DNA of 40,224 bases from a virus. Made by a program: the position numbers and the translations under genes. How positions within the stretch are numbered: position 1 is the stretch's first letter; each line of letters begins with the position of its first letter. The stretch is from the IMG/VR virus record IMGVR_UViG_3300034198_019517, positions 1 through 40,224 of that record; one strand, given 5' to 3'. The notes under the pieces were generated by a model, which worked only from the letters and a program-made list of their open reading frames with translations, made no database searches and was not told the DNA's origin. Shown piece by piece: positions 1 to 40,224 of this stretch.

Positions 1-1
1 A

Positions 2-175
2 TTCAACCGCGAACAACTCATCGCTGATTATGCTCAGCAAATCCTAGATGGGATGGATATGAAGACAATGGAGTGTTTCGTTTATGATACTTTGAAAGAC
101 AATCTTATGCCATATACTGATGAGGAACTGATTGAAGAGGTTAGAGAATACAATCCCGAATTGCTGGATGATTGA
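2..175 (+). CDS. 3' end of a small conserved hypothetical gene (5' end outside window)
   Basis: An open frame enters from the window edge and stops at TGA 173-175, giving the last 57 residues. It is acidic and helical in character (MDMKTMECFVYDTL, YTDEELIEEV) and looks like the small cytoplasmic proteins found in early clusters of T4-like cyanophages. I do not recognise a function. The stop codon touches the first copy of the 32-bp repeat, so this gene closes the preceding transcription unit or cassette. The true start lies outside the window. Confidence 0.6.
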   Translation, partial: FNREQLIADYAQQILDGMDMKTMECFVYDTLKDNLMPYTDEELIEEVREYNPELLDD

Positions 176-207
176 AACTTGGATCGTCCAAATTGTCCCT
201 ATAGTGT
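176..207 (+). repeat. 32-bp promoter-like repeat, copy 1
   Basis: Starts one base after the stop codon of the preceding gene. It contains the palindrome TTGGATCGTCCAA (5-bp arms, TCG loop) and TTGGAT followed after exactly 17 bp by TAGTGT, a one-base variant of the usual TAGTAT. After the palindrome it reads AAATTG, as in copy 6, instead of AAAGTG. The downstream gene starts at 222, so an ordinary short leader is possible here. Confidence 0.85.
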
Positions 208-221
208 AAGACTTAACCACA

Positions 222-812
222 ATGCCAAAACTTACCACTCTGCAGGTATCTGCCAAACTGAAAGTAACTGATTTCAGTGCATATGAGAAACCAGGAAAGA
301 ACAAAGGTGCTCGCGGGCAACTGTTAGAAACTGCTCTGGGAGTTCCTAACTCATCTGACCTCAAAGATCTGGAGGATGGTGAGATTAAGACCTTCACAGT
401 TGGTGAGACTATTGCTGCCACACAATTGAAGCATTGTCTATCTGAAATCATCGAAGATTCTGTGTCATTTGATGAGAGTAAGGTTGGACAGAAACTACAA
501 CAAACTGTGTATGTTGGATTCACACGTTCCAACGATTATGTGGGTTCTGCTATTCTGAATGAGGAAACTCACCCTGAACATTATCAGGAACTGCGTGAGG
601 ATTACGATTTCATTTGTAACAGCATCCGCACACTTTTTGATGCTGGTAAACAACTTTCTACCATCACTGGACCTAACGGATTGCTGCAGATTCGCACAAA
701 AGCATCTAAAACCAATGGTTGCTATGTACCTCTGACCTTTGCAGGTGTGACACTTAAGGATAAGGGAATGGCATTCTATTTGTGTGGACAATTCGGACGC
801 AACCTGTTCTGA
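222..812 (+). CDS. MutH/Sau3AI-family DNA endonuclease
   Basis: The 196-aa protein aligns by eye along its whole length with MutH, the GATC-specific nicking enzyme of methyl-directed mismatch repair, and its restriction relative Sau3AI. The N-terminal catalytic block is KGARGQLLETALG (29-41), corresponding to the MutH segment around Glu56, followed by DLEDGEIKT (49-57), which supplies the acidic residue and ExK of the nuclease core (candidates E36, D46 or D49, E54, K56). The C-terminal half has VGQKLQQ (88-94), REDYDF (125-130) and LLQIRTKAS (154-162), matching MutH HKLK, REDW and LQIRPKA in order. Spacing from D49 to E54 is closer to Sau3AI. E. coli MutH is about 229 aa, so this is compact but looks complete. 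Likely roles are host DNA degradation, recombination or mismatch processing. GATC specificity is inferred from the family. It follows repeat copy 1 directly. Confidence 0.8.
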   Translation: MPKLTTLQVSAKLKVTDFSAYEKPGKNKGARGQLLETALGVPNSSDLKDLEDGEIKTFTVGETIAATQLKHCLSEIIEDSVSFDESKVGQKLQQTVYVGFTRSNDYVGSAILNEETHPEHYQELREDYDFICNSIRTLFDAGKQLSTITGPNGLLQIRTKASKTNGCYVPLTFAGVTLKDKGMAFYLCGQFGRNLF

Positions 813-817
813 ACACT

Positions 818-849
818 AACTTGGATCGTCCAAAGTGTCCCTATAGTAT
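818..849 (+). repeat. 32-bp promoter-like repeat, copy 2
   Basis: Consensus copy: AAC, TTGGAT, 17-bp spacer, TAGTAT. It lies 5 bp after the endonuclease stop codon. The final AT of TAGTAT is also the AT of an ATG at 848. Confidence 0.9.
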
Positions 850-1030
850 GAACACCAATCAAATCGACTTTCAAACCGACATCACTCCTACACTTTTGGA
901 GTTTATGTGCAACAATCACACTGACTTGAATGACTGTGTAGACTTTGTTTGCTGTCTCTTTGACCTCAACGCAACTGATGAATTGATCGATCAGATTGCA
1001 GATGAGTTTGATGCATTTTTCGGCAACTGA
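848..1030 (+). CDS. small acidic hypothetical protein
   Basis: 60 codons from ATG 848 to TGA 1030. It is strongly acidic with a helical C-terminus (ATDELIDQIADEFDAFF). The ATG at 848 overlaps the promoter-like TAGTAT box, so if that box is a -10 element the first ATG would not be transcribed. An in-frame ATG at 905 preceded by TTGGAG (896-901) is an alternative start giving 41 aa. No family recognised. Confidence 0.55.
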   Translation: MNTNQIDFQTDITPTLLEFMCNNHTDLNDCVDFVCCLFDLNATDELIDQIADEFDAFFGN

Positions 1031-1066
1031 TTCACACTAACTGTTTTACCACTAAATTACACTGAA

Positions 1067-1249
1067 ATGACAAACAAAAACCCTTACGTTCAAACCCTAA
1101 TTGAGATGGGTTATGATGAAGCAGACTGCCAGATGGTTGCTGATGCTGGAAGAGTAAATGTAACCTATCCGCGTAACATTTACGGTCGCATCTTTGAGAC
1201 TGAAGCAGAGTACAAAGATGCTCTTGCTGATTATATCAACGGTCTCTGA
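1067..1249 (+). CDS. small hypothetical protein
   Basis: 60 codons. The sequence contains a short helical region with a UBA-like look (LIEMGYDEADCQMVADAG) and a C-terminal FETEAEYKDALADYI. The 36-bp gap upstream has no repeat copy, so it is probably co-transcribed from copy 2. Function unknown. Confidence 0.6.
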   Translation: MTNKNPYVQTLIEMGYDEADCQMVADAGRVNVTYPRNIYGRIFETEAEYKDALADYINGL

Positions 1250-1264
1250 CTGATAAGCATCAGT

Positions 1265-1296
1265 AACTTGGATCGTCCAAAGTGTCCCTATAGTAT
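1265..1296 (+). repeat. 32-bp promoter-like repeat, copy 3
   Basis: Consensus copy, 15 bp after the stop of the preceding gene. TAGTAT overlaps an ATG at 1295. Confidence 0.9.
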
Positions 1297-1549
1297 GACT
1301 GCTTCCCAAATGCAAATGACTTCCTTCACTTCACCTGATACAAACAAAGTTTATACCATCATCGAATCGCAATCTGAGCGTGGAGCATGGGATAATCAAG
1401 GCAATTATGCTCCTGTTACTATCACTCAGTACAGCATCTATGATGACAATCAGATGGTACAATTTGCCTTTGATGTAGATGGAATTGCCAAATCTGTGAG
1501 GCATTATGAAGGTTTTACTGATGGTTGGACTTCTTCACGTTTCGACTGA
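1295..1549 (+). CDS. small hypothetical protein
   Basis: Up to 84 codons from ATG 1295; in-frame ATGs at 1310 and 1316 are plausible true starts. The 1310 start follows TTCCCAA, which also precedes the in-frame ATG at 2938 and, as TTTCCCAA, the start at 3338. The protein is polar with beta-strand character (KVYTIIESQSERGAWDNQGN, TITQYSIYDDNQMVQFAFDV). No family recognised. Its stop overlaps the next start. Confidence 0.6.
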   Translation: MTASQMQMTSFTSPDTNKVYTIIESQSERGAWDNQGNYAPVTITQYSIYDDNQMVQFAFDVDGIAKSVRHYEGFTDGWTSSRFD

Positions 1550-1702
1550 ATGTCACGCAAAAGTCTAACATTCAAGTCACCTGAGAAAGTGAAGACTATT
1601 CTCTTGATTTTCATTGTTGCGTTTATACTCTCACCTGGAGTTCGCAACATCACCTCTAGCACACTGCACACCGTAGCAGACATCATTTCACCACAACAAT
1701 GA
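1550..1702 (+). CDS. membrane microprotein, 50 aa
   Basis: ATG 1550 overlaps the preceding stop (TGAATG arrangement), and the frame ends at TGA 1700-1702, which overlaps the next ATG. A basic N-terminus (SRKSLTFKSPEKVK) is followed by one hydrophobic segment (TILLIFIVAFILS, residues about 16-28), suggesting a single-pass inner membrane protein with its N-terminus inside. The tight overlaps on both sides suggest translational coupling. Function unknown. Confidence 0.55.
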   Translation: MSRKSLTFKSPEKVKTILLIFIVAFILSPGVRNITSSTLHTVADIISPQQ

Positions 1703-1875
1703 AGCAAACTCTAATTGATTCGATGTCTTCTAACTTTATGATTCGCTGCGAGTATTTTATCAATCAGAATGATATTGCCAATGCAAATGCACTTTACTCC
1801 GAGTTTGTTGTTGATGGAGTAGATCCAGAAGACGGAGAGTATGAGTGGTTCTTTATGAAATCTCTTTGCTGTTAG
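1699..1875 (+). CDS. small hypothetical protein, 58 aa
   Basis: ATGA overlap with the 50-aa membrane protein upstream; stop TAG 1873-1875 is one base before repeat copy 4. The protein is acidic in its C-terminal half (DGVDPEDGEYEWFF) and ends in KSLCC. The N-terminal half looks helical (FMIRCEYFINQNDIANANAL). Not recognised. Confidence 0.5.
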   Translation: MKQTLIDSMSSNFMIRCEYFINQNDIANANALYSEFVVDGVDPEDGEYEWFFMKSLCC

Positions 1876-1876
1876 A

Positions 1877-1908
1877 AACTTGGATCGTCCAAAGTGTCCC
1901 TATAGTAT
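1877..1908 (+). repeat. 32-bp promoter-like repeat, copy 4
   Basis: Consensus through TAGTAT, but followed by AAG rather than G, so no ATG overlaps the box. The next gene begins 29 bp later at 1938. This copy and copies 1 and 7 show that the element does not need to carry a start codon. Confidence 0.9.
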
Positions 1909-1937
1909 AAGCACCACTCACCACTGAACTTCCTACC

Positions 1938-2255
1938 ATGCGAATCATCGAATCCCAAATGAATAAAGCAATCTGTGATTGCAAAGACTGGAAAAAAGAG
2001 AACACTGAAGTCATCTATTCTCCCGAACGTGATGCCTCTTATGTAATGCTTCACGGTCATCATATCGCAACGATTGGTGATACCTTCGTTGAACTTTACA
2101 ACTGTGGATATAAAACAAACACCACTAAGTCTCGTCTCAATTCTATTCTGAAAGTTCACGGAAATGATGCCCGTATCTTTCAACGTGACTTTGAATGGTT
2201 TGTTGTAGATAATGGCAACACAATTCCATTCACTGAAGGTATGGTTCTTAACTGA
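1938..2255 (+). CDS. conserved cyanophage hypothetical protein, 105 aa
   Basis: The sequence resembles a small protein family common in T4-like cyanophages. Recognisable blocks are MNKAICDCKDW (8-18), LHGHHIATIGD (38-48) and NTTKSRLNSILKVHG (61-75), with a C-terminal FEWFVVD strand. No catalytic motif is evident. It is the first gene after repeat copy 4 and is followed after 3 bp by the next gene. Confidence 0.65.
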   Translation: MRIIESQMNKAICDCKDWKKENTEVIYSPERDASYVMLHGHHIATIGDTFVELYNCGYKTNTTKSRLNSILKVHGNDARIFQRDFEWFVVDNGNTIPFTEGMVLN

Positions 2256-2258
2256 GTT

Positions 2259-2447
2259 ATGAATACTGAAATGATTCAATCCATTGCTGAAATGATCGTA
2301 CAATCTGCCAACGATCCTCGAACCAAAATTAACATTCAAGAGATGCACAAACATACTCAAGGTGCAGAAACTCTTCGTTTGATTGTAAGAGATAATATCG
2401 CTGGTGCTGGTGATATTATTGCTAATGCACTTTGGGAGAATCTGTAA
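2259..2447 (+). CDS. small hypothetical protein, 62 aa
   Basis: Second gene in the three-gene set after repeat copy 4. The sequence is mostly helical (IQSIAEMIVQSAN, AETLRLIVRDNIAGAGDIIANAL). Its TAA stop shares an A with the next ATG (TAATG), implying translational coupling. Function unknown. Confidence 0.55.
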   Translation: MNTEMIQSIAEMIVQSANDPRTKINIQEMHKHTQGAETLRLIVRDNIAGAGDIIANALWENL

Positions 2448-2620
2448 TGACTGATGCACAAAAGATCGAAGCACTAACTGAACTTCTGGATACTGTGATT
2501 AGTGCTCTGGATATGACAAAGTATGAGATTGGTGATGTATCTGAAGCAGCAAATGTGATTCGTGAAGCAGATAAGTTTCATCAGCAAATGATTGACATTC
2601 TTCACTCTCAAGAAAGTTGA
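2447..2620 (+). CDS. small helical hypothetical protein, 57 aa
   Basis: Start chosen at ATG 2447 because it overlaps the preceding TAA; a longer frame upstream is only run-through. The protein is acidic and predicted helical throughout (KIEALTELLDTVISALDM, EAANVIREADKFHQQMIDIL). The stop is 4 bp before repeat copy 5. Confidence 0.55.
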   Translation: MTDAQKIEALTELLDTVISALDMTKYEIGDVSEAANVIREADKFHQQMIDILHSQES

Positions 2621-2624
2621 TTGA

Positions 2625-2656
2625 AACTTGGATCGTCCAAAGTGTCCCTATAGTAT
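2625..2656 (+). repeat. 32-bp promoter-like repeat, copy 5
   Basis: Consensus copy, 4 bp after the stop of the preceding gene. TAGTAT overlaps an ATG at 2655. Confidence 0.9.
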
Positions 2657-2888
2657 GAGCAATACCGAAACCAAAATGAAACTGTTTATCATCAACAACG
2701 TTCTGTCTGATTATACCTCTGGTATGGTAGTCATTGCTGCTGAGTCTAAAGAACAATGCCGCGAATTGTTTATCAAAGAGTTCAGCGAATACTATGCTAA
2801 TGAGTTCGATCAGTATGCAACGTTCACTGTTATCGACAACGTAGATTATCCTGCTGGTATAGTTGATTATGTTTACGGCGGTTCCTAA
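2655..2888 (+). CDS. small hypothetical protein, up to 77 aa
   Basis: ATG 2655 overlaps the repeat; the in-frame ATG at 2676 (MKLFIINNVLSDY) is a more natural N-terminus and an alternative start. The protein alternates strand and helix segments (KLFIINNVLSDYTSGMVVIA, KEQCRELFIKEF, ATFTVIDNVDYPAG), consistent with a small alpha/beta fold. No family recognised. Confidence 0.55.
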   Translation: MSNTETKMKLFIINNVLSDYTSGMVVIAAESKEQCRELFIKEFSEYYANEFDQYATFTVIDNVDYPAGIVDYVYGGS

Positions 2889-2892
2889 TCAC

Positions 2893-2924
2893 AACTTGGA
2901 TCGTCCAAATTGTCCCTATAGTAT
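2893..2924 (+). repeat. 32-bp promoter-like repeat, copy 6
   Basis: Like copy 1 it reads AAATTG after the palindrome instead of AAAGTG. With the flanking CAA on the left this lets the outer stem re-form as CAA/TTG, a change consistent with base pairing being conserved. It lies 4 bp after a stop, and TAGTAT overlaps an ATG at 2923. Confidence 0.88.
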
Positions 2925-3195
2925 GAGCACTTCCCAAATGCCTTTCCCTTATCTCCACATCGACAATAGCACTCTTGGTAATCACACTTCAATCTTTTTT
3001 AAGGTGAGTGCTGATACTCAAGACAAGTGGATTAACAACATTTTCCATAACTCACGATATGGAATCTTCTGTCTTGCTGATGGCAAACTGGAACTGATTT
3101 CAAAAGGTTTGAATACAACCAAGTTCCGCAAGTGTAAGTGTAATGAACAAGAAACTGCACTGCAAAAGATTCAACAATGGATGGAGAAGTTCTGA
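2923..3195 (+). CDS. small hypothetical protein, up to 90 aa
   Basis: ATG 2923 overlaps the repeat; the in-frame ATG 2938 follows TTCCCAA and may be the real start. Two short Cys-containing stretches occur (YGIFCLADGKLELI, KFRKCKCNEQE), but there is no convincing zinc-finger spacing. The C-terminus is helical (ALQKIQQWMEKF). It shares an A with the next ATG. Confidence 0.55.
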   Translation: MSTSQMPFPYLHIDNSTLGNHTSIFFKVSADTQDKWINNIFHNSRYGIFCLADGKLELISKGLNTTKFRKCKCNEQETALQKIQQWMEKF

Positions 3196-3326
3196 TGTTC
3201 ACGATTCGTTATTTCACTCCTTATCAACAACAATGGAGAACGCAATCATTTCCTACATTAGATGAGGCACAAAGGATGATTCAATTCTATCTCTCTTGTG
3301 GTAGTCCTGCTGAACTTGTAAACTGA
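3195..3326 (+). CDS. microprotein, 43 aa
   Basis: Starts in a TGATG overlap with the upstream gene and ends at TGA 3324-3326. It reads MFTIRYFTPYQQQW, then SFPTLDEAQRMIQFYLSCGS. This pattern of one strand plus one helix is common in tiny phage accessory proteins. Coupled translation with the upstream gene is likely. Confidence 0.5.
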   Translation: MFTIRYFTPYQQQWRTQSFPTLDEAQRMIQFYLSCGSPAELVN

Positions 3327-3337
3327 AACTTTCCCAA

Positions 3338-3532
3338 ATGACTAACATTGTTTACGGTGTTTACACTCTTGGTAATGACTATTATGATCAAGAACAGTTA
3401 TACTCTCTTTATGCAAATCAACAAGATGCAGAAAAGATTGTTGATGAACTTCGCCTTCTAAAGGATGAAGATAGTGATGATGATGAGTTACTCTATGTGA
3501 CTGTAAGTGTGTTCCCTTTGACTGTTAAGTAG
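3338..3532 (+). CDS. small acidic hypothetical protein, 64 aa
   Basis: Begins after TTTCCCAA at 3338. The layout is strand (IVYGVYTLGN), helix (QQDAEKIVDELRLLK), a run of acidic residues (DEDSDDDEL) and a final strand (LYVTVSVFPL). Similar alpha/beta microproteins are common in cyanophage early clusters; no function can be assigned. Confidence 0.55.
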   Translation: MTNIVYGVYTLGNDYYDQEQLYSLYANQQDAEKIVDELRLLKDEDSDDDELLYVTVSVFPLTVK

Positions 3533-3536
3533 AAAA

Positions 3537-3773
3537 ATGTTACTCTCCAAAGCATCATTCAACGATAACAAAGTTCGTCCTTTCATTGTAAAGAAAGAGG
3601 AAGAAAGAACCGAGGATGGTAGTTACTCATTGCACCTATTCTCCCGAATTGTAATGACGAAGGAAGGAAAGAAATATCGATACTTACCACTGCGATTTGA
3701 AGGAGAAGAAGCACGATTCCGTAAACGTAGCGATGCAGAGGATTATGCTCGTTACAGACTTGCACTTGATTAG
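3537..3773 (+). CDS. small basic hypothetical protein, 78 aa
   Basis: Last gene of the early cluster, 4 bp after the preceding stop and just upstream of an intrinsic terminator. It is rich in Lys, Arg and Glu (KKEEERTEDG, KEGKKYRYLPLRFEGEEARF) and ends in a short helix (RSDAEDYARYRLAL). A nucleic-acid-binding role is possible from charge alone, but no fold is recognised. Confidence 0.55.
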   Translation: MLLSKASFNDNKVRPFIVKKEEERTEDGSYSLHLFSRIVMTKEGKKYRYLPLRFEGEEARFRKRSDAEDYARYRLALD

Positions 3774-3783
3774 TATAGTATAG

Positions 3784-3809
3784 AGACCTCATCTACGGGG
3801 TCTTTTTTT
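3784..3809 (+). terminator. intrinsic terminator closing the early cluster
   Basis: AGACCTC (3784-3790) pairs with GGGGTCT (3797-3803) as a 7-bp stem including one G-U pair, around a 6-nt loop. Seven consecutive T follow the closing C (3802 is C, T-tract at 3803-3809). It lies 10 bp after the last stop codon of the cluster. Confidence 0.85.
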
Positions 3810-4111
3810 ATGCTTTTATGTTAAAATAATGTTAAAAAGTGTTTTTTTATTAATTAAATGTGTTTTTAAATGTATATGAGTGATGTAAATAACGATACTT
3901 ATCATTAACAAAGGAGTGATGATGATATGAGTTCGTATCAATTAGAGAGCTCTTTATGTTCTTTTAATGTATCCATGACCTGATACTTATGAGTCATTTA
4001 AATGCTCCGAGGTCTTGTCTTCTAACCGAGCATAACATAAGGACCGCACTTTTGTCAACTCCGGGGTCACAAAATCCCCACAATCCCCGCACAAAAGTAT
4101 CCCCAGACTCG

Positions 4112-4119
4112 CATAAATA
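4112..4119 (+). promoter_or_regulatory. late-promoter-like box CATAAATA
   Basis: CATAAATA matches the T4-type late box seen before several structural genes here. It stands 68 bp before ATG 4187 and only 11 bp before the -35 box of a sigma70-type promoter. It may be a chance match. Confidence 0.35.
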
Positions 4120-4130
4120 CCCCCAAGGTC

Positions 4131-4159
4131 TTGACATTGACCCTCAGACATCTTATAGT
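4131..4159 (+). promoter_or_regulatory. sigma70-type promoter TTGACA-17-TATAGT
   Basis: A perfect -35 box TTGACA (4131-4136) and TATAGT (4154-4159) are separated by exactly 17 bp. Transcription would begin near 4166, giving a leader of about 20 nt before ATG 4187. This is the type of promoter used by host RNA polymerase for immediate-early phage genes. Confidence 0.75.
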
Positions 4160-4186
4160 AGTTCCATAACACCACGGAGAACACTT

Positions 4187-4360
4187 ATGTCGGTTGCATA
4201 TCTTCAAGGGCAGAAGCAGCGTTATAGGGTCACTTTGGAATTGGAGGTCTTGAGTGACTTCGACCCTCACAATATCGACTGGGAGAAAGTCTTTCAGTTG
4301 GAACCAGCAGAGAAGGTTTCCGCGTATGTTGAAGACCTAAGTACACCCGACCGATGGTGA
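4187..4360 (+). CDS. small conserved hypothetical protein, 57 aa
   Basis: Start chosen at ATG 4187 because it follows CGGAGA (4175-4180) at good spacing and lies just downstream of the strong promoter; the frame upstream would run through that promoter. The protein has an amphipathic beta strand (QRYRVTLELEVLSDF) followed by an acidic helix region (DWEKVFQLEPAEKVSAYVEDL). I recall similar small proteins in cyanophages but know no function for them. It is the first gene behind a consensus host-type promoter, so early expression is likely. Confidence 0.65.
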   Translation: MSVAYLQGQKQRYRVTLELEVLSDFDPHNIDWEKVFQLEPAEKVSAYVEDLSTPDRW

Positions 4361-4391
4361 TTTGGTAGCATTTTATACAATATAAGGTGTT

Positions 4392-4445
4392 ATAGTTTTG
4401 TCCCAAAACTTATACATAAAGTGGGGTATTTTGGGACAAAACTAT
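4392..4445 (+). repeat. perfect 17-bp inverted repeat, operator or mRNA hairpin
   Basis: Left arm 4392-4408 (ATAGTTTTGTCCCAAAA) is the exact reverse complement of right arm 4429-4445, around a 20-nt loop. Each arm also contains its own small palindrome, TTTTG-3-CAAAA. The right arm ends on the first two bases of ATG 4444, so a folded transcript would bury the start codon; as DNA, it offers two identical sites flanking a start. No T-tract follows, so it is not an ordinary terminator. Confidence 0.85.
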
Positions 4446-4611
4446 GAGACCTAAGAACTACACATTTCTGGGCAAAACTGACAGGATTCGCGTGCCATAT
4501 CCAAGGCACTTCAGTATAGTTTTGGAGGAGTTAAATCGCATCGCTGAGTTAGGTCACGACCCGACAGATTACCTGAACGAGTTCATAGAACGTTTGCAGT
4601 CTATAGAGTGA
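4444..4611 (+). CDS. small protein, 55 aa, start inside an inverted repeat
   Basis: ATG 4444 lies at the right edge of the perfect inverted repeat; the frame ends at TGA 4609-4611. The N-terminus is basic (MRPKNYTFLGKTDRIRVPYP) and the rest is helical (FSIVLEELNRIAELGHD, TDYLNEFIERLQSIE). This layout of a short basic strand followed by two helices is reminiscent of ribbon-helix-helix DNA-binding proteins, which often bind operators at their own start, but that is inference from size and charge only. A further ATAGTTTTG half-site occurs inside the gene at 4516-4524. Confidence 0.6.
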   Translation: MRPKNYTFLGKTDRIRVPYPRHFSIVLEELNRIAELGHDPTDYLNEFIERLQSIE

Positions 4612-4655
4612 CATAAGGGCACCACAGTTTCTGATGCTTACTGGTTGGTGCTAGC

Positions 4656-4687
4656 AACTTGGATCGTCGAAAGTGTCTCAGTAGTAT
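4656..4687 (+). repeat. 32-bp promoter-like repeat, copy 7 (degenerate)
   Basis: Keeps AACTTGGATCG, AAAGTGTC and TAGTAT at the exact spacing, but has TCGA for TCCA in the palindrome and CTCAG in place of CCCTA before the box. The survival of TTGGAT-17-TAGTAT while the palindrome is damaged suggests the promoter boxes are the more constrained part. It lies 24 bp before ATG 4712. Confidence 0.8.
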
Positions 4688-4711
4688 AAGGGGCACACCG
4701 CTCCACCAAGC

Positions 4712-4930
4712 ATGCCAAACTCTCACACAATGCTGAACAAAGTCATCAATCAAGTCCACACTTTTGGTTACACGATGAAGAATCCGATGCCTCGTAAAAT
4801 CTTCTTCCTGCGTAACTTTGCACCGAAGCGTTATACTGAGTTCTGCGAACTGATGTATACTCTGAACACTCAAGTTCATCAGGACCTTATCACTGAAGCA
4901 GAGATGGATTCTGCACTCCTTTCCTTCTGA
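4712..4930 (+). CDS. small hypothetical protein, 72 aa
   Basis: Follows repeat copy 7 with a short leader. It is basic in the first half (MKNPMPRKIFFLRNFAPKRY) and helical in the second (FCELMYTLNTQVHQDLITEAEM). No domain recognised. Confidence 0.55.
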   Translation: MPNSHTMLNKVINQVHTFGYTMKNPMPRKIFFLRNFAPKRYTEFCELMYTLNTQVHQDLITEAEMDSALLSF

Positions 4931-4964
4931 TTTCACCTCTTAACTAACACTCACTGAACACACA

Positions 4965-5210
4965 ATGACTATCACTTATCAGTCCAACGTTCTCGACACC
5001 ACCTATAACGGTTGGGAGAATTACGAGACCTGGAATGTTGCTCTCTGGATCAACAATGATGAGGGTCTTTATCACCTTGCTGCTGAGTGTGGTGATTATC
5101 AAACCTTCGTAAATGAGATCGGTGTGGGATACTCTACTCCTGATGGTGTGAAGTATACTGACCCGAAGGTAAATGTCATCCAACTGAATAGCGATGTGTT
5201 TGACTTCTAA
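4965..5210 (+). CDS. conserved phage protein with NGWENYETWNVALWI motif
   Basis: The 81-aa protein carries NGWENYETWNVALWINNDEG at residues 16-35, a Trp-rich signature I recognise from small conserved proteins of many phages (a DUF7249-like family; the number is from memory). The family has no established function. The rest is acidic and ends in NSDVFDF. It belongs to a run of three small genes (4712, 4965, 5291) separated by short CACTAACTAACAC-type leaders with no strong Shine-Dalgarno sequence. Confidence 0.65.
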   Translation: MTITYQSNVLDTTYNGWENYETWNVALWINNDEGLYHLAAECGDYQTFVNEIGVGYSTPDGVKYTDPKVNVIQLNSDVFDF

Positions 5211-5290
5211 GTAACACAAATGGGAATGAGATGCTGCCTCTAAAAAGACACTCACTGTTCACACACTAACTAACACACTTCTTCCTGATT

Positions 5291-5461
5291 ATGTCCAAGT
5301 CCGTGATGCTTTCGATGTTGGCTCAAGGTAACACTGGCACTGAGATTATGTCCATTCTGGATACTCTTGCCTCTGATAATGTGAGCAACTTTGATTATAT
5401 CGAGTCGCCCATGATTGAGTCTGTTCTGGGTATTCCCACTCTGGAGGATATCGCGTTCTGA
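5291..5461 (+). CDS. small conserved cyanophage protein, 56 aa
   Basis: Starts at ATG 5291 after a leader containing ACTAACTAACACAC. It reads MLSMLAQGNTGTEIMSILDT (residues 6-25), a helical pattern I associate with a short protein family in cyanophage genomes, and ends with GIPTLEDIAF. Function unknown. It ends just upstream of a strong promoter. Confidence 0.6.
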   Translation: MSKSVMLSMLAQGNTGTEIMSILDTLASDNVSNFDYIESPMIESVLGIPTLEDIAF

Positions 5462-5485
5462 TGTAACTCACTGTGTGCCCTCTGG

Positions 5486-5514
5486 TTGACACTGGGGGGC
5501 AGCAGTGTTATACT
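5486..5514 (+). promoter_or_regulatory. sigma70-type promoter TTGACA-17-TATACT with internal dyad
   Basis: TTGACA (5486-5491) and TATACT (5509-5514) are separated by exactly 17 bp. Arms ACACTG (5489-5494) and CAGTGT (5503-5508) form a perfect 6-bp inverted repeat across the -35 box and spacer, an operator-like position. Transcription would start near 5521, about 147 nt before the next candidate start codon. Confidence 0.75.
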
Positions 5515-5667
5515 TGGTGATAACAGTGATTCGGCAGCGTTTTATCGCGGTCGTTTATATCGTTGCGGCGGCGTTGCGGTTATAAAAAACCCAAACTACC
5601 CTAACCTACACTGTATGTCTTTTTCGACCTATATAACACTCTCATAAAAATTTTCCGGGGATAAAAA
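5515..5667 (+). other. leader with GC-rich block, possible small RNA or 5' UTR
   Basis: No gene seen. Downstream of the promoter lies a GC-rich block (about 5530-5580) containing two copies of CGTTGCGG (5561-5568 and 5572-5579), then an AT-rich stretch. The block stands out from its surroundings and may be a structured leader or a short RNA; no terminator could be identified. Confidence 0.4.
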
Positions 5668-5745
5668 ATGGGTGTAAAATGGATTCATAAGGGTGGTAAG
5701 TCTCGCCCAGATAAAAGAACCTTGAAGAAGGGGGGGAAGAAATAA
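5668..5745 (+). CDS. very small basic peptide, 25 aa
   Basis: ATG 5668 opens a 25-codon frame with 9 Lys or Arg and a C-terminal KRTLKKGGKK. CCGGGG lies 7-12 bases upstream, but there is no good Shine-Dalgarno sequence. Its stop is 3 bp before the next gene, which supports it as a real translated cistron or a leader peptide. Similar tiny basic proteins occur in cyanophages (compare the gene at 7090). Confidence is limited by length. Confidence 0.4.
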   Translation: MGVKWIHKGGKSRPDKRTLKKGGKK

Positions 5746-5748
5746 CCA

Positions 5749-5895
5749 ATGAATCCACTCCGATATACTCGAAGACGCCCATATTGGAATTTTTGGAAAG
5801 TAGTACTAGCGGGATGGATGATTCGTTATCCACGCCCTTTTTTTGTAGCACTAGGATTTTGTATGGTTGTGATATATAATGCAGTAACAAAATGA
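5749..5895 (+). CDS. small membrane protein, 48 aa
   Basis: A positively charged, Trp-containing N-terminus (RYTRRRPYWNFWKVVLAGW) is followed by a hydrophobic segment FFVALGFCMVVIY (31-43), giving one or two membrane passes. I recall related short proteins (MIRYPRPFF-type) in T4-like cyanophages. It likely sits in the cytoplasmic or thylakoid membrane; function unknown. Confidence 0.6.
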   Translation: MNPLRYTRRRPYWNFWKVVLAGWMIRYPRPFFVALGFCMVVIYNAVTK

Positions 5896-5928
5896 AATAG
5901 AAAGAAAAAATTCCGGAGAAATTTTTTT

Positions 5929-6123
5929 ATGACTAGCAAGATATATCACATATATGCAAAGGATAGGTGCTTATTCCATTCAATCAGAGAGGAAGAATTT
6001 AAGACTACTTGGAACACTCTAAAAAATATGGTTGGATTAATGAAAACCGATTATACTGTAGATGATTTGTCTTATGAGGAATTGATTGTGAGCAAAGAAA
6101 CAATTCTAAATTCTTCTCATTGA
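5929..6123 (+). CDS. conserved T4-like cyanophage protein, 64 aa
   Basis: Begins at ATG 5929 after a CCGGAG ribosome binding site (5912-5917). The sequence KIYHIYAKDRCLFHS (residues 4-18), the WNTLKNMVGLMKTDY block (28-42) and the ending LSYEELIVSKETILNSSH match a short protein I recognise as widely conserved in T4-like cyanophages. It lies upstream of the baseplate genes here. Function unknown. Confidence 0.75.
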   Translation: MTSKIYHIYAKDRCLFHSIREEEFKTTWNTLKNMVGLMKTDYTVDDLSYEELIVSKETILNSSH

Positions 6124-6149
6124 CAAGTTCATATATAGACTGTTAAAAT
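6120..6149 (+). promoter_or_regulatory. possible sigma70-type promoter TTGACA-18-TAAAAT
   Basis: TTGACA (6120-6125) overlaps the stop codon of the preceding gene, and TAAAAT (6144-6149) follows after 18 bp. It would give a leader of about 20 nt for the glycosyltransferase gene at 6175. Confidence 0.5.
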
Positions 6150-6174
6150 TGATATTGAAGGTTATTTTTTAACT

Positions 6175-6942
6175 ATGGCAAAAGGATTTACTATTAAAGC
6201 TACTGCACCAAAACCCAAAGAACAAGAATGGGACATTGATGCAATTAAAGAAAGAATGCGAGGAAAATCAATTGTATTCTGTCTTCCTGGAAGGGGATGT
6301 TCATTTATTTTTCTGAAGGCATTTGTACAACTTTGTTTTGACATGGTTCAAAATGGAATGAGTATTCAGATTTCACAAGATTACTCATCCATGGTTAACT
6401 TTGCACGTTGCAAGTGTTTGGGAGCAAATGTTCTTCGTGGACCGAAACAAATTCCTTGGGACGGTAAACTAGAATATGACTATCAACTTTGGATTGACTC
6501 GGATATTGTCTTTGATTCTACCAAATTCTGGCAACTTTGTGATTTGGCTTTACCTGCTGAGGAAGAAGAAAAAGAAATCGTTGCGGGATGGTATGCAACT
6601 GAAGATGGTCACACAACTTCTGTCGCACATTGGTTGGAAGAAGATGATTTCCGCAAAAATGGTGGAGTCATGAATCATGAAACTGTAGAAAGTATCTCAA
6701 AGCGTCGTAAGCCATTTACTGTAGACTACACAGGTTTTGGATGGGTTCTGATTAAGAAAGGAGTATTTGAGAATCTTGAATACCCTTGGTTTGCTCCAAA
6801 GATGCAGCAATTTGAATCTGGGAATGTTCAAGACATGTGTGGTGAAGATGTTTCATTCTGTCTTGATGCAAAAGAGGAGGGGTTTGAGATTTGGTGCGAT
6901 CCTCGTATTAGAGTTGGTCATGAGAAAACTCGTATTATCTGA
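6175..6942 (+). CDS. GT-A type glycosyltransferase
   Basis: A 255-aa protein with the hallmarks of a GT-A glycosyltransferase. A strand and loop (SIVFCLPGRG, 32-41) would start the nucleotide-sugar fold, and YDYQLWIDSDIVF (101-113) carries the metal-binding DSD (108-110). An acceptor-site-like region contains VDYTGFGWVLIKKGVF (183-198), GED is at 223-225, and a late His (GHEK, 248-251) could complete metal coordination. No signal peptide or membrane segment is seen, so it should act in the cytoplasm. The substrate is unknown; options include a virion protein, phage DNA or a host molecule. It couples to the next gene through a TGATG overlap. Confidence 0.75.
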   Translation: MAKGFTIKATAPKPKEQEWDIDAIKERMRGKSIVFCLPGRGCSFIFLKAFVQLCFDMVQNGMSIQISQDYSSMVNFARCKCLGANVLRGPKQIPWDGKLEYDYQLWIDSDIVFDSTKFWQLCDLALPAEEEEKEIVAGWYATEDGHTTSVAHWLEEDDFRKNGGVMNHETVESISKRRKPFTVDYTGFGWVLIKKGVFENLEYPWFAPKMQQFESGNVQDMCGEDVSFCLDAKEEGFEIWCDPRIRVGHEKTRII

Positions 6943-7097
6943 TGAACTACAACGTACTTTATAAAGGACGTAAGATTTATATGAACCTCACTACAGAAGA
7001 ATGTGGTGAGGTTCTTCAAGACTTCGCTGAGCGTTTTTACTCGGATGAAGATGTTGATCCTAATTTAATTGAACTGGAGGAAATTAACGATGGCTAA
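6942..7097 (+). CDS. conserved small cyanophage protein, 51 aa
   Basis: Starts in a TGATG overlap with the glycosyltransferase. The sequence NVLYKGRKIYMNLTTEECGE (4-23), then DFAERFYSDEDVDPNLIELEEI, matches a short conserved cyanophage protein I recognise. It is acidic at the C-terminus. Its last codons overlap the next gene by 8 bp in another frame. Function unknown. Confidence 0.75.
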   Translation: MNYNVLYKGRKIYMNLTTEECGEVLQDFAERFYSDEDVDPNLIELEEINDG

Positions 7098-7230
7098 AGG
7101 TGGAAGTAATAAAACTGTATTTGAAGCAGGAGCACCAAAGAAGACTCGTCAAGGACGTTCTCCTCGAACACTTCTCAGTGCAACCTCTCGTAATGGACGC
7201 AAGAAAAAGTATCGCGGACAAGGAAAATAA
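7090..7230 (+). CDS. conserved basic microprotein, 46 aa
   Basis: Begins MAKGGSNKTVFEAGAPKKTR and ends SRNGRKKKYRGQGK. This very basic protein is one I recognise as highly conserved across T4-like cyanophages. A ribosome binding site, CTGGAGGA (7074-7081), lies 8 bp before the ATG inside the upstream gene. Charge suggests nucleic-acid binding, but no function is established. The stop directly abuts the next ATG. Confidence 0.8.
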   Translation: MAKGGSNKTVFEAGAPKKTRQGRSPRTLLSATSRNGRKKKYRGQGK

Positions 7231-7443
7231 ATGCTCCAATTAAATCCACAAATCCCAGTCATTACTCCCAAAGGTAATGGTTGGGCTTTTTTTTGTATTG
7301 ATCGTTCTCAAGAGCACGATTTGGAATGGGTTGTTTTTCTAGATAGTAATGGAGAATGTTGGACATTTAAAAATTCCGATATTCGTATTCAAAAAAATTA
7401 TACTCTCCATAGAGATAATCCATGTACTACACAGATCCAATAG
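7231..7443 (+). CDS. conserved cyanophage protein, 70 aa
   Basis: Starts immediately after the preceding TAA. The motif QIPVITPKGNGWAFFCIDRS (7-26) followed by the strand EWVVFLDSNGECWTF and DIRIQKNYT matches a small conserved cyanophage protein and suggests a compact beta-rich fold. Function unknown. It overlaps the next gene by 22 bp. Confidence 0.75.
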   Translation: MLQLNPQIPVITPKGNGWAFFCIDRSQEHDLEWVVFLDSNGECWTFKNSDIRIQKNYTLHRDNPCTTQIQ

Positions 7444-8078
7444 ATGAATGGAATTCTATTCATAAGGATGATCTATGGGTATATAATAAACTCTTTCTAG
7501 CACACTCTCTAGGGCATCTGTGTGGTCCTGTAGGGACTCCTGTACCATCTCAAGACTATTATATCGTCCGACCAAGTATTAATTTACTTGGTATGGGACG
7601 ATTTTCTCGTATAGAATGGATTGATTATTGCACCGATCATTTTCATCCATCAGAATTTTGGTGCGAAATATTTCATGGGGAGCATATTAGTGTTGATTTT
7701 AATAACAAAAAAGCAGAACTTGTAGTTTTGGGGGATAGATATGACAATGATTCATTGTACAAATGGAAAAAATGGACTAAAATTGACAGAGATATTAAAT
7801 TTCCAACAATTTTAAATAATCTGAAGGGAAACTATGAGTGGATTAATTGTGAATTTATAGGAAATAATCTTATAGAAGTACATTTTCGCCAAAATCCAGA
7901 CTTTCGTTATGGGAATACTGTTGCAATTCCTGTTTGGAGAGGAGAAGAGAATGAAATAAAAAATCTTACCTTTGTTAAAGACGAAGACTACCTAAGAGAA
8001 GGTTTTTACATTGATACTCGGGATAGCAACCCCGTAAAAAGTTCTGATTTTAACAAATCAGGAGCAAAAAATGACTAA
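7422..8078 (+). CDS. conserved cyanophage protein, 218 aa, unknown function
   Basis: Conserved blocks are LFLAHSLGHLCGPVG (24-38), YYIVRPSINLLGMGRFSRIE (46-65) and HPSEFWCEIFHGEHISVDF (75-93). The pattern of YIVRP, a Gly-rich turn and E-x-F-x-G-E-x-I-x-V-D-F resembles ATP-grasp-like nucleotide binding, but the match is not strong enough for a firm call. No signal peptide or membrane segment is present. It precedes the baseplate operon and is tightly linked to both neighbours (22-bp and 8-bp overlaps). Confidence 0.65.
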   Translation: MYYTDPIDEWNSIHKDDLWVYNKLFLAHSLGHLCGPVGTPVPSQDYYIVRPSINLLGMGRFSRIEWIDYCTDHFHPSEFWCEIFHGEHISVDFNNKKAELVVLGDRYDNDSLYKWKKWTKIDRDIKFPTILNNLKGNYEWINCEFIGNNLIEVHFRQNPDFRYGNTVAIPVWRGEENEIKNLTFVKDEDYLREGFYIDTRDSNPVKSSDFNKSGAKND

Positions 8079-8328
8079 AAAAGTCGATAAAGATCAAAAT
8101 TTTATGAAAAATGAGTGGGGAACTCAATATTTGTCCAGTGAATATGGATGGGAGTCCCAAATTAATCAACAAAAAATGCTTAGGGAAATAGCAAATGACG
8201 AATTGACCCCCAAAAAACATGATTTTTTACATCAAAATGAAATTCATGCAAAAATTCGCAATGATGAAGACTATGATGACTGGGAATATGGTACAGAACC
8301 ACTTTATGAATTAAAAAATTGTGAATAA
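8071..8328 (+). CDS. conserved small acidic cyanophage protein, 85 aa
   Basis: Overlaps the preceding gene by 8 bp. The middle reads NEWGTQYLSSEYGWESQI, then KKHDFLHQNEIHAKIRNDED, and the protein ends in an acidic tail (DYDDWEYGTEPLYEL). It is hydrophilic with no transmembrane segment. I regard it as a conserved cyanophage protein of unknown function. Its stop lies inside a late promoter box. Confidence 0.65.
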   Translation: MTKKVDKDQNFMKNEWGTQYLSSEYGWESQINQQKMLREIANDELTPKKHDFLHQNEIHAKIRNDEDYDDWEYGTEPLYELKNCE

Positions 8329-8331
8329 ATA
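8324..8331 (+). promoter_or_regulatory. T4-type late promoter box AATAAATA
   Basis: Matches the (T/A)ATAAATA box used by T4-type late transcription (gp55/gp33/gp45 in T4). It lies 21 bp before ATG 8353 of gp25 and overlaps the end of the upstream gene. Confidence 0.7.
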
Positions 8332-8352
8332 AGTTTAGTTCTAACATAATTC

Positions 8353-8754
8353 ATGCCTTTAGAGAGGGTAAGTCAGGGTTTTAAAGACATTAGTATGACT
8401 TTTCAGTCTAATCCCCTGAACAGTGATCTTATTGCACTAAAAAATGAGACTGCTATTGCTCGCTCTATTAAAAACATCGTATTTACTCTTCCTGGAGAAA
8501 AGTTTTTTAACGAAAACTTTGGATCCAGTATTTCAAGGGTTCTTTTTGAAAATGTTGATGAAATTTCTGCATCTATTATTTCCGATGAAATTAGACAATC
8601 AATAATAAACTATGAACCGAGGGTTAGACTAATTGATGTTAAAATTTATCCAGATTATGATAACGGTTCTTTTGACGTAATAATCATATATGAAATCATA
8701 GGAGTGGACGTTGTTCCACAACAATTACAATTTGTATTGCAACCTACTAGGTAA
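8353..8754 (+). CDS. 25: baseplate wedge subunit gp25
   Basis: 133 aa, close to the 132 aa of T4 gp25, a component of the baseplate wedge with a lysozyme-like/GPW_gp25 fold. The N-terminal FKDISMTFQSNPLNSDL, the central FTLPGEKFFNENFGSSISR and the end VVPQQLQFVLQPTR are typical of cyanophage gp25. It is the first gene of the baseplate operon behind a late promoter box, and its stop directly abuts gp6. In the virion it forms the inner wedge core with gp6 and the gp7-position protein. Confidence 0.93.
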   Translation: MPLERVSQGFKDISMTFQSNPLNSDLIALKNETAIARSIKNIVFTLPGEKFFNENFGSSISRVLFENVDEISASIISDEIRQSIINYEPRVRLIDVKIYPDYDNGSFDVIIIYEIIGVDVVPQQLQFVLQPTR

Positions 8755-10680
8755 ATGCCATTAGTAAATTTTTCAAATCTGGATTTCGACCAGATTAAAA
8801 CAACACTCAAAGATTATTTAAAAGCGAATTCTAATTTTACTGATTATGATTTCGAAGGTTCAAACCTTTCGTCAATTCTTGATGTTTTGGCATATAATAC
8901 CTACATAACCTCATATAATGCAAATATGGTTGCAAATGAGGTTTTTATAGATAGTGCAACCCTCAGAGAAAATGTAGTTGCCCTTGCTAGAAATATTGGT
9001 TACGTACCAAGATCTAAAAAATCTGCATCAGCAACAATAAGTTTTTTTGTTGATACATCGAATATTTTTCCAAAGTTGTCATCCCTCACCTTAAAGAAAG
9101 GTATTGTAGCAGCATCATCGGGATCTTTTGGCAACCAATCCTTTGTTTTTTCAATATTGGATGATATTACAGTTCCAGTTTTTAATGGAATTGCAACATT
9201 TGATAATATAAATGTTTATGAAGGTATTGTTTTAACGAATAACTTTACATATTCTTCTAGAAATCCAAATCAAAGGTACATTTTACCAAATCCAGGAATA
9301 GATACGGATTTAATATCAGTAAGTGTCAAAAATAATGAGCAATCGTCAATAGTTCAGAAATATACCTTTCAAGATAGTCTTTTTGATGTTGATAAAGATT
9401 CTAGGGTATATTTTTTGCAAGAAATAGAAGATGAAAGATATGAAATTATTTTTGGTGATGGTGTATTTGGAAAAAAACTTGATGAGGGGAACTATGTAAT
9501 CACTAATTGCATTACTTCCAACGGCGATGGTGCAAATGGAGTTTCTCAGTTTACTTTTTCCGGAAAGTTAACATATACTAGAAATTCCATAGAATATACT
9601 GTATCGACAGGAATTTCTTTGATAACCACTATTTTACCTGCGTCTGGCGGTGAAAACATAGAATCAGTGGAATCAATAAAAAAGTATGCACCTAGAATAT
9701 ATGCCTCTCAAAATAGAGCTGTTACAGCAAATGATTTTGAAACTTTAATTCCTTCCAAAATTTATAAAGAAACTGAATCTATATCGGTTTTTGGTGGCGA
9801 AGATTTAATACCACCGCAATATGGAAAGGTTTTTATAAGCATTAAACCAAGATTTGGTGAGGTTATTCCAAATCTAATAAAAGATAATATTAAGTTAAAA
9901 CTAAAAAAATATATAGTGGCGGGCATAGTTCCCGAAATACTAGATCTTAAGTACCTTTATCTGGAGGTAAACTCTAAAGTCTATTATAATACAAACTTAT
10001 CACCATCTTCTGAATATGTATCGAGTATTGTTCAACAAAATGCACTGAAATATTCAGAGTCTACGGAGTTAAATCGATACGGAGCAAGATTTAAATATAG
10101 TAAATTTTTAAAGATAATAGATGATAGTCACGAATCAGTTACTTCAAATATAACAACGCTTCAGATGAGAAGAGATTTGAGAGTATCTTTAAATACTTAT
10201 GCCGAGTATCAAATTGGATTTGGAAATGAATTCCATATAAAAAATACAAATGGTTATAATATCAAAACATCTGGATTTAAAATCGATGGATTGACTCAAA
10301 CTGTTTACGTGGGAGATGTTCCCAATGCAGACAGAAATACAGGTTCTCTATTTTTATTCACTGTAGACTCCATAAATTCAACTTCTCCTACAATTTTAAG
10401 AAGAAGTGTTGGAAACATTGATTACGTGAACGGCATATTGACACTTAATCCTATTAATATTTTATCAGGAAAAATAAAAGATGGTCAAAGTATTATTGAA
10501 ATATCCGCTATTCCAAAATCAAATGATGTTGTGGGAAAACAGGACCTTTATTTGCAACTAGATATTAATAACAGTACTTTTGATATGGTTGTTGATGACA
10601 TTTCATCAGGACTAGATCCTTCAGCATCAAAATACATTACATCATCAAGTTATAACAACGGAAATCTAGTAAGATCATAA
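8755..10680 (+). CDS. 6: baseplate wedge subunit gp6
   Basis: 641 aa (T4 gp6 is 660). The N-terminus NLDFDQIKTTLKDYLKAN and the segment DVLAYNTYITSYNANMVANE followed by VALARNIGYVPRS are diagnostic of gp6/gpJ-family baseplate wedge proteins. IIFGDGVFGKKLDEGNYV (residues about 236-253) and NRAVTANDFETLIP are further conserved family blocks. gp6 dimers connect neighbouring wedges and form the inner ring of the baseplate. It begins at the base following the gp25 stop and ends 4 bp before the giant downstream gene. Confidence 0.93.
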   Translation: MPLVNFSNLDFDQIKTTLKDYLKANSNFTDYDFEGSNLSSILDVLAYNTYITSYNANMVANEVFIDSATLRENVVALARNIGYVPRSKKSASATISFFVDTSNIFPKLSSLTLKKGIVAASSGSFGNQSFVFSILDDITVPVFNGIATFDNINVYEGIVLTNNFTYSSRNPNQRYILPNPGIDTDLISVSVKNNEQSSIVQKYTFQDSLFDVDKDSRVYFLQEIEDERYEIIFGDGVFGKKLDEGNYVITNCITSNGDGANGVSQFTFSGKLTYTRNSIEYTVSTGISLITTILPASGGENIESVESIKKYAPRIYASQNRAVTANDFETLIPSKIYKETESISVFGGEDLIPPQYGKVFISIKPRFGEVIPNLIKDNIKLKLKKYIVAGIVPEILDLKYLYLEVNSKVYYNTNLSPSSEYVSSIVQQNALKYSESTELNRYGARFKYSKFLKIIDDSHESVTSNITTLQMRRDLRVSLNTYAEYQIGFGNEFHIKNTNGYNIKTSGFKIDGLTQTVYVGDVPNADRNTGSLFLFTVDSINSTSPTILRRSVGNIDYVNGILTLNPINILSGKIKDGQSIIEISAIPKSNDVVGKQDLYLQLDINNSTFDMVVDDISSGLDPSASKYITSSSYNNGNLVRS

Positions 10681-10684
10681 TAAA

Positions 10685-13600
10685 ATGACAGAAAAAAGAA
10701 TTCAAATCAAAGACATTGTAAATAATCAACTTCCACAATATGTGAAAGAAGATTATCCTCTTGTTGCAGAATTTCTTAAGCAGTATTATTTGTCTCAGGA
10801 ATTTCCGGGTGGACCTGCAGATTTAATACAGAACATTGATAGGTATGTGAAAGTAGATAGTACCACAGAATTGGTAGATTATGTTCTTCTACAATCCGAT
10901 ATTTCTATTATAGATGAAAATATATCAGTAGACTTTTTAAATTTTGAGCAAAATCAAATTGATTTTCCAGATAGTTATGGGTTAATATCAATAGATGATG
11001 AATTAATTTTATATGAAACCAAAACTTTAACCGGATTTGAAAAATGCCATAGAGGATTTAGTGGCACAATATCACATAAAAATGTAAATGTTGGAATAGC
11101 TTCTACTTATAGGCTTCGTCCTTCCGATGAATTAATTTTCAAAAAATCAGAAGCATCTTCTCACAAATCCGGCACAAAAATTTATAATTTAAGTTCTTTA
11201 TTTTTAAAGGAATTTTTACTCAAATTAAAATACCAATTAACGCCTGGATTTGAAAATAGAAGTTTTGTTGAAAAGGCAAATGAAGCTACTATTATTAAAC
11301 AAATAAAAGATTTTTATAGAAGTAAAGGTACAGATCAATCTTTTGAAATTTTATTTAGGTCTCTATATGGAGAAGATGTTGAAGTAGTACGTCCAAAAGA
11401 TTTTCTATTCAGACCATCAGATGCCCAGTATAAAATAACAAATGATTTTATTGTAGAAAAGATATCCGGTCCCATAGAAAAGATTAGTAATCTAACGTTA
11501 TTTCAAGATGAATATTTAAATATTTCAAAATCTTATGGCACTATAACTGAGCCTCTTGAAGAGATAGTTGCTGTTGATGGAAAAATATTTTATAAGTTAA
11601 AAATTGATGGTGGATATAATAGGGATCTCATATATAATGGTTCCACCTATGGAAATTTTTCAGTACATCCTAAAACCAGGGTTATTGGGAATTACAATAC
11701 ACAATCTACCGCAATAGATGTAGATTCTACCGTAGGTTTTCCAAATAAGGGAGAATTTTTAGTAAATTATGAAGATGGTACTCAGGGAGTAATTTCATAC
11801 AATTCTAAAAATTTAACTCAGTTTATTGACTGCACTAATATTGCAAAAAATATTTTAGACAATTCTATAATTTCTGTTAACACTTATGCATATGCTAATA
11901 CAGAAGATGGTGAGGAAATTAGAGTAAGAATTGTTTCTAGTTTGAATGATTTGGATATTCCGGATGATAATATTTTGTTTAGTGCAGAAGACACTATAAA
12001 AATAAAAACACTTGGTTTTGAAGACGGAGATGCAAGATTAAATTCATGGGTATTCAATTTACCAATCACTTATGATGTAGAGTCTTATAGTATATTCGAT
12101 AATTTTGATAATACTTATTCACTAACTTTAAAGGATAGTCACACTTTAAAGGTTGGTGATGCATTGCAAATTATTGATAACTTAGGTAATACGAAGCAAT
12201 CCATTATAATCGATGTAACTTCGGATAAAACCATTATTGTCAAGGGGCAAGGATTTTTATCAGAAAGTTTGTACAGAATAAAGAGGAATATTTTAAAAGG
12301 AAATTCGTCAAAATATTCATATATTGGAGAAACATCAACTGATATTCAAAATGTTTATACAAATAAAAACAATGATATATTAATCGCTTCTCCATCTGTT
12401 CCATATTATCCAAATAGTGCTTTAAATTTAAGCAATAGAACTATTTCTTTTTCCGGATCTTACGAAGTTGGATCCACAATCTTTAAATTAACTTCTTCCA
12501 CCGATCATGGATTTTATACGGGAGACTGCGTTTATTACACGCCAGAAAAAGAAACAATACAAACTACTGATATTGATGGAAATATAAGTTATTTTGAGAC
12601 AATAGCATCCTCTCTGTTTGATGAAGGAATTTATTTTATTAAAAGAATCGATAAAAATAATATTAAACTGTCAAAAAGTAAGTCGGATATCTTGTATGAG
12701 AAGTATGTATCCCCCGAAAATGACGTTGTAATTAATGGCAATAAAATAGAGTTTGCAGAATTTAAAGGGAAGGAGATAAAATCACAAAAATTATTAAGAG
12801 AAATTTCCAACCCAGTTATATCAGAAAAAAAAGAAAAAACAATTCCCGGATTTACTGGAATTTTAATTAATGGTACAGAAATTTTAAATTATAAATCAAA
12901 AGATAAAATTATTTTTGGACCTATAGAAAAAATTGATGTAGTTTCTGGAGGATCTGATTATGATGTAATAAATCCACCCAAATTAATAATCTCAGATTCT
13001 GTAGGAAGTGGAGCTACTGGACACTGTTCGGTTTCAGGATCTTTAAAAGAAATTCGCATATTGGATACGGGTTTTGATTATTTGGAAGACCCTATTGTAC
13101 AAATTACAGGTGGCAATGGAATTGGTGCAGTAGCCAAATGCAATACTAAATTAATTACACACAAATCAACATTTAATGCAGAAAAAGGTTCCGGTTTAGT
13201 TGGAATTGGTAGCACTATTTCCACTATCGGATTTTCTACCTATCATAAATTTAGAAAAGGAGAAGAAGTAATATACAAAACCAACTCCAATAAAGCAGTT
13301 GGAGGACTATCCACAGATTCTAAGTATTATATTTCCACAGTTTCCACAACAAAAATAAAACTACATAAGACATTAGGAGATTCTATTTCCGGAATAAACA
13401 CAATATCCCTGAGTGATTTTGGTATAGGAAATCATGAGTTTGAATCTGTAAATAAAAAAAGAATTTTGTCTTCTATAAGTGTAGAAAATTCTGGAAGTGG
13501 ATATCAAAATAAAAAAAGAACTGTTTCATATTCTGGTATCAACATTTCTTCAGATATAATAACAATAGAAAATCACGGTTTTCTTTCTGGAGAAATAATA

Positions 13601-16600
13601 AACTACACCACAACAGGAACGGTTATTGGTGGACTGGTAAAAAATAGAAATTATTATGTATTAAGAATAGACGATAATCAATTTAGACTCTGTGAGATAG
13701 GAACTGGTAGTTATACACAAGATTATTTTTATAAAACAGGTCAATTTATAAATTTAACTTCAAGAAATTCTAATGTTCACGTATTCAACTATCCAAACAT
13801 TGAAGTTGAAATAGTAGGATCTGTTGGATTATCCTCAAACTACAAAGCAAGAATTGATCCTATTTTTAGAGGAGAAATTACATCATTCCATTTAGAATTA
13901 AAAGGTTCTTCATATGGAGTTGAAGAAGTCTTTAATATAGAAAGACATCCATCATTTAGTATTTTATCCGGTTCTGGTTCAGAATTTGATTTAATAGTTT
14001 CAAATGGACGTATACAAAAAGTTCTTATTAATTCTGTAGGACAAAATTATACATGTTCTCCAGATTTAATCGTAGTTGGGGATGGAACTGGTGCGGTATT
14101 GTCTCCAGTAGTTTTAAATAATCAAATTATCGACGTTAAAGTTATTGAACCTGGTGCTGGATATTCTGCAGACAATACAAGGATAATTGCTTCTCATCCG
14201 GGAAGTGGTGCTAAATTTACTTCCAAAATTAAAAATTGGACTGTAAATTTATTTGCAAAATACCTAGGTATATTTACAGAAGATGATGGTTGCTTAAGTC
14301 CTGGGTTAAATTCAGAATATGAACTTGAATATTGCCATTTATATGCCCCAAGAAAATTAAGACAAGTTTTATATTCTAGGGATCAATCAGGAAAAATTTT
14401 ATTTTCAAATCCAGATTTAAAATTTTCTAGAAACAAAGAAATAAAATCAAAAGATCATTCTCCAGTTATTGGATGGTCTTATGATGGGCATCCAATTTAT
14501 GGACCATACGGTTATTCTAAAAAATCCGGTGGAGTTGTCTCCCAAATAAAAAGTGGATATAAATTGATTTTAGATCAAAATAGACCATCTACAAATTATT
14601 TCCCATCTGGTTTTTTCATTGAAGATTTTAAATATCAAAAATCAAATGATGAAGCAGTATTGGACGAAAATAACGGAAGATTTTGCATAACTCCCGAGTT
14701 TCCAAATGGCACTTATGCTTATTTTTCAACGTTTGAGGAACTGTCCGTAGATTCATCAGGACCATTTAAGAGTTATTATAGACCAAAATTCCCGTATTTA
14801 ATAGGTAATTCATATAATTCAAAACCAAATGATTTTAATTTCAAGAAAAAATCCAATCAAGATTCTATAGATCTTAATCAGAATGATTGGGTTAGAAATA
14901 CTTATGCCTATAACCTAACAAAAACTAATTCAAGATATGAATATGTAACTTTACCCAATAATTTAAATCAATCTATAGATGTTGTCGGAGTTTCTCCCGG
15001 TTCAATCGATAGTATTGGAATATCTACTGGTGGAGATAGTTATAAAGTAAATGACAAATTGATATTTAATAATATAGATTTTGATGGGAAATCTAGAACT
15101 TTTGGAAGTTCTGCATCTGCAGTTGTTTCGGGATTGGCTGGAAAATCGATTTCTACAGTAAGTACTGCAAGTACTTATTTCTACGATGTTTCAATATACC
15201 CATCAAATAAAAAAGGAGAGTATATTTTATACAATAATTCCCCCCACAATATTGCAGATTATGATTTAGTCGCAATATCTGGATTAAATACTACTTCAAA
15301 CATAATTAAAGGCAATTATACATCAAGAGTTACAACGAATAGATTAGTTTTAGTTGGTTTGGGAACTACAACGGTAGGAATTGCTTCTGCAAATATAACC
15401 GGAATAGTTACTTACATATCAGTTAGGGGGAACTTAGATTTTCCAAATATAAGAGAAAATGATATTTTTAGAATTGATAGTGAAAAAATAAAAATTCTAA
15501 ACATTGATAAAAAATCTTCAAGATTAAGAATCTTGAGAGAAGTTGATGGAACTATTGGATTATCTCATAGTATTACTACGCTCTTATATGAGGATTCGAG
15601 AAAGTTATTCTTAAACGTTCCCAAAGAAAATGATATAACAAATTATAGTTCATATTTAAAAAATAAACAGATTTATTTTAATCCAAAGGAATCTTTGGGT
15701 ATAGGAACTAATAGTAAAGTTGGTATAGGAACAACGATTTATTTTTCTAATCCAGGGACTGGTTCAACACAAGTATTCATACCACTCAGAACAATTTATT
15801 TACCAGAACATGGATTAACCACAGGAGATTTGTTAACTTATGAGGTTAATAGTGGAAGTCCTATTGTTGTTTCATCTACAGGAATAGGAACTACAACTTT
15901 ATCCAACAGTTCGTCATTATACGTTGCAAAAATAAATGAGGATTTAATTGGCATTTCTACAGTACAAGTTGGTTTAGGAAGCACCGGATTCTTCACTGGC
16001 ATAACAACGTCTACAAAAAATATTGGATTGTTATTTTTTACTGGAATAGGCACAGGAACTTATCACAGTTTTAAAACAAATTATCCAGAAGTTACTGGTG
16101 ATTTATCAAAACATGTTGTCACAGTCTCTACTGCACAGACTCATGGATTAACAGTAGATGATATAGTTGATGTGGCGGTGAGTGCATCCTCTACAACTAT
16201 TACTATAAAATATAATGATTCCAATAGAAGGATTATAGTAAATCCAAGGGATTTTATTGGAGCAAATGTAAGCACATCAAATAACACAATTACTATTTCA
16301 AATCATGGATATATTAATGGGCAACGAGTGATTCATACTTCCATCTCTCCTTCAGGAGGATTAGTCAATAATGGAATGTATTATGTCGTTTCAATTAATA
16401 AAGATATTATTAAACTTTCAAATTCTTATTATGATTCTACTATTGAAAGACCAAACACTATTGATATTACAAGTGCTTCAAATGGCACTATATCCCCAAT
16501 AAACCCACCAATAGATCTTTATAGAAATTCTATTGTAATATTTGATTTATCCGATTCTTCACTTTCATACACCAATAATTCCAAAACATATTCGGCTTTT

Positions 16601-19600
16601 AATTTCGAAATATATTCTGACGGACAATTCGAAAAAGTCTTTGATTCTGACCAAAAAGATAATAGTTTCAATGTCCAAAGAACAGGAAAAGTTGGAACTT
16701 CTGGTGCCACATTAACACTAAAAATTGATGAATTTTTACAAAGTACTTTGTACTACGATTTAGTTCCATTAGATTCTACTGGTCTTTTCTTACCCGAACA
16801 GAAGAAAGAAATTGTAAGAGATGTTATTGTTAATTCATATAATCAACTTAGAATAAAAAATAGCATTTATAATGGCACATATAAAATAAGAGTTTCTACA
16901 CCAAATTCTTTCGAATATTTTCTTCCAAGTGAACCAGAAGTTCAATCATATACATCTGGAATTTCAACTACATCCACATTATCATCAGATTTAACATATA
17001 CCACAAACTCATTATCAGCTATAGGTCCAATTTCCAATATAAAAATTACAAATAAAGGAACAAATTATTATTCATTACCTGCAATAACTTCAGTGAGTTC
17101 TTTAAGTGGTAATGGATGTATATTAAATGCAGAGAGCAATACAATAGGTAAAATTAAAAAAATAAAAATAGTAGATGGTGGTTTTGATTTTACCTCAGAT
17201 AAAACTTTAAGACCATATACATCATTCCCCAAAAATATAAAAATCGATAATTTGTTTTCCATTGATAATATTGGAATATCTTCTCAGGGAAGAGGATATA
17301 CAACGGCACCAAAACTTGTAGTTTTGGATGGAAAAACTAAAAAAGTAATACCATCAGATTTAAACTACAACCTTGGCGATAACCTAGTAACTATTAAATT
17401 AAATGCTAATGGTTTAACCGATTCTATCCCAACCATAATCCCCACACAAAACTCAAACGGCATAGGAATAACTGACATTACATATAATCAATCCACTAAA
17501 GAAGCAAAAGTTTATTTACCATTTTCTTTTAGTGATATTGGCGACTTTGATGCTAATACATATCCAATTAGAGTCAATGATAGAGTTTTGATCGAAAACA
17601 TTAGTGTAGGTGTGAATTCTACTTCTAAGGGATTTAATTCTTCAGATTATAATTATTCACTATTTACAATAACAAATATAGATGTAAATGTGGGTGGAGT
17701 TAGTGCAGTAACTTATAGTTTAGATGGTTATCTATCAGAATCAGAGTCTCCCGGAAAATATGATCCAGTAAATTCATCTGGAAGAATAATTGCCGAAAGA
17801 AATTTTCCAATATTTAATCCATCAATTAAACAAGATCAATATAAAAAAGGCGAAACTGTAAGGTCCAATAACTCGTTTGGAATTGTTGAAAACTGGGATC
17901 CAATTACTAGATATTTAAAAATATCGTCAAAAGATAATTTTAAAAATAATAGTATTGTTGAGGGATTGTCTTCAAAGACAATAGGAACTGCATCATCAGT
18001 AACTAATTTAAATTCTTATGCCAAAACTGAGTTTTCAATTAAAGTTGAGGGTGGATGGGAGTCTAATGCAGGATTTTTGAACGATAATGTACAGAGAATT
18101 CAAGATAGTTTATATTATCAAAATTTCTCATATTCATTAAAATCAAAAATTGATTATGATACTTGGAGTGATGCAGTTAGTGCTTTAAATCACTCGGTTG
18201 GGTTTAGAAAATACTCTGATTTCCAAATGGAATCTAAACTAGACAATGATTTTAGTAATTTGTTTGTAGGTCTTTCCACAGATACAACCGCTACTGACGT
18301 AAAAGTAGAAATGACTAGTTATGGCGATTTGAATTGTGTAACTGATTTTGATTTGGCAAAAGAAAATTATTTAAATATAAACTCAAAAGTTGCGAGCAAT
18401 AAAATATATTTTGATAACAAACCACTCACTGATTATTATGAGGCAAGAGGAAATAGAGTCTTACTAATAGATGATATTAGTTCTAAATTTAATAGTGGTG
18501 AAAGACCAGAAAAATATTCTGACGTTTATAAGTTTAATATTAACACGACTAGGTCTCTAAAGTTTCTTTCATATATCAGAGATAAGAAATTTACTGGTCA
18601 AAGGCAGGTGATGCTGACATCTATTATTCATAATGGTTCATATGGTGTCATAAATCAGTACGGAAGAGTTGAAACTGCATATGATTTGGGTTCTTTTGAT
18701 TTTGTAATAGATCAACCATTCGGAATCGTTCGTTTCTATCCTACAAGATATACCATTAATAACTATGACGTTGCATTATTATCATATAATTTAGACGATG
18801 CTTTTACTGGAGTTGGAACAACAACAATTGGTTCAATTGTTACAATAGATACAAATAGCATAATTTCTTCTGCCTCTACAATAAATGTTGTCAGTTTGGC
18901 AACCACATACACTTCAGCTAAAATTTTAGTTCAGATATACAGGGATAGTTTAAATTATCAATTTAATGAAATAAATGTAGTTCATGATGGAACCAATATA
19001 GATTTTATAGATTATGGGGAATTGAGAACAAATACAAGAACTTCATATTCATCCACAGGATATGGGACATATTATCCTTATATTTCCGGCGGAAATTTAA
19101 ATATAGACTTTATACCCAATGTCTCTATTGGCAATTCTTTTTACATAAACACCACCAATGTTTCTTTGGGTGATACAAATTCATCTGGAATTGGAACTAT
19201 TGAATTAGAATATGGAGAAATAAGAGCAAATAGTGTTTCTATATCAAGTTCTCCAACACCAACTGAATCAACAATTTTAAGTTTTACATCGGAACATGAT
19301 TGTGCATATTGCCTGGTTCAAGTTTCTGATATTACAAATAATCGTCATGCTTTTTCAGAAGTTATTTTGATAGTTGATGATGTAACTTCAGAACCCCTAA
19401 TAACAGAATATGGAAATGTTCAAACTTTTGCCGGTCTTGGTACAATTGGTGCGTCAGTATCTGGAATTGGATCTACAACACAACTTTTATTTACACCTTT
19501 ACCAAACATTCAGGTCCAAGTAAAAGTATACGCCAATTTACTTGGACTTGAAGGTAACAATATAGAATCATATCAGGTAGGTAATCTAGATGTGAGTTCT

Positions 19601-22600
19601 CAATATGGTTCTTACAGTGGCACTGAGGTTGACCAAGTAAGAACATTTAATTTAACTCACAAGGGTTATCCTATTTTTGAAAGATATTTTTCAGGATCCG
19701 ATTCTTCCATTGTAGATTTATCAAGAAATACTATAAAAATTCCATCTCATTTTTACTCAACTGGAGAAAAAATAACATATAATTCTAACTTTGGAAATCC
19801 AATAGGAATAGCAACAACTACTATTGCAGGAATAGGATCTACGGATAAACTCCCAAGCACATTATATGTTGTAAATTTAAACAACAATAAAATTAGAGTT
19901 GCAGCTTCTGCTTCTGAAGCATTAAGACCAATCCCCAATGTATTAAATTTAACTTCACTTGGAAGTGGAACTCGACACAAATTTTTAGCTCAGAATAAAA
20001 ATTCCAGAGTGGTAGTTGCTATTGATAATATTGTCCAATCACCGATAGTAGCAACCGGACTAACTGCATCGTTGACATCTGCAGTATTTTTAACTGATGA
20101 AAGTATTGTATTAAACGATTCAACATCTTTCTATGGTGGAGATTTAATAGAAATCAACGATGAGGTTATGCGTGTCAGTTCTATTCAAAAAAATAATGTA
20201 ATTACTGTTAGAAGATCTTGGATGGGAACAGATATTGCAAACCATTCTGTAGGTTCATTAGTCAATAAGGTAGTTGGGTCTTACAATATCGTTGATAATA
20301 ATCTGAGTTTTGCGGCTGCACCCTATGGAAATGTTCCACAAACATATTCAACAAGTCCCCCAGACGAACAAGATTGGGTTGGAATATCGACAGGTTCTAG
20401 TTTTTCCGGTAGATGTTTTATGAGATCTGGAATACAAGGTTCATCAAATGACACTTATTCCAAAAATTATATTTTTGATGATATAGCAACAGGATTTAAT
20501 GGAATAACCTCAACTTTTACATTAAGATCTTCCCAATCAAATATTACGGGAATTTCTGAGGAGGGGGCCCTAGTATTAATTAATGATATAGTTCAAGCAA
20601 GAGGTTTATCTGGTGATTTAGAGAATGCAAGAAATGGTGTAAATTTCACTCTTTCGGAAACAAGTGGAATAACATCTATTACTTTTATAGGGTCAGCATC
20701 TTCTGTTCCAAATTCCTCAGGACTGCCAAAGGGCGGTACTATAGTTTCTGTTGGATCTACAGAAGGTCTTGGATATCAACCTTTAGTTTCCGCTGGTGGT
20801 ACTGCAATTGTTTCTTTGGCAGGAACAATTCAATCAATTTCAATAGGAAACACTGGTTCTGGATATAGAGCAAGTTCTTATTATGACATTCCAACAAGTA
20901 TTTCGTCAATAGTTGGTGTAGGTTCAACTACGATTTTCATTAAGAATGAAAATAGTATTTTTGGATTACTAAACTTACTTAATACTGGTTCAAATTGCTC
21001 TATTGGAGTTGGTACATTTATCTTCTCTACAAATATAGTGTCTGTAGGATCATCTTTTGTGAGAATTGGTACAGGAAGTACAAGTTCTAAGCAAATACCA
21101 GTTGGAACTCCAGTAAATATTAAAATTTCAAATCCACAAGTCGGAATAGTAAATGTTGGAATTTCTAGCACTTCTTCAGAAAACTCTGCAGTAACTCATA
21201 TTGGATTTACTACGGTTATAAGAGGAAAAATTTCAGAATCTGTTACGATAACAAAAGTCTCCACTGGATATACGAGAACAAATCCCCCAGAAGTTATACT
21301 TGATGATCCCCTATCATACTCGGATGTTCCTTTAGTTTATAGTTCATCTTCTATTTCTGGAGTTGGAACAGCAGCTTCAATTGATATAGTTGTTGGGCAA
21401 GGATCTAGTATCATTGATTTTGAGATAAAAAACACCGGATACAATTATAGAGCAGGTCAAACATTAACTGTACCTATAGGGGGACTAACGGGCATCCCAA
21501 CAACATCTTCATTCAAAGAGTTCCAAATATCAATACAAGAAGTTTTTGATGACACATTTACAGGGTGGGCTTTTGGGGAACTACAAATACTTGATGAAAT
21601 TTCTGATTTGTTTGATGGTGAAAGAGTTTCATTTCCACTCAAATATTTTGGAGAATTGATTTCAATTAGATCTGCAAGAGGTTCTAACATCAATCCCCAG
21701 GAATTGCTACTAGTCTTTATAAATGATGTTTTACAAGAACCAGGAAAAGGTTACATTTTTAATGGTGGCAGTAACATCTTCTTTACGGAACCACCAAAAC
21801 CACCCGTTTTAGAAATTCCAAATACAGGTGATTCTTGCAAAATATTATTCTACAAAGGGACTGCTTCTGTTGATGTTGTTTACAAAAACATACTAGAAAC
21901 AGTTAAACCTGGAGATGGACTAACAATAGGATTTGATTCCACCCTAAATCAATCATATGGTCTTCAAGAAGATGAAAGAGTCGTTGATGCAATTTTGGCA
22001 TCAGACTTAGTATCAACAAATCCATATTATGGACCAGGAAATACCAAAGATGAAACATTAACTAGACCAATTACTTGGTGCAGACAAACTGAAGATAAGA
22101 TTATTGATGAACAAGAAGTTTCAAAAGATAGGATGTTATATGAACCAATTATTAATCCATCAGCATATTTAATAAGATCTGTTGGAATAGGTTCTACTAT
22201 AATCTTTGTTGACAATTTAAAACCCATTTTTAATCCGGTTAATGAGAACAAATCCACAATTCCAGCATTCCAAGATGAATTTTTAAATTTCCAAAAACAA
22301 ATAACATTTATTCCACAAGAAACGAAAAGAAATGCGTTTGCCACTGCGGTTGTTTCTGTAGCGGGTACAATAAGTTCTATAGCAATTTCTACAGGGGGAT
22401 TTGGATATCTTTCAGTTCCTGATGTTGTTATCCAAAATCCAATTGGGTTTGGAACTACATGTAGGGCAGAAGCAACTGCTTCCATTTCTTCCGGAATTGT
22501 TACATCAATAACAATAACAGGTCCTGGAACAGAATATTCCCAGGTTAATCCACCCATTGTTTTAATTTCTCCACCATCATTTGAGTCTGAAACTAATACT

Positions 22601-23161
22601 GTTACTCAATATGAAGGAGATTTTGGAATTATTTCCGGAATTTCAACAACTTCAGTTGGTGTTGCTTCTACTGGTATTGTTTTTGATTTTGCTATACCAA
22701 ATGATTCCATTCTTAGGGTTGTTGGTATTGCATCAACTTCAATGACTGGAGTAACTACAATTAGTGGTATACAAACTGGTTATTATTTTGCAGTATATAA
22801 TTCTAGAGTTGGTAATGGAGTGACCTCTTTAGATGAAAACAGGCAGATTATTGGTATAGGGACTACTGGATTAAATAACATTTATAGGGTTGCAAGCGTT
22901 TCATTGGCACAAACTGCAGTACCAGGATTGGGAGTAACCTATGTTGCCAGAGTTACTGTTAGTGTATCTAGATATAATGGTTTAAGTGGACTAGGACACA
23001 GTTCTTTGTTTGCAGAATATAGTTGGGGTAAAATTACATTAAAAACCAGAACAAAAGACAATGAATATAACTCCTATACAAGGTCCGGTTTTTCTGGAAT
23101 ATCGACTGGAACTATGATAATGAGAACTAACCCCCTCAAATATTATAACTATGGTATATGA
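10685..23161 (+). CDS. giant baseplate protein in the gp7 position, 4158 aa
   Basis: An uninterrupted 12.5-kb frame between gp6 and gp8, where T4 has gp7 (1032 aa). Domains: an N-terminal wedge-type region with QYVKEDYPLVAEFLKQYY (19-36) and FYRSKGTDQSFEILFRSLYG (211-230); Gly/Tyr beta-repeats near 750-820; a YHYH-like domain (about 1200-1375) with SYDGHPIYGPYGY at 1265-1277; further repeats near 2200, 3380, 3525 and 3895-3960; and LLLVFINDVLQEPG near 3670, a motif seen in cyanophage tail proteins. The rest is beta-rich and full of GIGTTT/STVGIGS stretches. The N-terminus likely initiates the wedge as gp7 does, while the C-terminal two thirds may be peripheral, possibly host-facing. The gp7 equivalence rests mainly on position. 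No signal peptide or membrane segment is seen. Confidence 0.75.
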   Translation: MTEKRIQIKDIVNNQLPQYVKEDYPLVAEFLKQYYLSQEFPGGPADLIQNIDRYVKVDSTTELVDYVLLQSDISIIDENISVDFLNFEQNQIDFPDSYGLISIDDELILYETKTLTGFEKCHRGFSGTISHKNVNVGIASTYRLRPSDELIFKKSEASSHKSGTKIYNLSSLFLKEFLLKLKYQLTPGFENRSFVEKANEATIIKQIKDFYRSKGTDQSFEILFRSLYGEDVEVVRPKDFLFRPSDAQYKITNDFIVEKISGPIEKISNLTLFQDEYLNISKSYGTITEPLEEIVAVDGKIFYKLKIDGGYNRDLIYNGSTYGNFSVHPKTRVIGNYNTQSTAIDVDSTVGFPNKGEFLVNYEDGTQGVISYNSKNLTQFIDCTNIAKNILDNSIISVNTYAYANTEDGEEIRVRIVSSLNDLDIPDDNILFSAEDTIKIKTLGFEDGDARLNSWVFNLPITYDVESYSIFDNFDNTYSLTLKDSHTLKVGDALQIIDNLGNTKQSIIIDVTSDKTIIVKGQGFLSESLYRIKRNILKGNSSKYSYIGETSTDIQNVYTNKNNDILIASPSVPYYPNSALNLSNRTISFSGSYEVGSTIFKLTSSTDHGFYTGDCVYYTPEKETIQTTDIDGNISYFETIASSLFDEGIYFIKRIDKNNIKLSKSKSDILYEKYVSPENDVVINGNKIEFAEFKGKEIKSQKLLREISNPVISEKKEKTIPGFTGILINGTEILNYKSKDKIIFGPIEKIDVVSGGSDYDVINPPKLIISDSVGSGATGHCSVSGSLKEIRILDTGFDYLEDPIVQITGGNGIGAVAKCNTKLITHKSTFNAEKGSGLVGIGSTISTIGFSTYHKFRKGEEVIYKTNSNKAVGGLSTDSKYYISTVSTTKIKLHKTLGDSISGINTISLSDFGIGNHEFESVNKKRILSSISVENSGSGYQNKKRTVSYSGINISSDIITIENHGFLSGEIINYTTTGTVIGGLVKNRNYYVLRIDDNQFRLCEIGTGSYTQDYFYKTGQFINLTSRNSNVHVFNYPNIEVEIVGSVGLSSNYKARIDPIFRGEITSFHLELKGSSYGVEEVFNIERHPSFSILSGSGSEFDLIVSNGRIQKVLINSVGQNYTCSPDLIVVGDGTGAVLSPVVLNNQIIDVKVIEPGAGYSADNTRIIASHPGSGAKFTSKIKNWTVNLFAKYLGIFTEDDGCLSPGLNSEYELEYCHLYAPRKLRQVLYSRDQSGKILFSNPDLKFSRNKEIKSKDHSPVIGWSYDGHPIYGPYGYSKKSGGVVSQIKSGYKLILDQNRPSTNYFPSGFFIEDFKYQKSNDEAVLDENNGRFCITPEFPNGTYAYFSTFEELSVDSSGPFKSYYRPKFPYLIGNSYNSKPNDFNFKKKSNQDSIDLNQNDWVRNTYAYNLTKTNSRYEYVTLPNNLNQSIDVVGVSPGSIDSIGISTGGDSYKVNDKLIFNNIDFDGKSRTFGSSASAVVSGLAGKSISTVSTASTYFYDVSIYPSNKKGEYILYNNSPHNIADYDLVAISGLNTTSNIIKGNYTSRVTTNRLVLVGLGTTTVGIASANITGIVTYISVRGNLDFPNIRENDIFRIDSEKIKILNIDKKSSRLRILREVDGTIGLSHSITTLLYEDSRKLFLNVPKENDITNYSSYLKNKQIYFNPKESLGIGTNSKVGIGTTIYFSNPGTGSTQVFIPLRTIYLPEHGLTTGDLLTYEVNSGSPIVVSSTGIGTTTLSNSSSLYVAKINEDLIGISTVQVGLGSTGFFTGITTSTKNIGLLFFTGIGTGTYHSFKTNYPEVTGDLSKHVVTVSTAQTHGLTVDDIVDVAVSASSTTITIKYNDSNRRIIVNPRDFIGANVSTSNNTITISNHGYINGQRVIHTSISPSGGLVNNGMYYVVSINKDIIKLSNSYYDSTIERPNTIDITSASNGTISPINPPIDLYRNSIVIFDLSDSSLSYTNNSKTYSAFNFEIYSDGQFEKVFDSDQKDNSFNVQRTGKVGTSGATLTLKIDEFLQSTLYYDLVPLDSTGLFLPEQKKEIVRDVIVNSYNQLRIKNSIYNGTYKIRVSTPNSFEYFLPSEPEVQSYTSGISTTSTLSSDLTYTTNSLSAIGPISNIKITNKGTNYYSLPAITSVSSLSGNGCILNAESNTIGKIKKIKIVDGGFDFTSDKTLRPYTSFPKNIKIDNLFSIDNIGISSQGRGYTTAPKLVVLDGKTKKVIPSDLNYNLGDNLVTIKLNANGLTDSIPTIIPTQNSNGIGITDITYNQSTKEAKVYLPFSFSDIGDFDANTYPIRVNDRVLIENISVGVNSTSKGFNSSDYNYSLFTITNIDVNVGGVSAVTYSLDGYLSESESPGKYDPVNSSGRIIAERNFPIFNPSIKQDQYKKGETVRSNNSFGIVENWDPITRYLKISSKDNFKNNSIVEGLSSKTIGTASSVTNLNSYAKTEFSIKVEGGWESNAGFLNDNVQRIQDSLYYQNFSYSLKSKIDYDTWSDAVSALNHSVGFRKYSDFQMESKLDNDFSNLFVGLSTDTTATDVKVEMTSYGDLNCVTDFDLAKENYLNINSKVASNKIYFDNKPLTDYYEARGNRVLLIDDISSKFNSGERPEKYSDVYKFNINTTRSLKFLSYIRDKKFTGQRQVMLTSIIHNGSYGVINQYGRVETAYDLGSFDFVIDQPFGIVRFYPTRYTINNYDVALLSYNLDDAFTGVGTTTIGSIVTIDTNSIISSASTINVVSLATTYTSAKILVQIYRDSLNYQFNEINVVHDGTNIDFIDYGELRTNTRTSYSSTGYGTYYPYISGGNLNIDFIPNVSIGNSFYINTTNVSLGDTNSSGIGTIELEYGEIRANSVSISSSPTPTESTILSFTSEHDCAYCLVQVSDITNNRHAFSEVILIVDDVTSEPLITEYGNVQTFAGLGTIGASVSGIGSTTQLLFTPLPNIQVQVKVYANLLGLEGNNIESYQVGNLDVSSQYGSYSGTEVDQVRTFNLTHKGYPIFERYFSGSDSSIVDLSRNTIKIPSHFYSTGEKITYNSNFGNPIGIATTTIAGIGSTDKLPSTLYVVNLNNNKIRVAASASEALRPIPNVLNLTSLGSGTRHKFLAQNKNSRVVVAIDNIVQSPIVATGLTASLTSAVFLTDESIVLNDSTSFYGGDLIEINDEVMRVSSIQKNNVITVRRSWMGTDIANHSVGSLVNKVVGSYNIVDNNLSFAAAPYGNVPQTYSTSPPDEQDWVGISTGSSFSGRCFMRSGIQGSSNDTYSKNYIFDDIATGFNGITSTFTLRSSQSNITGISEEGALVLINDIVQARGLSGDLENARNGVNFTLSETSGITSITFIGSASSVPNSSGLPKGGTIVSVGSTEGLGYQPLVSAGGTAIVSLAGTIQSISIGNTGSGYRASSYYDIPTSISSIVGVGSTTIFIKNENSIFGLLNLLNTGSNCSIGVGTFIFSTNIVSVGSSFVRIGTGSTSSKQIPVGTPVNIKISNPQVGIVNVGISSTSSENSAVTHIGFTTVIRGKISESVTITKVSTGYTRTNPPEVILDDPLSYSDVPLVYSSSSISGVGTAASIDIVVGQGSSIIDFEIKNTGYNYRAGQTLTVPIGGLTGIPTTSSFKEFQISIQEVFDDTFTGWAFGELQILDEISDLFDGERVSFPLKYFGELISIRSARGSNINPQELLLVFINDVLQEPGKGYIFNGGSNIFFTEPPKPPVLEIPNTGDSCKILFYKGTASVDVVYKNILETVKPGDGLTIGFDSTLNQSYGLQEDERVVDAILASDLVSTNPYYGPGNTKDETLTRPITWCRQTEDKIIDEQEVSKDRMLYEPIINPSAYLIRSVGIGSTIIFVDNLKPIFNPVNENKSTIPAFQDEFLNFQKQITFIPQETKRNAFATAVVSVAGTISSIAISTGGFGYLSVPDVVIQNPIGFGTTCRAEATASISSGIVTSITITGPGTEYSQVNPPIVLISPPSFESETNTVTQYEGDFGIISGISTTSVGVASTGIVFDFAIPNDSILRVVGIASTSMTGVTTISGIQTGYYFAVYNSRVGNGVTSLDENRQIIGIGTTGLNNIYRVASVSLAQTAVPGLGVTYVARVTVSVSRYNGLSGLGHSSLFAEYSWGKITLKTRTKDNEYNSYTRSGFSGISTGTMIMRTNPLKYYNYGI

Positions 23162-23163
23162 CT

Positions 23164-23175
23164 AATAAATAAATA
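23164..23175 (+). promoter_or_regulatory. tandem late promoter boxes ATAAATAAATA
   Basis: AATAAATA (23164-23171) overlaps a second ATAAATA (23169-23175), 13 bp before gp8 ATG 23189. This allows late expression of gp8 independently of the 12.5-kb gene upstream. Confidence 0.65.
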
Positions 23176-23188
23176 AAAAACCAAAAAA

Positions 23189-24736
23189 ATGTCCGCAATT
23201 GTAACTGATCAACTTAGAATATTAAATGCTAAGAATTTCGTAGAGAAAGTTTCCTCAGAACAGAATTCATATTATGCATTCATTGGATTACCAAATCCAT
23301 ATGATTACCAAACAGATTGGGATGAGTCTCCACCTGTTCCTAAGGATAATTTTACCCAAGAAGATGATTATTGGGACACAATGATTGCTCTGAAAAAAAT
23401 AAATTCTGATGATATTCGTCAAGTTGTTCCAAAGAGGGTTTGGACTTCCGGAACAATTTATGATATGTATAGGCATGATTATAGTAGAACAAATATATCT
23501 AAAGTTTCTGGAGCAACTAATCTATACTCTTCTTCTTATTTTGTAATTAATAGCGAGTATCGAGTTTATATTTGTTTGAATAACAATTCAAATCCAGACA
23601 CCCCAGGTGGTGGACCATCATTGGATGAACCTCTTTTTACTGACTTGGAACCGAGAGCAGCTGGAGATAGTGGAGATGGATATATTTGGAAATATCTCTA
23701 TACAACAAAACCTGTAGATGTTATAAAATTTGAAACCTCCGATTTTATCCCCGTTCCAAAAAATTGGTCAACATCTGCAGATTCTACATTGATAAGAAAC
23801 AATGCGGTGGATGGTTCTATAAAGACTGTAATAATTACAAATAGAGGAAGTGGACTTGGGGAGGCAAATACTTATCTTAATGTTCCAATTAGAGGAAATG
23901 GCACTGGATCTACATGCACAATTGTGGTTGATGAGAATGGTGAGGTAAGTACAATAACCGTTTCAAATCAAGGTCTTGGATATACATTTGGCAGTGTTGA
24001 TTTATCTGGAGGAAATTTCCCGACAGGCGACACACTTCCATCTTTTGATGTCATCATTTCCCCAAAAGGTGGTCATGGTTACGACATTTATAGGGAGCTT
24101 GGTGCATTTAATGTCTTAACATACTCCAGAATTGAAAATGATAATGAAAACCCAGATTTTATTACTGGAAATCAAATTGCTAGAATTGGAATAGTAGAAA
24201 ATCCAGAAGTAACTACGGGTACTATTTTAACCTCGGACAAAGCCAGTTCCGTTTACGCCATAAGGTTGACAGGAATTGGATATAGTAGTTCAAATTTTGC
24301 ATATGATTCTTATATAACACAGACTATATCTACCGGAACAACTGCTGTCGGTAGAGTTGTTAGTTATAATTCAACAACTGGTGTTTTAAAATATTGGCAA
24401 GATAGAAATTTATCTGGTTTTAATACCGTAGGAACTGCACAAACTAATCCAACTTATGGATTTAGTCTTAATAAATTTACAAGTTCCCCATCTACTGGGG
24501 GAAATTTAGTTATATCTGGAAACTCTGGTGGAACTTTATCTATAGATACAACCTTTACAGGCATATCTACTACAATAAATAATAGAACATATTACCTAGG
24601 ACAAACTTTTACAAATGGAATTTCCTCTCCAGAAGTAAAAAAATATTCCGGAAATATTATCTACGTTGATAATAGACCGGCAATAACTAGATCATCAAAT
24701 CAAAAAGAAGATATTAAAGTCATTTTGCAGTTTTAA
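23189..24736 (+). CDS. 8: baseplate wedge subunit gp8
   Basis: 515 aa, longer than T4 gp8 (334). The first 200 residues carry the gp8 signature: SEQNSYYAFIGLPNPY (24-39), TSGTIYDMYRHDYS (91-104), YRVYICLNNNSNPDTPGGG (124-142) and GYIWKYLYTTKPVDVIKF (163-180). From about 210 to 270 lies a Gly/Tyr beta-repeat (VIITNRGSGLGEA, ITVSNQGLGYTFG) also found in other structural proteins here. The C-terminal half is beta-rich. gp8 forms part of the outer wedge together with gp7 and gp10 in T4. It is preceded by tandem late boxes. Confidence 0.9.
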   Translation: MSAIVTDQLRILNAKNFVEKVSSEQNSYYAFIGLPNPYDYQTDWDESPPVPKDNFTQEDDYWDTMIALKKINSDDIRQVVPKRVWTSGTIYDMYRHDYSRTNISKVSGATNLYSSSYFVINSEYRVYICLNNNSNPDTPGGGPSLDEPLFTDLEPRAAGDSGDGYIWKYLYTTKPVDVIKFETSDFIPVPKNWSTSADSTLIRNNAVDGSIKTVIITNRGSGLGEANTYLNVPIRGNGTGSTCTIVVDENGEVSTITVSNQGLGYTFGSVDLSGGNFPTGDTLPSFDVIISPKGGHGYDIYRELGAFNVLTYSRIENDNENPDFITGNQIARIGIVENPEVTTGTILTSDKASSVYAIRLTGIGYSSSNFAYDSYITQTISTGTTAVGRVVSYNSTTGVLKYWQDRNLSGFNTVGTAQTNPTYGFSLNKFTSSPSTGGNLVISGNSGGTLSIDTTFTGISTTINNRTYYLGQTFTNGISSPEVKKYSGNIIYVDNRPAITRSSNQKEDIKVILQF

Positions 24737-24742
24737 CGAATT

Positions 24743-27700
24743 ATGTCTCAGAAAACTAACCTAAACGTAGCACCATATTTTGATGACTTTAATCCAAATA
24801 ATGATTACCATAGGGTTCTTTTTAAACCCGGATATCCAGTTCAAGCCAGAGAATTAACCACTCTCCAATCAATATTACAAAATCAAATTGAAAAATTTGG
24901 TCAACATTTTTTCAAAGAAGGTGCAAAAGTAATACCCGGAAATACTGGATATAGTCAATTGTACTACTGTGTACAATTGGAAAATAATTATCTAGGAGTG
25001 CCAGTTGCTGCATATATTGATCAACTTATTGGTGCAAAAATAACCGGACAAACATCAGGTGTTACTGCTGTAGTTGATAAAGTATTATTGCCGCAGGACT
25101 CAGAAAGAGGAAATCTTACCTTATACATAAACTATTTGAGTTCTAGTACTCAAAATAATTCCACTCAACAATTTTCTGACGGAGAGTTATTAACTTCAAA
25201 TATCATAATTGCATCAGGTCTTCTCGGAAATACTTCTATTGCAGTAGGAGAACCTTTTGCTTCAACAATTTCTACTAATAATTCTGCTGTAGGATCGAGT
25301 TTTAATATTTCGGAAGGTGTTTATTTTATAAGAGGTCAGTTTGTCAATGTAAAAACTGAGACTTTAATACTCGATCAATATACGAATAAACCAAACTATA
25401 GAGTTGGTCTCTATGTTGATGAACAAATAGTAAATTCTAATACAGACGAAACCCTGAATGATAACTCTCAGGGATTTAATAATTATGCTGCTCCAGGAGC
25501 AGATAGGTTAAAAATATCGACATATTTGTTCAAAAAATCATTAACAGATTTTGATGATGGCAATTTTGTGGAACTTGCCACTATTGTTGATGGCAACCTT
25601 CGTTCAAAGACAGAAGATGATAAGTATGCGTTTTTGAGAGATGAATTGGCAAGAAGAACTTATGCAGAATCAGGAGATTATCTAGTTTCTCCATTTGACG
25701 TTTCTCTAAAAGAATCTTTAAATAATCAAAAAGGAAATGATGGAATATATAATAAAAATCAAATTACCTTTGGTGGAGAAACTCCGAGTGAAAGTAAAGG
25801 GGTTTATAAAATATCTCCAGGAAAAGCATTCGTTAGGGGTTATGAGATAGAAACAATCTCTACTACATTTTTAGATGTAAATAAGACAAGAACAACACAG
25901 ACTTTAGAAAACCAATCGATAGCATATAATACTGGTTCAACTTTAAAACTAAACCGAATTTATGGTTCTGCTCCTGTTGGTTTAGGAAATACTTTTGTTT
26001 TGAGTTTAAGAGATGAGAGGGTAAATTCTTCAGGTGCAGTAAGTTCTGGAAAGGAAATAGGTCTTGCTAGAGTTTATGATTTTTGGTTAAACTCTGGTTC
26101 GTATAGTGCATCAAATTCGAATTTAAATGAATGGAATATTTCATTATTTGATATTCAAACTTTTACAAATATCACTTTAAATAATCCCGTCACTATCTCA
26201 ACTCCAACTTTCATCAAAGGAAATAATAGTGGAGCAACAGCATTTTTAAAGGATAGTGTTACTGTAGGCACAGCTTTGACTCTATATGATGTAAAAGGCA
26301 CTTTCATTCCATTTGAATCATTTTCTTTTGATGGAATTGATTCTGGGTTAGTTGGAATTTCAGTCACAACATATGGCATCTCCGATGTAAAATCAGTTTA
26401 CGGCAAAGTAAGTGCAGCATCTACTTTTTCTGCAGATACCATACAATCAATTGGTTTTGGTGTTGGGATTGCCTCAATAAGTGTGGTATCAAGTGGAATA
26501 AGCACAGTAAGAAGTGCTAGCAATCTTTTTCCCGGTAATATTGTTAAAGTTGGGAATTTAGTTAGGTACTCGGATACAACAAAAATTGTTCCAGTTGTAG
26601 CAAAAGTAATAGGTGTAGGAGCATCAACCATTTCTATAATTGGCGTAACCTCAGTAAGTGGAATAGTAGACGGATCTTTACCAACATCTCCTTTAAATGT
26701 AACTGATTTTGCTGTTCTTAAAACAGATTTAGAAAAATCATCGGATAATACGTTATACACAAAACTTCCAAAAAATAATATATCCAATGTTGATGTCTCA
26801 AATTCCACACTCATTGTAAGAAAAATATTTACTGTTAATATTTCTAGTAACAAACTTTCTGCACTAGTAACCTCTGGTACAAATGAGACTTTCTTACCCT
26901 TTACAGAAAAAAGATATTCTTTAGTTAGATCTGATGGAACTACTGAGGTTTTAACTTCGGACAAATTTGAATTTACTTCAGGTGGAACAGAATTACAAAT
27001 TTATAATCTTGGTTCTAATAATACAAATGCCACTTTGGTGACAACTTTACAAAAAATAAAACCAAAAGCAAAGGTTAAGAGAAAAAATAGAGTAAATTCT
27101 ATACTTATTTCAAATTCAAAGTATGAAGGTTCTGGGATTGGGGGAACTACTTTAAATGATGGATTAGTATATGGCAACTATCCCTATGGAACTAGAGTTC
27201 AAGATGAAAATATATGCCTGAATCTTCCTGACATTGTAGAAATTCATGGCATTTATGAATCAGAAGATACATCAAATCCTTCGGCACCCAAAGCAGTTCT
27301 TGCTTCTATTACTAGTTCATCTTCCACTACTTCAGAATTAATAGTTGGAGAAGAAATTTCTGGAACAACTAGTGGTGCTATATCTATTGTTGCTGAAAAA
27401 TTAACTTCATCACAAATATCTCTAATATATAAAAATCAAAATAGATTTAATGAAGGAGAGACAATTACTTTCTCTGAGTCAAACATCCAAGCACAAATAT
27501 TAACTTTAGATGACCCAAGTTTTGACATCTCATTCAATTATACCTTTAACAGAGGTCAAACTGGAAGTTTTTATGATTATGGATATTTGATTAGAAAAAG
27601 TAATACAAATGAACCATCTAAAAAACTAAAAGTATACTTTTCTAATGGATATTATGAGTCAACTGATGATGGCGATATTACAACTGTAAATTCATATAAT

Positions 27701-30700
27701 TCTTTCGATTATAGTCAGGATATTGGGTCAGTAAATGGGATTAGGAACACTGATATTATTGACATTAGACCCACAGTTAATCAATATGCAGTTTCAGAAG
27801 GTTCACGTTCTCCTTTAGAATTTTATGGAAGAACCTTTGATTCCGTTGCAAATTCATCAAATAATATTTTATCTTCCGATGAAACTTTAATTACATCATT
27901 CTCATTCTATTTGGGTAGAGTTGATAAAATTTACTTATCCAAAGATGGAAAGTTTCAAATAAAGTATGGAACACCTGCAGAAAGACCAGAAAGTCCAGTA
28001 TCAGTAGATGATTGCTTAGAAATAGCAACAATTTCTTTACCACCATATCTATATTCTACAAATCAAGCTTCTATAAGATTTTTAGAGCACAAAAGATATA
28101 GAATGAGTGATATAAAAAATCTTGAAACTAGAATTAAAAATCTTGAGTATTATACTTCACTTTCTTTATTAGAGACAAATACTTCAAACTTGTTTATATC
28201 TGATTCTGGTGGTTTCAACAGATTTAAATCTGGATTTTTTGTAGATAATTTTACATCTTATTTGGCACAAGAAACAAGTTCTGAAATTAAGAATTCAATT
28301 GATATTACATTTAAAGAATTGCGTCCAAAAGCTTATTCAACTTCGATAGATTTAAAACCTGGATATTCTTCAGTAAATACATCTACAGCAGATTTAGCAT
28401 TTGAAAATCCAGATGGACTTAACATTAGAAAAACTGGTGATATTATAACCTTAGATTATGCAGAGGTTGAATGGTTAAAACAATCTTTTGCAACAAGATC
28501 GGAAAGTGTAACACCATTCCTTATTAGTTTTTGGCAGGGAACTGTTGAACTTACTCCAGCCTCAGATACTTGGATGGATACTGTTAGAATTGAAGCGAAG
28601 ATTATTAATGCTGAAGGTAATTATGCAGAAACACTTGCAAATGCTTCTAGAACATTAAATGTCGATCCACAAACTGGTTTTGCACCAACTGTTTGGAATG
28701 CATGGACAACAAATTGGACGGGAACAGAAGTAACCACAAGAACGAGAACTAGGACAGAAGTTGACAACAGGTGGGGTTGGGATTGGTGGTGGTGGGGATG
28801 GAATACAACAACTTCAGTTATCGAAGACACGTTACGAGAAGTAAAACAAACTGGCGTGGATACCAGAACTGGAACTAGAACAGTAGTTACTGAGCAATTT
28901 GATAATACATCTGTTGGAGATAGAGTTGTAAGTAGGGATATTATTCCATATATGAGATCTAGAAATATTCAATTTATTTCTAAAAAACTCAAACCACTCA
29001 CCCAAATTTATGCATTTTTTGATGGAAGGGACGTGACAAAATACTGCGTTCCCAAACTTCTTGAAATTACTATGTCATCTGGCACATTTCAAGTTGGAGA
29101 AAAAGTTACTGGATACATTCAAGGATCCAGTTCAGGTCAAAATGTATCTGCAAAGATAACTTTTAGAGTTGCACAAACTAACCATAAAGAAGGTCCATAT
29201 GATTCCCCATCTACAACATACTCTAGAAATCCATATAATTCGCAGGTTCTTCCCTCAACATATTCATCAACATCAACAATATTAAACGTAGATACATTCT
29301 CTATCGCAAACTCAACTCAAGGAGAATTTGGTGGATGGGTTGAAAATGGAATGATTTTAGTGGGAAATACTAGTAAAGCACAAGCAAGAATTTCAAATCT
29401 TAGATTAGTGTCTGACTTGTCTGCAACTTTAATTGGAAGTTTTTATATTCCAAATCCAAATTTAAATATTCATCCAAGATTTGAATCTGGAACAAGAACT
29501 TTTACTTTGGTAAACAGTAGCACAAATGATCAAAATTCAGCATCTACTGTTGCGGAAGAATCATTTACTTCCAGTGGAACCATCGAAACTGTTCAAGAGA
29601 ATATTATTTCAATAAGAAACGCCAGAGTTGAAAATAAACAAGAATTTCAAGAAAGGGCAGTTTCGCGAACAACAGGCACTCAAGTAGTAAATAGTAGAGT
29701 CATATCTCAAACAAGAACTCAACAATTTATAGGATGGTATGACCCATTAGCACAATCATTCTTGATCGATAACGAAGATGGTGTTTTCTTAACTAGTTGC
29801 GACGTATTCTTTAAAACAAAAGATGATACGGATATTCCTGTTACTTTTCAGTTAAGAACCATGAAGGGTGGATTCCCCACCCAAAATGTTTTACCACTAT
29901 CAGAAATTATACTAAATCCAGATCAGGTGAATGTATCTGGAGATGGATCTGTATCAACTAGAGTAACATTTAAAGCACCTATTTATTTGGAAGGAGGTGG
30001 TGAATATTGCATCTGTCTCGCATCAAATTCCACAAAATATAGTGTTTATATATCCAGAATAGGTGAAAATGATTTACTAACACAAACATTTATATCCAAT
30101 CAACCATATCTAGGTTCACTATTTAAGTCACAAAATGCTTCTACATGGGAAGCAAGTCAGTGGGAAGACCTCAAATTTACTTTATACAGGGCAGACTTTA
30201 TTGAAAATGGTTCTATAGATTTTTATAACCCAGAGTTATCCGAGGGCAATAATCAGATTGCAAACCTTATTCCAAATTCTTTACAATTCAATTCTAAAAA
30301 AATTAGAGTAAGTCTTTCTTCAACCATTTCAGACTCTGGAATAAAACTTGGAAATACCATAATTCAAGCAAATACCACTGGAAGAGGAAATTATGTTGGA
30401 AGTGCTGGAAGTGCAACTGGAACTCTTTCTATAAGCAATTCTGGTATTGGATATACACCAAGTTCTGGTGCTGGTGGATATACATTCAATGCGGTAGATT
30501 TAACCACTATTACCGGTAAAGGTACAGGAGCTACTGCAAATATAACAATTTCAAATGGAGTAGCTGCTGCAGCAACAATTGTTAGTGGGGGAAGTGGATA
30601 TCAGGCAGGTGATGTTTTGGGGATTAGTAGTATTGGCAATTCACCTGTTGGTAAAGATGCAAGGTTAACTATTGTTTCGATAGGAAATACGAATCAGATT

Positions 30701-32194
30701 ATTATTGATAATATTCAGGGAGAATTTGAAACTGGTGTAGGAAAGACTATTAGATATATTAATAGTTCCGGAATTACAACAAATTTAAATGCATCTCTAG
30801 GTGGAAATATTCTTGCAAGTAATATCAATATAGAAAGTGACGGATTACATATAAGAGTAAATCACAAAAATCATGGAATGTATTTTGACAATAATCTTGT
30901 TAAGATATCTGGAGTAGAATCTGATGTAAAACCATCCAAATTATCCGTTACATACCCATCAGATTCAACCGGACAAATAACTGTAGATGATGCAACACAA
31001 TTCACAACTTTTGAGGGGGTCGGCGTCGGAACAACAAATCCAGGATATCTGCTAATAGGAAATGAGGTGATAGAATATACTTCTGTTGTTGGGAATACTA
31101 TTAGTGGAGATATCGTTAGAGGTTTACCATATGGCCCAAATGCTGTTGCAGTGACTCATGACGCATCATCTATGGTTTATAAATATGAAATTAATAATGT
31201 TTCTCTTAGAAGAATTAATAAAATTCACGATTTAAGTAACGTAACATTAGAAAATCCATATGGATTTGACTATTATCATATTAAGTTAGACATGTCCTCA
31301 GATGGTGTAGATAGAACGACTGGCATAGGTTTTAGCAATCTATATCAAGATCTAACCAAATCATCTGGTGGTTTTAACATAAGAGCATCTCAAAACATTC
31401 CTTATGAAATTATTTTACCAAATGTTCATAATGTTACAGTAAAAGGAACTTCATTGGGTGCAGAATTGAGAACTGTCACTGGAAAGAGCATGAGTGGAAA
31501 TGAAATACCATTTATTGATAATGGATTTGAACCTGTCACAATAAGACAAAATAACTATCTTTCTTCACCAAGAATTATTTGCTCTAAAGTTAATGAAGAT
31601 AATTTAGTGAATTTGCCAGAAAATAAGTCTTTAACTTTAAGACTTACATTAGGTACGACAACACCATATCTCTCTCCAGTAATAGAAACACAGAGAATAA
31701 GTGTACAATTTGCTTCAAGTCTAGTTAATAGTGTTATTAGTGACTATGCAACCGATAGCAGAGTTAATACAATTTCAGATGATCCAACTGCTTTCCAGTA
31801 TATTTCCAAAGAAATAAATTTGGAAAATTCATCAACTTCACTTAAAATTATTTTAGAAGCACACATAAATTCTTACTCTGACATACGTGCTTTCTATTCC
31901 ATAGGAGAAAATCCAGGATTTTCACCAATATTCACTCCCTTCCCAGGATATGACAATCTAAATGAAAAATCTCAAATCATTTCTATAGAAAATAGTAATG
32001 GAAAATCGGATTCATTTGTAACTCCAACGAGTTCTCTAGAATACATTTTAAATGATAATGACTTTAAAGAATACGTGTTTACAGCTGATAACTTGCCATC
32101 ATTTAGAAATTACAGAATTAAATTACTAGGAACATCAACAAATCAAGTTTTTGTTCCAAGAATAAGAAATTTAAGAGTGATTTCTCTTGCATAA
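24743..32194 (+). CDS. very large DUF4815-type structural protein, 2483 aa
   Basis: Begins NLNVAPYFDDFNPNNDYHRV, then LFKPGYPVQARELTTLQSIL, the signature of DUF4815 tail/baseplate proteins of cyanophages. Other landmarks are RYRMSDIKNLETRIKNLEYY (about 1119-1138, coiled-coil-like), a Trp-rich cluster at 1344-1353, QQFIGWYDPLAQSFLIDNED (about 1660), YLEGGGEYCICLAS (about 1750) and Gly/Tyr beta-repeats at about 1890-1970. It sits where T4 has gp9 to gp12, so a baseplate or fibre-attachment role is likely. It has no signal peptide and no membrane segment. The next gene starts 1 bp after its stop. Family call is firm; exact T4 equivalent is not. Confidence 0.82.
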   Translation: MSQKTNLNVAPYFDDFNPNNDYHRVLFKPGYPVQARELTTLQSILQNQIEKFGQHFFKEGAKVIPGNTGYSQLYYCVQLENNYLGVPVAAYIDQLIGAKITGQTSGVTAVVDKVLLPQDSERGNLTLYINYLSSSTQNNSTQQFSDGELLTSNIIIASGLLGNTSIAVGEPFASTISTNNSAVGSSFNISEGVYFIRGQFVNVKTETLILDQYTNKPNYRVGLYVDEQIVNSNTDETLNDNSQGFNNYAAPGADRLKISTYLFKKSLTDFDDGNFVELATIVDGNLRSKTEDDKYAFLRDELARRTYAESGDYLVSPFDVSLKESLNNQKGNDGIYNKNQITFGGETPSESKGVYKISPGKAFVRGYEIETISTTFLDVNKTRTTQTLENQSIAYNTGSTLKLNRIYGSAPVGLGNTFVLSLRDERVNSSGAVSSGKEIGLARVYDFWLNSGSYSASNSNLNEWNISLFDIQTFTNITLNNPVTISTPTFIKGNNSGATAFLKDSVTVGTALTLYDVKGTFIPFESFSFDGIDSGLVGISVTTYGISDVKSVYGKVSAASTFSADTIQSIGFGVGIASISVVSSGISTVRSASNLFPGNIVKVGNLVRYSDTTKIVPVVAKVIGVGASTISIIGVTSVSGIVDGSLPTSPLNVTDFAVLKTDLEKSSDNTLYTKLPKNNISNVDVSNSTLIVRKIFTVNISSNKLSALVTSGTNETFLPFTEKRYSLVRSDGTTEVLTSDKFEFTSGGTELQIYNLGSNNTNATLVTTLQKIKPKAKVKRKNRVNSILISNSKYEGSGIGGTTLNDGLVYGNYPYGTRVQDENICLNLPDIVEIHGIYESEDTSNPSAPKAVLASITSSSSTTSELIVGEEISGTTSGAISIVAEKLTSSQISLIYKNQNRFNEGETITFSESNIQAQILTLDDPSFDISFNYTFNRGQTGSFYDYGYLIRKSNTNEPSKKLKVYFSNGYYESTDDGDITTVNSYNSFDYSQDIGSVNGIRNTDIIDIRPTVNQYAVSEGSRSPLEFYGRTFDSVANSSNNILSSDETLITSFSFYLGRVDKIYLSKDGKFQIKYGTPAERPESPVSVDDCLEIATISLPPYLYSTNQASIRFLEHKRYRMSDIKNLETRIKNLEYYTSLSLLETNTSNLFISDSGGFNRFKSGFFVDNFTSYLAQETSSEIKNSIDITFKELRPKAYSTSIDLKPGYSSVNTSTADLAFENPDGLNIRKTGDIITLDYAEVEWLKQSFATRSESVTPFLISFWQGTVELTPASDTWMDTVRIEAKIINAEGNYAETLANASRTLNVDPQTGFAPTVWNAWTTNWTGTEVTTRTRTRTEVDNRWGWDWWWWGWNTTTSVIEDTLREVKQTGVDTRTGTRTVVTEQFDNTSVGDRVVSRDIIPYMRSRNIQFISKKLKPLTQIYAFFDGRDVTKYCVPKLLEITMSSGTFQVGEKVTGYIQGSSSGQNVSAKITFRVAQTNHKEGPYDSPSTTYSRNPYNSQVLPSTYSSTSTILNVDTFSIANSTQGEFGGWVENGMILVGNTSKAQARISNLRLVSDLSATLIGSFYIPNPNLNIHPRFESGTRTFTLVNSSTNDQNSASTVAEESFTSSGTIETVQENIISIRNARVENKQEFQERAVSRTTGTQVVNSRVISQTRTQQFIGWYDPLAQSFLIDNEDGVFLTSCDVFFKTKDDTDIPVTFQLRTMKGGFPTQNVLPLSEIILNPDQVNVSGDGSVSTRVTFKAPIYLEGGGEYCICLASNSTKYSVYISRIGENDLLTQTFISNQPYLGSLFKSQNASTWEASQWEDLKFTLYRADFIENGSIDFYNPELSEGNNQIANLIPNSLQFNSKKIRVSLSSTISDSGIKLGNTIIQANTTGRGNYVGSAGSATGTLSISNSGIGYTPSSGAGGYTFNAVDLTTITGKGTGATANITISNGVAAAATIVSGGSGYQAGDVLGISSIGNSPVGKDARLTIVSIGNTNQIIIDNIQGEFETGVGKTIRYINSSGITTNLNASLGGNILASNINIESDGLHIRVNHKNHGMYFDNNLVKISGVESDVKPSKLSVTYPSDSTGQITVDDATQFTTFEGVGVGTTNPGYLLIGNEVIEYTSVVGNTISGDIVRGLPYGPNAVAVTHDASSMVYKYEINNVSLRRINKIHDLSNVTLENPYGFDYYHIKLDMSSDGVDRTTGIGFSNLYQDLTKSSGGFNIRASQNIPYEIILPNVHNVTVKGTSLGAELRTVTGKSMSGNEIPFIDNGFEPVTIRQNNYLSSPRIICSKVNEDNLVNLPENKSLTLRLTLGTTTPYLSPVIETQRISVQFASSLVNSVISDYATDSRVNTISDDPTAFQYISKEINLENSSTSLKIILEAHINSYSDIRAFYSIGENPGFSPIFTPFPGYDNLNEKSQIISIENSNGKSDSFVTPTSSLEYILNDNDFKEYVFTADNLPSFRNYRIKLLGTSTNQVFVPRIRNLRVISLA

Positions 32195-32195
32195 T

Positions 32196-32423
32196 ATGAA
32201 TTATATAAAAGTGAAGGGTCATGATGGTCTATTTCGTGACCCCAATACAAATTCAATTGTTAATACAAATATGGCAGAATATCAGGAATATGTTTCTAGA
32301 AAAAAACTAAAAGATGAGGAGTATAAAAAACTGGAGACATTAGAATCTGATGTTACTAACATAAAAAATGATCTCGATGAGATTAAATCCATGTTAAGGA
32401 GTTTTATAAATGAACCCAAATGA
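32196..32423 (+). CDS. conserved small cyanophage protein with coiled coil, 75 aa
   Basis: Start set at ATG 32196, 1 bp after the preceding stop; an in-frame TTG at 32187 is unlikely. The N-terminus MNYIKVKGHDGLFRDPNTNS is a conserved block I recognise from T4-like cyanophages. The second half is a heptad-like coiled coil (LESDVTNIKNDLDEIKSML). It overlaps the next gene by 14 bp. Its place between the large tail proteins and gp13 suggests a virion or assembly role, but none is proven. Confidence 0.72.
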   Translation: MNYIKVKGHDGLFRDPNTNSIVNTNMAEYQEYVSRKKLKDEEYKKLETLESDVTNIKNDLDEIKSMLRSFINEPK

Positions 32424-32592
32424 TATAGAATTGGAGAATCTAGCAAAAAATTTTGAATATGCAAAAGCATGTTTAGAAATAGATTCAATAGAAGATATTG
32501 AATCACTGAGACAGATTTCAAAAGCATATATGAAATTGTATATGAAACAGCAAGAGGTTATAATTCAGATGGGCACATCTGGTATTCTATAA
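32410..32592 (+). CDS. conserved small helical cyanophage protein, 60 aa
   Basis: Starts at ATG 32410 within the end of the preceding gene, with AAGGAG (32396-32401) at good spacing as its ribosome binding site. It is entirely helical: ELENLAKNFEYAKACLEIDS, then ESLRQISKAYMKLYMKQQEV. Similar short genes precede gp13 in cyanophages as I remember them. Function unknown. Its last codons overlap a late promoter box. Confidence 0.7.
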   Translation: MNPNDIELENLAKNFEYAKACLEIDSIEDIESLRQISKAYMKLYMKQQEVIIQMGTSGIL

Positions 32593-32595
32593 ATA
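32588..32595 (+). promoter_or_regulatory. T4-type late promoter TATAAATA
   Basis: A perfect match to the T4 late -10 box, spanning the stop codon of the upstream gene and lying 21 bp before ATG 32617 of gp13. Confidence 0.78.
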
Positions 32596-32616
32596 TTTTT
32601 AAGAACAAAACTAGAT

Positions 32617-33462
32617 ATGTCGCAACCTACCACCAGACAAGAATTAATAGATTACTGTAAAAGGAAACTGGGGGCGCCGGTTTTAGAAATTAATGTTGCG
32701 GATGAACAAATAGATGATTTAGTTGACGATGCAGTTCAATTCTTCCAAGAAAGACACTTTGATGGCGTATATCAAACTTTTTACAAATATAAAATAACCC
32801 AAAATGATATTGATAGAGGAAGATCTAGAGGTAATAACGTAGCAGTAGGAATAGCAACAACAACTGCAACCACAAATATTGTAGGAGATACAACTACTTT
32901 TACATATGAAGAAAATAGCAATTACTTACAAGTTCCACCCTCAGTAATTGGCGTAACCAAAATATTTCACTTTGATGGATCAAACTCCATTACCAGTAAT
33001 ATGTTTAGTGTGAAATATCAATTATTTTTAAATGATATTTATTACTGGGGAACTACAGAATTATTGAGTTATGCTATGGTCAAAACTTATTTGGAAGATA
33101 TCAATTTCTTATTAACCACACAAAAGCAAATACGATTTAATAAGAGGCAGGATAGATTATACTTAGATATAGACTGGGCTTCCATTAGAGTTGATGATTA
33201 TATAATTATTGATTGCTACTCCACTCTAGACCCAAATGACTACTCTAGGGTTTGGAATGATTCATTTTTAAAACCATACCTAACCTCCCTGATTAAACGA
33301 CAATGGGGTCAAAATCTCATAAAATTTCAAGGAGTTAAACTTCCGGGAGGAGTTGAGTTAAATGGAAGACAAATATATGATGACGCACAAAGGGAGATAG
33401 ATATCTTGATGGAAAAAATGTCAAATAATTATGAACTGCCACCCTTTGACATGATAGGTTAA
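32617..33462 (+). CDS. 13: neck protein gp13
   Basis: 281 aa (T4 gp13 is 309). The N-terminal TRQELIDYCKRKLGAPVLEI and DDLVDDAVQFFQERHFDGVY are characteristic of gp13, the head completion/neck protein that binds the portal exit and joins the tail. Later blocks include RFNKRQDRLYLDIDW and a C-terminal helix VELNGRQIYDDAQREIDILM. It is preceded by a perfect late box and followed after 5 bp by gp14, its partner in the neck. Confidence 0.93.
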   Translation: MSQPTTRQELIDYCKRKLGAPVLEINVADEQIDDLVDDAVQFFQERHFDGVYQTFYKYKITQNDIDRGRSRGNNVAVGIATTTATTNIVGDTTTFTYEENSNYLQVPPSVIGVTKIFHFDGSNSITSNMFSVKYQLFLNDIYYWGTTELLSYAMVKTYLEDINFLLTTQKQIRFNKRQDRLYLDIDWASIRVDDYIIIDCYSTLDPNDYSRVWNDSFLKPYLTSLIKRQWGQNLIKFQGVKLPGGVELNGRQIYDDAQREIDILMEKMSNNYELPPFDMIG

Positions 33463-33467
33463 ATAAA

Positions 33468-34883
33468 ATGCTAAATCCTTTTTTTCAACAAGGAACTCCA
33501 CTAGAGCAAGGATTAATACAAGATTTAATTAATGAACAATTGAGGATGTATGGTGTAGAAGTACATTACTTGCCAAGGAGATTTGTAACTGAAAAGAAAG
33601 TCATAAAAGAAGTTATAGAATCTGCCTTCGATTCTGCATACCCAATAGAAGCATATGTGAATAGTTATGAAGGTTATGCAGATAATTCAACTATTTTGTC
33701 AAAATTTGGAATACAAGCATTGAATGAAATAGTTTTAACTATTTCTACAGAAAGATTTTCAAATTATATTTCCCCACTTATAAAAAATAAAAGTAATATA
33801 AAATTATCATCAAGACCAAAGGAGGGAGATCTAATTTATTTTCCTCTTGGAGATAGGTTATTTGAAATAAAGTACGTGGAGCATGAAAAACCTTTTTATC
33901 AATTGCAAGGAAATTACACTTATGAATTAAGATGTGAACTATTCAGATATGAAGATGAAGTTATCGACACTGGTATTGAAGAAATAGATGATGTCCTTTC
34001 CGGAATAGGAACAGACTTGGATTCTGGATTTGTTGCAGTGGGTCCAATACAAACACTTACTATGATTGGTATTGGTATAACTGCAACTGCCACCACCACT
34101 TTAGAAAATGGTGGAATAAGATTTATTACTGTGTCAAATAGGGGAGGTGGATATACCAGTACTCCTAGAGTTGGAATATCATCTGCACCATCTGGAGGTT
34201 TTACCGGAATTGCAACAGCGGTTATGATTGGTGGAATTGTTGCATGTAATAATAATGTCAATCCATTAGCAAAATCAGTTCAGGCAGTTAGATTAACAAA
34301 TGCTGGATATGGATATACAATAGCACCTGGGGTTAGATTTATTGGTGGTGGTGGTTCCGGTGCTGCAGCAACAGCAACTATAGGAGATGGAATTATTGGC
34401 AATATTACAATTTCAAATGCTGGTTCTGGTTATACATCTTCCCCTACAATAACTTTTACCGGAGTATCTTCAGTCTCTGCTGCGGCAACTGCAATCATAA
34501 ATGATGCAGGGTCAATTACATCTATTCAAATAATAAATTCTGGACTTGGATATACAGAAACACCGATAATAACCATTTCCTCCCCATATATGTCAGGAAT
34601 TGGAACATACAAATTTAATGAGATAGTAACAGGATCCACTAGTGGAACAACAGCAAGAGTTCGTTCATGGAATTCTGTCACCAAAAAGTTAGAAGTTGCC
34701 ACAGTGAGTGGTGAATTTGTTGTTGGTGAAAGTATAGTTGGAACGGCATCATCATCTTCCTATGAATTGAGAATGGTGAATACCGATGTTGTTGATGATG
34801 GTTATTCCGACAATACTGATATTGAAATAGAATCTATTAAGATTGTTGATTTCTCAGAAATTAATCCATTTGGTATGCCATAA
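33468..34883 (+). CDS. 14: neck protein gp14 with Gly/Tyr-repeat extension
   Basis: 471 aa against 256 in T4. Residues 1-200 are canonical gp14: NPFFQQGTPLEQGLIQDLI, GVEVHYLPRRFVTEKKVI and LIYFPLGDRLFEIKYVEHEK. Residues about 215-375 hold four or five Gly/Tyr beta-repeats (RGGGYTSTPRVGI, NAGYGYTIAPGVRF, NAGSGYTSSPTITF, NSGLGYTETPIITI). They are followed by a small beta domain (SGTTARVRSWNSVTKKLEVA) and an ending that resumes the gp14 pattern (FSEINPFGMP). The repeats thus look inserted rather than simply appended. gp14 forms the neck with gp13 and could display the repeats as whisker-like decorations. Confidence 0.92.
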   Translation: MLNPFFQQGTPLEQGLIQDLINEQLRMYGVEVHYLPRRFVTEKKVIKEVIESAFDSAYPIEAYVNSYEGYADNSTILSKFGIQALNEIVLTISTERFSNYISPLIKNKSNIKLSSRPKEGDLIYFPLGDRLFEIKYVEHEKPFYQLQGNYTYELRCELFRYEDEVIDTGIEEIDDVLSGIGTDLDSGFVAVGPIQTLTMIGIGITATATTTLENGGIRFITVSNRGGGYTSTPRVGISSAPSGGFTGIATAVMIGGIVACNNNVNPLAKSVQAVRLTNAGYGYTIAPGVRFIGGGGSGAAATATIGDGIIGNITISNAGSGYTSSPTITFTGVSSVSAAATAIINDAGSITSIQIINSGLGYTETPIITISSPYMSGIGTYKFNEIVTGSTSGTTARVRSWNSVTKKLEVATVSGEFVVGESIVGTASSSSYELRMVNTDVVDDGYSDNTDIEIESIKIVDFSEINPFGMP

Positions 34884-34886
34884 ATA
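34879..34886 (+). promoter_or_regulatory. T4-type late promoter box CATAAATA
   Basis: Overlaps the gp14 stop codon and lies 41 bp before ATG 34928 of gp15. The spacing gives a leader of about 30 nt. Confidence 0.7.
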
Positions 34887-34927
34887 GATCTTATTATACA
34901 TAAAAACTAACATTAGATATTAGAAAG

Positions 34928-35929
34928 ATGTTTGAGTATTTTTATCACGAAATATTAAGAAAAACTGTTATAGCTTTTGGATCTTTATTCAATAACATTA
35001 CAATCAAACATTTTGATTCTAATGGAAATGTATCCAGTGTTATTAAAGTGCCACTTGCTTATGGTCCAACTCAAAAGTTTTTGGCAAGATTGGAACAATC
35101 TCCAGATTTGAGCAAACCAATTCAAATGACATTGCCAAGAATGTCATTTGAACTTACGGGACTAACTTATGATACTTCCAGAAAAGTTTCAACAACTCAG
35201 TCATTTACTGTAAAGGATTCTATAGATGGTTCTATCATAAGAAAATCATACATGCCAGTTCCATATAATTTGCAGTTTGAACTTTCAATTATGGCAAAAT
35301 TGAACGATGATGCACTACAAATAACAGAACAGATATTGCCATATTTTCAACCATCTTACAATATAACTGTTGAATTGGTAGATTCTATTAATGAAAAGAA
35401 AGATATACCAATAATTTTAGAAAATATTATAATGCAAGATGATTATGAAGGCAATTTTGCAAACAGAAGAGTTTTAGTTTATACACTAAGATTTACTGCA
35501 AAAACATATCTATTTGGTCCTATATCGACTGCAACCAAAGATATCATCAAAAAAACTACTATCAGTTATATTACCGGAGAATCCACGGATACTCCAACAA
35601 GAAATGTTGTTTATTCTTCCACACCAAGAGCTATCAAAAATTATACGGGAACAGTTCTTACAAACTTGACAAAAGATATTGCCACAGAAGATATTTTAGT
35701 AACTGTAAATGATGCAAGTGGTATTTCAATCAATACCTATCTGGATCTTGAGGGAGAAGAATTGTATGTTAGATTAAAAAATGGAAATACACTAACTGTG
35801 GATAGGGGAAGAGACAATACAAAAATAACTTCCCACTTATCTGGTGCAGAAGTAAAATCAATAACTACAGCAGATGATCTTTTAGTTGAAGAAGGTGATG
35901 ATTTTGGATTTAGTGGTACAACTTTATAG
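34928..35929 (+). CDS. 15: tail completion / sheath stabilisation protein gp15
   Basis: 333 aa (T4 gp15 is 272). The start MFEYFYHEILRKTVIAFGSL and the block FLARLEQSPDLSKPIQMTLP (54-73), then MPVPYNLQFELSIMAK and LRFTAKTYLFGPI, are diagnostic. gp15 hexamers cap the tail tube and sheath and bind the neck. The last 100 residues form an extension with a repeat-like beta segment (ILVTVNDASGISINTYLDL, GRDNTKITSHLSGA). It starts behind its own late box and ends 2 bp before gp16. Confidence 0.92.
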   Translation: MFEYFYHEILRKTVIAFGSLFNNITIKHFDSNGNVSSVIKVPLAYGPTQKFLARLEQSPDLSKPIQMTLPRMSFELTGLTYDTSRKVSTTQSFTVKDSIDGSIIRKSYMPVPYNLQFELSIMAKLNDDALQITEQILPYFQPSYNITVELVDSINEKKDIPIILENIIMQDDYEGNFANRRVLVYTLRFTAKTYLFGPISTATKDIIKKTTISYITGESTDTPTRNVVYSSTPRAIKNYTGTVLTNLTKDIATEDILVTVNDASGISINTYLDLEGEELYVRLKNGNTLTVDRGRDNTKITSHLSGAEVKSITTADDLLVEEGDDFGFSGTTL

Positions 35930-35931
35930 TT

Positions 35932-36366
35932 ATGAAAATGACAAAAAAATTCGATAAGTTGAATGAGACCTTTAATACAAGTACAGATATTGTTCCAGTT
36001 GATACTGAAGCAGTTATAGAAAAAATTGAAAAAGTTGCATCTGTAGTCGATGATATAAAAAAAGATTATGATTACACTAGGGGAAATTTATATTCTCTCA
36101 TAGAAAAGGGTCAAGAAGCAATTAATGGCATTCTTGAACTTGCTCAAGAAAGTGAAATGCCTCGTGCATACGAAGTTGCTGGTCAGTTAATTAAAAACGT
36201 TGCAGATGCAACTGACAAATTAATGGACTTACAAAAGAAACTTAAAGACATAGAAGAGGAAAGATCTAGTAAAGGTCCAACTACTGTAAATAATGCATTG
36301 TTTGTAGGATCTACCGCAGAATTGGCAAAACTTTTGAAACAACAGTCTCAAGATAATCCAGGTTAA
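35932..36366 (+). CDS. 16: small terminase subunit gp16
   Basis: 144 aa (T4 gp16 is 164). The sequence is largely helical with a central coiled-coil-like region (AVIEKIEKVASVVDDIKKDY), the block NLYSLIEKGQEAINGILELA and PRAYEVAGQLIKNVADATDK, all typical of T4-type gp16. It recognises phage DNA and regulates the gp17 packaging ATPase. ATG 35932 lies 2 bp after the gp15 stop; ATG 35938 is an alternative. Unlike in T4, it is separated from gp17 by another gene. Confidence 0.9.
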   Translation: MKMTKKFDKLNETFNTSTDIVPVDTEAVIEKIEKVASVVDDIKKDYDYTRGNLYSLIEKGQEAINGILELAQESEMPRAYEVAGQLIKNVADATDKLMDLQKKLKDIEEERSSKGPTTVNNALFVGSTAELAKLLKQQSQDNPG

Positions 36367-36372
36367 TAAATA
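36365..36372 (+). promoter_or_regulatory. T4-type late promoter box AATAAATA
   Basis: Overlaps the gp16 stop codon and lies 22 bp before ATG 36395, so the gene between the terminase subunits has its own late promoter. Confidence 0.7.
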
Positions 36373-36394
36373 TAAAAAGGTTTAGTACAATTCA

Positions 36395-38182
36395 ATGCCA
36401 AAGTTGAAATCTCATAAAACAGTTGAGCAGATTGCAAAGAAGCATCGTCTTGATGTTTCTTTCATTCAAAAACAATTGGATATGGGAGAACCAATTGAGC
36501 ATGAGCATACTAAAGACCATGAACTTGCAATGGATATTGCTCTCCAACATTTAGATGAAATCCCAGACTATTATACTCGTTTAAAGAAAATGGAAGCATC
36601 TGCAAAAAAAGAACATAAGAAGTTTAAAGATGTAAAAGAATCTAGCGAAGAGCAAAGATATTGCCCTCTTTGTGATAAAAGAGAGGGACGTTCAGAATGC
36701 TCTTATGGTGGAAAAGCGTGGGATAAAGTTTCAGTAAAAGATCAAGAATATTCCATGGCACGTTCAGAACTTGATACTTTGGTAAAGGCAGCAGAGAGAA
36801 TCAAGAAAAAGGTTGGTAAAGGTGAGGGTAGTTTGGAAGCATGGGTTCAATCTAAAATTACTAAAGCCGCAGATTATATTGATACGGCAGCAGATTATAT
36901 TGATGGTGGAGAAATGGAGGAACAAATAACAGTAAGAAAAGGTATATTAAAAGGATCTGAAAGCCAAGTTAAAAGATCTACTGGAGCAGGGGCATTAACT
37001 CCTCCTGCTGCCCAACAACTTGGACCTATAGCAATAAAACTTCAAAAGAAAAGGGCAGCAGCAGTTTCTTTGCCAAAACTAAAAGAAGAAAAACTAGTTG
37101 ATAAAATTCTTAGAGAACTTCAAGAAGCATCAACATCTGGTGATGATGACTTAGGGGATTGGTTTAGAAAATCAAGTGGAACTGATCCAAAAACTGGAAA
37201 AAAAGTACCAGGATGGGTCCAATTAGGCGGAGAATATGCAGGTGCTCCCTGTGCAAAACAACCAGGTCAAACCACTAAACCAAAATGTGGTAGTTCTAAA
37301 ATGGCGGCAGAAATGTCTCCGGAGGAGGAAGAGAGAGCAGCAAGACGTAAAAGAAAAGAAGATCCAAATCCAGAGAGAGTTGGTAAGGCAATAAATGTTG
37401 CAACAGAAGAATTTGTCGATGAAGATGCATGTAAAGAAAAAGTAAAATCTAGGTATAAAGTTTGGCCAAGTGCATATGCATCAGGAGCACTTGTAAAATG
37501 TCGTAAAGTTGGTGCTGCAAACTGGGGAAATAAGACCAAAAATGAAGATGTAACCATTGAAGATGCAAATGGAAACTTACAGGCAGAAATTTTTGATCTG
37601 ATTACACCAGATCCGATTAAATCTCCCAAAAGCACTTTCATGGCAAATAATAGTATTGATGAGACAACTCGTCTTCAAGCAGAAAATGGAAATATTATTG
37701 CAGTGGTTCTTTCCTGGAGAGCAAAAACATACTCCATTAGAATGTTCTTCCCACAAGCATCAATGCCTTCTAAAAAAGATGTGACCACCGAAATTCAAAA
37801 AGTATATCCTGGGGCACAGGTTTTGCAATTTAATGCCTCAGGTATTCAACCAGGAATGCCGTTAATTCAGGTTGTAAATTCCAAGTCAAAAAACTATCTT
37901 CTTAACAATGGGACAATTGGCGAAGATTGGCAATCAGCAAATCGCAAAGATAAGACTGATGGTATGAGTCGTGAAACTGTTAAAAAATATCGTCAAGAAA
38001 ATCCAGACTCAAAACTACAAACTGCAGTAACTGAAAAGAATCCAAGTGGTAAGAGAGCAGATCGTCGTAAGTCTTTTTGTAGTAGGATGAAAGGTCACAA
38101 AGCGAAGAATACATCAGCAGAAACTGCAAGAGATCCAGATTCAAGAATTAATAAGGCACTTCGCCGTTGGAATTGTAATTAA
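36395..38182 (+). CDS. multidomain protein (DUF5661- and DUF6321-like), 595 aa, between terminase subunits
   Basis: Residues 1-70 (KTVEQIAKKHRLDVSFIQKQ, then HEHTKDHELAMDIALQHLDE) match a small domain known to me as DUF5661. Residues 89-107 contain CPLCDKREGRSECSYGG, a possible metal site. Residues 250-325 hold GDWFRKSSG, APCAKQPGQTTKPKCGSSK and ERAARRKRKEDPN. VKSRYKVWPSAYASGALVKC (about 347-366) and the C-terminal KSFCSRMKGH plus NKALRRWNC recall DUF6321-type sequences. The family numbers are from memory. The protein is basic, so DNA binding or a head-internal role is conceivable, but no function is established. It has its own late box and a 14-bp gap to gp17. Confidence 0.7.
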   Translation: MPKLKSHKTVEQIAKKHRLDVSFIQKQLDMGEPIEHEHTKDHELAMDIALQHLDEIPDYYTRLKKMEASAKKEHKKFKDVKESSEEQRYCPLCDKREGRSECSYGGKAWDKVSVKDQEYSMARSELDTLVKAAERIKKKVGKGEGSLEAWVQSKITKAADYIDTAADYIDGGEMEEQITVRKGILKGSESQVKRSTGAGALTPPAAQQLGPIAIKLQKKRAAAVSLPKLKEEKLVDKILRELQEASTSGDDDLGDWFRKSSGTDPKTGKKVPGWVQLGGEYAGAPCAKQPGQTTKPKCGSSKMAAEMSPEEEERAARRKRKEDPNPERVGKAINVATEEFVDEDACKEKVKSRYKVWPSAYASGALVKCRKVGAANWGNKTKNEDVTIEDANGNLQAEIFDLITPDPIKSPKSTFMANNSIDETTRLQAENGNIIAVVLSWRAKTYSIRMFFPQASMPSKKDVTTEIQKVYPGAQVLQFNASGIQPGMPLIQVVNSKSKNYLLNNGTIGEDWQSANRKDKTDGMSRETVKKYRQENPDSKLQTAVTEKNPSGKRADRRKSFCSRMKGHKAKNTSAETARDPDSRINKALRRWNCN

Positions 38183-38196
38183 TAAGTAGGTTTTTT

Positions 38197-39840
38197 ATGA
38201 GTGATGTTTATCTTGGTAATCCTTTATTAAAAAAAGCAAATACTGCTATTGAATTTACTCAAGAACAAATTCTTGAGTTTGTAAAATGTCAGGAAGATCC
38301 GGTATATTTTGCCAATAATTATGTAAAAATTGTAACTCTTGATCATGGTTTGCAAACCTTCAAACCATATCATTTTCAAGAGAAATTAATTAAAAATTTC
38401 CACCAACATAGATTTAATATCTGCAAGATGCCACGTCAGACTGGTAAGTCTACGACTGTGGTATCATTTTTGCTTCACTATGCAGTTTTTAATGATAATG
38501 TAAATATCGGCATTCTTGCAAACAAAGCAGCAACTGCAAGAGAACTGTTGGATAGATTACAGACTGCTTATGAGAACCTCCCAAAATGGATGCAGCAGGG
38601 CATTGTATCTTGGAACAAAGGATCCCTTGAATTGGAAAATGGATCTAAGATTTTAGCAGCATCTACATCAGCATCTGCTGTTCGTGGTATGTCATTCAAT
38701 ATTCTATTTTTGGACGAATTTGCTTTCGTTCCAAACCATATTGCGGATTCATTCTTTGCATCAGTCTACCCAACAATTACCTCAGGTAAGAATACAAAAG
38801 TTATCATTGTTTCTACCCCTCACGGTATGAACCATTTCTACCGCATGTGGCACGATGCGGAGAAAGGAAAAAATGAATATATTTTTACTGATGTTCATTG
38901 GAGCGAAGTTCCTGGACGCGATGAAGAATGGAAGAAGCAGACTATTGCAAACACCAGTGACCAGCAGTTTAAGGTCGAGTTTGAATGTGAGTTTCTAGGA
39001 TCCGTTGATACGCTGATTGCACCATCAAAACTCAGAACCCTCGTGTATGACCACCCTAAGACCCGTAGTGCGGGTTTAGATGTTTATGTGGATCCAGTTG
39101 AAGATCACGATTACTTAATGACTGTAGACGTTGCTAGAGGGGTAGGAAACGATTACTCAGCATTCACGGTAATTGATATAACACAGTTTCCTCATCGCGT
39201 AGTAGCAAAGTATAGAAATAATGAAATCAAACCAATGCTATTTCCAAGTGTTATTCATGAAATAGCAAAAAGTTATAATAGTTCATATATTTTATGTGAA
39301 GTTAATGATGTTGGCGACCAAGTAGCAAGTATTCTGCAATATGATTTGGAATATAATAATCTATTGATGTGCTCTATGAGAGGTAGGGCAGGACAAATAG
39401 TGGGTCAAGGATTTTCTGGAAAGAAGACTCAACTTGGCGTTAAGATGTCAAAGACTGTCAAAAAAGTTGGATGCCTCAATCTTAAGACAATGATTGAGGA
39501 GGATAAGTTATATCTAAATGATTATGAGATTATTGCAGAGCTCACCACATTTATCCAAAAACACAATTCCTTTGAGGCAGAAGAAGGGTGTAATGATGAC
39601 CTTGCGATGTGCTTAGTCATTTATGCTTGGCTAGTTGCTCAAGATTATTTTAAAGAACTTACCGACCAAGATGTTAGAAAAAGATTATATGAAGAACAAA
39701 AAAATCAAATTGAACAAGATATGTCTCCATTTGGATTTATTAGTGATGGTTCAGACGAAATGAGTTTTACTGATCAAGATGGGGATAGATGGTATGTAGA
39801 TGAGTATGGAGATCGTGCCTATATGTGGGAATATATGTAA
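38197..39840 (+). CDS. 17: large terminase subunit gp17
   Basis: 547 aa (T4 gp17 is 610). The ATPase domain has Walker A RQTGKST at 80-86 and Walker B ILFLDEF, with D173 and E174. The RNase H-like nuclease domain has MTVDVARG (D311), LCEVND (E368) and CNDDLAM (D467/D468), matching the D, E, D triad of T4 gp17. The protein packages concatemeric DNA through the portal and cuts it. It is a complete, intact copy. A degenerate late-like TAATAAGTA precedes it, and its stop overlaps the next ATG. Confidence 0.96.
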   Translation: MSDVYLGNPLLKKANTAIEFTQEQILEFVKCQEDPVYFANNYVKIVTLDHGLQTFKPYHFQEKLIKNFHQHRFNICKMPRQTGKSTTVVSFLLHYAVFNDNVNIGILANKAATARELLDRLQTAYENLPKWMQQGIVSWNKGSLELENGSKILAASTSASAVRGMSFNILFLDEFAFVPNHIADSFFASVYPTITSGKNTKVIIVSTPHGMNHFYRMWHDAEKGKNEYIFTDVHWSEVPGRDEEWKKQTIANTSDQQFKVEFECEFLGSVDTLIAPSKLRTLVYDHPKTRSAGLDVYVDPVEDHDYLMTVDVARGVGNDYSAFTVIDITQFPHRVVAKYRNNEIKPMLFPSVIHEIAKSYNSSYILCEVNDVGDQVASILQYDLEYNNLLMCSMRGRAGQIVGQGFSGKKTQLGVKMSKTVKKVGCLNLKTMIEEDKLYLNDYEIIAELTTFIQKHNSFEAEEGCNDDLAMCLVIYAWLVAQDYFKELTDQDVRKRLYEEQKNQIEQDMSPFGFISDGSDEMSFTDQDGDRWYVDEYGDRAYMWEYM

Positions 39841-40070
39841 TGGAATTGGATAAGCAGATAAATTTGGGGCATTTGTTGTTGACAGATAGGAAATGTAGAA
39901 GTTGCGATGAAATTAAAAATTTAATAGATGGATTCTATAGAACACGCAAAAATAGAGGTCCTGTGGCATCTTCTTATTCATATGAATGTAAAGAATGTAC
40001 AATAAAAAGAATAATTAACTCCAGAAAAAAACAAGAATTGTCATTTGAAAATGATTACCCAGATTGGTAA
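39840..40070 (+). CDS. small zinc-ribbon protein between gp17 and gp18, 76 aa
   Basis: Start chosen at ATG 39840 because it overlaps the gp17 stop (TAATG). Two CxxC knuckles, CRSC (C19, C22) and CKEC (C50, C53), about 27 residues apart, indicate a zinc ribbon, followed by a basic stretch TIKRIINSRKK. The pattern DGFYRTRKNRG between them resembles the zinc-binding part of endonuclease VII/HNH-associated phage proteins, but no nuclease core is present. A regulatory or DNA-binding role is likely. Confidence 0.7.
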   Translation: MELDKQINLGHLLLTDRKCRSCDEIKNLIDGFYRTRKNRGPVASSYSYECKECTIKRIINSRKKQELSFENDYPDW

Positions 40071-40109
40071 TAGTTCACCACAGATTTCCCCCACGTAAAT
40101 TATCTTTTT

Positions 40110-40117
40110 AATAAATA
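40110..40117 (+). promoter_or_regulatory. T4-type late promoter box AATAAATA
   Basis: Lies 34 bp before ATG 40152 of gp18, within an AT-rich gap. The tail sheath is one of the most abundant virion proteins, and a dedicated late promoter fits that. Confidence 0.72.
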
Positions 40118-40151
40118 TTTTTTAGATAAACTGAGATTTACGGAGAAAAAC

Positions 40152-40224
40152 ATGGCGACTCCTCAATTATCTCCAGGCGTACTCGTCAGAGAGGTTGATT
40201 TAACAGTAGGAAGAGCTGATAATG
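40152..40224 (+). CDS. 18: tail sheath protein gp18 (5' end only)
   Basis: The first 24 codons read MATPQLSPGVLVREVDLTVG and continue RADN before the window ends. This N-terminus is typical of T4-type cyanophage tail sheath proteins. A ribosome binding site, CGGAG (40141-40145), lies 6 bp before the ATG. The position after gp17 matches T4 gene order. Confidence 0.92.
   Translation, partial: MATPQLSPGVLVREVDLTVGRADN

Follow-up and report, generated by a model that had tools for sequence, protein, structure and literature searches.

A giant gp7-family baseplate wedge protein with a conserved core in two pieces in a marine T4-like cyanophage

The stretch of DNA analysed here, 40,224 nucleotides long and called the window below, is a 40-kb IMG/VR virus record (IMGVR_UViG_3300034198_019517) of a T4-like cyanophage; among named viruses, Synechococcus phages and single-cell marine viruses are nearest to it at the DNA level. 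Genes for gp25 (positions 8353–8754), gp6, a giant protein, gp8, a VrlC/DUF4815 protein (24743–32194), gp13, gp14, gp15 and terminase lie in the window (Table 1). Flanked by gp6 and gp8, the giant open reading frame has the position of T4 gp7. It is a single intact 12.5-kb frame in that position, as the initial annotation had stated: it runs from ATG to stop, encodes 4158 amino acids without any internal stop codon, and occupies 12,477 of the 40,224 bases (31%). The encoded protein matched PHROG 2885, a profile of 4179 positions labelled 'baseplate wedge subunit', with 3518 bits, far beyond chance, residues 1–3413 being the best of two matching stretches. The G+C content is ~0.35–0.45 in the small-gene region (1–7000), 0.28–0.32 across gp6 and most of gp7 (8000–20000) and 0.32–0.35 thereafter. 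Elsewhere in the window, a 255-residue open reading frame (6175–6942) belongs to PHROG 1574 (unknown function), has a weak glycosyltransferase match and shows 76–78% DNA identity in S-CAM9 and SynMITS9220M01; a 595-residue protein with DUF5661 and DUF6321 (36395–38182; strong AT skew, 0.22–0.25) is encoded between the genes for the small and the large terminase.

Table 1. Positions of gp7, its parts and its flanking genes in the window (res, residues of the giant protein)
Feature	Position	Strand	Basis
gp6 baseplate wedge protein, upstream neighbour	8755..10680	+	profile match
gp7-family baseplate wedge protein, 4158 aa	10685..23161	+	ORF, PHROG 2885, intact homologues, selection
Core part a (res 1-65), helical	10685..10879	+	profile segments; helices 8-60 in low-confidence model
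~90-aa beta insert within core (res ~66-155)	10880..11149	+	profile segments, model
Anchor 1 (res 201-308), homologous to T4 gp7 725-814	11285..11608	+	profile searches, hhalign
Giant insertion between gp7 anchors (res ~309-2481)	11609..18127	+	anchor alignments, hhalign
Module B copy 1 (res 606-668)	12500..12688	+	repeat search
Module A pair (res 749-781, 789-819)	12929..13141	+	repeat search
Module B copy 2 (res 846-900)	13220..13384	+	repeat search
Module B copy 3 (res 955-1009)	13547..13711	+	repeat search
Module A pair (res 1113-1141, 1150-1179), just N-terminal of YHYH domain	14021..14221	+	repeat search
YHYH-family domain (res 1218-1385; PF14240 at 1251-1350), YAYF subgroup; H1218, H1258, D1267 kept	14336..14839	+	Pfam, alignments
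Module B copy 4 (res 1702-1761)	15788..15967	+	repeat search
Module B copy 5 (res 1865-1918)	16277..16438	+	repeat search
Module A copies (res 2119-2149, 2159-2174, 2198-2215)	17039..17329	+	repeat search
Anchor 2 (res 2445-2618); motif res ~2482-2511 homologous to T4 gp7 864-893	18017..18538	+	profiles, hhalign
Separable C-terminal unit (res ~2965-4158)	19577..23158	+	own gene in B23, largely so in S-SSM7
Module B copy 6 (res 3013-3079)	19721..19921	+	repeat search
Length-variable site (res ~3396-3530)	20870..21274	+	comparison with P-SSM2, S-SSM7
Module A pair (res 3898-3928, 3941-3964)	22376..22576	+	repeat search
gp8 baseplate wedge protein, downstream neighbour	23189..24736	+	profile match

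When residues 1–320 were made into a profile and compared with the PDB, the only significant matches were T4-type gp7 proteins (9f4a, E 4.9e-6; 5hx2, E 2.5e-5), and hhalign, with the C-terminal parts of seven T4-type gp7s as the target profile, aligned window residues 201–308 (anchor 1) with T4 residues 725–814 at a probability of 97%. These results rule out an N-terminus unrelated to gp7 and bear out the wedge-like character previously suggested for it. The counterpart of anchor 1 sits in the C-terminal part of T4 gp7, and the T4 N-terminal domains (residues 1 to about 700) had no significant match in the window protein by profile, phmmer or targeted comparisons. Because anchor 1 is likewise preceded by just ~84 residues in the gp7 proteins of Caulobacter phage Cr30 and Sinorhizobium phage phiN3, those domains do not define the family. 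Plain phmmer searches of the PDB with the first 700 residues and with the whole protein gave no match. An AlphaFold model of residues 1–470 was weak (pLDDT 67.7, pTM 0.41), and a Foldseek search with it did not retrieve T4 gp7 and returned no meaningful hits; neither this model nor a similarly weak one of residues 1173–1431, nor the fold searches made with them, were used as evidence. In Cr30 gp7, the profile segments show core part a running directly into part b. At the equivalent of the window's short beta insert, inside the N-terminal core, S-RIM2, ACG-2014d and S-MbCM100 carry an insert of ~500 amino acids.

A BLAST comparison of the whole protein with Cr30 gp7 gave a second match, between window residues 2453–2523 and Cr30 residues 668–737. 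A profile of this region (anchor 2, window residues 2445–2618) was present in all those gp7s of the set that contain anchor 1, and in Cr30 and phiN3, the smallest gp7s found, it lies near the C-terminus. Since the anchor-2 profile retrieved nothing from the whole PDB at E values up to 10, we made targeted comparisons, and it is from these and from matches to Pfam PF23786 that the link to T4 comes. The profile scored 10.8 bits against T4 gp7 864–888, as compared with 5.0 bits or less in 2,000 shuffles, the two sharing the motif I-K-S...W...V...H-P-x-G-F; in agreement with this, hhalign gave E 1.4e-5 and a probability of 80%. In Pfam PF23786, several of whose matches in relatives are below the curated cut-off, anchors 1 and 2 occupy adjoining positions (161–221 and 230–284). 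Both anchors, in the same order, were found in 20 of the 20 tabulated gp7s, spaced by 105 residues in T4, 579 in Cr30, 838 in phiN3 and 1,610–2,855 in cyanophages. As anchor 2 also matches T4 gp7, the protein is to be read as a wedge core split by an insertion, rather than as a plain wedge N-terminus followed by a fibre tail. By these comparisons, the conserved gp7 core of the window protein is present but split in two pieces. The initial annotation, which had described a wedge N-terminus with a fibre-like rest, was right in that the rest contains repeated small modules, but the second gp7 anchor lies within that rest.

If the count starts where the wider hhalign match ends (window residue 308, T4 residue 814), the insertion is about 2,170 residues long, versus about 50 in T4. 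Expressed as residues before anchor 1, between the anchor motifs and after anchor 2, the layout is 724/105/144 in T4, 84/579/45 in Cr30, 83/838/26 in phiN3, 202/2246/1651 in the window, 193/2245/1659 in S-SM2, 189/2267/2680 in P-SSM2, 690/2745/2884 in S-RIM2 and 700/2855/3203 in ACG-2014d. T4 gp7 (1032 residues, the length correctly given in the earlier reading; PDB 5hx2 and 5iv5) thus has the same anchor order and the same gp6–gp8 slot as the window protein but carries its extra mass on the N-terminal side, whereas that of the window protein lies between and after the anchors. The gp7 proteins of Cr30 and phiN3 resemble the window protein in having both anchors, with anchor 1 near the N-terminus; they differ from it in lacking a YHYH-family domain, which was looked for in both, and module B, and in having almost no C-terminal extension. 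In cultured Kyanoviridae (S-SM2, Bellamy, SynMITS9220M01, P-TIM68 and P-SSM2; PHROG 2885), gp7 has the same position, modules and YHYH domain as in the window. The nearest of these are 45–46% identical to the window protein in amino acid sequence, those of S-SM2 and Bellamy are collinear with it over practically the whole length, and the differences in length within the cultured group lie mainly in the C-terminal unit.

The repeated modules are of two short types, A (consensus EIDILNPGFGYDSIPPILTISGGNGSGATLTP) and B (consensus STNTITITNHGFKTGDKVIYSTTSGTPIGGLSTNSSYYVKKVDDNTIKLSKSRSDA). Module A had 11 matches in gp7 and four in gp14 at a relaxed cut-off, and module B is present in six copies in gp7. 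The gp14 neck protein (33468–34883; 471 residues) consists of a T4 neck domain at residues 2–186 and an extension with the four module A copies.

The C-terminal unit can be encoded separately. In phage B23 (13998–25777), the gp7 chain is divided between two genes, of 2845 and 1081 amino acids, which overlap by four bases (ATGA) at the position corresponding to window residues ~2955–2965; in S-SSM7 (2562–21656), it is divided between genes of 3007 and 3001 amino acids, with a gp9/10-like gene between them. The C-terminal ~1,200 residues are therefore separable, and the fusion that had been proposed for the giant protein fits this part of it; the two-part wedge/fibre anatomy that went with the proposal does not hold for a split core. 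At the length-variable site within the unit, P-SSM2 and S-SSM7 have about 1,110 and about 1,770 residues, respectively. Such large inserts, the separate genes, the repeated modules and the presence between gp8 and gp13 of larger window proteins that have no gp10–gp12 family match would all suit a wedge fused to a receptor-binding protein, in which the C-terminal unit, the insertion or both serve host recognition and partly replace the short tail fibres. The selection profile points the other way. Three other IMG/VR contigs carry homologues with 87–90% amino acid identity to the window protein, against which the overall dN/dS (omega) was 0.116–0.122; in 200-residue windows of gp7 it ranged from 0.03 to 0.23 among these close relatives, with no window above 0.23. 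Purifying selection thus acts uniformly, and the close relatives show no hypervariable tip. Furthermore, Pfam searches with the C-terminal unit, the P-SSM2 insert and the second S-SSM7 protein gave nothing over the curated cut-off, and no recognised fibre or receptor-binding domain of Pfam was found in gp7. The possibly receptor-binding parts mentioned in the initial annotation are therefore not supported, and we regard a receptor-binding fusion as rather unlikely.

The YHYH-family domain lies in the giant insertion and was found in all examined cyanophage gp7s having anchor 1. In the window it matched PF14240 with E 4.5e-24 and 85.9 bits, against a Pfam cut-off of 25 (90.5 bits in a second search). 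YHYH domains are predicted zinc-dependent hydrolases (PMC7824862), and in the domain alignment positions H46, H86 and D95 vary hardly or not at all, as might be expected if the baseplate used a metal-dependent hydrolase to cut the host envelope. However, YAYF takes the place of the eponymous motif in the window protein, in 58 of the 60 phage copies and in many bacterial relatives (of 120 bacterial frames caught by the pattern DG-x-PIYGP, a few of them unrelated proteins, 44 have YAYF and 19 YHYH), and the N-side histidine is missing from several gp7s. The YHYH profile had no match in the PDB, and a fold search with the weak model of the domain region gave nothing meaningful. Bacterial PF14240 proteins share with the gp7 copies the HSPxxGWxxDGxPIYGP core and the NGR-xTPEFPxGxYAYF block; they include a true YHYH subgroup, whereas in gp7 the domain is of the YAYF subgroup. 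Since the YHYH histidines have been lost, though two histidines and an aspartate persist, the sequences suggest that catalysis is unlikely and that a binding or structural role is more likely; an enzyme-armed baseplate accordingly seems quite improbable.

The initial annotation had expected the possible fusion to give an unusual baseplate; by a length comparison across cyanophages, the protein is not unusual for its group. The undivided gp7 genes of Kyanoviridae examined encode 3,328–6,817 amino acids, a range in which 4158 is ordinary. By annotated coordinates, the gp7-slot proteins have 767 residues in Cr30, 1006 in phiN3, 3328 in S-RIM44, 3654 in Sf-FR1, 3884 in S-CAM9, 4225 in ACG-2014f, 4307 in P-TIM68, 5195 in P-SSM2, 6064 in S-MbCM100, 6378 in S-RIM2 and 6817 in ACG-2014d. 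Seventeen IMG/VR relatives with long gp7 frames have 3,955–4,684 residues, two shorter frames apart from these being cut by the contig end or broken. On contig IMGVR_UViG_3300020220_000072, the gp7 frame breaks within anchor 2 (~10170–10787), and a further anchor-2 piece follows in another frame with a TAA; an identical gp7 frame of 2606 amino acids occurs on a second contig from another assembly, and both an error and a real split are possible. Homologues have been found in virions by mass spectrometry, namely the 6619-residue gp7 'baseplate wedge initiator' of S-SZBM1 (71 peptides; PMC9146016) and the 1937-residue gp7-slot protein of S-CREM2 (91 unique peptides; PMC10665884), data that speak for presence in the virion and not for a location within it. 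An artefactual joining of several genes into one frame, in whose favour we found nothing but the split-gene versions of B23 and S-SSM7, has practically no chance of being correct and is excluded by the same undivided gene in independent assemblies, three contigs (4158, 4160 and 4164 amino acids) and three cultured phages whose gp7s are collinear end to end with that of the window (S-SM2, 4156 amino acids; Bellamy, 4067; SynMITS9220M01, 4067). The giant gp7 is a known, long-annotated family (PHROG 2885) and no surprise for marine T4-like cyanophages.

It has been reported that gp7 is absent from such phages and apparently substituted by VrlC (PMC7029224). The VrlC-type protein of the window (2483 residues) matches DUF4815 (PF16075) and a solved relative (PDB 9euf, 'ORF65'; E 6.7e-45), which rules it out as the gp7 counterpart. 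Because the window encodes both gp7 and VrlC, and VrlC is a different protein, the replacement of gp7 by VrlC is not supported.

In T4, gp7 is a monomer present in six copies, which together with gp8 provides the platform for gp6, and domains of gp7 are bound by gp9 and gp10 (PMC3004832). The gp7 identity of the window protein and the homology of its anchors follow from the sequence comparisons; the reunion of its core, its arms and the roles of these are inferred from T4. We consider it probable that a marine T4-like cyanophage has here its gp7 wedge protein, whose split core reunites and whose insertion and C-terminal unit form arms of the outer baseplate. The two anchors would come together, as in T4, into a single wedge core for the docking of gp6 and gp8, the giant insertion would leave the wedge as a long arm, and the C-terminal unit would form a second peripheral appendage. 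Arm and appendage would build the outer baseplate and the fibre-docking zone, work that in T4 is spread over the N-terminal domains of gp7 and gp9–gp12; direct contact of the gp7 arms with the host is possible. As the literature searched yielded no cryo-EM structure of a baseplate from the marine T4-like cyanophages (cyanomyoviruses), the geometry of the arms is a matter of inference. In a bolder form, which we think unlikely, the wedge protein would itself be the outer baseplate, its arm of ~2,170 residues, whose YHYH-family domain would bind but not catalyse, and its fused C-terminal appendage together taking over fibre docking and host contact from gp9–gp12.

The protein, its gp7 name and its size class were already known, and the modestly new element is the architecture of the split gp7 core, of which a partial literature search found no description. 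Giant gp7s, usually labelled just 'baseplate wedge' or 'structural protein', rank with the largest proteins of ocean phages that are very abundant. A two-piece core, its parts 105 to 2,855 residues from each other across phages, offers a concrete frame for reading these gp7s; for structural biologists, the predicted wedge would be residues 201–308 with 2445–2618, and the predicted arms the insertion and the C-terminal unit.
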